Assembly (NCBI GenBank): GCA_900315815.1
Contig: ONAS01000022.1
Span: 1-44,444, forward strand
From: an uncultured Eubacteriales bacterium
GTDB lineage: Bacteria; Bacillota; Clostridia; Oscillospirales; Acutalibacteraceae
Direction: 5' to 3'
Length of the DNA stretch: 44,444 bases
Position numbers and translations under genes: made by a program. Below, piece after piece: positions 1-44,444 of the stretch; the first letter of the stretch is position 1; the number at the start of each line of letters is the position of its first letter. The notes beneath the pieces were generated by a model. The model was not told the origin of the DNA and made no database searches. It saw only the letters and a program-made list of their open reading frames with translations.

Positions 1-12
1 TGTCTTTTTCAT
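1..12 (-). CDS. First codons of a minus-strand gene running off the window
   Basis: An ATG on the minus strand at position 12 opens a frame reading Met-Lys-Lys-Thr before the window ends. A strong ribosome binding site (GAGGAGG, plus-strand bases 20-26) lies seven bases upstream. The start is therefore credible, but only four codons are visible and no product can be named. A Met-Lys-Lys start is common in secreted proteins, which is only a hint. Confidence 0.55.
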
Positions 13-150
13 AGCGTTTCCTCCTCATTCTGGGTTTGTTTGCAGCGAAAGGCAAAATACCTATTATCTTAAAAATTGTAACATTTTGATACAGAAATTA
101 CAAGATATTTTCAGCGATTTCCTCAAAAAATCCTGTTCAGAGTCCCCCTT

Positions 151-196
151 TCCGACCGTATGGTATTCGCTGCTCCGATCGTATGGTATTCGCTGT
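151..196. repeat. Two-copy 23-bp tandem repeat
   Basis: Bases 151-173 and 174-196 are adjacent near-identical copies sharing the core CGTATGGTATTCGCTG; they differ at about two positions. They lie in the non-coding gap between the leftmost minus-strand gene and the glycosyltransferase. They could be a regulator site pair or a slippage duplication. Nothing in the sequence decides between these. Confidence 0.6.
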
Positions 197-357
197 TCGG
201 ACGCAGGGCGCTGACGTTCCGACCGTAAGCCGCCGCCTCAGAATATGCCGCCGTGTTCTCCCCGCTTCTTATCCTCACGGCATAACAACCCCCCGCATTT
301 CGAGCCGCGGGGATTCTGAGCCGGGCGATAAATATCCGCGGATACTGCCATGCCCGA

Positions 358-386
358 TGGACATTTGTCCGCGTTTGTGATATACT
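358..386 (+). promoter_or_regulatory. Sigma-A-type promoter of the glycosyltransferase gene
   Basis: TGGACA (358-363) and TATACT (381-386) are separated by 17 bp. The predicted transcript start near 393 leaves a leader of about 20 nt before the ATG at 413. Confidence 0.6.
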
Positions 387-412
387 GAGAAAAAATCCGT
401 GGAGCACAGCTT

Positions 413-1279
413 ATGAAACGATTCGTCAAAATTCTGAAATCTCCGCCGTTATCGCCGATCTGCAAGGTACTGTATGACCTGTTCACCCTCTTACAGTATC
501 GCTATCTGTGCATCAGACAGCGGCTGAAGGGCTTTCGCAGACCTTCCGCCGAGGAGGCGCAGGCGGTCGCCGACAAGGTGACCTTCATCTGCAAATCCTT
601 TGAGCGCCAGTACATGGCAAAGCGGCTGTACCGCAGTATTCAAAAATACTATCCGGGCACGAGGGTCATCATCGCGGACGACAGCAAAAAACCGCTGAAG
701 CTGAAAGGCAGTACGCTCACGGTCGTTCAGCTCCCGTTCAACAGCGGACTGAGCCGCGGTCTCAACGAGGCGCTCAGAAGGGTCGAAACGCCCTACACGA
801 TGCGGCTCGACGACGATACGCTCCTGCTGCCGACGTCAGATATCCACGGTCAGCTGGCATTTCTGGAGGAACACTCGAACGTGGATCTGGTCGCCGTCCA
901 GGCTTGCTCCGCGCCGTATCTGAAGCCGCCGAGAGAAGCCGCAAAGTCCTATGTCAAATTCGATATGCGCTATGCGCCGAAGCCCCTGCTGATCGCGCAT
1001 ATGACGAAGCTGGATAAGACGCACTTTGTCATGGGCAAGGTGACGAACCTCTTTCTTGTGCGCACAGAGCCGTACAAAAGGCTGGGATATGACGATCGGA
1101 TCCGCATGATCGATCACCACGAATTCTTTATGCGGGCGGCAGGCAACATCGTGTCGGCAATGGACATCAGCGCGTCGGTGTTCCACTATCACAATCCGTT
1201 CGACGCCCATTACAGCCCATACCGCAGCGACTATCTGAATGACGCGGCATACATCCGCGAAAAGTACGGCTTCAAGTGA
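413..1279 (+). CDS. GT-A fold (family 2-like) glycosyltransferase
   Basis: A 288-residue soluble protein predicted to transfer a sugar from a nucleotide donor. After a basic N-terminal stretch, residues about 55-105 have the Rossmann-like start of GT-A enzymes (VTFICKSFER, then VIIADDSKKP). Residues about 120-145 hold LNEAL and MRLDDDT, where the DDD is the expected metal/nucleotide-binding DxD. The C-terminal half has DHHEFFMR, resembling the acceptor/catalytic-base segment of family 2 enzymes. No membrane segment is visible. The start follows a promoter at 358-386 and a weak GGAG site. It is a single-gene unit ended by the hairpin at 1314-1342. Class confidence is good; donor and acceptor are unknown. 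Confidence 0.75.
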   Translation: MKRFVKILKSPPLSPICKVLYDLFTLLQYRYLCIRQRLKGFRRPSAEEAQAVADKVTFICKSFERQYMAKRLYRSIQKYYPGTRVIIADDSKKPLKLKGSTLTVVQLPFNSGLSRGLNEALRRVETPYTMRLDDDTLLLPTSDIHGQLAFLEEHSNVDLVAVQACSAPYLKPPREAAKSYVKFDMRYAPKPLLIAHMTKLDKTHFVMGKVTNLFLVRTEPYKRLGYDDRIRMIDHHEFFMRAAGNIVSAMDISASVFHYHNPFDAHYSPYRSDYLNDAAYIREKYGFK

Positions 1280-1313
1280 TTTTTCCCGCGTTTTGAGCCG
1301 CAGGGACAGCAAA

Positions 1314-1342
1314 AAAAGGACTCAGGATTCCTGAGTCCTTTT
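1314..1342. terminator. Bidirectional intrinsic terminator
   Basis: GGACTCAGG (1318-1326) pairs with CCTGAGTCC (1330-1338) across a three-base loop. It is flanked by AAAA on the left and TTTT on the right, so it can end the glycosyltransferase transcript and the converging transcript of the 1373-1933 gene. Confidence 0.85.
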
Positions 1343-1372
1343 CCTGTTTGATCGGATCGCCTGCCGACGGTA

Positions 1373-1933
1373 TCAGAAGGCAAAGGTCGCCGCGATCAGC
1401 TCGAACGCCTTCTTGGCGTATTCCGCCTCGTCGCGGGCGCAGTCGTCGGGAATAGCGAGCGAAAGCGCCTTGTCCGCACCGTTGTGGCGGAAGCGGTAGA
1501 CGATATACTCCTTGCCGCTGACATTGATGCCCGACAGGACGCGGGGCTGGGTCTTGAAGGTCACGCGCTCAAAGATCACCGGGTGTTCGTTGACCTTATA
1601 CCGCACGGGATTCGTCATCCGATCCTGCTGCTGCGTGAAATCTCTCTGGACGGCGATGCTCGCCTTTTCCAGCTCGTCGTAGTCGTCCTCATCGAACGAT
1701 ACATTGTACGAGAAGTCCAGATCCTGTCCGCAGGTGCTGATCAGATACATGTTCTCAGGAACCTCAAAGCGAAAGCCGCTGATCTGCGCGGGAGTACCGC
1801 TCAGGTCTGCCGGACGGGTGATCGTCCAGCCCTTGAAGCTCGCGCCGATATCCCCGGCGGTTTCCTTGGCGATATTGCCGAGATCGCCGGCAACGTCCTT
1901 CGCCGCTTTTTTCAATGAATCAAAAAATCCCAT
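1373..1933 (-). CDS. Unrecognised 186-aa cytoplasmic protein
   Basis: I do not recognise this family. The first 35 residues form a probable amphipathic helix (MGFFDSLKKAAKDVAGDLGN) rich in Lys and Ala. The rest looks like a mixed alpha/beta domain with aromatic strands (FRFEVPENMYLIS, EYIVYRFRHNG) and an acidic central patch (SFDEDDYDELEKA). There is no signal peptide or membrane segment. The start is supported by AAAGGAG eight bases upstream and by a promoter at 1997-2025. It stands alone between convergent and divergent neighbours. The coding signal is strong; the function is not inferable. Confidence 0.75.
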   Translation of the reverse strand: MGFFDSLKKAAKDVAGDLGNIAKETAGDIGASFKGWTITRPADLSGTPAQISGFRFEVPENMYLISTCGQDLDFSYNVSFDEDDYDELEKASIAVQRDFTQQQDRMTNPVRYKVNEHPVIFERVTFKTQPRVLSGINVSGKEYIVYRFRHNGADKALSLAIPDDCARDEAEYAKKAFELIAATFAF

Positions 1934-1996
1934 CGTATTCTCCTTTGATATTCGCAGTGTTATCGACCGCGTCAGATCAGCGGCCGGTACATATGT

Positions 1997-2025
1997 ATTG
2001 TATCACAATCGGCTTCGGATGGCAA
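1997..2025 (-). promoter_or_regulatory. Promoter of the 1373-1933 gene
   Basis: On the minus strand, TTGCCA (plus bases 2020-2025) and TACAAT (1997-2002) are separated by 17 bp, about 65 bp upstream of the ATG at 1933. Confidence 0.55.
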
Positions 2026-2080
2026 TAGCCGCTTGCCGCCGGACGCCTGAGAAATAATTCGCTCTGGGCATGATCTATTG

Positions 2081-2109
2081 TTGAATCCCGACGGATTATG
2101 TGATATGAT
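2081..2109 (+). promoter_or_regulatory. Promoter ahead of the zinc-ribbon membrane protein
   Basis: TTGAAT (2081-2086) and TATGAT (2104-2109) have 17-bp spacing. The ATG it serves is at 2269, so the leader would be about 150 nt and would include a hairpin and a short reading frame. Confidence 0.5.
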
Positions 2110-2120
2110 AACGGTATATC

Positions 2121-2249
2121 TTGCACATCACAACGGAAAAAACGCAGTATCACAACAAAAACGGACAGCTTGTGCTGTACAGTCCGTTTTACAGCGACAG
2201 CCTGTATCTGATCGAGGACGGGCTGTCTGCATTACAAACCGTGAAATGA
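2121..2249 (+). CDS. Possible 42-aa leader peptide or gene remnant
   Basis: A TTG-initiated frame of 42 codons with protein-like composition (YHNKNGQLVLYSPFYSDS, then LYLIEDGLSAL) ends 19 bases before the ATG at 2269. Codon choice resembles neighbouring real genes. There is no clear ribosome binding site before the TTG. It lies in the leader downstream of the promoter at 2081-2109 and overlaps the hairpin at 2157-2190. It may be a leader peptide, a short upstream gene, or the tail of a lost gene. I do not recognise it. Confidence 0.3.
   Translation: MHITTEKTQYHNKNGQLVLYSPFYSDSLYLIEDGLSALQTVK
2157..2190 (+). terminator. Candidate leader hairpin/terminator
   Basis: AAAACGGAC (2157-2165) pairs with GTCCGTTTT (2182-2190) around a 16-base loop that can itself form a small AGC/GCT stem. 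The right arm ends in four T residues. It lies between the promoter at 2081-2109 and the ATG at 2269. It is weaker than the other terminators listed. Confidence 0.4.
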
Positions 2250-2268
2250 TATTTCGGGAGGCAGAACG

Positions 2269-3480
2269 ATGTATCTGAAAAATTCTCTGATCCAATTCCT
2301 CAAGGTCAAGAATGTGATATTCCTGATTCTGGGCGTGGCATTTACGGCGTGGTCCGTTTCCAACATGACACAGCTCGCGGTGTATTACTCCGCGGACTGG
2401 TATCTGGTCATGCAGGCGGATATCGTCCCCGCGTCGATCGCCTTTTTCTTCATCGGTCTGCTGTTGATCGTCGTCTCCAGGATCTCGCGTAAGCTGATCA
2501 ACGCAGCCCGCTTTTATTCAGGCTACTTTGAAGGCGACCTGAACGGTTATGTCGATTACGCGGAGCTTGCCGCGGTGACCGGCAGCACGCCCGAAAAGGT
2601 CAGCGCCGACCTTTCGCTGATTCGCCCGCTGTATATGAAGGACTTTCGGATCGTCAGTACCGCCGAACAGCCCGACCGCGAGTTCATCGAGCTGCACAGC
2701 AAGACCGTCACCTGCTCCTGCCGCAGCTGCGGCGGACTGATGGAAAAGCGCGTGTACTTTACCGGCGTGTGTCCGTTTTGCGGAAGCTCCGATCTGACCG
2801 CGCAGGTCGTATCGGAACAGCGGTATTACTACATCAATGACAACGCCAGCGAAAAGCCGAGCGATCCCAACTATTACTTCGGAAAAAACCTGCGCTCCAA
2901 GCATATCCGCTACGCCGTCGCCTTCGGCGTCGCCCTGTTCTTCATGATCATCCTGCTGATCGTCTTTCTGACGACGGTCAACAATTATCACAACGACGCG
3001 TACTTCAAGGATATCGTGGGCAGAAGCGATCCGAACTTCCGCGTGATCCATTCCGATCTGGATAACGTCATCATCTTCACGGTATTCGCGATGGTAGCAG
3101 TGTTCTCGGCGTTCCCGCTGACGCTCGCGCGGCTGTCATCCATTGAGACCGCGGAGAGCTTCGCGAAGCTGTTCGCAAAGACGCCGAACCCCTTTGTCAC
3201 GCTGGACCAGCTGGCGCTCACGGTGCCGGAATCGTTCCGCAAGACAGACAGCGTTTCCCTCGCCAAGTGGTATAAGAACGTCGTAAAGGCGATAAAGGAC
3301 GGCTTCCTGTGCGGATGCAACCCCGAAAAGCACTCTGGCGAGCTGAGGATCGCCCTCTCAAAGCAGATCGTCAAGGACCGCTGCCCCGGCTGCGGCGCGC
3401 CGATCACGGACGCTGTCACCGAGAATTACAGCTGCCGCTTCTGCGGCAGGGTGATCACGGGCGTTATCCGCAAGCAGTAG
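2269..3480 (+). CDS. Membrane protein with two zinc-ribbon modules
   Basis: 403 residues, no named family that I recognise. Two hydrophobic segments lie near residues 12-32 and 50-70, and two more near 220-245 and 262-280, so it should be an integral membrane protein. Between the pairs is a CxxC...CxxC zinc ribbon (SCRSCGG then VCPFCGS, about residues 145-185). A second ribbon forms the C-terminus (CPGCGAPI then CRFCGRVI, about 372-398). The start has GGGAGG eight bases upstream. The layout of membrane segments between cytoplasmic zinc ribbons recalls the protein at 23989-25275, and the pair may be distant relatives. A housekeeping or envelope sensor role is possible but unproven. Confidence 0.7.
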   Translation: MYLKNSLIQFLKVKNVIFLILGVAFTAWSVSNMTQLAVYYSADWYLVMQADIVPASIAFFFIGLLLIVVSRISRKLINAARFYSGYFEGDLNGYVDYAELAAVTGSTPEKVSADLSLIRPLYMKDFRIVSTAEQPDREFIELHSKTVTCSCRSCGGLMEKRVYFTGVCPFCGSSDLTAQVVSEQRYYYINDNASEKPSDPNYYFGKNLRSKHIRYAVAFGVALFFMIILLIVFLTTVNNYHNDAYFKDIVGRSDPNFRVIHSDLDNVIIFTVFAMVAVFSAFPLTLARLSSIETAESFAKLFAKTPNPFVTLDQLALTVPESFRKTDSVSLAKWYKNVVKAIKDGFLCGCNPEKHSGELRIALSKQIVKDRCPGCGAPITDAVTENYSCRFCGRVITGVIRKQ

Positions 3481-3536
3481 GAACGCCTGTCGGGGCGGCA
3501 ATACGCGCCCGCACATTTAAACCCATCAACAAAAGC

Positions 3537-3579
3537 AAGGCATATCACCGCGTCAAAAACGGTCATATGCCTTTTTTTC
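3537..3579 (+). terminator. Intrinsic terminator after the zinc-ribbon protein
   Basis: AAGGCATAT (3537-3545) pairs with ATATGCCTT (3565-3573), followed by a T run to 3578. The loop is 19 bases. It lies about 60 bp after the TAG at 3480. Confidence 0.75.
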
Positions 3580-3670
3580 AAACCCGCTTCGTCCCGATAA
3601 AGAAAGCGTTCTGTGCGCGTGAAGCATCGCCGTCGCCGATGATCGCTTCGGCTGGATCGTCGGGCAAGAT

Positions 3671-3706
3671 AAAAGGGCCTGTCCGCAAAGACAGGTCCTG
3701 TTTTTT
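3671..3706. terminator. Bidirectional terminator closing the minus-strand matrix operon
   Basis: AGGGCCTGTC (3674-3683) pairs with GACAGGTCCT (3690-3699), with one G-T pair and a six-base loop. A T run follows on the plus strand, and AAAA precedes it, giving a U tract on the minus strand. It sits 35 bp past the stop of the small gene at 3741-3902. Confidence 0.8.
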
Positions 3707-3740
3707 ATGATATTCCGATGTCGGTAAAGGTCATCATCGA

Positions 3741-3902
3741 TCACTGCTCCGCCTCGGGCTTCTTCAGCTTTTTGCGGTCATAGGTCTTCTTGCTTTTCAC
3801 CACTCTGGTGGTCGGCTTCAGACCGTTCCAGTCGCGACGCCGCCGCGCGTGGTATTTGCGCTGTTCCTTTTTGCTTTGCTTTTTCAGCGGGATGACCTTC
3901 AT
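3741..3902 (-). CDS. Small Lys/Arg-rich protein, 53 aa
   Basis: A 53-residue frame beginning MKVIPLKKQSKKEQRKY and continuing with HARRRRDWNG, TTRVV and a YDRKKLKK tail. It is strongly basic, with no signal peptide or membrane segment. From memory, short proteins of this pattern (MK..PLKKQSKK.QR.YHA...R..W...NP.TR.V) recur in Clostridia as conserved hypotheticals; I cannot check that here. A GGTGAGAG stretch precedes the ATG. It is the last gene before the terminator at 3671-3706 and starts 33 bp after the stop of the TasA-like gene, so it is probably cotranscribed. The composition suggests nucleic-acid or ribosome association, which is inference only. Confidence 0.6.
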   Translation of the reverse strand: MKVIPLKKQSKKEQRKYHARRRRDWNGLKPTTRVVKSKKTYDRKKLKKPEAEQ

Positions 3903-3935
3903 GCTCTCACCGGATCCTGTTCTGCTGTCATGGGT

Positions 3936-4571
3936 TTATTCGGATAAGGACAGGAAGCTCTTCCACGCGTCCTTCCAGCCGCTGTCGGTGAACTCCGTGC
4001 CGGCGGCGTTGATCTCGGTCGTCTGAACGCTTTCGCTGTATACGACGATATCGAAATCCGTGATATGATCCGCGTTGTTCCCGTCGGAAAACACGGTCCT
4101 GACCTTCTCGATCAGCGCGGGGGTCTCCTCCCCGGGCGCAAGGATCTTCGTGTAGTAAAAATACCCGCCGAGGATCTCGTCGCCCGCAGTGTTCAGCGGG
4201 ATGTATTCCCAGTCGTCGGGAAGGTGCGTGAGGAATTCATCCCAGGTATACGCCGCCTCTGTGCTGCCGCTCGTGACTACGAGCTTGGACTTGTCGCGGA
4301 CGCGCGAGTCGGAAAAGTCGAGATACACCCTGACGAACTGATCGACAGAACCGGTGTTCTCCACCTTGACGACCTTTTCAAACTCATTGGTCATCGCCAT
4401 GGTATTGGGCTCGGTGAACACCTCGGTGACCTCGTTCTCGTCCCTGCCGACCGTGAATTTATTCGGCTGTTCCGCCGTGTTTTGCAGATACGCGGCAACG
4501 GTGATGACCGCGGCCGCGACGACGATGATCACAGCGGCGATCGCAATGCCTTTTTTGATCTTGTTATTCAT
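3936..4571 (-). CDS. TasA/CalY-like SipW-dependent secreted protein (third of three)
   Basis: 211 residues. An N-terminal hydrophobic segment (residues 8-28) is followed by AAYLQNTAEQPNKFTVG, a divergent form of the SipW-type cleavage region. A beta-rich domain follows with the TasA-family hallmarks KVENTGSVDQFVRVYLDF (about residues 68-87), FYYTKILAPGEET (near 135) and DIVVYSESVQ. In this family the mature protein is exported, cleaved by a SipW-class signal peptidase and assembled into extracellular fibres. The gene follows its paralogue with a 13-bp gap. It ends with WKDAWKSFLSLSE and has no sortase motif or C-terminal anchor. Its signal region is the least canonical of the three. Confidence 0.75.
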   Translation of the reverse strand: MNNKIKKGIAIAAVIIVVAAAVITVAAYLQNTAEQPNKFTVGRDENEVTEVFTEPNTMAMTNEFEKVVKVENTGSVDQFVRVYLDFSDSRVRDKSKLVVTSGSTEAAYTWDEFLTHLPDDWEYIPLNTAGDEILGGYFYYTKILAPGEETPALIEKVRTVFSDGNNADHITDFDIVVYSESVQTTEINAAGTEFTDSGWKDAWKSFLSLSE

Positions 4572-4584
4572 CGCCCGCCGCCTT

Positions 4585-5346
4585 TCATTGGTTTGCTTTA
4601 TTTTCGACGATCGTGTAGATCTTGTTCAATTCGGTCGCGGTGAAATTCGCCGCGCTGAGATTGAGCGGCACATCGGTTTTCAGATACTCCGCCTGGATGC
4701 CGTAGCAATAGACGCCGATCTCTTTTTCGCCGGTGGTCTCGCCGTCGATAAAGCTCTTGAGCTGTACCGCATCAAAAAGCGTCTGCGTCTCGTCGTTCGG
4801 CTTCATCAGCTTGTTATAGCCGAAAACATATTCGTCATAGCCGGTGTTTTCTTCGACCTTCAGCAGCTCCCAGCCGTCGACGGTACTGCCCGCCGCCTGT
4901 GCCGAGTGATAGCTGATATCCACATCCCTGCCGGTCGGACGTGTCACCGCGGCAACATTGTCCTGCGCGGGCGGGGTCCGGGTGTTTGCCAGCAATCTGA
5001 ACAGCTGCTGTACCGAGCGCTCACCCTTCGGCTTGCCCTTATCGGCGCCGCTCTCGTTGAGCAGGGTGACGCTGTCCTTCGGGACGGTGATCCGCATAAA
5101 GACGAATTCGTCCTTATTGCCCGTATTCTTCAGCTTGGGCGCTTTCTCAACACGGCTGCCGGGCTCGACCGCATAGGTCTGCGTCGGTTCAAAACTGCCC
5201 TCGTCGAGCTCGATGCTGACCTTTCCGATCGTGATGACATTTTCCTTGATCTCTACGTCGGTGAAGAACGCCGTCGTGACGCCGATGATCAGCAGTACCG
5301 CCGCGGCGATGACCGCCGACACCGTCAATAATACTCTCTTATTCAT
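4585..5346 (-). CDS. SipW-dependent TasA-like protein (second of three)
   Basis: 253 residues with the classical SipW-dependent leader: a basic start, a hydrophobic run at residues 6-26, then GVTTAFFTDVEIKENVITIG, matching the T.AyFTD..e..N.f..G pattern of this export class. The mature part has KNTGNKDEFVFMRITVP (about residues 75-92), YVFGYNKLMKPNDETQTLF and YGIQAEYLKTD, all typical of the TasA beta-sandwich. It overlaps the preceding gene by one base (TGATG), indicating translational coupling. It should be a secreted, fibre-forming or surface-matrix subunit, cleaved by a SipW enzyme. No anchor is visible. Confidence 0.8.
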   Translation of the reverse strand: MNKRVLLTVSAVIAAAVLLIIGVTTAFFTDVEIKENVITIGKVSIELDEGSFEPTQTYAVEPGSRVEKAPKLKNTGNKDEFVFMRITVPKDSVTLLNESGADKGKPKGERSVQQLFRLLANTRTPPAQDNVAAVTRPTGRDVDISYHSAQAAGSTVDGWELLKVEENTGYDEYVFGYNKLMKPNDETQTLFDAVQLKSFIDGETTGEKEIGVYCYGIQAEYLKTDVPLNLSAANFTATELNKIYTIVENKANQ

Positions 5347-6077
5347 CAGCCGCCGTCCTCCCCTTCAAGAACCGCCCAGATCTCGGGGATCTGATCGGGA
5401 GTGTATCCGGTCAGATCCGCCTGGATGCCGAACGCCTCCACGAGCACATTATGGCTTTTCTCCGGGTCAAAGTCCTCGTTGAAATTCCAAAGCCTGATCT
5501 TATCGAAGAGGGGCGTGGTGAGATCTCCCTTGCGCAGCATGGTCAGCTCTCCGCCCGAGGCATAGGCATAAACGTAGATGTACTGCTGTTTTTCCCGATC
5601 GTAGCGGGTATAGTTCGGATTGTCGATCGTCACCAGCTGCCAGTCGCTGTTTGCCGCCTGCTTCGGCGAGAACTCCGTATTGACCGCGTAGGTCTGAGGA
5701 TCGGTGCCCTGCGCGACCATAAACTTGTACATCGGGACGCCGTCGCCGACCGTACCCTTTGCCGTGCCGTCGTCATTGTCGACCATCTGGCTGTCGCAGG
5801 GGACCGTGACGCGCAGATATACATAGCCGGAGGTACGCTCCGCGTTGTAGACCTGGGGATTCTTGTCCAGCTCGTCGCCGGGCACGACGTCCTTCGCCTT
5901 TTCCGGGTCCCACTTCGTTTCAAAAAGCACGATATCGAAGCGGCTTCCGATGAATTTGTTGGTGGTCTCGTCGCTGGAGGTGAAGAAAGCCATCGTGGAG
6001 CCGATCACGATCAGCACGGTCGCCGCGATGATGACCGCCAAAGATTTGAAATGCTTCTTCTGGATCTTTCCTGCCAC
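5346..6077 (-). CDS. SipW-dependent TasA-like protein (first of three)
   Basis: 243 residues. The leader has lysines, a hydrophobic stretch at residues 13-30 and GSTMAFFTSSDETTNKFIG, again the SipW-type cleavage region. Downstream are YNAERTSGYVYLRVTVP (about residues 75-95) and a C-terminal VEAFGIQADLTGY, shared in position with the next gene. The three proteins thus look like successive duplications. It lies 36 bp after the giant Cna_B-repeat gene, ATG supported by AAGGA upstream, and is coupled to the following gene. The known role of the family is matrix or pseudopilus fibre; which subunit is major here cannot be told. Confidence 0.8.
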   Translation of the reverse strand: MAGKIQKKHFKSLAVIIAATVLIVIGSTMAFFTSSDETTNKFIGSRFDIVLFETKWDPEKAKDVVPGDELDKNPQVYNAERTSGYVYLRVTVPCDSQMVDNDDGTAKGTVGDGVPMYKFMVAQGTDPQTYAVNTEFSPKQAANSDWQLVTIDNPNYTRYDREKQQYIYVYAYASGGELTMLRKGDLTTPLFDKIRLWNFNEDFDPEKSHNVLVEAFGIQADLTGYTPDQIPEIWAVLEGEDGG

Positions 6078-6113
6078 AGTGATCAGCTCCTTTCCTTATC
6101 AGTCTGACTGCGC

Positions 6114-9100
6114 TCAGGGAGCGCTCTTTGCCCGCAGGACTGCCGTTACCGTGATCTGCGCGCTGTCGGGCGCGGCGATGATCGCGGTGAGCAGATCGCT
6201 GCTGCTTCCGTTGCCGGAGACGGTCGTGCCGCCGTCCGTATAGGTGTATGACCAGCGGTCGAATTCGACCTCATCGGCGAAATTGCCGTCGATGACGATC
6301 GTCGGGAACGCGGCTGTTCCCGCTGCGGAGATCGCCGTACCCTTATGCAGGATCTTCCTGACGGTATCGGGATTCTCCAGGATATAGATCAGCGTATACA
6401 CGCCGGTGCGATTGCCGTTATCCGAATAATAGGACTTGTTCTGTGCGTCATTCAGGAAGGTGACGGTCTTTTCGGACTTGTCGTACAGCGGATTGACCGC
6501 GAAGCGCATCTCGAAGTCGTCGCTGAACATGCCATCATAGACAGCTCTGAACGTATAGGTACTGCCGGAGAGATCCTCCATGCGTCCGACGAGCGTGATT
6601 GACGCTCCGTTGTCGGTGACGGTGATCTCGTCCTCCTCGCAGGTCAGTTCGGAGATCGGTTTCACGGTACCGTCGCTCATGACCATACCGGTGACCGCGA
6701 GCTTGCTCGTATCGGTGATCGGCTCCGTCGTGCCGTCGCTGCGGATCAGAACGGGCGTCAGATCGGCCTTCGGGACGGTGACGCTGTACAGAACGCCTGC
6801 CGCCTGGGTCGGGGTGAGCTCGTCCTTATCGCCCACTCTGAGCGCCTTGAGTCCGTTGAAGCGGTTGGTCTTCCGATCAGCGTGGCTCAGCTTCTCGTAA
6901 TTGGTGAGCGTGTTGTCGAACCTGATCTCGGCTTCGCCGTCCGGGAGAAGCTCGAGTGTCGCAGTATAGTCGGTATTGGCGATCGCGTTCACCTTGCCCG
7001 CGGGAGAGGAGATCTCGGCGGTTGCCGAAACGCCTGCCGCGGAATATCTGGCGACGCGGACCTCGGTGACGACGTATTTGCCGGGCTCGAGGCTGAAAGC
7101 GCCTGTCTCGTCCTCAAAGCCGCCCGTGACCGCGGTGGTCGGGGTGATCGTTTTTGTCAGCACCGTCTGATCATCCGCGTCCAGCGCGACGAACCGATGC
7201 GCGGTATGATCATACCGTTCGGTCTGTCGGACCGTGAAGATGAACGTAGGCTCGCCCCACGCGTCATCGTTGTACTGATCGATATGCTTGATGAGATTGA
7301 GCTGTGCCGTCAGGGGATCGTTCGTCATCGAAAGCTCCTGAGCGACGTCGCCGCAGGTGCTTCTGCCGACGGAGAAGTAAACTCTCGCGTCTTCCCCGCT
7401 CGGGAGGCTGAAGCCCGAGGGAGCGGTCTTTTCCGTGAGGTAATAGTCGCCCCAGTCGAGACCCTCGACAGACAGCTTGCCGTTTGCGCCTGTCGTGAGG
7501 TCGGTAACGGTCGTATTGGGATCGAAGCCTGCCGCCGTGACGTCTGCCGCAGCGTCCGCCGCATACGCGGCCATGTATCTCGCGGGATCCGAGGTATGCG
7601 GATACAGGCTCAGCCTCGTGCCGCTCTTGGTGTACAGCTCAAATACCGCGCCGGGGAGCGGATCGCACGCGTCGACCGTGCTTGTCGCGGCGGAGGACGT
7701 CTTGGTCAGGTTGACCTTGCCCTTGAGACGGGAGTCGTTCGCCCGCACGATGTGCAGGGTCTCGTCGGCAAGCGACGGAGTCAGGGTGAACGTGATCTTC
7801 GTCCTGCCGCCCTGTCCGTCGTCCTCGTTGTCGGCGGAATAGCCCTTGGGAGGCGTCGATTCGATAAAGTAGAATTGCTGATCCCAGTTGTAATGCGCGG
7901 GATCCAGCGTGATCGCGGTGGGATTGAGACCGTCGTAGCCGGTGGTGACGGTACCGACAAGGGTGTCGTCGGTCTCTTCGGCGGTCTTTACCTTGTACAG
8001 CTCAAACGTCGCGCCCTTCAGCGGGCTGCCGTTCTCGTCTGTCTTGAGGATCTTGACCCTCGCGGTCTTGTGCGGCTCAAGGTGTGTCAGATCACAGACC
8101 TCGGTCTCGTGGATCGCGTTGCCGGAATGGAGCTCGACAGGGCCGATCACGCGGGTATTGGTCAGCGCCGTCGTCGGGTTGTGTGTGAAATCTCTCTCGT
8201 ATCCGACGGGTGCGACGACCTCGTAGAACACATAGGTTCCGAACATATGGCCCTCGACGGTGATCTTGCCGCTCTGATCGGTGGTGTAGTAGGGCTGTTC
8301 GCCTACCTTCTCCCAGTAATTCCACATGGAAGCGGTGCCGGAGTAATCCTCGCCCAGCGTATTGAGCGCGTTGGTGAGGTATTCCTGCGGAGTACTGCCG
8401 GAGGCTCCCGCCTTCTTGTACTCGTAGTTATAGAGTCTGAGCAGATAATAGGTCGCGTTCGCGAGCGGCTGTGTCTGATTCTGTGAATCCACCTTCGTCA
8501 GGGTCAGCCGGCTCATGTTCTCCTCGTCGGGGATCCCGTAGACCGGAGCGGTGCTGTCGGGGATCACCGCGCTCAGCTCGGTGAGTGCGGACGCGGCGTC
8601 GGACGCGCTGAATGCGCTGCCGTCCAGCTCCAGACCCGAAGCGGTCTTTGTCAGCTCCTTGGAGTCGTAGGTCACGCCGATCACGTTCTGATCGCTGACG
8701 CTGACGGTAAAGCGGAAGATGCGGTCACTGTTGTTGTCGAACTGTGTCTGATAGCCGTCGGGCGCCTCGATCTCTTTGAGGTAATACACGTTCGGCTCGA
8801 GGTTCGACAGCGTGATCCTGCCGTCGCTTCCGGAGGTGATGACCGTGAGCGGATCGGTCGGCGTATCGGTGACCGTATAGTCGCCCGCGGTACCGGGAGC
8901 GGTCTCTTCCGCACAGAGCGTCTTGTCGTTGCCGGACAATACTCTGTGAAGCTCGAATTTCGCGCCCGGGAGCGTGATCAGCGAGAAGCTGCTTTCGGTA
9001 CCGTGCCTTTCAAGATCGGTCAGGTCGTACTTCACGAATTCCGCACTGCTCTTGAGCGGTGTATTGATGACGGTCACGGTATGATCGGCGGCGGCGGACG

Positions 9101-10988
9101 TCGCGGTGACGTCCTGTGTGCGGGTCTGACCAGCCGTACCGTAATGCGTCACATATTCGGTGCTGTAGCCCTTCACCGTCTGCTCGGTGACCGTGTAGGT
9201 GTAAACGCTGTTGGAATAATCCTTGACAAGGAGTTTGTCGAAGGTGACCGTGCCTGCCGCGTACGCGATGGTCTTCTCCGCGTTGAGCGTGATATTGCCG
9301 GGATATTTCGGCGTGCAGGTGAGGTTCACCTTGACGACGGCGTCCGCGTTCGGATACATTTCCACATCGCCGTTCCAGTGTTTGTCGGCGGTGACGTAGG
9401 TCAGCGGAAGCTCGTTGACGATCGTATACGAATCGTAATAGCCTGCGGCATAACCCATATGCGTACCCGCCTGTGTGATCGCCGTTCCGCTTACGACCGC
9501 TGTCGAAGCGGGTGCGGCGAGCGTCTGTCTGACGGCTGTCGGCGCCGTCACCTGGTCGTAGCCGTAATGATGCGGGTGAGTCGCGTCGTCCAGCTCCGTC
9601 ACGGCGTATCGGATCGGATCGCCGTTGGTATCATAGACGGGGACCTCACGGCTGACGCTCCATGCCGCATGACCGTTGACGGTCGACACGGCGGTCGTCG
9701 TCGTGCTGTCAGCGGGATCCATCGGTACGTCATAAGCGCTGAATGTCAGGCCTGCGGCGTCCGAATTGCCGATGCGGAAGGTCACCGGATAATGCAGATC
9801 GTCCGGGTATCCGTTATCGTTCCACACCTTTGTCATCGTGATCGGCGCGGTGATCAGGGTATTCCTGACGCCGAATGACAGGGAGCTGTCCGCGCCGTCG
9901 GCGGCGGTGCTGTCCTGTCGGGTCACGACGCCCGGCGCGTAGGATGAATCGGTCTGCAGGTAGTCGGTATCATAGGCGTTGACCTGATCCTCCGCCACCT
10001 TATAGTAGTATACGCGGTTCTGCGCGTCGTATCTGGGCAGATCGCTGTAGGTATAGGTCCAGGTGTTGCCGCTGTCGGTGACATCGGACAATGCCGCGGT
10101 CACGTTCGCCTCGTAATCCTGCCATGTCGTCTGGTCGACGCTCCGCATCAGATGGAGCTTGATGGAGGCGGGGCGCAGCGTATAGTGATCGGAATCATCC
10201 GCCCACTGCTTGGTGACCGAAACGGTCGTCAGCGGGAGGGTGTTGGTCACGATGATCTCTGCGTTGTCAGCGACGGCGTTATCGCCTGCCGCGTCGAAGA
10301 TATGGTTCGCGGTGTAGGTGGTGACATAGCCGTACTGACGATCCGTGCCGTCCTCGGTCACGGTGTAGTTCGCGGGGGTCCCGTCCGCGTTGTACTGCGG
10401 CACCGTGAAGCTGACGGCGTCGGTGACGGTGGTCGCGGAGGTGATGGAGCCTGTCGCGCAGGAAATGGTATCCGTCAGCGTTTTGGAGGCGTCCGCGGTT
10501 TTCGCGAGGGTCAGATGCACGTCATAATGCTTCGCCTGATCGCCGCGGTAGACGCCATCCTCCCACTGCTTTTTGACCTGAACGGTCTTGGTCTTCAGCG
10601 TGTTGGTGACGGTCAGCTCATCCAGCTTCCCTGCCCCGCTTTCGCCGTTGAGCGCCGTACCGTTGTAGACAGCGGCGTTCGGATCGGTATCGTCCAGCCG
10701 ATAGGTCGGTGCATACGAGGTGGTGTATCCGTTCAGCGGCGCTTCCGCCACGGAATAGCGGATCACGAAGGATTCGCCGTTGTAGACCTGAGTACCGCTC
10801 GGATTGACCCTGAGCGGAAGATCCGTGAAGAGATCCTTCCAGTCGAGGTCATCGCTGCTGTTCGCGGTGAGGGTGCGTCTGAAGGAGTAACCGCTCCCGA
10901 ACAGCTTCTTGACGGGGTCATCATTGCCGCTCAGCTCAGCGAGATCGACCACGTCGCCGTTGTACTCATAGCACAGGTCAACGGTCAC
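6114..10988 (-). CDS. Giant Cna_B-repeat surface protein, distal part after an internal stop
   Basis: 1624 residues read from a GTG at 10988, but the frame is open and protein-like back to a TAA at 11118-11120 and is the same frame as the gene upstream. This is therefore the distal part of one protein. It begins inside one Cna_B unit, then has further collagen-adhesin-type units starting KKQWEDG, TKQWADD, TKVWNDNG and DKHWNGD. About five SpaA-like units follow with isopeptide-type motifs (GAKFELHRV, GATFELYKV, GAVFELYTK; YYLKEIEAPDGY, YYLTEKTAPSGF). The last 280 residues form a different beta-rich tail ending LRAKSAP. There is no LPXTG motif and no terminal membrane segment, unusual for this class. 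Intended role: a long, isopeptide-stabilised extracellular adhesin or matrix protein. Confidence 0.8.
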   Translation of the reverse strand: MTVDLCYEYNGDVVDLAELSGNDDPVKKLFGSGYSFRRTLTANSSDDLDWKDLFTDLPLRVNPSGTQVYNGESFVIRYSVAEAPLNGYTTSYAPTYRLDDTDPNAAVYNGTALNGESGAGKLDELTVTNTLKTKTVQVKKQWEDGVYRGDQAKHYDVHLTLAKTADASKTLTDTISCATGSITSATTVTDAVSFTVPQYNADGTPANYTVTEDGTDRQYGYVTTYTANHIFDAAGDNAVADNAEIIVTNTLPLTTVSVTKQWADDSDHYTLRPASIKLHLMRSVDQTTWQDYEANVTAALSDVTDSGNTWTYTYSDLPRYDAQNRVYYYKVAEDQVNAYDTDYLQTDSSYAPGVVTRQDSTAADGADSSLSFGVRNTLITAPITMTKVWNDNGYPDDLHYPVTFRIGNSDAAGLTFSAYDVPMDPADSTTTTAVSTVNGHAAWSVSREVPVYDTNGDPIRYAVTELDDATHPHHYGYDQVTAPTAVRQTLAAPASTAVVSGTAITQAGTHMGYAAGYYDSYTIVNELPLTYVTADKHWNGDVEMYPNADAVVKVNLTCTPKYPGNITLNAEKTIAYAAGTVTFDKLLVKDYSNSVYTYTVTEQTVKGYSTEYVTHYGTAGQTRTQDVTATSAAADHTVTVINTPLKSSAEFVKYDLTDLERHGTESSFSLITLPGAKFELHRVLSGNDKTLCAEETAPGTAGDYTVTDTPTDPLTVITSGSDGRITLSNLEPNVYYLKEIEAPDGYQTQFDNNSDRIFRFTVSVSDQNVIGVTYDSKELTKTASGLELDGSAFSASDAASALTELSAVIPDSTAPVYGIPDEENMSRLTLTKVDSQNQTQPLANATYYLLRLYNYEYKKAGASGSTPQEYLTNALNTLGEDYSGTASMWNYWEKVGEQPYYTTDQSGKITVEGHMFGTYVFYEVVAPVGYERDFTHNPTTALTNTRVIGPVELHSGNAIHETEVCDLTHLEPHKTARVKILKTDENGSPLKGATFELYKVKTAEETDDTLVGTVTTGYDGLNPTAITLDPAHYNWDQQFYFIESTPPKGYSADNEDDGQGGRTKITFTLTPSLADETLHIVRANDSRLKGKVNLTKTSSAATSTVDACDPLPGAVFELYTKSGTRLSLYPHTSDPARYMAAYAADAAADVTAAGFDPNTTVTDLTTGANGKLSVEGLDWGDYYLTEKTAPSGFSLPSGEDARVYFSVGRSTCGDVAQELSMTNDPLTAQLNLIKHIDQYNDDAWGEPTFIFTVRQTERYDHTAHRFVALDADDQTVLTKTITPTTAVTGGFEDETGAFSLEPGKYVVTEVRVARYSAAGVSATAEISSPAGKVNAIANTDYTATLELLPDGEAEIRFDNTLTNYEKLSHADRKTNRFNGLKALRVGDKDELTPTQAAGVLYSVTVPKADLTPVLIRSDGTTEPITDTSKLAVTGMVMSDGTVKPISELTCEEDEITVTDNGASITLVGRMEDLSGSTYTFRAVYDGMFSDDFEMRFAVNPLYDKSEKTVTFLNDAQNKSYYSDNGNRTGVYTLIYILENPDTVRKILHKGTAISAAGTAAFPTIVIDGNFADEVEFDRWSYTYTDGGTTVSGNGSSSDLLTAIIAAPDSAQITVTAVLRAKSAP

Positions 10989-11117
10989 GGACGCGGGTCT
11001 CGCCCACGCGGAAAAGTCCTGCGTACCGACGGTATCCTGCCAATCCTTGACGACCTTCAGATCGTCCTTCTTCGGCTCATAGCGGTTCTTGAAGTGGAAG
11101 GTCTTGACGGTGTTGCC

Positions 11118-14100
11118 TTACGCGTCAAGCGCCGTTTCCGTCGTGATCTCATCGGGGGCGGCGCCGGAGTCGAGAACGATGCTGTAATCGTTCCTGTCCA
11201 GATAGTCGGTCACGCCCGAAGCGTCCACATAGCGAATATAGCCGCGCGCGCTGAGCGAGGCGCCCGAGGAGGCTGCCTCAGCGGCGGTGAAGGTGTAGGG
11301 ATGGTTTTCCGCGTTGTACAGCGGCTGGATCCCGTAATCCTGCTTCCAGCGGGTATCGGCGGAATCGCCGGTATAGTTGGACGAGCCGTCGGATAACGAT
11401 CCGGATGCCGGGACGGTGATGTCCGTCACGCCGTCCGCCGCGCCTGTCAGCGTAAAGTTCAGCGCATCGGGACGCTGACCGTCCTGATTGTTGTTATCGC
11501 GCCATGTCTTGTCCGCCTTGAGGTGGACGACCGGCAGGGTATTGGTGATCGTGTAATCGCGCAGGATCCCGTTCTCGTACGTCGCGTCGGGAGTCGACTG
11601 CACATAGCCGTACCTGACGTCGGGAGCCGTGCCCGATTCGACATGGACCTTCTCGGTGACCGCGTATGTCAGCATGACGCCGTCCTTCCGGTAGATCGGG
11701 AGATCGGTGAAGGTGACGTGATAGACGTGCAGATCCTGAGAATCGATCGCGTCCTTATCCAGCGTGAGGGTCTGCGTATACGCAAAGCCGTCCGCCGCGT
11801 TGGTGCAGGTCAGGGTGAAGTCGATGTCATAGTGGAGGCTGTCGCCGTAGCCGTGATCCTCCCAGACCTTGGTAACGGTGACCTCACGGGTCTTGAGCTT
11901 ATTGGAGGTAATGACCGTCTGATCCGCCTCGACATTGTTTTCGTCGAGGAGCGCGGTCGCCGGCGACGTCCCTTCTCCCTCAGCCTTGTACGGCAGGATC
12001 GTGACGTCGACGTTCTCGGAATTCTTTTCGATGCGGCTCACGCCGTAGACGTACGGATTCGAGGCGCCTTGTGCGAGCGTCGGCTCGACCTCCTTGACAT
12101 AATACCGGATCGCGTATTCACGGCCGTCATAGCGGTCGGTCGCGCAGGTATTGATGTAGACGGGGAGGTTGTCAAAGCGGATCGCGCCCTTCCACTGATC
12201 GTCGTCGAGCTTATCCGACGGCGTCAGCGTCTGCGTATAATTGTAGGTCTTGACGGCGGTGGGATCCGTCGGATCATAGCCGCTGTCAAGCGCTGTATCG
12301 GGATAATAGCTGAGCAGCTGCGCGGCGGTGCTGCCGTCATAATTGACGGGGCCGTCGTAGGATTTTGCGGTATTCTCGACGATCCGCAGCGTCTGATCTG
12401 CGTACGCGGCCTCGATCGCGGCGTTCGTCGTCAGATCGGTCTGCTCATGGGTGTCGGGATCCTCGGAAACGTACTTGTAGGCTGTGTACTGACAGCACAG
12501 GACAAACTCGATGCTCTCGGGACGGAGCTGTTTGTCGCGGGTCTGTTTGTTCAGCCAGTTCTTGTCCACGCTCAGAGAGCGGGTCTCCTGCGTATGCGTA
12601 TTGGTGATATCGACGCGGGAGAAGGAATCCTCCTTGTCCTTGTCCTCCTCTTCGCTCTGAGAGAAAACGGAATGCGCGGAATAGACGGGGCTGAGGTCCG
12701 AAACCTCTTCCACGGCATACTGGTACTCGTTGCCGTCCTCATCGAACTTCGGATAATTGCTCCACTGATAGAACCAGTTGTTGTCTTCGTTCAGGATCTC
12801 AGGGATCTCCCTGACAGGATTGTTTCTGTCCGTCGTGAACTGGATCAGCTTGACCGTGACGGGTTCGCGCTTGCCGTCCTGGTTGAGGTTATCGTTCCAG
12901 ATCTTCTGCGCGATATAGTTGCGGTACTCGGTCTTGCGGATCAGATGGTTGCGGATCAGCGTCTGGGTGTCGGAGAGGTCGCTGTCGTACTGTACATAGT
13001 AGACGTTGGACGCGGGGCAGACCTCTGAGGTGCCGGGGATGGTGTAGGAATGCCTCGACGTATCGTACTTATCATCCTGCGTCGGACCGATATAGGTCTC
13101 GACGACTCTGTAATAATACTTATTGCCGCTGCCGTCATACTGCGGCAGGTTCCTGAAGCTGCTGTCGGACGAGTAGTTGTCGTCGGTATCCAGACTGGAC
13201 GGATTGGTCGTGAGGTTGATATTGTCAAAGACCGTGGTCCAGTCGCTTTGCAGGGTCGAATCCTTGACGGTGGTCCGCTCCAGACGCACGATGAAATGAT
13301 CCGGTCTGGTGCGATAGTAGTTCGGTATGTTGTTGTTCGCGTCGTCGTTCCACTGCTTTTTCACCGTATGGTTCTCGGTTTTCAGCGTGTTGGTAACGGT
13401 ATAGCTGCCCTCGAACGGATTCTCTTCGTCCCAGAAGTCCCACGGCGTTACCTCTGTTCCGCCTCTCCAGGTATAGGGGAAGGTCGCCGCAAGCGCGCTG
13501 CCGTCTGCCTGGCATTCGGCGAATTTGTAGTATTCAAACACATACGCCGAGCCGTTTGCCTGCAGACCTGCGCCGGTCATGGTGCCCATCGGCAGGTTGT
13601 ACACGGTCACAGCGGGATAGGAACAGTCCGCATTGCGGGGAACGGTGATCACGCCGCCCGCGGAGGGAGTCACCGTGTTCGCTCCGACCTTGACGGTCAT
13701 CTTGAACGCGGTGTAATCGCTGAGCGTGAACGCCGTACCGTTCTCGTCGGTCAATTTGAAGTAGAGGTTCGCCGGGCGGGTGTCCTCCTTGAAATTCTCG
13801 TCAAGAGCGCTGAAGCGCTTGTTGAGCGTCAGGGCGCCCTTCTGCGGCAGCTTGTAGTTTGTCAGGTTCAGCTCATCAAAGGTGCTGCTGCCTGTCGCGC
13901 CGTCGCCGCCGATCGGCTTATAGGAGGTATCGCTGACCGGAACGAATGTGCCGCCGACATAGCCGGGGATCACATAGGTGTTCGGGTCGCTCGTTCCCTC
14001 TCCGCCGTAGGTACCGGCTGTTTCTACCAGCGTATACTCGTCGGGTCTGACCTCGTTGATCTGGTACTGGATGCCGTCGATCGTCTGGGTGCCGTTGAAA

Positions 14101-14243
14101 TAGTAGCGCGGGAGGATCTTCTCCGCTCTCCAGCCGATCTCGCCGGCAGCGGACTCCTTGTTCAGCGTCAGGTAGATCAACTTGGGCTGCTGGATGCCGG
14201 GCATCTTCTCTTTGACGACGACACTCAGCTCCTCGGGACGCAT
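11118..14243 (-). CDS. Giant Cna_B-repeat surface protein, proximal part
   Basis: The first in-frame ATG is at 14243, but the frame stays open to about 14343 and codes for NKYWLDGNNEDG just upstream, which is the start of a Cna_B unit. The true N-terminus and its export signal are therefore missing. Units begin near residues 135 (NKRFSALDENF), 290 (KKQWNDDANNN), 450 (QKIWNDNLNQDG), 560 (DKNWLNKQTRD), 805 (TKVWEDHGYGD) and 925 (DKTWRDNNNQDG). It ends at TAA 11118-11120 between two units, and the same frame continues as GNTVKTFHFKNRYEPKK into the distal part. Upstream it abuts a truncated SipW-like gene in another frame. As it stands the gene has neither start nor signal peptide, so expression is doubtful. 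Confidence 0.75.
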   Translation of the reverse strand: MRPEELSVVVKEKMPGIQQPKLIYLTLNKESAAGEIGWRAEKILPRYYFNGTQTIDGIQYQINEVRPDEYTLVETAGTYGGEGTSDPNTYVIPGYVGGTFVPVSDTSYKPIGGDGATGSSTFDELNLTNYKLPQKGALTLNKRFSALDENFKEDTRPANLYFKLTDENGTAFTLSDYTAFKMTVKVGANTVTPSAGGVITVPRNADCSYPAVTVYNLPMGTMTGAGLQANGSAYVFEYYKFAECQADGSALAATFPYTWRGGTEVTPWDFWDEENPFEGSYTVTNTLKTENHTVKKQWNDDANNNIPNYYRTRPDHFIVRLERTTVKDSTLQSDWTTVFDNINLTTNPSSLDTDDNYSSDSSFRNLPQYDGSGNKYYYRVVETYIGPTQDDKYDTSRHSYTIPGTSEVCPASNVYYVQYDSDLSDTQTLIRNHLIRKTEYRNYIAQKIWNDNLNQDGKREPVTVKLIQFTTDRNNPVREIPEILNEDNNWFYQWSNYPKFDEDGNEYQYAVEEVSDLSPVYSAHSVFSQSEEEDKDKEDSFSRVDITNTHTQETRSLSVDKNWLNKQTRDKQLRPESIEFVLCCQYTAYKYVSEDPDTHEQTDLTTNAAIEAAYADQTLRIVENTAKSYDGPVNYDGSTAAQLLSYYPDTALDSGYDPTDPTAVKTYNYTQTLTPSDKLDDDQWKGAIRFDNLPVYINTCATDRYDGREYAIRYYVKEVEPTLAQGASNPYVYGVSRIEKNSENVDVTILPYKAEGEGTSPATALLDENNVEADQTVITSNKLKTREVTVTKVWEDHGYGDSLHYDIDFTLTCTNAADGFAYTQTLTLDKDAIDSQDLHVYHVTFTDLPIYRKDGVMLTYAVTEKVHVESGTAPDVRYGYVQSTPDATYENGILRDYTITNTLPVVHLKADKTWRDNNNQDGQRPDALNFTLTGAADGVTDITVPASGSLSDGSSNYTGDSADTRWKQDYGIQPLYNAENHPYTFTAAEAASSGASLSARGYIRYVDASGVTDYLDRNDYSIVLDSGAAPDEITTETALDA

Positions 14244-14560
14244 GCCGTCCTCGTTGTTGCCGTCCAGCCAATACTTGTTGATCGTGATCTTTTTCGCCTT
14301 GAAAACGTTCTGGACATGGATTCTATCTTTACGAATACCATATCACCTACGCTGTACGCCGGTTCCATTGACGGAGTCAGAACCGTGAAATATCGGTATC
14401 CGAATAAAGACTTGCTCGGGCTGTTTGAAGCCGCAAACAGTAATGCAGCGATGATCAGTGCCGCTGCCAGCAGATATATGAATATGGTCCGAAACACCTT
14501 GAATACCCGGTAGCCTTTGCTCGGGGTATCGGCGGTTTCGACTTGAATTGCGTTATCCAT
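14225..14560 (-). pseudogene. Truncated SipW-like type I signal peptidase
   Basis: The first 79 residues are a clear SipW-class signal peptidase: a cytoplasmic start, a membrane segment at about 25-45, then FTVLTPSMEPAYSVGDMVFV, with the catalytic Ser in PSMEP. After about base 14322 the homology stops and the frame runs out of phase over the Cna_B gene, ending at 14225 as a basic low-complexity tail. The second half, with the catalytic His and the usual second hydrophobic segment, is absent. The start has GGAG about 12 bases upstream. The neighbouring TasA-like proteins are the expected substrates. A deletion or assembly misjoin has fused the 5' end of sipW to the interior of the adhesin gene. 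Confidence 0.75.
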
Positions 14561-15137
14561 TGGAAATCAACACTCCTCTCTCTGCAATGATCAGCGCACT
14601 GTCAAACGGACTGTCTCTGGAGCCTGTCAGGCAGGGCCGCATTGTCATGAGGTTCACCACACATCCGTAAATGAATCTTTTTTCACAGTATTCCCGATAC
14701 TTTGACCCTGTCAAAAGCCCGGATCAGCGGGATCGGTCTTGCGTCAGAATTGTTCTTTGCACAAATGAGAACATCGGGCTGTTCAATCCTGCGCGCAAAG
14801 GCTGGACACCCTATTTTTTTGTCCACAACAGAATCAAATGGAATAATCCGCCTTTTATTGCTGTCAAAACAACCCTTTTGGCGCCGATCCCCGGCTCTGA
14901 TGAGGATGTTTTATTTGGGGCAATCGAGCCGATCACTCCCGCATCAGCCTTGTCAAAAAACGAAAAAGCATCGGTCGGATCCTTCCGTTCAGCGGAACAG
15001 GACAAGCCCGATCCCCGTGCCGATTACAGACCCTCACCTTTGGCACAGCAAGAAAATCGTGCCTTCGGCACGCAATTTTCGCATAGCCATCGCGCGTTGC
15101 CGCCTCAGCGGCAAACCGGTCGGGCACTGTCAATTTG
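14561..15137. other. Non-coding gap with hairpins
   Basis: No convincing gene is present; the open frames lack ribosome sites and family features. An inverted repeat GTGCC-TTC-GGCAC with AAAAT/ATTTT outer arms lies at about 15053-15079. A perfect TTGCCGC-CTCA-GCGGCAA hairpin lies at 15097-15114. The minus-strand ribosome site of the truncated sipW gene is at about 14571-14580; a TTGACA-like box lies further upstream but has no convincing -10 partner. Confidence 0.5.
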
Positions 15138-15180
15138 TTTTTGCATTATAAGAAACGAGCAATTTCTTATAATGCAAAAA
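15138..15180. repeat. Perfect 18-bp inverted repeat
   Basis: Bases 15138-15155 and 15163-15180 are perfect reverse complements (arm TTTTTGCATTATAAGAAA) around the loop CGAGCAA. The right end merges with the A run of the adjacent terminator. It is AT-rich compared with its surroundings. It could be a second terminator arm, a structured RNA or the end of a small mobile element. Confidence 0.7.
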
Positions 15181-15206
15181 AGGACCTGTTCTGAGTGAAC
15201 AGATCC
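15176..15206 (-). terminator. Intrinsic terminator of the exonuclease operon
   Basis: On the minus strand GGATCTGTTC pairs with GAACAGGTCC (plus bases 15182-15205, one mismatch, five-base loop), followed by six U residues. It lies 40 bp past the stop at 15245. Confidence 0.8.
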
Positions 15207-15244
15207 TCACTTTGATAACGGGTATGGTGACAGCGATCGGCGGA

Positions 15245-15781
15245 TCATCGATCCAGCGAGCAGGTCCTGATGAATTGCCGTACGTCGGCGCCGGCGTCGA
15301 TGCAGTGCAGCAGGATCTCGGCACAGGCGCGGCTGTCGCTGTCCGCCTGATGGTGGTTCAGGCAGATGCCGAAATAATCGCACAGATCGTTCAGCTTGTG
15401 GCTGATGCCGGGCAGCAGCCGCCGGCTCATCTGCACCGTGCAGAGATAGCGCACATACGGCTTCCACTCGATCTCATAATCGCGCAGGCACTTTTTCAGC
15501 ACGCTCATATCGAAAGAAGCGTTGTGCGCCGCCAGCAGACCGCTCGACATCAGCGGCTCGATCCTCGTCCAAAGCTCGGGGAAGGTCGGCGCTCCCGCGA
15601 CCGTTTCCTCGCTGATCCCGGTGAGGCGGGTATTGAAATAATCAAAGGGCTGCTCCGGATCGACGAGAGAATAATACTCGTTGACGATCACGCCGTCCTC
15701 GATCACGGTGATGCCGATGGCGCTCATCCGATTGCTCAGGCGGTTCGGTGTTTCCACATCAAATACTACAAATCGTGACAT
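15245..15781 (-). CDS. DnaQ-like 3'-5' exonuclease (DEDDh)
   Basis: 178 residues, one exonuclease domain of the DNA polymerase III epsilon type. Exo I is FVVFDVETPN (residues 4-13) with the D and E metal ligands. Exo II is HNASFDMSVL (about 93-102). Exo III is HHQADSDSRACAEILL (about 143-158), with the DEDDh His and Asp. It removes nucleotides from a DNA or RNA 3' end using two metal ions. There is no polymerase or helicase domain, so it is a stand-alone nuclease, as is common in Firmicutes. Its start overlaps the end of the small zinc-ribbon gene by 16 bases, implying translational coupling. It is the last gene of a three-gene operon. Confidence 0.85.
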   Translation of the reverse strand: MSRFVVFDVETPNRLSNRMSAIGITVIEDGVIVNEYYSLVDPEQPFDYFNTRLTGISEETVAGAPTFPELWTRIEPLMSSGLLAAHNASFDMSVLKKCLRDYEIEWKPYVRYLCTVQMSRRLLPGISHKLNDLCDYFGICLNHHQADSDSRACAEILLHCIDAGADVRQFIRTCSLDR

Positions 15782-15900
15782 TCCTTCGACTCGCTTTCAT
15801 CCTCACATTTCTTTTCATCAGCGGCGATCCGTATCACGGGAAACCCGCAATTCGGGCAGACGCCGCCGTCCATCGGTGTTCCGCAGCGCGGACGATCCAT
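15766..15900 (-). CDS. 44-aa zinc-ribbon protein coupled to the exonuclease
   Basis: A 44-residue frame with an excellent ribosome site (AAAGGAGG, eight bases from the ATG at 15900). The first 20 residues carry four putative metal ligands as CGTPMDGGVCPNCGFPV; the strict CxxC pair is CPNC, and the upstream Cys can complete only a three-Cys site. The C-terminus is acidic (DEKKCEDESESKECHDL) with two more Cys. It overlaps the exonuclease gene by 16 bases and starts 43 bases after the kinase-like gene. A role as a zinc-binding accessory of the nuclease is inference. Confidence 0.65.
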   Translation of the reverse strand: MDRPRCGTPMDGGVCPNCGFPVIRIAADEKKCEDESESKECHDL

Positions 15901-15943
15901 AGCGATGACCTCCTTTGGCTTTCGGTGATATTCCGCATCTTTT

Positions 15944-16486
15944 TCATTTGTTTTCCCTGTGCCGCAGCAGATGATCCTCAAATTCCGGCGTTCGTGACCA
16001 GTACTTTACGCCCCAGCTGTCAAAGCTCCATTCCTCTGCATAGCTGTTGCACTCATAGTCGATGTAGTACAGCAGACCGTCCCGTATCACAAAATTGGTC
16101 GGGAAATAGTCGATATTCAGACCCGCCGCCTTTGCCGTATCTGCTATCTCTCTGATCTGCGGGAGATATTCTGCGGCGGTGCCGCCCCTCGCGATCAGGT
16201 CAAAAACCGTCTCACCGTCGATATACTCCTTGACGATCCTCTCGTTTTCGGTATCGATCGCGAGCATTTTGGGGATCCTGATCCCCGCGTTTTTCAGCCG
16301 ATCATAGTCATTGCGTTCCGCTTCGATCTTATTGCCGAAGGCATAGTATTCGCACGGCTCGTGGTGGATCTGCTTGACGACGACCTGCTTTCCGTCCCGC
16401 TGAGCAAGATACGAATACCCGCCCTTGCCCTTTCCGAGCAGTCTGACGACGGTGTAGACGCTGTCATTGACTGTGATACTGTTCAA
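15944..16486 (-). CDS. Protein-kinase-like protein with an altered catalytic loop
   Basis: 180 residues read from TTG at 16486, chosen because GAGGGGG lies seven bases upstream. The glycine-rich loop GKGKGGYSYLA (residues 18-28) and the VVVKQ lysine (about 38) are typical of small kinases such as the RIO/Bud32/WaaP group. The hinge has RIVKEYIDGET. The catalytic loop reads NIDYFPTNFVI (about 124-134), with Asn where HxD would have His but the Asp and Asn kept. The metal motif reads YYIDYE instead of DFG. It could be an active sugar, lipid or protein kinase, or a pseudokinase. It heads the kinase/zinc-ribbon/exonuclease operon. Confidence 0.7.
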   Translation of the reverse strand: MNSITVNDSVYTVVRLLGKGKGGYSYLAQRDGKQVVVKQIHHEPCEYYAFGNKIEAERNDYDRLKNAGIRIPKMLAIDTENERIVKEYIDGETVFDLIARGGTAAEYLPQIREIADTAKAAGLNIDYFPTNFVIRDGLLYYIDYECNSYAEEWSFDSWGVKYWSRTPEFEDHLLRHRENK

Positions 16487-16627
16487 TCCGATCCCCCTCT
16501 TTTCCTGTACTGTCGGGCTTGATTCCGTCCGGTCTCAGCCGCGATCCTTTTGAAGCCGATATCGCCGCTGTGCGCTCTGTGCGATCATGTTTACGCGTTT
16601 ATCGGAGCCGATCGCATCATGGACGCG

Positions 16628-17152
16628 TTACCGATCCATTCGTTTCTCGAATCGGAACATCCCGACGTCCTCCGGACCATTGGACTGCGCGTCGGGATCA
16701 TTCGGATCGGGATGGCGGCTGTGGAAAAACTCCACGATATGGAATCCGCATCGGTTGACATAAAAATGGATGTTGCGCTTTTCAAAATACGGCGTGACCG
16801 TTTCCCACACCGTCACCTCGGGGTGCAGCTTCTCCACCGCGCACCACGCGGCATAGCCGATCCCCTTGCTGTGGACACGCGGCGATACAAACAGCAGATC
16901 GAGATCGCCGCGCTCGCCGTCGACACGGATGACCGCACCGCCGACCGCTCTGCCGTCCTGCATGATGCGGTACGCTTCACCGGTGTCGATCGCGTTCTCG
17001 ATCGTTTCACGGGAGATGATCTCTCCCTCTTCTTCAAAATGATCGTCTCTGCGGCCGAATTCTTCCAGCGCGCCGTAGTTGAACGCTTCCTGGTTATCCT
17101 TGATGAATTGCTCGCGGTCCTCGGGCGCAAGCGGCATTAATTGAATATTCAT
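16628..17152 (-). CDS. GNAT-family N-acetyltransferase
   Basis: 174 residues with the GNAT core: strand RAVGGAVIRVDGERGDLDLL (about residues 68-87), then the acetyl-CoA loop SPRVHSKGIGYAAW (about 90-103; a variant of R/QxxGxG/A), and motif B with FEKRNIHFYVNRCGFHIVEF (about 124-143). It should transfer an acetyl group to an amine; the substrate is not evident. There are no membrane segments. The start has a GTGAGG site and a promoter at 17213-17240. It appears to be a single-gene unit. Confidence 0.85.
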   Translation of the reverse strand: MNIQLMPLAPEDREQFIKDNQEAFNYGALEEFGRRDDHFEEEGEIISRETIENAIDTGEAYRIMQDGRAVGGAVIRVDGERGDLDLLFVSPRVHSKGIGYAAWCAVEKLHPEVTVWETVTPYFEKRNIHFYVNRCGFHIVEFFHSRHPDPNDPDAQSNGPEDVGMFRFEKRMDR

Positions 17153-17212
17153 GACAAAACCTCACTCCGGAAATCATGCTGTTTCACTCACGGCGCCGTT
17201 TCCTTTCCTTGA

Positions 17213-17240
17213 TTATAAGCCAAGCACCGCATAAATGCAA
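17213..17240 (-). promoter_or_regulatory. Promoter of the GNAT gene
   Basis: Minus-strand TTGCAT (plus 17235-17240) and TATAAT (17213-17218) are separated by 16 bp, about 60 bp upstream of the ATG at 17152. Confidence 0.6.
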
Positions 17241-17290
17241 CACCTGTTCAGTGACTGTGTCACACCAAATCACATTTTTCCAGAAAGCGG

Positions 17291-17335
17291 CAGAACCGCA
17301 TGGACCTGCCTCAAAGGGGCGCGTCCGTGCGGTTC
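17291..17335. repeat. Hairpin repeat element, copy A
   Basis: GAACCGCATGGAC (17293-17305) pairs with GTCCGTGCGGTTC (17323-17335) with one G-T pair. A sequence-similar copy lies at 19102-19145, sharing CAGAACCGCA, TCAAAG and TGCGGTTC. Both copies sit 30-50 bp after the stop of a minus-strand gene and lack a long U tract. Confidence 0.65.
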
Positions 17336-17386
17336 CGGATATGTGTTAACAATGATATAGTAAAATGATGAACGCCGCACCGACGC

Positions 17387-17956
17387 TCAGGGATTCTCAC
17401 GCTTTGGGTAAAACGGACACCGCTGTCGGATACACTGACGGTTGACGTCGGAAAACGCGCATTTCGGTTCTTCATAGACAAGCGACAAACCGTAGTGGCG
17501 ATTCACATATTCGACGCCGTGCCTGAAGGCGAGCATCGCGTCCCGTTTACAGCATCGCGGACCGTTGATCGCGCCTAATTCGCCGATGGCGGCGGCGGTA
17601 AAGGACATATGCTCTCCCCAGCTGCCGTCGGTTGATAAAGGACCTGTTTGATCGATGATCGCAAGCGCTGCGCCGACAGACGTCACCGCGCCGCAAACGC
17701 CCCACAGACCGCACATGGCGCCGGGCATTCTCAGCCCTTCGTGCAGCAGTGCGTTCAGGCTCTCGTCGAGATCGATGTCCATACCGGCGTTCCTGCAGGC
17801 GACCAGCAGACTTGCGCCGTCAAGCACATGATGCTCCGGTCCGTGGATTGCGATATAATCTTTCCGCGCCATATTCTGAAAGATCCTTACGGGGCTTTTA
17901 CCTGTTTCTTGTCTGATGTCCCGAATGATCCTCTTCCCTTTTTCTTCAAGCGTCAT
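17387..17956 (-). CDS. DUF5714-like protein
   Basis: 189 residues from the ATG at 17956, preferred because AAGGGAG lies eight bases upstream. An earlier ATG at 18019 overlaps the preceding stop as ATGA and would add 21 residues of unremarkable sequence. Features are IHGPEHHVLDGASLL (residues about 37-51), a Gly/Ala/Cys-rich centre (GAMCGLWGVCGAVTSVGAA, about 78-96), GPRCCKRDA, and a C-terminal Cys cluster (CAFSDVNRQCIRQRCPFYP). These match my memory of DUF5714, a family often near radical-SAM or methyltransferase genes; neither is here. The conserved His and Cys suggest metal or Fe-S binding. It follows the thioesterase in an operon. Confidence 0.7.
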   Translation of the reverse strand: MTLEEKGKRIIRDIRQETGKSPVRIFQNMARKDYIAIHGPEHHVLDGASLLVACRNAGMDIDLDESLNALLHEGLRMPGAMCGLWGVCGAVTSVGAALAIIDQTGPLSTDGSWGEHMSFTAAAIGELGAINGPRCCKRDAMLAFRHGVEYVNRHYGLSLVYEEPKCAFSDVNRQCIRQRCPFYPKRENP

Positions 17957-18015
17957 TTTCCTGCTCCCTTTATATCGGTTTGTCGTATCTGAAAAGCCGT
18001 ATTGTTCCGCATGGT

Positions 18016-18441
18016 TCATCTGTCGGACGCCTGCTGTTCAGCCAATGATTCCATCAGCTCACAGAACGCGGGGTACTGTTTTTTCAGTCGGACGAGCCTG
18101 TTGTTCTGATTCAGAAAGCAATGCTCCGAATGCCCTTCAAACACGGTCTTGCCGTCGCTGTCCGTCATGACATAGCCGAGCTTCAGAACAGCGCCCCTCA
18201 GCTCACATACGGCGATGCGGATCAGGATCTCATCCGCAAAGGTGGTGCTTGCCTTGTATTTGCAGTCGATCGATGTGACGGCGGAGAACATCCCCTCGGC
18301 CTCCATCTTTTTGTAGCTCCAGCCGATCTGCTCAAGAAAATCGACTCTCGCTTCTTCCATCCAGCGAATGTAGTTTGAATGGTGCGTGATTCCCATTTTA
18401 TCGGTCTCATAATACTGAACGACATGCTTATAAGGGATCAT
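18016..18441 (-). CDS. Hotdog-fold acyl-CoA thioesterase (YbgC/4HBT type)
   Basis: 141 residues from the ATG at 18441, which has AAGGAG eight bases upstream. The motif YYETDKMGITHHSNYIRWME (about residues 9-28) is the signature of the 4HBT family: the Asp before xMG, then HHSNY and the helix with a conserved acidic residue. ARVDFLEQIG and DEILIRIAVCEL follow. The expected reaction is hydrolysis of an acyl-CoA or related thioester in the cytoplasm. It is probably cotranscribed with the acetyltransferase upstream (gap 84 bp) and with the DUF5714-like gene downstream. Confidence 0.85.
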   Translation of the reverse strand: MIPYKHVVQYYETDKMGITHHSNYIRWMEEARVDFLEQIGWSYKKMEAEGMFSAVTSIDCKYKASTTFADEILIRIAVCELRGAVLKLGYVMTDSDGKTVFEGHSEHCFLNQNNRLVRLKKQYPAFCELMESLAEQQASDR

Positions 18442-18525
18442 TTTTATCTCCTTTTCATCAGTCCGGATCAATTGCCGCGATCCGCTCGGTGAGTCCTTCT
18501 CGGCGGTCGGGCGCATTTCGGGAGC

Positions 18526-19035
18526 TTATCCCTGATACAGATAGCGGCAGATCTCTCTTCGCTCTCCCTGATAATCGTCGATACCCTTGAATTTCAGGAT
18601 AAACCCGCATTTTTCCATCACCTTCAGCGAAGCGATATTCTCCGCAAGGCAAACTCCCGCCATCTCGGAGATACCGATCCGTTCCATGATGACGGGCAGA
18701 AACGCTTTTACCGCTTCCGTCGCGTAACCGTGCCCGGTGTATCGCGCTCCGATGTGATAGCCGATCTCCCAAACGCCGTCGCCGAGCGGGACCGCCTGCA
18801 CATAGCCGATGTTTTCCCCGTCCCTGCGCAATACGGGATAGACCAGCGGCCCTTCACAGCCGCCGTACTGCGACATCAGAAAATCGATGGTTTCCGCCGC
18901 GTCCCCGACCGTTTCAAACACCTCATCCGGTACGAATCGGCGGGTGTCCTCATCGAGCGAGTTTTCATGCACAGCCTGCGCCATATCTGGTGTGAATTCG
19001 GTGATCGTCAATCGTTCTGTATTCAATTCAAACAT
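18526..19035 (-). CDS. RimJ/RimL-type GNAT acetyltransferase
   Basis: 169 residues. The start ELNTERLTITEFTPDMAQAV is typical of the RimJ/RimL group (TERLxLRxxxxxD). The core is ENIGYVQAVPLGDGVWEIGY (about residues 74-93), then HIGARYTGHGYATEAVKAFL, with the GxGYAxE acetyl-CoA loop. NIASLKVMEKCGF (about 134-146) is the conserved NxxSxxxxEKxGF motif. Most relatives acetylate protein N-termini or small amines. An AGGAGG site precedes the ATG. It is the first gene of a minus-strand run towards the thioesterase. Confidence 0.88.
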   Translation of the reverse strand: MFELNTERLTITEFTPDMAQAVHENSLDEDTRRFVPDEVFETVGDAAETIDFLMSQYGGCEGPLVYPVLRRDGENIGYVQAVPLGDGVWEIGYHIGARYTGHGYATEAVKAFLPVIMERIGISEMAGVCLAENIASLKVMEKCGFILKFKGIDDYQGERREICRYLYQG

Positions 19036-19101
19036 GGTTTCCTCCTGATTACTCTCATTTCAGAATCAAGCGTCACGGCTTGTATCGGTCAGATTCTCTC
19101 A

Positions 19102-19145
19102 CAGAACCGCACGGGCAGGCTCAAAGCGGCTTATCCATGCGGTTC
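19102..19145. repeat. Hairpin repeat element, copy B
   Basis: This 44-bp copy resembles the element at 17291-17335 in the same orientation, with CAGAACCGCA at one end and TGCGGTTC at the other. The arms pair except for one C-A mismatch. It lies 29 bp after the stop of the 19174 gene. Confidence 0.6.
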
Positions 19146-19173
19146 ATGATGCTATTGCTGATGATCAATGCGA

Positions 19174-20543
19174 TCAGTCGTCCTTTTCCTCAGCGGGGAA
19201 CACCTTGATGATGCCCGCGAGCTTTCTCTGGATCAGGGAGGCGTTGATGATGGTGACGTCGCCGTCTCCGCTGTCCATCGAGAAGATCTTGGTGATATAA
19301 TTGAGATCCAGATTCTTGTCCCTGTAATGATTCGGGACCGAGACAGTGACAATGAGGTCGTCGTGGGCGTCATAAATCGCCGCGCCTTCGGATCCGTTTT
19401 TGCGATCGCCCGGACGGATCGATGTGGTAGAGAGCGCAACGGTGGGAAGATACCATCCCGAGCCCATCTGCCCGTAGTCGGAGGTGAAATCCTTGAGATA
19501 GAAATGGGCGAGCTCGCTGTGTGAATAGCTGCCGTCATCTTTTTGATCGAAGTTATATACCAGAACGCGCGCATCGGCTGCGTCCGAGTCAGTGCCCTTA
19601 TCGGGCATATAAAAGGCGACCTCTTCCTTGCTGTCGCCGTCATAGTCGCCCGCGGCAAGGGGAACATAGCCCTTGCTTTCCTGTGCGCAGATATCCAGCA
19701 CATATTTACTGCTTTCCATAATGATGGAGAACTCGTCCACAGTTTCCCAGTTGTATTTCGTGCTGTCATCGGCGTCCGGAAGCCGATCAAACAGCTTCAG
19801 ATAGATGCCGGAGCCCATATTCGGGTCTTTTCTCTTATAGGCAAGACCGAAATACACCAATTCGTCCAGACCGTCGCCGTCAACGTCGACGCCGATCGTG
19901 TTAGTGGTCTGAAAATCCCATTCATCCGAGTTCTGGCCCCATTTGAGCTGGCTCGTATTGGTTGCAAGATCGTCATAACCGTCGATTTTTGACGCGTTGT
20001 CCAAATCCATGTCGTTGATGGTCTCAACGATCGCTTCGCATTCATTGTAGCGGTTGACCGAAGCGACCACCAGCTCGTTGGGATAGATGAAGCTGTAGCC
20101 GGACATCGGATCCTGATACTGCGGCGAGGTCGCATAATTCTTTGCGTCGCCCTTCATCTTGTCAACATTAAAGCCAAATGAGCTGTACAGGTCCTGGTCG
20201 CAGGAGAAGGTGATGAAGTTTCCGTCATAGTCTGCCTGCTGTGCCTCCTGCACATACTCAAGCATTTCGCCGCCTTCCAGCTCGTTCGCGCTTGATATAT
20301 GAGAAACGAGCAGATCGGTTGCCAGCTGATCGAGGTTGTACTGACCGACCGTGCCGCCGGTCGACGAGCTGCCTGCGTCGGATCTGCCGCCGTCGTCAGA
20401 TACCGCAGCGATATCGCTCAGCCTGTCGAAGAAGGATTCTTCGTCGGCTGCCGCTGTGCCGATGACGCTGACTGTGACCACTGAGGCGATCATGCACAGC
20501 GTCAAAAGAAGCGATTAGCATTTTTTGAAATACGTTTTAGCAT
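19174..20543 (-). CDS. Secreted FG-GAP/VCBS-like protein with frameshifted signal peptide and half dockerin
   Basis: 443 residues are readable from a TTG at 20505, but that TTG has no ribosome site. An ATG at 20543 has AAGGA upstream and encodes MLKRISKNANRFF before stopping; restoring one T at the four-T run (plus bases 20504-20507) joins it to LTLCMIASVVTVSVIGTAAA, a complete signal peptide. The mature part has calcium-loop repeats of the FG-GAP type: VDVDGDGLDELVYFG (about residue 185) and AGDYDGDSKEEVAFYM (about 285). The C-terminus is one degenerate dockerin repeat, GDGDVTIINASLIQRKLAG, with Ca-ligand positions 1 and 12 altered. The likely role is extracellular binding or structure; no catalytic motif was found. 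Confidence 0.65.
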
Positions 20544-20613
20544 TATATCCCGTCCTTTACAATATTTTTTCATTATAAATATAAAGATTTTTACATCGAT
20601 CCGCAACACCTTA

Positions 20614-20653
20614 GGGACGAACGGTCGATTTCTGGGACAAACGGTTGATCTCG
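20614..20653 (-). promoter_or_regulatory. Tandem 20-bp repeat resembling a LytTR-type operator
   Basis: Two adjacent 20-bp copies (20614-20633, 20634-20653) share GGGAC-AACGGT-GAT. On the minus strand each contains ACCGTT(C/T)GT, which fits the published LytTR consensus [TA][AC][CA]GTTN[AG][TG]. The two 9-mers are 11 bp apart, two helical turns centre to centre. They lie about 75 bp upstream of the FG-GAP gene start. No LytTR regulator is encoded in this window. Confidence 0.4.
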
Positions 20654-20781
20654 GAAAACGATCGGCAGACGTCCGATATCCGTGTGCATTATTGTATCCT
20701 TTTCTCCCATCGGCGGATTTTCCGACCGAAAAAGCAGAAACGCGCGGGATGTCGGATCACGCAGAAAAATCCGTGTTTGTG

Positions 20782-20810
20782 TTGCATATACGGACCGCAT
20801 GGCGTATAAT
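20782..20810 (+). promoter_or_regulatory. Promoter of the C45-like amidohydrolase gene
   Basis: TTGCAT (20782-20787) and TATAAT (20805-20810) have a 17-bp spacer. The start codon is at 20903, giving a leader of about 85 nt without a terminator-like hairpin. Confidence 0.65.
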
Positions 20811-20902
20811 TGGATCAGCCGCTCTCACGATCCGCTCCGCACGGGCAGAACGCTTCAAGGCAGGCGCCCGACGGCTTCCGTAATGAAAATAAGGTGATGA
20901 CT

Positions 20903-21979
20903 ATGAAAACCGCTGACAATCGCTCAAAAACAAAGAAGATCATCAAGATCACCGCGCTCAGCCTTGTCGGACTGATCCTTATCGGCGTGATCGTCGCCGG
21001 GATCATCCTGTACGGCAGGATCGCCTCCATGCTGAGCATCAAGCACGTCGGGGACGATCTGTATACGATGAATTTCCAGCAGGATTACCATCTGGACAAG
21101 GCGCTGGACGCACATATCAAAAACGAAAACGACCTGCTGCGTTTTGTCTGCGATGATATGCTCTTCGGCTATCAGCTCGACGCTGTCCCCGAAAAATACG
21201 CCTGCAGCGCTTTCATCACGCCGACTCCCGACGGTGAGTATCTTGTGGGGCGCAACTTCGGTCTGGGCGGTTCGGATACGCTTTGCCTCTATACCCATCC
21301 CAACGACGGATATGCTTCAATGTCCACGGTTTCAACAGACATGATCTCCGTCGGCGGAGATAACGAATACGGTACGCTGAGCTTTTTCGGCAGAGCCGCC
21401 CTGTTATCCGCGCCTTATATGTGCGTGGACGGCATGAACGAGAAGGGACTGAGCGCTTCCCTGCTGGATATGGATCTCGGCGAAACGCATATGTACTCCG
21501 ATCGGCCCGACATCACGGTCACCATGGCGATCCGTCTCATTCTCGACCGTGCCGCTTCGGTCGATGAAGCGATCGGACTGCTGGAGCAATACAACATCCA
21601 TTCGGGACACGGATGGACTCAGCATATCTTCATCGCCGACGCAAGCGGTGACGCCGCGGTCGCCGAGTGGTATAACGATAAGATGAGAGTCGTCAAAAGT
21701 CCGATCTGCACGAACTTCAGGATGTCGGATAAATTTCTGGAGGGGGATTTTTCGGGACAGTGCGACCGATTCGATCTGCTCGACAACGCCTTGAAGGAGA
21801 AGCCGAAAAACACCGCGGAGGATTCCATGAAGCTCCTGGAGGCCGTCAAGCAGGAGGATCCCGTTTACAATATGTTCACCGAGTGGTCCGTCGTATACGA
21901 CCTGACGGATTTTTCGGCGGATTATGTCGTCAACATGGATTACGGCACCGTGTATCACCTGGATCCCAAAGACTTCTGA
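20903..21979 (+). CDS. Membrane-anchored C45/choloylglycine-hydrolase-like amidohydrolase
   Basis: 358 residues from the ATG at 20903 (AAGGTG six bases upstream). A single membrane segment lies at about residues 15-36 after a basic start, so the catalytic domain should face outside. EKYACSAFITPTPDGEYLVG (about 95-114) places a Cys after a hydrophobic strand as in Ntn-type linear-amide hydrolases, followed by RNFGLGG. GMNEKGLSASLLDMDLG (about 178-194) and ADASGDAAVAEW (near 248) are further family signatures. Relatives cleave bile-salt amides, N-acyl amides or the acyl-penicillin bond. No propeptide-processing evidence can be seen. The C26-like gene follows 83 bp later, probably in the same transcript. 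Confidence 0.75.
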   Translation: MKTADNRSKTKKIIKITALSLVGLILIGVIVAGIILYGRIASMLSIKHVGDDLYTMNFQQDYHLDKALDAHIKNENDLLRFVCDDMLFGYQLDAVPEKYACSAFITPTPDGEYLVGRNFGLGGSDTLCLYTHPNDGYASMSTVSTDMISVGGDNEYGTLSFFGRAALLSAPYMCVDGMNEKGLSASLLDMDLGETHMYSDRPDITVTMAIRLILDRAASVDEAIGLLEQYNIHSGHGWTQHIFIADASGDAAVAEWYNDKMRVVKSPICTNFRMSDKFLEGDFSGQCDRFDLLDNALKEKPKNTAEDSMKLLEAVKQEDPVYNMFTEWSVVYDLTDFSADYVVNMDYGTVYHLDPKDF

Positions 21980-22062
21980 TAAGAATGTGCGCATCAGCAC
22001 ATGACCTCAGTAGATATGATAAATTGAACACCGGTATCATCAGACAAGAAGGACAATGATTT

Positions 22063-22776
22063 ATGAACAGCAAACCGATCATCGGCGTCATGCCGCTATG
22101 GGATGACAACAGAAAAAGCATCTGGATCCACCCGGGATATTTTGACGGCGTCATCAAAGCGGGCGGCGTCCCGATACTGCTCCCGCTGACCCGGGAGGAA
22201 GACGTGTTCACGCAGGCGCTCAGAATCTGCAGCGGACTGCTTTTTACAGGAGGGCAGGATGTATCTCCCGCGCTTTACGGCAAAGCCGATACTGCGGATA
22301 CACCCGACACCTGTCCCCTGCGCGATCATCAGGAGTCTCTCGCAATAAGATTCGCGTTGGAACACGACCTGTCCGTGCTGGGGATCTGCAGAGGACATCA
22401 GCTTCTGAACGTCCTGCTCGGCGGAACGCTCTGGCAGGATATCCCTTCAGAGGTTGAACACCCGCTCGTGCATCTGCATACCCCGCCGCAGGATCCCGTT
22501 TCCCACGACGTGATTCTCGAACCCGACACGCCCCTGTCGTCGCTGCTTCAGCGGCAGAGGATCACGGTGAACAGCTATCATCACCAGGGCGTCAGAGAGC
22601 TGTCCCCGATGCTGAAATGTATGGCGCGTGCATCCGACGGCGTGATCGAGGCGGCGTATATGCCCGAAAAACGGTTTGTCTGGGGCGTACAGTGGCATCC
22701 CGAAATGTCCTGTCAGACAGATGAAAACAGCATGAAGATCTTTGCGGCGTTTGTCAGCAGCGCAAGGCATGATTGA
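22063..22776 (+). CDS. Gamma-glutamyl hydrolase-like protein (peptidase C26, PuuD type)
   Basis: 237 residues, a class I glutamine-amidotransferase fold. KPIIGVMPLWDD starts the domain; LLFTGGQDVSPALYG (about residues 62-76) is the PuuD-type oxyanion region. LGICRGHQLLN (about 106-116) carries the nucleophile Cys, NSYHHQGVRELSP (about 170) the substrate-side His pair, and GVQWHPEMS (about 207-215) the catalytic His and Glu. All key residues are present, so it should hydrolyse a gamma-glutamyl amide. An AAGGA site precedes the ATG. It lies directly downstream of an amidohydrolase. A divergent paralogue is found at 40990-41679. Confidence 0.85.
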   Translation: MNSKPIIGVMPLWDDNRKSIWIHPGYFDGVIKAGGVPILLPLTREEDVFTQALRICSGLLFTGGQDVSPALYGKADTADTPDTCPLRDHQESLAIRFALEHDLSVLGICRGHQLLNVLLGGTLWQDIPSEVEHPLVHLHTPPQDPVSHDVILEPDTPLSSLLQRQRITVNSYHHQGVRELSPMLKCMARASDGVIEAAYMPEKRFVWGVQWHPEMSCQTDENSMKIFAAFVSSARHD

Positions 22777-22789
22777 TCCCGAAAGCAAA

Positions 22790-22822
22790 AGCGGGGCAGG
22801 TACCTGACGTATCTGCCCCGCT
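22790..22822. terminator. Bidirectional terminator between convergent genes
   Basis: AGCGGGGCAG (22790-22799) pairs with CTGCCCCGCT (22813-22822). AAAA precedes it, giving a U tract on the minus strand for the YitT gene. The plus-strand side has a weaker T-rich tail. Confidence 0.75.
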
Positions 22823-22834
22823 GTGTATTTGCGG

Positions 22835-23758
22835 CTATTTCTTTTTCAGATTCTCAAAAAAGTTGTAACGGATCTTTTGATAATTGCCCAAGGTCTCATT
22901 GATCACGGTCGAATAGGCAAAGGCGTCCGGATGTGCGGCGATGATCTTTTCCATCGCGACGACCTGGTGCTTTTGCACGACACAGATCAGCATTTCCATT
23001 TCCCTGCCCGAGAACATACCCTTTGCTGGGACGACCGTGACGGAATGCTTCAGCTGTGACATGATCTCCTCGGATATCGCTTTGGATTCCTGCGACACGA
23101 TCTCGAATTTGATCCGCTGTCGTGAGCCGCGCAGGATCTTGTCGCTGACCTGACTTGAGAGGAACGAGTAGATGATGCAGAGAACCACCGGCTCCATCTT
23201 GAAGTCATAGACAAAATAGGACGCGGCGGCGACACAGGTATTCATCGCGAAAATGATCCACATCAGATTCTGCTCCGGCCATTTTTTGTGGATCAGCGCG
23301 GCAACGATATCCGTACCTCCGGTGCACGAGTTCATACGGATCAGCGCCCCGTAGATGATGCCGGTGATGACGCCCGAGGCGATCGGCGCAAGGATCGTGC
23401 TGGTCCCGTTGGCGGTTTTATAGCTCAGGAAGGACAGGTCGATCACCTTGTATTGCAGCAGCAGAAGCGCGGCGGAGAAGGTCAGCGTAAAGACCGTCGT
23501 CCTCGCGGCAAAGCTCTTGTCCAGAAAAATGAACGCCAGGATGCACAGCGGAACATTGATGAGAAGGCTCAGATACGCGACGGAAAAATGCAGCTTGTAT
23601 TGGATCATCGTCGCGATACCGTTGATGCCCGCAGGGGCAAAGCTGTTTTCAAAAATAAAGATCTGATAACACAAAGCCATGATGAAGGCAGTCGCGATGA
23701 TCATCACATACGCTCCGATTGTTTTCATGATCCCGCTCGTCTTTGATCCATTGGTCAT
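22835..23758 (-). CDS. YitT-family membrane protein
   Basis: 307 residues. Five to six membrane segments lie in the first 210 residues, with the family signatures FAPAGINGIATMI (about 36-48) and NSCTGGTDIVAAL (about 142-154). The C-terminal 85 residues form the soluble DUF2179 domain (VTVVPAKGMFSGREMEMLI), thought to bind a small ligand. The biochemical role of the family is unsettled; transport has been suggested. The promoter at 23795-23822 and terminator at 22790-22822 make it a single-gene unit. An AAAGGAAG element lies further than usual from the ATG. Confidence 0.9.
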   Translation of the reverse strand: MTNGSKTSGIMKTIGAYVMIIATAFIMALCYQIFIFENSFAPAGINGIATMIQYKLHFSVAYLSLLINVPLCILAFIFLDKSFAARTTVFTLTFSAALLLLQYKVIDLSFLSYKTANGTSTILAPIASGVITGIIYGALIRMNSCTGGTDIVAALIHKKWPEQNLMWIIFAMNTCVAAASYFVYDFKMEPVVLCIIYSFLSSQVSDKILRGSRQRIKFEIVSQESKAISEEIMSQLKHSVTVVPAKGMFSGREMEMLICVVQKHQVVAMEKIIAAHPDAFAYSTVINETLGNYQKIRYNFFENLKKK

Positions 23759-23794
23759 CGTCTGTTCGCCCGCTTCCTTTTATTGATCATTTCT

Positions 23795-23822
23795 ATTATC
23801 TCAAAATCTCTGCATTTGTCAA
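23795..23822 (-). promoter_or_regulatory. Promoter of the YitT-family gene
   Basis: Minus-strand TTGACA (plus 23817-23822) and GATAAT (23795-23800) with a 16-bp spacer, 37 bp upstream of the ATG. Confidence 0.65.
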
Positions 23823-23891
23823 GAAATATCGGAGAGTCCGACAAAATTCCGCAGACGTGCGGGCCATCCTCCGAAGTCTCCGCGAATGAAA

Positions 23892-23932
23892 AACGGCTCG
23901 GGAAGCATACCGCGAGCCGTTCCTGTTTTTTT
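23892..23932. terminator. Terminator after the 23989-25275 gene
   Basis: AACGGCTCG (23892-23900) pairs with CGAGCCGTT (23913-23921). Five A residues on the left give a U run on the minus strand, and a T run on the right also allows plus-strand use. Confidence 0.8.
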
Positions 23933-23988
23933 AGCTGTTTTCGGTTCGATCTGCGGATTCCGGAACGCCGGAACGATGATCGGGAGCG

Positions 23989-25275
23989 TCAGAACTTCTC
24001 GAATTTCTTTACCACCCAATCGCGCTTATAGTGATGATACTCGCCTGAGCAATGCGGACAATGCTTGATTTTTGACGCATCAAAGCTGGCGCCGCAGCCA
24101 TGGCAGGATACCGCGTGGATGGTGAAGCCGTAATCGTTCTCCGCGTTGACGCTTTTGCAGAGCAGAAGATGGAATTTATCCTTTTTGCGGAAGACCCTGT
24201 TCTTCCTGCAATGGATATCATCCATATACACCACGACGTCCAGATAAACAAGCCCGTTATCGACATAATAATTCTTTACGTCGAACAGTCCGCGCCAGCG
24301 CATATCGATAATATCGTCAAAGGTGTTCTGCATCGGTTTTCCGTCGTACATGGCGAGATCGTCGTAATTCTCGGAGTAAACCATCATGTTGGTCAGATAG
24401 ATCAGCTTCCCGATGAAATGGTCGATGGAAAAATTCGGCTCAAAGCGACGCATGAAGACGGGCAGGTTCTTTTTGACCTTAAAATATCTGATCATCGTCG
24501 GCAATCCCGTCAGCGCCTTCCAGATGACGTAGCCAAGCGCCGCCATAGCGAGAAGGATGTATCCGCCCATCGCGCCGACTCCCGCGGAAACAGCGAGCGA
24601 TAATACGCACTGTATGATGCCGAGGACGTCCCCTCCCTGAAAAGCCTGGGTATACATACTCATGTTCGTGAAGAACGTGATCAACGGGGCGAGAAGACCG
24701 CCGGCGATCACAAACGGCAAGACATGACGGACATAGCTGAAGCTGTCGACCGTATAGAAATTCGTGATCTTAGGGAAAAGTTCGTTCAGCAAAAAGCGTG
24801 TTCCGCAGAACTCACAGCCTTCGGTGAGCTTGCTGACGACGGTAGGCGCGCCGCAGTGAGGGCACACATAATTGGCGTCGGCATTTTGCTGTCCCTTGAG
24901 CCAAATCGCGTACGCGTAGATAGTCTGCCTTTCACGGATCTCCTTTTTCAGCTTGCCGTGGACCCTGAATCCGACCCGCGCGATGAGATTGTGGAACGGG
25001 ATCCTTGTCACGTAACGCGTATCGACGTCCATCTTCCATGCGACACCCTTGATCATTCTGTCGTAATTGCGCGAATAATCATAGGTGATGGAAGCGTCCT
25101 TTTTTCTCAGCCTTTCCCTTTGCAAAGACCGCGTATACTTCAGATCGGCAGAAGCATCATCGGGATCCGGCTTTTCGCTTTGCGTATTCAGCTGAGATAT
25201 GAACCGGTCAAGGATGAGCTTTGCTTGCTCATCATAGCTGAGATTTGTTTCATCGGGAGAAAAAGACATTGACAT
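23989..25275 (-). CDS. Zinc-ribbon membrane protein, possibly Tim44-like
   Basis: 428 residues. After an acidic/basic start, residues about 140-170 hold a CxxC...CxxC ribbon (YVCPHCGAPTVV then GCEFCGTRF). Three or so hydrophobic segments follow at about 185-270 (VLPFVIAGGLLAPLITFF and a Gly/Ala-rich pair). The region at 285-385 is soluble and resembles Tim44-like domains in layout (DDLAMYDGKPMQNTFDDIID), a weak impression. A second ribbon closes the protein (SCHGCGASFD then HCPHCSGEYHHY). It shares its architecture of two zinc ribbons around membrane segments with the 2269-3480 protein. It is a single-gene unit with its own promoter and terminator. Confidence 0.7.
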   Translation of the reverse strand: MSMSFSPDETNLSYDEQAKLILDRFISQLNTQSEKPDPDDASADLKYTRSLQRERLRKKDASITYDYSRNYDRMIKGVAWKMDVDTRYVTRIPFHNLIARVGFRVHGKLKKEIRERQTIYAYAIWLKGQQNADANYVCPHCGAPTVVSKLTEGCEFCGTRFLLNELFPKITNFYTVDSFSYVRHVLPFVIAGGLLAPLITFFTNMSMYTQAFQGGDVLGIIQCVLSLAVSAGVGAMGGYILLAMAALGYVIWKALTGLPTMIRYFKVKKNLPVFMRRFEPNFSIDHFIGKLIYLTNMMVYSENYDDLAMYDGKPMQNTFDDIIDMRWRGLFDVKNYYVDNGLVYLDVVVYMDDIHCRKNRVFRKKDKFHLLLCKSVNAENDYGFTIHAVSCHGCGASFDASKIKHCPHCSGEYHHYKRDWVVKKFEKF

Positions 25276-25306
25276 ATTACCCTGCCCCTTAAGATTTTCT
25301 GCAAAA

Positions 25307-25335
25307 AATATACCACAAAAACGGGCTTGTGTCCA
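25307..25335 (-). promoter_or_regulatory. Promoter of the 23989-25275 gene
   Basis: Minus-strand TGGACA (plus 25330-25335) and TATATT (25307-25312) with a 17-bp spacer, 32 bp from the ATG. Confidence 0.65.
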
Positions 25336-25369
25336 GAACCGTGAAGCATTTTCTTGCCGAAAAACAAAA

Positions 25370-25400
25370 GGTCAGGCATAACGTCATGTCAGCCTGACCT
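25370..25400. terminator. Terminator downstream of the broken hydrolase region
   Basis: AGGTCAGGC (25370-25378) pairs with GCCTGACCT (25392-25400), followed on the minus strand by TTTTGTTTTT. A minus-strand transcript must once have ended here. The stretch 25401-25608 between it and the hydrolase fragment holds only a doubtful frame ending ILTFVKDLKTEK at 25409. Confidence 0.7.
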
Positions 25401-25608
25401 GTATGAGATCATTTCTCAGTCTTCAGATCCTTCACAAACGTGAGGATCGCGTATACTGTTTTGCTTTGCTGTTTTTCCCGGCAGATCGTCGCTTCTCCGT
25501 CGCCGTTCACTCTATGATTGCTATGATATTCGGAGGATCGGCAGACTGCTCCGGGGCGTGCCTGTGATCGAGGAGAAAAGGAATCATTCAGCAGACGGGC
25601 TGTTCGTT

Positions 25609-25945
25609 TTACCTGTCGTGTGATCCTGTCCTTATTATCCATTCATCCAAAAACCGCATTTGCTCCTCGGTATGGAACCAATGCCCGCCGTTTTCCATAA
25701 CGGTCAGGTCGGCGTTGTGCTTCTCGGCAAACGATCGGATCGTATCAAGGGAGGTCAGCTCATCACGGCCGCCGTACAGGATCGCGGTCGGACGATCCCA
25801 GCAGATCGGGTGACTTCTGACATAGCAGAGATAATCCCACGACAGATCCTCGCCGAAGTCGGTGTGAACAACACCTCGCCGCTTCAATTCGTCCTCGGTG
25901 ACATTTGCCCGCGCCATCATGTCAGCGATCAGCTTTTCCATGTCG
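25609..25945 (-). pseudogene. C-terminal remnant of an alpha/beta hydrolase
   Basis: From about base 25945 the frame reads DMEKLIADMMARANVTEDEL, then GEDLSWDYLCYVRSHPICWD, TAILYGGRDELTS (acid residue of the triad) and ENGGHWFHTEEQMRFLDEWI (catalytic His). This is the last third of an alpha/beta hydrolase. The nucleophile Ser, oxyanion loop and the first 120 or so residues are missing; the frame upstream to 26067 is unrelated sequence. The substrate is unknown. Confidence 0.65.
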
Positions 25946-26376
25946 ACGATCGCATCGCCGTCGCCGGGCAGTTGATTGATTGATTCGATGTCTGCATCCG
26001 CTGTTTGCAGTGACTCCGACGCCGCAAAAAGCGGGGATGACGGTAAACGCGCTGAGTACCGGTACAAGCGAAAAAACTGCGGATTGTTTTTCTGCGTATC
26101 TGCATCATTCTTCCTGATTTGCTCAAAAGCGTTTGACTGTCAGTATGCAATCCCATTCTAGCATACACTTTCCTTTTCCGCAATGACTGATTATGCTGAC
26201 GCGTCAGGGATCCGAAGGATTTTTGATCAAAGGATGGGTCGGCGCGCAAGAAATCATACGATCACATGAAGCGCAGCGATCTGAGGGGCGTGCAAAAGCC
26301 TGACAGCGTGCGCAGAAGCGTTGCTTCGGACTATTCCGTTTAGTCCGCGCATTCCGAAAAAACGCGCTGATGCTTG
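25946..26376. other. Non-coding gap upstream of the DUF11-type surface protein
   Basis: I find no gene here. The open frames have no ribosome site and their translations look random. It probably includes decayed sequence of the hydrolase gene. Some oddly similar short words (AAGCGCAGCG, GTGCGCAGAAG) occur but form no clear repeat. Confidence 0.4.
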
Positions 26377-26405
26377 TTGCAATCAGCGGCAGGATATGGT
26401 ACGAT
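26377..26405 (+). promoter_or_regulatory. Promoter of the surface protein gene
   Basis: TTGCAA (26377-26382) and TACGAT (26400-26405) with a 17-bp spacer, about 58 bp ahead of the ATG at 26464. Confidence 0.5.
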
Positions 26406-26463
26406 AAATACAGCGGGCTTGTCATCTCATGTCAGTATGACAGGCATCAAAGGAGGAAAGAAC

Positions 26464-27498
26464 ATGAAAAGCAGTATGAAAACCATCAGCCTTGTGCTGA
26501 TCCTGATTCTCGGCGCATTATTCACCCTCGGACTTACCGCCTCGGCGGCGACCCCCGGTCTCTCTGTCGTACTCTCCGCGGACGGCAGCGAATACGCCGA
26601 AGGGGACACGGTCACATACGAGTGCACGATCATGAATACCGGTGACGTTACGATCAGCGAGCTGACCGCTTTTGATACGCTCGGGATCTCTTCTCCGTCG
26701 CTCGGTACCCTGTATCCCGGTGAAAGCACCTCTTATGTGTTCAACTATACGGTGACCGGCTCCGACGTGTCCGCAGGCTCGGTCTACTGTTCCGTCAGCG
26801 CCCGGGGAATGGTTCCCGGCGGCGCGACCTACAGCGACAGCTCCAACATGGTCAGTGTTTCGGCTGTAAGCCAACAGCCCGAGGCGAGCTGTGACGTTGA
26901 GATGACGGTGACCCCTTCTTCGAACGGCAGCTATTTTACCGCCGGAGAAACGATCCGATACAGCGTGAATATCCAAAATACCGGTAATGTCGACTTGAAT
27001 AACGCGACAGTGAAGGATTCGCTGAACAATCAGACGGGCGATATCGGCGTGATCTCCATGGGAGATTACGGTAATTACGGCTTTACCTATACCGTTACCG
27101 AGTCAGATGTTGAGAACGAAACGCTCCAGTGCTTTTGCGTATTCAATGCGTTCCTTCCGAACGGCTCCGAATACGGCGCGATGTCCAATACGGTCGTGAT
27201 CCCGCTTTCTTCCGATTCGGCTAAGACGGATCCGATCGCGAACGCGACCGAAGCGAAACAGGATGCGACCGCGGAAGCCTCATCAGCCGCGGCGACTGCG
27301 GCGACCTCCGCCTCAACCGCGACGACCGCCGCGACGACCGCACCTACAAGCGCGAAAAGTCAAGCATCAAACGGCTCCTCTGGTTCATCGGGCAATTTCT
27401 GGAACACCTATCTGATCATCGCGATCATCGCGGTCGTTGTCCTGACCGGCATCACCGTTCTTGTGGTTGTGCTGGTCAAAAAGAGAAAGAAGAAGTGA
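26464..27498 (+). CDS. Cell-surface protein with two DUF11-like beta domains and a C-terminal membrane anchor
   Basis: 344 residues from the ATG at 26464, with AAAGGAGG nine bases upstream. A signal peptide (residues 1-28, ending LTASAA) is followed by two related immunoglobulin-like units. The first has YAEGDTVTYECTIMNTGDVT; the second has FTAGETIRYSVNIQNTGNVD, and each ends with a FNYTVT or FTYTVTESDV strand. These are DUF11/conserved-repeat-type domains of surface stalks. Residues about 255-310 are a low-complexity Ala/Thr/Ser linker, likely wall-spanning. A terminal membrane helix and KKRKKK tail follow. There is no LPXTG, so it is anchored in the membrane. It forms a single-gene unit. 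Confidence 0.8.
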   Translation: MKSSMKTISLVLILILGALFTLGLTASAATPGLSVVLSADGSEYAEGDTVTYECTIMNTGDVTISELTAFDTLGISSPSLGTLYPGESTSYVFNYTVTGSDVSAGSVYCSVSARGMVPGGATYSDSSNMVSVSAVSQQPEASCDVEMTVTPSSNGSYFTAGETIRYSVNIQNTGNVDLNNATVKDSLNNQTGDIGVISMGDYGNYGFTYTVTESDVENETLQCFCVFNAFLPNGSEYGAMSNTVVIPLSSDSAKTDPIANATEAKQDATAEASSAAATAATSASTATTAATTAPTSAKSQASNGSSGSSGNFWNTYLIIAIIAVVVLTGITVLVVVLVKKRKKK

Positions 27499-27504
27499 TG
27501 ATAA

Positions 27505-27539
27505 CATCCGGTTTCGGATACTCTGAAAGAAACCGGATG
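27505..27539 (+). terminator. Strong hairpin after the surface protein gene
   Basis: CATCCGGTTTC (27505-27515) pairs perfectly with GAAACCGGATG (27529-27539). It starts seven bases after the TGA. No T run follows, so it may be an mRNA-stabilising hairpin or a weak terminator. Confidence 0.55.
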
Positions 27540-27850
27540 CGGCATACCGATACACCGCAGCTGCTTGAGCAAATGATCAGCAAAAGACCTCACAGAGAAA
27601 CGGACAACGCATGCACAAGGTATCGGCGAGACGATCGCATCACTTACAGGCGCCGCTGCAGATTCCACAGCGGCGCTGTTTATCGACCGGGCTGAAGGAA
27701 AAAGCCGCTCTGAACCCGAATAAACGGGTAACAGAACGACTTTGATTATCATGTAACATCGGTAAGCGGGGTCAGCGGCAAGGATTACTTCCGTCTTTTC
27801 CTGCAGACGATCAGCAATTGAGTATTCTGTTTTAATGAGGAGATAGGCTA
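27540..27850. other. Non-coding gap with one GC-rich hairpin
   Basis: No gene is visible. GCGCCGCTG (27650-27658) pairs with CAGCGGCGC (27668-27676), followed by TGTTT, a plausible terminator. The ribosome site of the PAP2 gene (GAGGAGA) lies at about 27837-27843. Confidence 0.5.
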
Positions 27851-28780
27851 ATGGGAAATACGTTTTACTTTGAATGGGAAGTCGTGCTGATGCAGTAGAT
27901 CCAGTCATGGCTCGGCTCTGTCGGCACAGCGATCGCGTCCGTGTTCAGCGAAATGGGAGAACAGCTGGTGTGTGTCGCGGTACTGGGATTTCTGTACTGG
28001 TGTTGGGAAAAAGAATTCGGCAAATATGTCGGACTGAACGTGCTGGTAGGCATCACCCTCAACCCCATGATCAAGAACATCTTCATCAGGCGCAGACCGT
28101 ACTTTGATAACCCGGGCATCAAATGCCTCAAGCCCGTGGAAAAGGGCGCCGATATCTATGATATCTCGGCACAGGGCTACTCCTTCCCCAGCGGACACTC
28201 TGCCAACGCCGTGACCCTGTATACCTCCCTCGGCCGCTATAAAAAGAACAAAATCCTGATGATCATCGGCGTCATCCTCCCGCTGCTGGTGGGTATTTCG
28301 CGCTTTTGTGTCGGAGTACATTATCCGACGGATGTACTGTGCGGCTGGGCGCTGGGTCTTATCATCGTTTTCCTCATTCCCGCGCTGCAGCGTGCCGTCA
28401 AAAACCGCTGGGTCTTCTACGGACTGCTGGTTCTGATCACCGTTCCGGGATGGTTCTACTGCAGGAGCGCCGACTATTACACCGGCTTCGGCATCCTGAT
28501 CGGCTTCATCTTCGCGGTGGAATTTGAGGCAAGATTCGTCAAATTCGAGAACACGCGCAATATCCTTCGCTGTATCCTCAGGGTAGTGCTCGGAATAGGC
28601 GTTTACTTCGGACTGAACACCTTGGCGAAGCTGCCGTTCAAAAAGGAGTTCCTCGACGCCGCCTCTATGGCATCCTACGCGGTGCGCGCTGTACGCTACT
28701 GTGTGATCATCTTTGTCACGATGGGCGTATACCCGATGCTGTTCAGGCTCGGGGACCGCGTATTCAAGCGCAGGGGATAA
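27851..28780 (+). pseudogene. PAP2-family phosphatase interrupted by an in-frame TAG
   Basis: The expected start is ATG 27851, eight bases after GAGGAGA, reading MGNTFYFEWEVVLMQ and then TAG (27896-27898). The same frame continues IQSWLGSVGTAIASVFSEMG and on through the family core. A TGG-to-TAG change (Trp in MQWIQ) would explain it. The core has KNIFIRRRP (motif 1), YSFPSGHSAN (motif 2) and SRFCVGVHYPTDVLCGW (motif 3), all catalytic residues present, within six or so membrane segments. The family removes phosphate from membrane lipids such as undecaprenyl pyrophosphate. A GTG at 27941 could give a shortened 279-residue protein, without a good ribosome site. Confidence 0.75.
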
Positions 28781-28932
28781 TCAAGCGCAAAGAAAAGGTC
28801 ACTGCAGAGTCCCGGCTCCACGTTGACCGAGGGGTCCGGTATACTTCCCAAGCGACATTAACTTGACGCCTGTGCTTACTGTATTTGAGAACTGAACGGA
28901 ACCGCATCGGCAAAAGAATGTCAAGGTTTTTC

Positions 28933-28961
28933 TGGACAAAGCTTCGGCGTCCTGCTATAAT
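28933..28961 (+). promoter_or_regulatory. Promoter of the DUF1275 gene
   Basis: TGGACA (28933-28938) and TATAAT (28956-28961) with a 17-bp spacer. The start codon is 31 bp further on. Confidence 0.7.
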
Positions 28962-28992
28962 GCACTCATTGCAAATAAAGGAGTGACCGGAT

Positions 28993-29712
28993 TTGCAGCA
29001 TCATCAGACAAACAATGAATACCTTGAATGTGAACAGCGATGGGTCTATTGGCTGCTGATCACGGCAGCCGGATGGTTCGGCGCATATACCTTTATGCTG
29101 CGCGGCGGTGTTTTCTGCAACGCGCAGACCGCGAACTTTGTCCTGCTGGCGATCGCTTTGGGACAGCATCGGTGGATGGACGCCGCTTATCTGCTGATCC
29201 CCATCGGCGCGTATTTTCTCGGCGCGTTCGTATCCGAAATGCTCGGAAAATCCGTCAAGCGGTTCCATCTGCTGAGATGGGATACGATGCTCATCGGCGT
29301 CGAGATCCTCGTCGTCATCGGATTGGGCTTTCTGCCGCAGAGCGTGCCCGATCAGATCTGCCAGATCGCGCTCAACTTCATCTGCTCCATGCAGTTCAAC
29401 ACCTTCCGTCAGGTCAAGGGGATCCCCGCCGCAACGACCTTCGTCACCAACCACATCCGGCAGGTCGGCTCGTGTCTTGCCAAATTCATCCGCCACCGTG
29501 ACAGAGAATCCTCCGAACGGCTTCTGATCCACGGATCCCTGATCGTGTTCTTCACTGTCGGCGCGATACTCGGCGCCGTGTGCTGCAGGCTGTTCGGCTA
29601 TCCGTCCGTCTGGGGCAGCGCGGTGATCCTGCTGGCGATCTTCATCCGCCTCGCGATCGCCGACCGCTCCTATGAAAAGGATCAGCTGTCACGCGTTCCT
29701 CACGGGCACTGA
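28993..29712 (+). CDS. YoaK-family (DUF1275) membrane protein
   Basis: 239 residues from TTG at 28993, chosen because AAAGGAG lies nine bases upstream. Six membrane segments are evident. The family signatures are AGWFGAYTFMLRGGVFCNAQ (about residues 24-43), TANFVLLAIALG, and the AFVSEML and MQFNTFRQVKG segments, followed by ATTFVTNHIRQVG. The transported substrate of the family is not established. It has its own promoter, and no operon partner is apparent. Confidence 0.88.
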   Translation: MQHHQTNNEYLECEQRWVYWLLITAAGWFGAYTFMLRGGVFCNAQTANFVLLAIALGQHRWMDAAYLLIPIGAYFLGAFVSEMLGKSVKRFHLLRWDTMLIGVEILVVIGLGFLPQSVPDQICQIALNFICSMQFNTFRQVKGIPAATTFVTNHIRQVGSCLAKFIRHRDRESSERLLIHGSLIVFFTVGAILGAVCCRLFGYPSVWGSAVILLAIFIRLAIADRSYEKDQLSRVPHGH

Positions 29713-29764
29713 TGTGCTTCGGCAGTCCGGATATCGGACAGCGCAAGAAATATTCGTTTCCCTA

Positions 29765-29793
29765 TTGAAAAATCCGAACCGTCGGATTATAAT
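29765..29793 (+). promoter_or_regulatory. Promoter of the PEP/pyruvate-binding ATP-grasp gene
   Basis: TTGAAA (29765-29770) and TATAAT (29788-29793) with a 17-bp spacer. Transcription should start near 29800, about 120 nt before the ATG. Confidence 0.7.
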
Positions 29794-29848
29794 AAAAGCA
29801 TCAAGATACTGCGGCAGATCCTGCCGTACATATCACTTTCGGAACAAT

Positions 29849-29880
29849 GGCGTTCTCAGTTCAGCTGAGGGCGCCTTTTT
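29849..29880 (+). terminator. Leader terminator (candidate attenuator) of the ATP-grasp gene
   Basis: GGCGTTCTCAG (29849-29859) pairs with CTGAGGGCGCC (29865-29875) with two G-U pairs, followed by five T. It lies between the promoter at 29765-29793 and the ATG at 29919, so it must be bypassed for expression. A smaller GGCAG/CTGCC hairpin precedes it at about 29814-29826. Confidence 0.65.
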
Positions 29881-29918
29881 GCATATTTATATACACTTGA
29901 CCGATAGGAGGAAACGAT

Positions 29919-32492
29919 ATGGCAGCTTTTGAAAAAATCGCATCGGGCATCCCCATGATGGACGAAGCCCTGCAGAACATCCGCCTCGGCGACAACGTTG
30001 TATGGCAGGTGCCGTCGCTCTCGGAATTCCGCTTGATCGCCGAGCGCTTTGCCGATCAGGCGATCAGGGATCACCGCAATCTGATCTATATCCGCTTTGC
30101 GGAGCATGAACCGATCCTCACGCCGCGCGAGGGGCTGAAGATCGAGGAGGTGGAGTTGTCCCACCGCTTTGAGACCTTTACCGTCAACATCCATAATCTG
30201 ATCGAACGCGAGGGCTTTGACGCGTTCTATGTGTTTGACTGCCTGTCGGAGCTGGAGCAGGCGTGGGCGACGGATCTGATGATGGGCAACTTTTTCCATC
30301 TGACCTGTCCGTTCCTGTTCATCCTCGACACGGTCGCCTACTTCCCCATCATCCGCGGCAGACATTCCTATGACGCGATCGCGACCATCCGCGACACGAC
30401 CCAGCTGTTCCTCGATGTGTACAAGGATGATGAGGACGTCTACGTCCGCCCGATGAAGGTGTGGAACCGCTACTCGCGCACGATGTTCCAGCCGTACCGA
30501 CTGCACAGGGACGATCTGAGCTTTACCGCGTTGTCACAGGGAACCGAGGTCAGCCGTTTTTACAGCGTGATGAACCGTGATGAAACAGACGGGATCGACC
30601 AGAATCTTGACAGCTGGGAGCGCTATTTTGCAAAAACGAAGCTGATGTATCAAAGCGGCATGGACGTCACCGGGGAATGCTCACGGATCTGCAATATCAT
30701 GCTGACGCGCGACAGCCGTATGCGCGCACTGATCAAGGAGAATTTCAAGCCGCGCGATTACTTTGAGATCCACTCCCGCATGATCGGCACGGGTATGATC
30801 GGGGGCAAGGCCTGCGGGATGTTATTGGCGCGGAAGATCGTGGAAAACCACCGTCCCGATATCTTTGAACGATTCGAGCCGCACGATTCCTTCTACATCG
30901 GCTCGGACGTATTCTACGCCTACATCGTCGAAAACGGCTTCTGGGATCTGCGGATCAGACAGCGCACCGAAAAGGGATACTTCGCTCTTGCAAAGGAATT
31001 CAAAGAGCTGATCATGGAGGGCAAGTTCCCCGCAAAGATCGAAGCGGAGTTCCGCAGGATGCTTGACTACTACGGCAGCGATCCGATCATCGCACGCTCC
31101 AGCTCGATCCTTGAGGACGGCTTCGGAAACGCGTTCGCCGGGAAATACGAGTCCGTCTTCTGCGGCAATTCCGGCACTCTCGAAGACCGTCTGCAGCAGT
31201 TTGAACAGGCGGTCAGAGTCGTCTACGCCAGCACCATGAGCCTTGCGGCGCTCGATTACCGCAAACGCCGCGGACTGGACAAACGCGACGAGCAGATGTC
31301 GATTCTGGTACAGCGGGTGTCGGGATCGCGGTACGACAGCTTCTTTATGCCGTGTGCGGCGGGCGTCGGCTATTCCGTCAGCCCGTACCGCATGGGCGCC
31401 GAAAAGCCGAAATCAGGCATGCTGCGTCTGGTCATGGGACTGGGCACGGCGGCGGTGGATCGCAGAACAGGCTCCTATCCCCGCATGGTGTCGCTGGACG
31501 CGCCGACACGCGTTCTCGCAGCCAATATCACGGAACGTCAGCAGTTCTCCCAGCGGATCGTGGACGCCGTCAGCCCCAAGACGGATGACGTCGAGGGCTT
31601 CGACGCGATGGAGCTGAGCAAACAGATCCCGTTCTATTTGAAAAAACTGATGTACACGCACAACTTCGATACCGAAAATCGCCTCAGAGAACGCGGCGAT
31701 ATGCGCGAGGTGCTGTTTGTCACCTGTGACGGTCTGACAAAGAACGCCGCGCTCATGCAGGATATGCGCGACATCCTCGAGGTGATCCAGTCGCACTATG
31801 AGTATCCCGTGGACACGGAGTACACGATCAACCTCGCGCCCGACGGCAGTTATGTCATCGATCTTTTGCAGTGCCGTCCCTTACAGCTCACCGAGGACGG
31901 CGACAAGGTGGAATTCCCCGCGGATACTCAGGCCAAAGATATCCTGTTGGAGACCAAGGGCGTATCCATGGGCTTCTCCAGAACGATCCCGATCGACTGC
32001 GTCGTCTACATCGATCCGATGGCGTACTATCAGATGCCGTACCGCAGAAAGTACGAGATCAAGCAGGCGCTGTCTCAGGTGAACTGGTATTACAGAGGCA
32101 AGGGAAAGCATCTGCTTCTGCTGACGCCCGGCAGGATCTGTACCTCCTCGCCCGAACTGGGCGTGCCGTCCGACTTCGCCGACATCAGCGAATTCTCCGT
32201 GATCGCGGAGATCTCCGAGTCGCGCGTCGGCTACATCCCAGAGCTGAGCTACGGCAGTCACATCTTCCAGGACCTCGTTGAAGCGGGCATCCTGTATACG
32301 GCGGTGTTCGAAAAAGAAAGCACCGCCGCGTTCTCTCCCGATCTGCTGGATCGGTTTGAGGACACGACGGAGAAAGTGACAAAGACTGCGGAGGATATCA
32401 AAGGCGTCCTGCGCGTATATGATATGTCCGCGGAACCGCTGACGCTCTACTATGATATGAGTGAGGAACGACTTCTGATCTATAAGGAATAA
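29919..32492 (+). CDS. PEP/pyruvate-binding ATP-grasp protein with an N-terminal RecA-like domain
   Basis: 857 residues. Residues 1-220 resemble a KaiC/RecA fold (GIPMMDEALQNIRLGDNVVW, then YVFDCLSELEQAW) but the Walker A Gly-Lys is missing, so ATP binding there is unlikely. Residues about 285-610 match the N-terminal ATP-grasp domain of PEP synthase/pyruvate phosphate dikinase: TGMIGGKACGMLLA, IIARSSSILEDGFGNAFAGK (about 390) and INLAPDGSYVIDLLQCRPLQ near 650. The swivelling His domain and TIM barrel of those enzymes are absent. The remaining 200 residues are of unknown fold. It may phosphorylate or sense something, or regulate. The start has AGGAGG seven bases upstream. It is a single gene behind a leader terminator. 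Confidence 0.75.
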   Translation: MAAFEKIASGIPMMDEALQNIRLGDNVVWQVPSLSEFRLIAERFADQAIRDHRNLIYIRFAEHEPILTPREGLKIEEVELSHRFETFTVNIHNLIEREGFDAFYVFDCLSELEQAWATDLMMGNFFHLTCPFLFILDTVAYFPIIRGRHSYDAIATIRDTTQLFLDVYKDDEDVYVRPMKVWNRYSRTMFQPYRLHRDDLSFTALSQGTEVSRFYSVMNRDETDGIDQNLDSWERYFAKTKLMYQSGMDVTGECSRICNIMLTRDSRMRALIKENFKPRDYFEIHSRMIGTGMIGGKACGMLLARKIVENHRPDIFERFEPHDSFYIGSDVFYAYIVENGFWDLRIRQRTEKGYFALAKEFKELIMEGKFPAKIEAEFRRMLDYYGSDPIIARSSSILEDGFGNAFAGKYESVFCGNSGTLEDRLQQFEQAVRVVYASTMSLAALDYRKRRGLDKRDEQMSILVQRVSGSRYDSFFMPCAAGVGYSVSPYRMGAEKPKSGMLRLVMGLGTAAVDRRTGSYPRMVSLDAPTRVLAANITERQQFSQRIVDAVSPKTDDVEGFDAMELSKQIPFYLKKLMYTHNFDTENRLRERGDMREVLFVTCDGLTKNAALMQDMRDILEVIQSHYEYPVDTEYTINLAPDGSYVIDLLQCRPLQLTEDGDKVEFPADTQAKDILLETKGVSMGFSRTIPIDCVVYIDPMAYYQMPYRRKYEIKQALSQVNWYYRGKGKHLLLLTPGRICTSSPELGVPSDFADISEFSVIAEISESRVGYIPELSYGSHIFQDLVEAGILYTAVFEKESTAAFSPDLLDRFEDTTEKVTKTAEDIKGVLRVYDMSAEPLTLYYDMSEERLLIYKE

Positions 32493-32508
32493 AACAGCAA
32501 GATGATGA

Positions 32509-32847
32509 TCAAGAGGCTCCAAGCCCGGTGTTTAAGCCATTTTGAGTAAAAAAGGCAGAGCAAGTAAAAACGGAGAATGAGCGGATATGATAAACTGGCA
32601 GTTGTAAAACCGTGCGCTTCCCTCCGTAGAAAATGGTGATCGGTTCAAACTCTAATGAGCTGAATCCCGATTCTGCCGTAAAGATGTGAAACGGATATAC
32701 ACTGTTATGGCATGCTGTCCTCAGATTTTCATAGTATTGCAGTTGTCGTTTCGGAAGAAAATCATATGCCCGGTCATATAAACACCAAAAGAATTTATCT
32801 TCCTGTTCACTCGAAGGGATCACAAACCTCTCAAGATACACCATCAT
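32509..32847 (-). pseudogene. N-terminal fragment of an AAA-family ATPase
   Basis: From the ATG at 32847 (preceded by AAAAGGG) the frame reads MMVYLERFVIPSSEQED, RTACHNSVYPFHIF and LEFEPITIFYGG. That is the beginning of a known type of small AAA ATPase, where the next residues should be NGSGKST (Walker A). Here the frame switches to KRTVLQLPVYH and other unrelated sequence from about base 32619 and stops at 32509. Walker A and everything after it are lost. I recognise the family only by this N-terminal pattern. Confidence 0.6.
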
Positions 32848-33058
32848 AATCACCCTTTTCCCGACATTTACTTTTATTCCGGCTTTCCTTGTACCGCTTA
32901 CGATACGCTTAACTGAGCAAAAACACCCCAAAAACCATAACTTCACTTTGACAATTTAGGTAGCTTACGATACCAGTCTAAAAAAACACCTGTCCTATAA
33001 GACGGACTTTGAGCACGTTTTTCTGAAGGCACCCTCAGTTTGTTGATTCTGCCTAATC

Positions 33059-33141
33059 GAGAGTGATTTTGTTTGTGTATTTCCACGATTGGCACTCTCG
33101 CGGAAAACAGAATAATTCCCGCACCAAAACAGTACGGGAAT
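33059..33141. terminator. Two hairpins downstream of the S41-like gene
   Basis: ATTCCCG (33115-33121) pairs with CGGGAAT (33135-33141), 38 bp after the minus-strand stop at 33179, followed by a T-rich stretch on that strand. CGAGAGTG (33059-33066) and CACTCTCG (33093-33100) form a second perfect stem with a long loop. The rest of 32944-33178 holds no gene that I can support. Confidence 0.45.
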
Positions 33142-33178
33142 ATTATCAAGAACTATTGAACGGGAAAGATCGGGCAGA

Positions 33179-35224
33179 TCACGGCGCGAAATACGCGTTC
33201 ATCTTCTCGCTGAGGAGGCCAAGATCGAAGAAATTCGCGTAGGGGTTCTCTCCCTCGGCGATCAGGTCAGCGTCGAGCGGACAGCCGAAGTCCATGTTCT
33301 CTCCGGAGTCGGAGAGGAAATGTGTGGCTGCGGAGGAGCAGGCGAACTCGACGCCGGCGGCAGAGGTGATGCGGATGCCGCAGGCGCCGCCCGAGCTCTT
33401 CTGTCCGAGGATCATTGCGCCGTGCTCGTGCATGAACCACGGATAATTGTTAGACGCTGAGAAGGAATGATTGCTTGTCAGCACACCGTAGTTATAATCG
33501 GTATAGGGGCTGACGTCTTGCTCGTCGAATTTGCCGTCAAAGTTTAAATCGAACTGAATACTGTTGGTTCTGGTACTCTGAATAAGCCGGTCGTAAAAGC
33601 GGGCATAGCCCTTTCCGGTCATCAGCCACTCGATCGCGACCATCGCGTTGGAGTTGCCGCCGTTGTTGCAGCTCATGTCGATGATGATATTCCTGATCGC
33701 GGGATTCTGTTTTGCGCGCTCGAGACCGGAGAGAACGGCGCCCACGGTATCATATGTTTCTTTACCGCCGTAGTTGAATTTCAGCGGACGCTCGCCTCTG
33801 CCTGCGTAGAACGCCTTCCAGCCCCAATGATCGACACAAAAGTAGTCAAAGCTGATCATCGCGGTATCGCCCTGCTCGATGTAATAGCCGTCGCCGAAAG
33901 CGACTTCGCGCGCCTTTTCGCAGAGCGGCAGGTCATCAAAATATTTGTCCTCACAATCAAAATGCTTTTGAGCGTAGTCACAGTCTAACATCGATCTGAA
34001 CGCTTCTCGAGTAAGATCAAGGTCTCCGTAGAACAGTTTGGAATATACTAAATCCGTATGTCCTCCGTCGAACAGGATACCGTTGATCAGATGTACCATA
34101 CCGGTATAAAAGGTCCTGAAGTCGGTAGAGAGCAGCTTCTCCCTGATCTCGGGATATTTTTCCGTCAGGAGTTCGTCGAGCTTCATGGTCTTAAGGTCGT
34201 CGTGCACCCATTCCTGACCGGGCTGACCGTAAAGATAATCGATGTTGAAGCACAGCTCGCGGTAGGTGAAGTCCGCAAGATCGGCGGGGTGATCCTGTTC
34301 AACGTCCGTGATAAAGTCAGGGTCGTTATCGAGCGCGGATGTGCTGTTATAATTTACAACGTAGAGCTTTTTGCCGCTATAGACGACGCGATAGAGCTCA
34401 TGGGTAGAGAAAATGTCGCTGACGGTGGCAAGAGGCGCATAGACGCCGCTCTCGTCACCTCTGAGGTCGATGCCGTATTCGCAGAGGTTCAGCGTTATGG
34501 GCGCGCGGTCGGCGGGTTCGTAGGATTCTTTGTACTCGATAAAGGGATAGTTCTCATCATAGGCAGTCCCCATTTTTTCTATCGCTATTATGCCTTTTAA
34601 GGTAGAAGCCGTGTACGAAAATTTCTCAAAATCATCAATATCGATCGTGTCGGCGTCGATATCGAAAACGCCGCGATTTCCGGCAATATTCGTCAGCGTA
34701 TACCTGCCGCCGTCGCGGGTGCAGGTCATGCCGTCCGTAAGGTCGGTATTGACCAGATAGAACTGATCGTAGAAGCCCTCGACGTTGATATATGGTACAT
34801 TCGGCTGATCGGCATAAAAGCGCAGATCGGCGGTCTCGGTGGACTCAAGGCTCGAGCGCAGTACGGGAACGGCTTTTGTTTGAAAGACCTCATCGAGAGG
34901 TTTGCCGATACTGTCGTTTGAGGGCAGGGATGCGAGCCATCTCTGGATAAAGGTCGCGTCAACGATGGTCACCTCGCCGTCCTGATCGGTGTCGCTTGCC
35001 GTTTCGTTATAGGATTCAACCGAAAGAGACGCAAGCGTCCGCTGAATACATGTCGCATCGAGGATCGTCACCTCGCCGTCGCCGTCCGCATCGCCCAAGA
35101 GAATGATAGGTTTCTCAGCAATGTCTGTCTTTTCAGCGCCCGCCGAAAGCGGCAGAACGGTGAATACGCCCATGATCATGATCAATGATAAAAGGATACT
35201 GAGGGGTCTGTGCATAGATTTCAT
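33179..35224 (-). CDS. Secreted S41-like peptidase with an N-terminal type I dockerin
   Basis: 681 residues. Signal peptide 1-30 (ending LPLSAGA). A full dockerin occupies about 43-100: two calcium loops, GDADGDGEVTILDATCIQRT and DTDQDGEVTIVDATFIQRW. This would dock the enzyme to a cohesin scaffold. Residues about 420-650 carry a peptidase S41-like core: IIIDMSCNNGGNSNAM (the GGN strand), LTSNHSFSASNNYP, where the Ser before ASN is the likely nucleophile, and GQKSSGGACG. A further EF-hand-like loop, DLNFDGKFDEQD, lies near 560 inside the protease domain. Dockerin-bearing proteases are known in cellulosomal Ruminococcus. No cohesin protein is in the window. GGGGAG precedes the ATG. Confidence 0.8.
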   Translation of the reverse strand: MKSMHRPLSILLSLIMIMGVFTVLPLSAGAEKTDIAEKPIILLGDADGDGEVTILDATCIQRTLASLSVESYNETASDTDQDGEVTIVDATFIQRWLASLPSNDSIGKPLDEVFQTKAVPVLRSSLESTETADLRFYADQPNVPYINVEGFYDQFYLVNTDLTDGMTCTRDGGRYTLTNIAGNRGVFDIDADTIDIDDFEKFSYTASTLKGIIAIEKMGTAYDENYPFIEYKESYEPADRAPITLNLCEYGIDLRGDESGVYAPLATVSDIFSTHELYRVVYSGKKLYVVNYNSTSALDNDPDFITDVEQDHPADLADFTYRELCFNIDYLYGQPGQEWVHDDLKTMKLDELLTEKYPEIREKLLSTDFRTFYTGMVHLINGILFDGGHTDLVYSKLFYGDLDLTREAFRSMLDCDYAQKHFDCEDKYFDDLPLCEKAREVAFGDGYYIEQGDTAMISFDYFCVDHWGWKAFYAGRGERPLKFNYGGKETYDTVGAVLSGLERAKQNPAIRNIIIDMSCNNGGNSNAMVAIEWLMTGKGYARFYDRLIQSTRTNSIQFDLNFDGKFDEQDVSPYTDYNYGVLTSNHSFSASNNYPWFMHEHGAMILGQKSSGGACGIRITSAAGVEFACSSAATHFLSDSGENMDFGCPLDADLIAEGENPYANFFDLGLLSEKMNAYFAP

Positions 35225-35597
35225 AAGAATCCACTCCCCGAATAATGATTTGATTCAATTATAACATAGGATATCGGCAGATATCTACTGTATTTCCACT
35301 GTTGAGAAACGATTCACTTTCGATGATGTCTCCGCGTTTTCTGCATCTGATCATATTACGAACAATCATACTTTCACTCTCTCTTTTTCCAGCCAAAAGT
35401 CAATCACTATCATGAAATGCCATATTCTGATTACCGTTTATATCAGTAAATGACGATAGTACGTGAGAATCATCTACAAAAAACCGCCGTATAAAATATG
35501 ACGGTTTTGTAAACAGATACTTGACAACTATCAAGCAGATGATGGGAGCAGAGTCATAAAGCAATACAATAAGAAATATTCAGTTTATTTTCATCTG
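35225..35597. other. Gap with the S41 gene promoter region and a hairpin
   Basis: An AT-rich stretch without a gene. On the minus strand a TATAAT box (plus about 35257-35262) lies 35 bp upstream of the S41-like start, without a clear -35. An imperfect stem AAAACCG-CGTAT / ATATG-CGGTTTT spans 35480-35508 with T and A runs on both sides. In the last 75 bp the frame of the following ATPase fragment is open but not recognisable. Confidence 0.45.
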
Positions 35598-36236
35598 TTG
35601 ATTCTCGATACAGATAAAGGAAATGAAGGCTTTAATGGTTTTTCCACCGCTGAGGATAATGCAAAAATGCCCAGACATACCTGTATTGTTTACGCTAAGG
35701 CCGAAGCCCCCGAGATTAAGCGTAATCCGGGACATATTATGCCGCGTTCACTTGCGGAATTTTTCAGAGTCATTCCTGCTTTGGATAAAGCAGATATTGT
35801 ACGGTTACACGGTTTGACCGGCGGGATTCCTGCAATAGCAAAAGAGCTGGATACGACGCTGTCTTACGAGGATAACTTAAAAAGGCTGCTGGGTCATGGT
35901 TCTGCATTCTCGGATTTCTTACCCGCCGTCCTGACAGAGCTGTTCCGCTCGCCTGATAGCTATCACCCGCTGATGTATCAAATCGCTCTGGGCAAGCACA
36001 GACTAAGCAAAATTGCAAAAGCTGCAGGCTTCCCGAATAACAAATGCGGGAAATATCTCGAGGCGCTGACCAATGTCGGATTGGTGGAAGCTGTACGGAA
36101 ACGCCCAACGGATATGCACGTTACTATCTGGCGAACAGTTTTCTTTATAGCCGGTAATAGTGTGCTTACATCAAATTGTTTTGTCGTTGTCAGCGAAGCA
36201 GAAATAAATAATTCGTCGGGAACATACGGAAAAGCC
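35598..36236 (+). pseudogene. C-terminal fragment of an ATPase (ATPase_2/DUF234-like)
   Basis: The frame reads SLAEFFRVIPALDKADIVRL, LTGGIPAIAKELD, LPAVLTELFRSPDSYHPLMY, then IALGKHRLSKIAKAAGFPNN and KYLEALTNVGLVEAV. This is the lid and winged-helix part of STAND-like ATPases of the archaeal ATPase/DUF234 type. Walker A and B are absent, and the sequence after about 36130 does not continue the family; the frame runs on into the promoter and terminator of the next operon, to 36341. The TTG at 35598 has no ribosome site. It is a remnant of an accessory gene, often found in variable regions. Confidence 0.6.
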
Positions 36237-36265
36237 TTGACATTCTTATGTCGATGCGGTACAAT
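36237..36265 (+). promoter_or_regulatory. Near-consensus promoter of the ATP-grasp/alpha-E operon
   Basis: TTGACA (36237-36242), 17-bp spacer, TACAAT (36260-36265). Transcription should begin near 36272. Confidence 0.75.
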
Positions 36266-36289
36266 TCAGTTGTCAAATACAGTAAGCAA

Positions 36290-36322
36290 AGGCGCTTCTC
36301 CATTTGGAGAGGCGCCTTTTTT
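36290..36322 (+). terminator. Leader terminator (candidate attenuator) of the operon
   Basis: AGGCGCTTCTCC (36290-36301) pairs with GGAGAGGCGCCT (36306-36317), one G-U pair and a four-base ATTT loop, followed by six T. It lies about 20 nt after the predicted transcript start and 23 nt before the first start codon. Confidence 0.75.
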
Positions 36323-36345
36323 GTTTATCGGAACGGAGTGAGACC

Positions 36346-37674
36346 ATGACGCAGAATCAGTTTACAAAAGCAGTCGGCAATGCCGGTGAGATCAACGACC
36401 TGCTCAGGCGGTACGGTGTAAAGTTCGGCATTTACAAAAACGGCGTGTTCAATGAACAGTTTTTTCCGTTTGATCCGATCCCGCGCGTGATCACTGCCCG
36501 GGATTTTGCGAGGATCGAAAAGGGATTGATCCAGCGTGTGGATGCGTTGAACGCCTTTCTGTATGATATCTATCATGACAAGAACATCGTAAAAGACGGC
36601 ATCGTCCCGGATGATTTCATCTACATCTCAAAGGGATATCTCGCCCAGTGCGAGGGGATCACGCCGAAGAACAGGATCTACAGTCATATTTCGGGTATCG
36701 ATCTTGTGCAGGCGAAGGATGGCGAATGGTTTATTCTGGAGGATAACCTGCGGATCCCGTCAGGCGCGTCCTATCCGCTGATCGCCCGTGAGCTGACACG
36801 GATCGCCGCGCCGCAGGCGTTTGAGGAAAACGCTGTCGTCGATAACCGCGATTACGCGCAGATGCTGAAGGAAACGATGGAGTATGCCAACTGCGGCGGT
36901 ATCAGAGCGATCCTCACACCGGGAAGATACAACGCGGCGTACTTTGAGCACTCCTATCTGGCGGAGCATACCGACTCGGTGCTGGTGCAGAACGACGAGC
37001 TTTTCGTCGAGGACAACATCCTCTACCACCGCACCTACTCCGGCGGCAAGACACGGATCGGCGTACTGTATCGCCGTATTGCGGACGAATACCTTGATCC
37101 GCTGACCTTCCTGCCGGAATCGCTGATCGGCATTCCGAATCTGATGGAAGCTTACCGCAGCGGGAATGTCGGTATCATCAACGCGCCGGGCAACGGCGTT
37201 GCGGATGATAAAGGAATTTACTACTTTGTCCCGAAGATGATCCGTTACTATCTCAGCGAGGAACCGATCCTCAAAAACGCCCCTACCTATCTGCCGTTCT
37301 ATGAAGAGGATATGAAATATGTCATGGACAATCTTGAACGCCTTGTCATTAAGGATGTCGCGGAAGCGGGTGGTTACGGAGTCGTGTTCGGCAGTGAGCT
37401 GTCAAAGGAACGGCTGGAAGAATTCCGGAATACCATCATCGCAGAACCCAGACGCTTCATCGCGCAGGAGGTCATCGATTTCCTCGATCTGCCGATCATT
37501 GATAACGGCGAAACGGTCATGCGAAAAGCGGATCTGAGAGCATTCGTGCTGTCGGGCAAAACAACCAAGGTCTGGGCGTCGGGACTCACCCGATTCTCCC
37601 GCAATCCCGATTCATTCGTCGTCAATTCATCACAAGGAGGAGGCTTTAAAGATACATGGGTACTATCTCGCTAG
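36346..37674 (+). CDS. Circularly permuted ATP-grasp protein (COG2308 type)
   Basis: 442 residues from ATG 36346 (ACGGAG about eight bases upstream). It matches the circularly permuted ATP-grasp family (DUF404/DUF407): FDPIPRVITARDFARIEKGL (about residues 43-62), then DALNAFLYDIYHDKNIVKDG, GEWFILEDNLRIPSGASYPL (about 127-146), GVLYRRIADEYLDPL and VIKDVAEAGGYGVVFG (about 333-348). Family members are proposed to join a carboxylate to an amine using ATP, with alpha-E and transglutaminase partners. It is shorter than many relatives, mainly at the C-terminus, which ends SSQGGGFKDTWVLSR. It overlaps the alpha-E gene by 19 bases. The substrate is unknown. Confidence 0.88.
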   Translation: MTQNQFTKAVGNAGEINDLLRRYGVKFGIYKNGVFNEQFFPFDPIPRVITARDFARIEKGLIQRVDALNAFLYDIYHDKNIVKDGIVPDDFIYISKGYLAQCEGITPKNRIYSHISGIDLVQAKDGEWFILEDNLRIPSGASYPLIARELTRIAAPQAFEENAVVDNRDYAQMLKETMEYANCGGIRAILTPGRYNAAYFEHSYLAEHTDSVLVQNDELFVEDNILYHRTYSGGKTRIGVLYRRIADEYLDPLTFLPESLIGIPNLMEAYRSGNVGIINAPGNGVADDKGIYYFVPKMIRYYLSEEPILKNAPTYLPFYEEDMKYVMDNLERLVIKDVAEAGGYGVVFGSELSKERLEEFRNTIIAEPRRFIAQEVIDFLDLPIIDNGETVMRKADLRAFVLSGKTTKVWASGLTRFSRNPDSFVVNSSQGGGFKDTWVLSR

Positions 37675-38357
37675 AACACAGCGACCGTCTTTACTGGCTG
37701 GGACGCTATACGGAAAGAGTTTATACCACACTCAAGGCGCTGGGGCGTCTGTATGATAAAATGCTGGATTCGGAGCACGGCTATGCAGAGTACCTCGGGT
37801 TCTTCGGATTGACCGATACCTATGCCGACGACCATGCGTTTTTTCACAGCTTTCTGTTTGACGCAGGTAATCCGAATTCCGCGGCATACAGTCTGGAACG
37901 CGCCTACGATAACGGCATCGTACTGCGCGAGGAGATCTCCACCGCTTCGCTGTCCTTTCTGCAGATGGCAAAGGACACGCTGATCAAAGCGGAGAACAGC
38001 GGAAATATCCGTCTGTCGCTCCTGCCGCTGGAAGACATCCTTTATGCTTTCTGGGGCTGTCTGAATGAACACATCTACGACGATGAGATCAGGAACATCA
38101 TTTATATCGGAAAGACCGTTGAACGGCTGGATCTGTACATGCGTATGAAATATCCCTTCTCCGATGTTGAAAAAGAGTTTACACGGCTGCTGAAAAACCT
38201 GAGCCGTGTGCCGCGGTCAACGCCCTTCCGCTACCGGACAAAGGCGCTGTCCGTCTTAGTGGAAACGCTCGGAACACAGGAGGATTATGAGCGCGGCGTG
38301 AAAGAAGCATTGTACAATCTGTCCCGTCTGTTTGAGCGCGAGGAGGCGATCGGATGA
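37656..38357 (+). CDS. Alpha-E domain protein (COG2307)
   Basis: 233 residues, all-helical. The signature SDRLYWLGRYTERVYTTLKA (about residues 9-28) is the conserved start of the alpha-E family. Later helices include IGKTVERLDLYMRMKYPF (about 150-167) and the closing LYNLSRLFEREEAIG. The family nearly always accompanies the circularly permuted ATP-grasp and a transglutaminase and is assumed to act with them in peptide or amide ligation; no reaction has been fixed. Translation is coupled on both sides: it overlaps the ATP-grasp gene by 19 bases and the next gene by four (ATGA). An AGGAGG lies 12 bases upstream of the ATG. Confidence 0.88.
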   Translation: MGTISLEHSDRLYWLGRYTERVYTTLKALGRLYDKMLDSEHGYAEYLGFFGLTDTYADDHAFFHSFLFDAGNPNSAAYSLERAYDNGIVLREEISTASLSFLQMAKDTLIKAENSGNIRLSLLPLEDILYAFWGCLNEHIYDDEIRNIIYIGKTVERLDLYMRMKYPFSDVEKEFTRLLKNLSRVPRSTPFRYRTKALSVLVETLGTQEDYERGVKEALYNLSRLFEREEAIG

Positions 38358-39124
38358 AACGAGTGAATTTCTGCTTTTCGACAAAGCTGACCTTTGACGA
38401 TTATGTGCATGATCACAGCTTTGCGCTGCGCATCATCCCGCCTCAGGCGGAATCACAGAATATCCTTTCCTGCAGTCTGAATATTACACCGTATGCTTCG
38501 GTCAGGCAGACCGTCGACGCGTTCGGAAACAATGTGACCGCAGGCTATCTGAAAGACGACCACCGTTTCCTTGACTTTGAGCTCAAAGGATCGGCTGAGG
38601 TCGACTGCACAAAATATCGCACCGACTATATGCCGTGCTATCTCTATCCATCGGAATACACGATCCCCGACGAGGCGCTGAAGGAGTTCTACCGCGATCA
38701 TCAGGGCGACTGTAACGCAACGGCAAGGGACAGAGCCGCGTATTTCAGCGAGCTTTTGTCACAGATCATTGTCTATCAGAAAGGCGTGACCGATACCGCC
38801 ACGACGGCGGCACAGGCGTTTGCGCTGAAAATGGGCGTGTGTCAGGACTTTTCACATATCCTGATCGCACTTTTGCGGATGGACGGCATCGCCTGCCGCT
38901 ATATCGCAGGACTTGCTTTCTGTGACGGCGAGACCCATTCGTGGGTCGAATACTGGACAGGCGAGCATTGGGAAGGGATCGATCCCGCCAATAACTGTCC
39001 CGTCAGCGACGACTATCTGGTGATCTCACAGGGCAGAGATTTCCGCGACTGCGCGATCGATCGGGGCGTGATGTACGGGAACTATTCCCGACAGCTTCAG
39101 CTGGTCCGGTCGGTATTATCATAG
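38354..39124 (+). CDS. Transglutaminase-like cysteine amidase/protease (COG1305)
   Basis: 256 residues. The first 90 residues form the beta-rich N-terminal domain typical of bacterial transglutaminase-like proteins in these clusters. The catalytic triad is visible: Cys in MGVCQDFSHILIALLR (about 160), His in GETHSWVEYW (about 195) and Asp in GIDPANNC (about 210). Such enzymes usually hydrolyse or transfer peptide amides. No signal peptide or membrane segment is seen, so it acts in the cytoplasm, like its partners. It overlaps the alpha-E gene by four bases and precedes the M14-like gene by 17 bp. Confidence 0.9.
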   Translation: MKRVNFCFSTKLTFDDYVHDHSFALRIIPPQAESQNILSCSLNITPYASVRQTVDAFGNNVTAGYLKDDHRFLDFELKGSAEVDCTKYRTDYMPCYLYPSEYTIPDEALKEFYRDHQGDCNATARDRAAYFSELLSQIIVYQKGVTDTATTAAQAFALKMGVCQDFSHILIALLRMDGIACRYIAGLAFCDGETHSWVEYWTGEHWEGIDPANNCPVSDDYLVISQGRDFRDCAIDRGVMYGNYSRQLQLVRSVLS

Positions 39125-39141
39125 GGAAAGGAACAGGAACA

Positions 39142-40083
39142 ATGACAGAAACGATCGCAAGCGTTGCGCTTGCAGTCAATGAGAATCTGAAAATACAGAA
39201 GCGCCGTATCCGAAACGGCGCCGGTAAAACACGTCTCAGTCTTGTGACGGGCACCCACGGCGACGAGCTGGAGGGGCAGTATCTTGCCTATATGGTCGGC
39301 AGCTTTATCGACGAGCATATCGACCTGCTCGACGGGATCGTCGATATTTATCCCGCGCTCAATCCGATGGGCATCGACAGCATCACAAGAGGCATCCCGA
39401 TGTTCGATCTGGATATGAACCGCGTGTTCCCGGGAAACAAGAACGGCACGATGGCAGAGGTCGTCTGTTCCGCGATCGCAGACGATATCAGCGGTTCGGA
39501 CGTATGTATCGACGTTCATTCCAGCAATATCTTTCTCAAGGAGATCCCGCAGATCCGCATCAGCGTGCCGACTGCAGAAACGCTCCTGCCGTATGCCGAA
39601 ATGATGAACGTCGACTTTGTATGGATCCATGAGTCGGCAACGGTTCTGGAATCCACCCTGGCGCACACACTCAACTCTCGCGGTACCAAAACGCTGGTCG
39701 TGGAAATGGGCGTCGGGATGCGCATCACCAAGGAATACTGCGGACAGCTGTTCCGGGGCGTACTCAATCTGATGAAACAGCTCGGCATGTGGAAGGGAGA
39801 GGTAGTTCCCGTCCGCAGACCGATCATATCCGTCGGACGAGAGGTCGGATTTGTCAACTCCGACGTTGCGGGGATCTTTGTACCGTATGCCGATTTCGGC
39901 GACACGGTGAAAAAGGGCGACCACATCGGCAATGTGATCGATCCGCTGACTTCAAAGGTAGTCGAAAAAGTGGAGGCAGTCTGCGACGGGATGATCTTTA
40001 CCCTGCGCGAGTATCCTGTCGTCTACGGCGGATCGCTGCTGGCGCGGATCTTACAGCCTGTCGAGGGAGGCAAGAGCGCATGA
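39142..40083 (+). CDS. AstE/AspA-type M14 zinc amidohydrolase
   Basis: 313 residues. The metal site is intact: TGTHGDELEGQ (about residues 34-44) gives the His and Glu ligands, VCIDVHSSN (about 120-128) the second His, and LVVEMGVGMRI (about 185-195) the catalytic Glu. DLDMNRVFPGN (about 92-102) is the conserved NRxFPG substrate loop. The C-terminal 90 residues are the beta-rich AspA-type cap (AGIFVPYADFGDTVKKGD). Relatives remove the acyl group from N-succinylglutamate or N-acetylaspartate, or deacylate similar amides. AAAGGAAC precedes the ATG. It overlaps the next, degenerate paralogue by four bases, suggesting a stoichiometric pair. Confidence 0.88.
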   Translation: MTETIASVALAVNENLKIQKRRIRNGAGKTRLSLVTGTHGDELEGQYLAYMVGSFIDEHIDLLDGIVDIYPALNPMGIDSITRGIPMFDLDMNRVFPGNKNGTMAEVVCSAIADDISGSDVCIDVHSSNIFLKEIPQIRISVPTAETLLPYAEMMNVDFVWIHESATVLESTLAHTLNSRGTKTLVVEMGVGMRITKEYCGQLFRGVLNLMKQLGMWKGEVVPVRRPIISVGREVGFVNSDVAGIFVPYADFGDTVKKGDHIGNVIDPLTSKVVEKVEAVCDGMIFTLREYPVVYGGSLLARILQPVEGGKSA

Positions 40084-40967
40084 AAAAGAAGGTTTTGTTT
40101 TCACTGAAATCCCCCTATCGTGAACAGCTTGACGTGATCGGATACAGCTTCGGTCACGGAAAGAGATCTCTTGCGATCGTCGGCGCGATGAGAGGCAACG
40201 AGGTCCAGCAGATGTATGTCTGCAGCCGTATGGTGAAGGAGTTGAAAAAGCTCGAAGGAAGCGGCAGGATCGCCGATGACTGTGAGATCCTGGTGATCCC
40301 CTGCGTCAATTATTACTCCATGAACCTCGGCAAAAGGTTCTGGGCGATGGACAACACCGACATCAACCGCATGTTCCCCGGCTTTGAACTGGGCGAGACC
40401 ACCCAGCGCATCGCGGCAGGCGTTTTCAAAGAACTGCAGGGCTATGAGTACGGCATCCAGCTCGCGAGCTTTTATCAGCAGGGAAATTTTCTGCCCCATG
40501 TCAAGATGATGGACACAGGCTTTACCGATCCGGAGCTGATGAAGGATTTCGGACTGGAGTTCGGTATCGTACGCAAGCCGCGTCCCTATGATACCACTAC
40601 CCTGAACTACAATTGGCAGATATGGGAAACAAAGGCGTTCTCGGTATATGCGAACGCGACCGATGAGATCGATGAAAAAGCCGCAAAAGAAGCGGTCAAC
40701 GCCATCCTGCGCTTTATGGACAGCCGCGGTCTGGTCAGCGCCGTCACATCCCCCGGCTACCGTACCGTCATACTGGATGAAAGCGACACCGAACAGATCC
40801 GATCGGGCGCGGCAGGACTCTTTTTAGATGTTCTCGGCAGGGTGGTCGATCCCTTTGAATGCGAGACCGTCAGCGAGATCCGCTCGCCCGCTGCGGGCAC
40901 TATCTACTTCGCCTATCACAGCCCGCTGATCAACGAAAAAACGGTATGCTTCAAGATCATCAAATAG
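40080..40967 (+). CDS. Degenerate M14/AspA-like paralogue, probable pseudoenzyme
   Basis: 295 residues from ATG 40080 (GGAGG nine bases upstream). It aligns along its length with the gene before it: AIVGAMRGNEVQQMY against LVTGTHGDELEGQY, DNTDINRMFPGF against DLDMNRVFPGN, and the C-terminal cap (AGLFLDVLGRVVDPF). Both metal-binding His are lost: the first is Arg (MRGNE), and the second DVHSS site reads IQLASF. The catalytic-Glu segment VVEMG reads SVYANA. NRMFPG is kept. It should not bind zinc in the usual way, so it is likely a regulatory or substrate-binding partner of the active enzyme, or has a different chemistry. Confidence 0.75.
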   Translation: MKKKVLFSLKSPYREQLDVIGYSFGHGKRSLAIVGAMRGNEVQQMYVCSRMVKELKKLEGSGRIADDCEILVIPCVNYYSMNLGKRFWAMDNTDINRMFPGFELGETTQRIAAGVFKELQGYEYGIQLASFYQQGNFLPHVKMMDTGFTDPELMKDFGLEFGIVRKPRPYDTTTLNYNWQIWETKAFSVYANATDEIDEKAAKEAVNAILRFMDSRGLVSAVTSPGYRTVILDESDTEQIRSGAAGLFLDVLGRVVDPFECETVSEIRSPAAGTIYFAYHSPLINEKTVCFKIIK

Positions 40968-40989
40968 CTTATTGACCGGAAGTGACAAT

Positions 40990-41679
40990 ATGAAAAAACC
41001 TTTGATCGGTATCGTACCTCTGTCAGACTGTCAGCATAACAGCCTTTACGTGATTCCGAGATGTATGAACGCCATCGTTAAGGCGGGAGGCACGCCATGT
41101 ATCCTTCCGAAAACCGATAACGATCAATTGCTCATGAAAGCAGTAGAACTCTGCGACGGATTCATCCTGACAGGCGGACAAGATACTTCTATCGAACTGA
41201 CGGATACAGCATCCAGAGGATCCAACACTTTTTACACGGTAAACGACGATACAGCAACGCTGATACTCGACAAGGCGATAGAGCTTGATAAGCCCCTGCT
41301 CGGTATCTGCACGGGACTTCAGTTCATGAACGCGGCTTTAGGAGGCTCCTTCTATCAGGAGATCGTGACAGATACCGATGTTCCGCTCGGCGTGTCTTCT
41401 CATGTTGTACAGATCGAATCCGGCACTCCGCTTGCCGATCTGCTGCATATGCGTAAATTGTCTGTCAGCGGATGCAGCCAACGGCAGATCAAGCAGTTGT
41501 CTCCTCTGTTCAAAATGATGGCGCGGACGAAAGAAGGACAGATCGAGGCGGTCTATATGCCGCTCAAAAGATTCATTTGGGCAGTGCAGTGGCATCCTGA
41601 TCTTTCCTATCGCGGTTGTGAGGAAAACCTGCTGATCTGGAAAAACTTTGTTGATCATTGCAAAGAGTTACCATTATAA
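40990..41679 (+). CDS. Divergent class I amidotransferase-like (C26/PuuD-related) hydrolase
   Basis: 229 residues from ATG 40990, chosen because MKKPLIGIVPL matches the family start; an upstream ATG at 40972 adds six residues. FILTGGQDTSIEL (about residues 58-70) and LLGICTGLQFMNAALGG (about 101-117, nucleophile Cys) are kept. It departs from the gamma-glutamyl hydrolase pattern elsewhere: the HHQ segment reads SGCSQRQIKQLSP, and the terminal WHPE reads WHPD. Compared with the intact paralogue at 22063-22776, this suggests a changed substrate or an altered acid residue. It follows the M14 pair by 22 bp and precedes BioY by 24 bp. Confidence 0.8.
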   Translation: MKKPLIGIVPLSDCQHNSLYVIPRCMNAIVKAGGTPCILPKTDNDQLLMKAVELCDGFILTGGQDTSIELTDTASRGSNTFYTVNDDTATLILDKAIELDKPLLGICTGLQFMNAALGGSFYQEIVTDTDVPLGVSSHVVQIESGTPLADLLHMRKLSVSGCSQRQIKQLSPLFKMMARTKEGQIEAVYMPLKRFIWAVQWHPDLSYRGCEENLLIWKNFVDHCKELPL

Positions 41680-41703
41680 AAACTATGAAAAAGAGGTATA
41701 TGT

Positions 41704-42258
41704 ATGTCTGAAAAAACCCATGATAGCAAAAACACTCGCTTCTCGGTGAAGAGTATGGTCTTTACCGCAATGTTCGCCGCTTTGATCGCGGTATGCTCGA
41801 TCTTGAGCATACCGGTTGGTGAGGTACCTGTTACCCTCCAGACCTTTGCCGTGTGTCTTTCGGCGGCGATGCTCGGTTGGAAGCGCGGGACACTCAGCGT
41901 CTTTGTCTACATCCTGCTCGGCGCGGTCGGTGTTCCGGTGTTCGCAGGGATGTCAGGCGGCATTGGGATACTGGCAGGCCCTACCGGCGGATATATCATC
42001 GGCTTTCTGGCGACAGCACTGATTGTAGGTCTTGCGGCTGATAAGCGGGAGAGGAAGGCTCTGCCCTTGACGATAGCGATGATGCTGGGCATACTCGTTT
42101 GCTACGCTTTCGGTACCGTTTGGTTCATGGTCGTCATGAAGTGGGGTATCGTCGAAACGCTGATGACTTGCGTCGTTCCGTTCCTCATCCCCGACGCGGT
42201 GAAAATCGCGCTCGCCATGGTACTGTCCAATCGTCTGTCAAAGGTCGTTACGCTTTGA
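41704..42258 (+). CDS. bioY: BioY family biotin ECF-transporter substrate-binding subunit
   Basis: 184 residues, six membrane segments. The family signatures are IPVGEVPVTLQTFAVCLSAA (about residues 37-56), GWKRGTLSVFVYILLGAVGV (about 58-77) and GPTGGYIIGF (about 95-104). BioY captures biotin and works with the shared ECF module (EcfT, EcfA, EcfA'), which is not in this window. AAGAGG lies about eight bases upstream of the ATG. As the last gene of the ATP-grasp operon it is either a passenger or a sign that a biotin-like compound or biotin-dependent step belongs to the pathway. No BirA-type operator was seen. Confidence 0.9.
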   Translation: MSEKTHDSKNTRFSVKSMVFTAMFAALIAVCSILSIPVGEVPVTLQTFAVCLSAAMLGWKRGTLSVFVYILLGAVGVPVFAGMSGGIGILAGPTGGYIIGFLATALIVGLAADKRERKALPLTIAMMLGILVCYAFGTVWFMVVMKWGIVETLMTCVVPFLIPDAVKIALAMVLSNRLSKVVTL

Positions 42259-42286
42259 GTGTGTTACTCAGACCCCACCACGCCTT

Positions 42287-42421
42287 GTGTATAAAGCACG
42301 CTTTACTGTGAGGGGCGTCAATAACAGCGGTCAGTACACAACGCCGTTTTTGAACAATCCTATTGTGGCAACCTATCCCGACTATAGTACATTTCTGAAT
42401 TACAGAATCATAGCCGGATAA
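42287..42421 (+). pseudogene. Possible C-terminal remnant of a secreted protein
   Basis: A 44-codon frame with no start of its own reads VYKARFTVRGVNNSGQY, then TTPFLNNPIVATYPDY and STFLNYRIIAG before TAA. The alternating hydrophobic pattern looks like the last strands of a beta-sandwich domain, and it is not a shadow of another gene. It could be the end of a gene otherwise lost between BioY and the terminator at 42445. Confidence 0.3.
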
Positions 42422-42444
42422 AAAGAATATGGTCAGCTTCTCGC

Positions 42445-42479
42445 GGGCAAGGTAGATTGATCTCTATCTTGCCCTTTTT
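42445..42479. terminator. Bidirectional terminator between the operon and the dockerin gene
   Basis: GGGCAAGGTAGA (42445-42456) pairs with TCTATCTTGCCC (42463-42474), one G-U pair, six-base loop, then five T. It can end both converging transcripts. Confidence 0.85.
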
Positions 42480-42480
42480 A

Positions 42481-43245
42481 TTATGGCTGCGCCACAAACC
42501 TATAAGGATTGCCATCTATATCGCAGAGGTTTGCCAGAGTCCTCTGAATACGGGTTGCGTCAAGAATCGTAATACTTCCATCTCTGTCAGTATCGGCTTC
42601 ATCATTTGCAATTACATACTTCGATATTAAATCTGCTGTAAACCTTTGGATATGTGTAGCATCAATAATATTCAACTCAAGATCACCATTAGCATCGCCG
42701 ATGACATGAGGGACGCCGTAATACTCCGGTGTCGAAATAGAAATATCAAGCGACTGCCATACTTCATACAGATCTTCATACTTATCAAACATATCATGTG
42801 CATTGTTGTACTTACCAAACGTATCAGGTGGATTGTCGCACTCACCAAACGGATCTGGATAGTCGTAAAAATCAATAAAGAGATCCGACTTTGCATCGTA
42901 AAGACCAAATCCATAAATAAATGGATATATTTCTCCGGGCGCGTATACTCTTCTCCCACCAACTATGCCACTTTTCATGGCGGCAGGAAAAAGCTGGTTG
43001 AAATACACACAAACAATTGACCAGTCTGTTTCTCCGTTATTCATCTTATGATTATACACCTCTTCTAAGTGCATAAGGCATTTTTCAGGTGGAAGGTCCT
43101 CATATTGTTCATATAATTTTTTTAGATACGTTTCTTTTGCATCTTGGTCTATATGATTTTCAAGCGGAAAAGCTGCAGCCGGCAAGGATGTTGAAACAAC
43201 CAACAATACAGCTATTAAAACTAACGATAGTATTCTTCTTATCAT
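42481..43245 (-). CDS. Secreted AT-rich protein with a C-terminal type I dockerin
   Basis: 254 residues. Signal peptide 1-25 (ending LPAAAF). The middle 150 residues match no family I know; they are rich in Tyr, Asp and Pro (YDYPDPFGECDNPP, FGKYNNAHDMFDKYEDLYE) and contain short FGxY/F-D-K-type near-repeats. The last 65 residues are a complete dockerin: GDANGDLELNIIDATHIQR and DTDRDGSITILDATRIQRT calcium loops. It should bind a cohesin outside the cell. Base composition is clearly more AT-rich than that of its neighbours, and codons such as AAT, ATA and TTA are frequent, so recent transfer is likely. GAGGTGAG precedes the ATG; the promoter is at 43272-43300. Confidence 0.75.
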   Translation of the reverse strand: MIRRILSLVLIAVLLVVSTSLPAAAFPLENHIDQDAKETYLKKLYEQYEDLPPEKCLMHLEEVYNHKMNNGETDWSIVCVYFNQLFPAAMKSGIVGGRRVYAPGEIYPFIYGFGLYDAKSDLFIDFYDYPDPFGECDNPPDTFGKYNNAHDMFDKYEDLYEVWQSLDISISTPEYYGVPHVIGDANGDLELNIIDATHIQRFTADLISKYVIANDEADTDRDGSITILDATRIQRTLANLCDIDGNPYRFVAQP

Positions 43246-43271
43246 GATACACTCACCTCTATTTACGAATA

Positions 43272-43300
43272 ATTATATCAAACAATAATAGAGTTTTCAA
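43272..43300 (-). promoter_or_regulatory. Promoter of the AT-rich dockerin gene
   Basis: Minus-strand TTGAAA (plus 43295-43300) and TATAAT (43272-43277) with a 17-bp spacer, 27 bp from the ATG. Confidence 0.75.
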
Positions 43301-43319
43301 TATAAAAGGTAATTATATT

Positions 43320-44444
43320 TGTGCTTACAATCCCGAGAACCGCTACGTGAGGAAAGATGATTACACCGTGATCGGCGTAGGCATCAGATCCGGAGGCTAC
43401 TTCCGCGAGTGGTCGAACAACGTTTACCTCGGCGACGGCACAAAGTCGGATTACATGCACGAGGGCTGGTACAACGCAGCAAACAAGACCATAATCTTCT
43501 CCAACGGCGCTATTCTCACCCATGACGATCTCTACGCTTACACCTTCGAGGTTCCCCAGGGCGCGAATTACAATTCGAAAAATGTCGAGAAGCCCGGCAG
43601 CGACCTCTACAACAACATCTACAACGTTGTCAACCCCAACGACCTCGTACCCAAGGTAGCTATGAGCGAATACGGCTTCACCAGATTCGGCACCGACAAG
43701 TTCATCACCACAGAATTCTTTGATCCCGATAATTTCGCCGACAACAGAGACGTATTCCTGAATCTGTATGAAGAGAACGGCACACCCCGCAGCGAATACA
43801 AGGCTGATGATTTCAAGATGTACGGCACACCCCTCAAGAAGATGGCTCCTCTGGTCGCGGAGCTGGCTGTTTGCCTCCCCGCAGGCGTAGCCGATCTCGT
43901 TGCTCAGATCAAGGACGGCACTATCCTCGTTAAAGACGACACAAAGGCAAACTACGACGCAAATATCGCAGCATATCTGCTGCTCGAAAAGATGACAGAA
44001 AAAATCGGCAGCCGCAGCGATTACTGCAGGAAGTATCAGCAGGGCGTCAGCAACTTCCTCCTCACTCTCATGAACGACGTAGACGCTCTCAAGAAGGACG
44101 AACTGGAATACCTGGCAGGCAAGCTCCTCCTGAGCGAGGCTGTATCCTCCGTACCCGGTTTCGGTGACTTGGCAGAAAAAGCCCTCCGTGAGGCTCTCCC
44201 GACAGACGCAAACGCCGATGAGGTCATCGACGCTATCGATCCTCTGCTGGATGTCGTAGGCGACGTATACTGGGATCGCCCCAACGAGCTGATCTCCTTC
44301 GGACTCTATGTCAAGGATATCTTCCAGAACCACGACAACGGCGTAAACATCGCTCACCTCGAAGCTCAGGACAGCTATTACGTAGCAAACTACAACAATA
44401 ACCACGGCATCCTCATGCCGAAGGTAGAGCTCAGAGATTCCGCT
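43320..44444 (+). pseudogene. Lipase-like alpha/beta hydrolase fragment, 5' truncated and lacking the nucleophile segment
   Basis: A frame open from about 43320 to the window end reads as a secreted lipase-like protein of Ruminococcus type: YTVIGVGIRSGGYFREWSNN, HDDLYAYTFEVPQG, YNNIYNVVNPNDLVPKVAMS, YGFTRFGTDKF. In full-length relatives a nucleophile elbow (G-x-S-R-x-G type) lies between the first and second of these. Here NAANKTIIFSNGAILTH joins them directly, so about 35-45 residues appear to be missing in frame. There is no start codon or ribosome site, and the composition changes abruptly at about 43318. It continues past the window. The family call rests on memory of these motifs. Confidence 0.5.

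Follow-up and report, generated by a model that had tools for sequence, protein, structure and literature searches.

The ATP-grasp, alpha-E and transglutaminase families are known as a widespread gene trio. According to PMC5666114, Iyer 2009 proposed that the trio makes peptides together with the proteasome-fold protein Anbu; the Anbu authors rate this role as less likely. Anbu is a frequent but not a universal neighbour of the trio. The proteobacterial trio has been published as NtrC- or nitrogen-controlled (excerpts of PMC8050072 and PMC5491218), and PP_2688 of P. putida, a laboratory strain, has been published as raised on nitrate relative to ammonium. The literature passages gave no demonstrated function for the trio as a whole family of clusters. 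Two published control elements serve as points of reference here: the ANTAR-target RNA, with the consensus AGCAANGRRGCUY (excerpt of PMC3369931), and the GlnR box, with the consensus TGTNA-N7-TNACA (excerpt of PMC3412718).

The trio also occurs in a clostridial contig, of which the whole stretch analysed (44,444 nucleotides) is called the window. Here the three families are adjacent and co-directional by Pfam, and they head a row of seven genes:

36237..36265, + strand: sigma-70 type promoter, TTGACA-17-TACAAT (11/12 matches; top-scoring in the scanned stretch)
36284..36297, + strand: hexaloop hairpin AAGC[AAAGGC]GCTT, a candidate ANTAR-target-like antiterminator that matches the published motif
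36288..36322, + strand: predicted intrinsic terminator that overlaps with the hexaloop hairpin (a stem at 36288-36319 followed by a T tail; 14 pairs, 8 of them G-C)
36346..37674, + strand: ATP-grasp ligase, circularly permuted, 442 aa (PF14403, CP_ATPgrasp_2, 455 bits)
37656..38357, + strand: alpha-E protein, 233 aa (PF04168, Alpha-E, 69 bits)
38354..39124, + strand: transglutaminase-like protein, 256 aa (PF01841, Transglut_core, 50 bits; PF08379, Bact_transglu_N, 43 bits)
39142..40083, + strand: M14a, AstE/AspA-type zinc hydrolase, 313 aa (PF24827, AstE_AspA_cat, 67 bits)
40080..40967, + strand: M14b, AstE/AspA-type predicted pseudoenzyme, 295 aa (PF24827, 41 bits)
40990..41679, + strand: C26 peptidase, gamma-glutamyl hydrolase-like, a lineage-specific neighbour (PF07722, Peptidase_C26, 136 bits)
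41704..42258, + strand: BioY, ECF transporter substrate component, a lineage-specific neighbour (PF02632, 161 bits)
42445..42474, + strand: terminator 3' of BioY (terminator scan)

All seven reading frames are intact and lie downstream of the one strong promoter. The ORF coordinates bear out the original prediction of seven co-directional genes joined by overlaps of 4-19 bases (19 for ATP-grasp/alpha-E, 4 each for alpha-E/transglutaminase and M14a/M14b) or by short gaps (17 bases for transglutaminase/M14a, 22 for M14b/C26 and 24 for C26/BioY), and the family identities it gave are those of the Pfam matches for all seven proteins. Ten terminator-like sites were found against 6.3 expected from shuffling. 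The two strongest are both on the + strand, one at 36288-36319 within the leader and the other at 42445-42474, past BioY. Weak + strand sites lie at 39329 and 39858, and the scan showed no strong one in the stretch from the leader to 42445. A single transcript over all seven genes is a plausible prediction.

The conserved unit is smaller than this operon. It consists of five genes, ATP-grasp, alpha-E, transglutaminase, M14a and M14b, and is kept in many gut bacteria. Their order is retained in 67 of 80 loci, and of the 13 loci lacking it in full, 11 run into a contig end. Carriers of the module include cultured strains of Ruminococcus albus or R. flavefaciens (L028, L061). Among 348 genomes drawn from the phylum, ATP-grasp was present in nine and M14b in six, all six among those nine. 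Because the trio and the M14 pair form a conserved unit, genes for making bonds and genes for breaking them do go together. A literature search, mostly of records without full texts, returned no report of this gene combination or of its nitrogen control.

What can be said of the individual proteins? The closest solved structure to the ATP-grasp protein is 3n6x (E 1.3e-133), itself named only as putative. The Pfam match of the alpha-E protein spans model positions 7-164 of 294, and its AF2 model (pLDDT 89.8) had no fold match in the PDB at E<=0.001 in Foldseek. The transglutaminase triad, assigned by eye as C163-H195-D210, is present in 75/75 rows. An NCBIfam search with the trio proteins gave no match. 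AstE/AspA enzymes are characterized by HxxE...H zinc ligands, an Arg and a catalytic Glu, and the corresponding M14a residues (H39, E42, H126, R94 and E188, with roles that we take over from the family) are kept in the window and in 67/67 relatives. M14a therefore retains its zinc and catalytic residues and is predicted to be active, as expected of the intact zinc amidohydrolase first proposed. M14b, by contrast, has lost two of the three zinc ligands (both His) and the base Glu in 66/66 usable rows, the odd row of the 67 (L047) being an M14a match at a contig end that was left out. Its description as a ligand-less paralogue was nearly right: the two His ligands are gone, but the ligand Glu is retained in 67/67 rows. 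On realignment, the catalytic Glu column holds Tyr in M14b, and Met in the second M14 copy of two genomes (G616 and G595). An NRMFPG loop is almost invariant in M14b, and structural matches, which include CphZ (8ein, 8eip), confirm its AstE/AspA fold. Judged by these residues, M14b is a conserved pseudoenzyme partner of M14a.

The leader holds what the original prediction lacked altogether, a putative switch and, through it, a link to nitrogen. The hexaloop hairpin overlaps the terminator, a layout repeated in relatives, and as predicted structures the two are mutually exclusive. A hexaloop on a stem of at least 4 pairs occurs in 58/79 module leaders (shuffles gave a mean of 1.5 and a maximum of 5) and in 9/405 random windows; the other 21 of the 79 leaders have no strict hexaloop. 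The stem covaries: its cells are paired in 97.1% of cases across leaders, against at most 57.1% when the positions are slid, and 17 cells are changed on both sides. A similar promoter was found in 62/64 hairpin-bearing leaders. Because the promoter lies so near, there is little space for a second hairpin, and second ANTAR hairpins were no more frequent than chance (3/64 leaders, 3.1 expected).

Which other genes carry such a leader? A model of it, R1, built from 36 leaders, gave 36 matches in eight module-bearing genomes, 20 of them with a hexaloop; six of these are module leaders and 14 lie elsewhere. Ten of the 14 precede genes for citrate synthase (2), glutamate synthase (3), GSIII (3), an ammonium transporter (1) and urease (1), and the other four precede APC permease, RelA/SpoT, PPDK_N and GtrA genes. 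Ten module-free genomes gave 27 matches, seven with a hexaloop, preceding GSIII (3), AsnA (1), glutamate synthase (1) and transport proteins (2). (Matches with no hexaloop, 16/36 and 20/27, were treated as ordinary terminators.) The window itself contains a second leader of this kind:

29841..29880, + strand: second leader, GGAAC[AATGGC]GTTCT, 5' of the PPDK_N gene (R1 match, E 0.045; hexaloop)
29919..32492, + strand: PPDK_N-domain protein (PF01326)

PPDK_N homologues lie near the module in 8/80 loci. Within 6 kb of the module are found citrate synthase (10/80 loci), isocitrate dehydrogenase (8/80) and an ammonium transporter (5/80), one scanned example of which carries a P-II domain. A hexaloop precedes 9/10 of these citrate synthase genes and 4/5 of the ammonium transporter genes, as against 23/538 unlabelled neighbours; a strict hexaloop is scarce before the other recurrent neighbours (RelA 2/18, PPDK_N 2/6, exporter-like 6/24, isocitrate dehydrogenase 0/8). 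In this genome an ANTAR regulator gene (PF03861) adjoins glnA. Genomes that lack the module also have ANTAR genes. Taken together, the leaders and their targets suggest a nitrogen-linked regulation of the module that is well supported at the sequence level.

Why would an amide ligase/hydrolase module be placed under such control? The explanation that we favor, and consider probable, is that the five genes are expressed from an ANTAR-type leader when nitrogen is short, and free or recycle amide-linked nitrogen. Under nitrogen limitation, the ANTAR regulator encoded beside glnA would bind the hairpin, the terminator would be blocked, and transcription would run through the operon. The ATP-grasp protein would link an amine and a carboxylate. 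The transglutaminase would transfer or open the bond, and an M14a:M14b heteromer, in which M14b may hold the substrate via its NRMFPG loop, would hydrolyse it and release the amino nitrogen. Overall, the cell would capture or recycle the nitrogen contained in an amide-linked tag or compound, with C26 and BioY as local additions to the module. Passages of PMC3597751 are also among those that back a nitrogen-shortage module. Induction under nitrogen shortage does not by itself distinguish making from breaking.

Other trios may have come under different nitrogen regulators. In all three Paenibacillus-type trios (L119, L120 and L183), two perfect GlnR boxes lie upstream of the ATP-grasp gene. Two further trio loci (L118 and L121) showed no GlnR box and no convincing hexaloop. 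For three plasmid trios, four upstream regions were scanned under a strict sigma-54 rule, with no site found. As a more tentative generalization, which may well not hold, the trio could be a general nitrogen-starvation module captured in each case by one of three unrelated regulators, by NtrC in Proteobacteria, by GlnR in Paenibacillus and by a single-hairpin ANTAR-type attenuator in Clostridia, with the active/inactive AstE-AspA pair having replaced Anbu as the hydrolase in Clostridia and Negativicutes, and an amide-forming and -cleaving route freeing nitrogen.

The same genes could also be read as a system for protein or peptide tagging, in which the ATP-grasp and transglutaminase proteins would couple an amino acid or a peptide to proteins, and the M14 pair would trim it or take it off again. 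Iyer 2009 reportedly worded the trio system in terms of tagging. The earlier peptide-synthesis proposal favors this reading, as does the position of the M14 pair, which stands where Anbu stands in Proteobacteria: no Anbu gene adjoins the trio here, and PF00227 (proteasome fold) has no match in this genome. We nevertheless consider it unlikely, since the operon shows no tag or carrier gene, those M14-pair relatives with named substrates (DoeB, CphZ) act on small molecules, and the Anbu authors themselves lean away from peptide synthesis. A nitrogen reserve cycle, in which the ATP-grasp protein would make a small isopeptide reserve like cyanophycin synthetase and M14a would open it as CphZ opens beta-Asp-Arg, appears distinctly improbable. 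Nitrogen reserves are normally made under nitrogen excess, whereas the module has a shortage-type switch, and cyanophycin synthetase and cyanophycinase are absent among the seven genes, even though CphZ is a structural match of M14b and an AstE/AspA-annotated cyanophycin dipeptide hydrolase has been described (excerpt of PMC10206079).

The leader might instead be a nitrogen attenuator served by a regulator other than an ANTAR protein, as its one hairpin, in place of the dual ANTAR element, would suggest; Rfam, too, had no family above the gathering score for it, giving sub-threshold matches only. On the other hand, the leader resembles the published ANTAR element in loop positions 1 and 4, in its closing C-G pair (invariant across leaders), in the terminator overlap and in its nitrogen targets, and ANTAR genes occur in 18/20 genomes tested, which makes such a regulator rather unlikely. 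Much less likely still is a seven-gene pathway in which hydrolysis by C26 and uptake through BioY are functional steps. The stretch from M14b to the end of BioY has short gaps and no strong terminator, and C26 flanks the module in 12/80 loci, in line with and immediately downstream of it in L020 and L021. However, C26 is on the opposite strand in 9/12, the C26 of the window shares only 40-43% identity with its counterparts in L020 and L021 while the ATP-grasp proteins of the same loci are 94-95% identical, none of the 12 C26 genes has a strict hexaloop leader, and BioY adjoins the module in 2/80 loci, both of them the closest relatives. BioY and C26 were rejected as core parts on these grounds. 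(A candidate C26 gene sharing the leader, in G247, was also discarded; its hairpin has a mismatch and fails the strict rule.) Of the seven families originally expected to co-occur, the trio and the M14 pair thus hold together and C26 does so weakly; because BioY is rare and C26 weak, the idea of a complete pathway with uptake is unsupported. The nitrogen-shortage module of five genes remains the preferred explanation.

If the clostridial trio truly belongs to a nitrogen-assimilation regulon, the question of its function becomes testable, and the catalytic/pseudoenzyme M14 pair and the alpha-E model unmatched by Foldseek in the PDB offer concrete targets. A one-hairpin ANTAR-type switch, if true, would broaden the definition of an ANTAR target.

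Compared with known systems, the module agrees with the trio of Iyer et al. 2009 in its conserved clustering of the three families, but has an active/inactive AstE-AspA pair instead of Anbu, a predicted ANTAR-type leader rather than NtrC, and an alpha-E protein that covers little over half of the Pfam model. With the AstE/AspA deacylases (DoeB, CphZ, 2qj8, 3cdx) it shares the zinc and catalytic residues of M14a and the fold of M14b, but as a tandem pair within one operon, whose second copy is without the catalytic residues in every usable row. RimK/RimB and RloC/RloA likewise combine an ATP-grasp ligase and a hydrolase in one operon, whereas their hydrolases are aspartic peptidases, and alpha-E goes unmentioned in the passages of that source (PMC12239564). 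Like the ANTAR-target RNAs of the EutV/NasR/AmiR type, the module leader has a stem capped by a hexaloop that carries A1 and G4, overlaps a terminator, precedes nitrogen genes and occurs in genomes with an ANTAR gene. In the characterised elements a short linker joins two hairpins, P1 and P2, whereas the module leader has a single hairpin, which lies near the inferred transcript start and has a loop that mostly ends in GGC or GGT, not GRR.

The source genome (2.38 Mb in 142 contigs, 96.9% complete) contributes the window as one entire contig of 44,444 bases. Reading the ORFs in the window bore out the original prediction of seven intact genes with its overlaps and gaps, and Pfam agrees with the family call for each gene. 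The features are:

36237-36265, near-consensus promoter
36284-36322, leader, a hexaloop hairpin overlapping an intrinsic terminator
36346-42258, plus strand, operon of ATP-grasp, alpha-E, transglutaminase, M14a, M14b, C26 and BioY genes
39142-40083, M14a, intact AstE/AspA-type zinc hydrolase
40080-40967, M14b, its pseudoenzyme paralogue

Of the terminator-like sites, the two strongest are the one in the leader and one downstream of BioY; from the sequence a single transcript for the seven genes is plausible. On the opposite strand, each side of the operon encodes a protein with a dockerin (33179-35224 and 42481-43245); one of the two also has a peptidase S41 domain. A TTG-start ORF (35598-36341), by eye resembling an ATPase gene remnant, reaches up to and across the promoter. 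The C26 protein (40990-41679) has HPD at its His motif, which we take to be catalytic; a homologue at locus L024 has HPE.

Which of these genes stay together? Among the best 80 of 165 loci with an ATP-grasp relative, the order and strand of the first five genes (the module) are kept in 67, four of them with only a partial M14a or M14b (L034, L036, L049, L081). The conserved unit is smaller than the seven genes of the original prediction: C26 and BioY follow directly downstream in 2/80 loci (L020 and L021, with two C26 genes each). In 11 of the 13 loci outside the 67 the sequence runs out no more than 40 bases past the last match; in L074 and L075 it continues without an M14 match. The nearest named loci among these best 80 belong to uncultured Ruminococcus and Clostridiales (ATP-grasp identity 94%). 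The set reaches as far as Lachnospiraceae and Selenomonadaceae, and identities go down to about 67%. Individual loci vary: L121 encodes alpha-E and transglutaminase as a single 633-aa fusion (7561-9462), L095 has about 1.46 kb between these two genes, unlike the remaining loci, and L024 has an extra AstE/AspA-type fragment at its contig start (2-409), close to the module.

Genome draws give a similar picture. An even draw of 348 genomes from the phylum contained 9 with CP_ATPgrasp_2 and 6 with a match to the M14b profile, these 6 all among the 9 (chance if independent about 4e-11, kinship ignored), and where the two genes co-occur they adjoin one another. Of 295 genomes drawn from the order, 18 had the ATP-grasp and 14 of these match all five genes (alpha-E being split in two in G054); the other four are cut by a contig end (G260), degraded (G201), a trio of ATP-grasp, alpha-E and transglutaminase without M14 genes (G204), and ATP-grasp alone (G231). 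The G201 copy appears to be decaying, with a shortened ATP-grasp containing an internal stop, no alpha-E match and most of M14b gone. Among 72,556 plasmid records, 117 had an ATP-grasp relative, and the M14b search found only 5 matches, at 23-31% identity.

M14a keeps H39, E42, H126, R94 and E188 in 67/67 relatives. In 66/67 rows of M14b, Arg stands in place of the first His, Ala (56), Thr (9) or Pro (1) in place of the second, and Tyr (64), Pro or Phe in place of the Glu base; the odd row, L047, comes from M14a at a contig end. All 67 rows retain the ligand Glu and the NR pair. M14b is no relic, since 61 positions are invariant among 36 diverse sequences, including Y13, R38, G39, E41 and all of DNTDINRMFPG save the nearly invariant F99. 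Its AlphaFold2 model (pLDDT 85.3) has the AstE/AspA fold, with structural matches to 3cdx, 2qj8, CphZ and DoeB (E 1e-15 to 5e-14). The sole stretch with pLDDT below 50 is this conserved loop (87-105), as might be expected if a partner or ligand orders it. In two distant relatives (G616 and G595, ATP-grasp identity 42%) the trio is accompanied by a tandem M14 pair. The second copy of the pair has the signature TDINRMFPGY..GETTQR in common with M14b and keeps the two His ligands and the Glu ligand, but has Met in place of the catalytic Glu. The simplest reading is that the M14b lineage would have lost the base first and the zinc site later. Dimer formation is known for AspA-type enzymes.

As for the trio, the ATP-grasp has one solved-structure match, 3n6x, labelled a putative glutathionylspermidine synthase, and the residues assigned to the transglutaminase triad are present in 75/75 rows. 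No PDB relative of alpha-E was found by sequence; its predicted model, which consists of helices throughout, has high confidence (pLDDT 89.8), and in Foldseek against the PDB 0/66 matches reach E 0.001.

Most leaders have a small hairpin with loop AANGGN directly downstream of the promoter, its stem overlapping the 5' arm of the intrinsic terminator. A hexaloop hairpin with a stem of at least 4 pairs occurs in 58/79 leaders (dinucleotide shuffles: mean 1.5, maximum 5; random windows in the same loci: 9/405). In 54 of the 62 leaders with a promoter match, the hairpin lies 7-21 bases downstream of the end of the -10 box. Over 35 distinct sequences, 97.1% of cells are paired (slid control at most 57.1%), a figure partly built in because the sequences were selected for the hairpin; the 17 double changes are better sequence evidence for the stem, and the closing C-G pair is invariant. 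By eye, L086, L095 and L098 have two tandem hairpin-terminator units 5' of ATP-grasp.

Within 6 kb of the module, in the best 80 of 165 loci, there are RelA/SpoT-domain proteins in 18 (e.g. L024:9621-10610; mostly 3' of the module), citrate synthase in 10, C26 in 10 (12 by tblastn over entire flanks), isocitrate dehydrogenase in 8, PPDK_N proteins in 8 and ammonium transporters in 5. Citrate synthase and isocitrate dehydrogenase supply 2-oxoglutarate. The single neighbouring ammonium transporter scanned carries a P-II domain (a fusion, L030:17451-19370). In L071 the order is PPDK, exporter-like, citrate synthase, isocitrate dehydrogenase, module, RelA, C26, another gene and transporter. The hexaloop precedes 9/10 neighbouring citrate synthase genes, in one case on an unusual stem, and 4/5 ammonium transporter genes, against 23/538 unlabelled neighbours. 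Other recurrent neighbours mostly lack it: it was found before RelA (2/18), PPDK_N (2/6), exporter-like (6/24), ABC (2/14), C26 (0/12) and isocitrate dehydrogenase (0/8) genes. All these counts are non-independent because the loci are related. A PPDK_N-domain protein in the window (29841-32492) has a hexaloop leader like the operon's, and in genome G031 a RelA/SpoT-domain copy has its own.

A search of the whole 2.38 Mb for the exact motif AAGCAANGGCGCT gave two matches (reversed control: one), in the leaders of the seven-gene operon and of a citrate synthase gene. A covariance model built on 36 module leaders, the window's among them, gave 36 matches at E <=0.5 across 8 module-bearing genomes. 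By a single rule 20 of these have the hexaloop, 6 being module leaders and 14 preceding genes for glutamate synthase (3), glutamine synthetase GSIII (3), citrate synthase (2), and an ammonium transporter, urease, APC permease, RelA/SpoT, PPDK_N and GtrA protein (1 each). In 10 genomes without an ATP-grasp match, 7/27 matches have it, before GSIII (3), AsnA, glutamate synthase and two transport proteins. Since hexaloop sites stand at nitrogen genes in module-less genomes too, the element probably marks a nitrogen regulon that exists apart from the module and that the module joined. ANTAR genes occur in 18/20 genomes tested, both module-bearing and module-less. In the source genome an ANTAR regulator adjoins glnA inside the glutamate-synthase cluster, whose GATase_2 ORF starts 309 bases past a hexaloop-type element.

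Other lineages also show links between the trio and nitrogen control. Paenibacillus-type trios have two perfect GlnR boxes (consensus from PMC3412718) directly 5' of ATP-grasp in 3/3 cases: L119, L120 and L183 (P. cellulosilyticus, NZ_CP054613.1), with ATP-grasp identities to L119 of 93% (L120) and 69% (L183), and with alpha-E and transglutaminase in all. Base shuffles of L119 and L120 gave means of 0.018-0.019 boxes, and two boxes never in 2000; L119 and L183 each have one extra perfect box within the fetched stretch. L118 and L121 showed no convincing hexaloop and no GlnR box. For P. putida, PMC8050072 lists PP_2685 (named bacterial proteasome, beta subunit) at log2 +4.44 and PP_2688 (circularly permuted ATP-grasp) at +3.99 on nitrate versus ammonium, and PMC5666114 describes Anbu, the proteasome-like peptidase beside the trio elsewhere, as raised under nitrogen limitation. 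In a Burkholderia cenocepacia ntrC mutant the cluster of DUF404/407, DUF403 and transglutaminase-like genes went down (PMC5491218), and in marine metagenomes trio domains are associated with urea-metabolism domains (PMC3597751).

Comparison across genomes shows a five-gene unit in which transglutaminase and M14a keep their catalytic residues, the M14 partner predicted to be inactive is itself conserved, and leaders are of a shared kind. When nitrogen is short, an ANTAR protein would cause antitermination at the leader. With less confidence than for this step, an amide would be formed at the expense of ATP, and transglutaminase and an M14a:M14b heteromer would rework or cleave it, freeing nitrogen. 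The sequence alone would fit a bond in a small molecule, in a reserve or in a protein tag.

The literature searched on the gene combination and nitrogen control contained no report that an active/inactive M14 pair accompanies the trio or that the trio belongs to an ANTAR or GlnR regulon, and none describing an ANTAR-type leader with a single hairpin. The trio, its Anbu form and ANTAR nitrogen regulons are already known. According to PMC3369931, the ANTAR target has the consensus AGCAANGRRGCUY and overlaps terminators at their 5' part; within the loop, A at position 1 and G at position 4 are important. The L117 leader hairpin conforms to it, and the window's, AGCAAAGGCGCUU, is one loop position off. 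A second hairpin was found in 3/64 leaders, against 3.1 by chance; the known element has two hairpins and the module leaders one, a larger difference than the loop mismatch.
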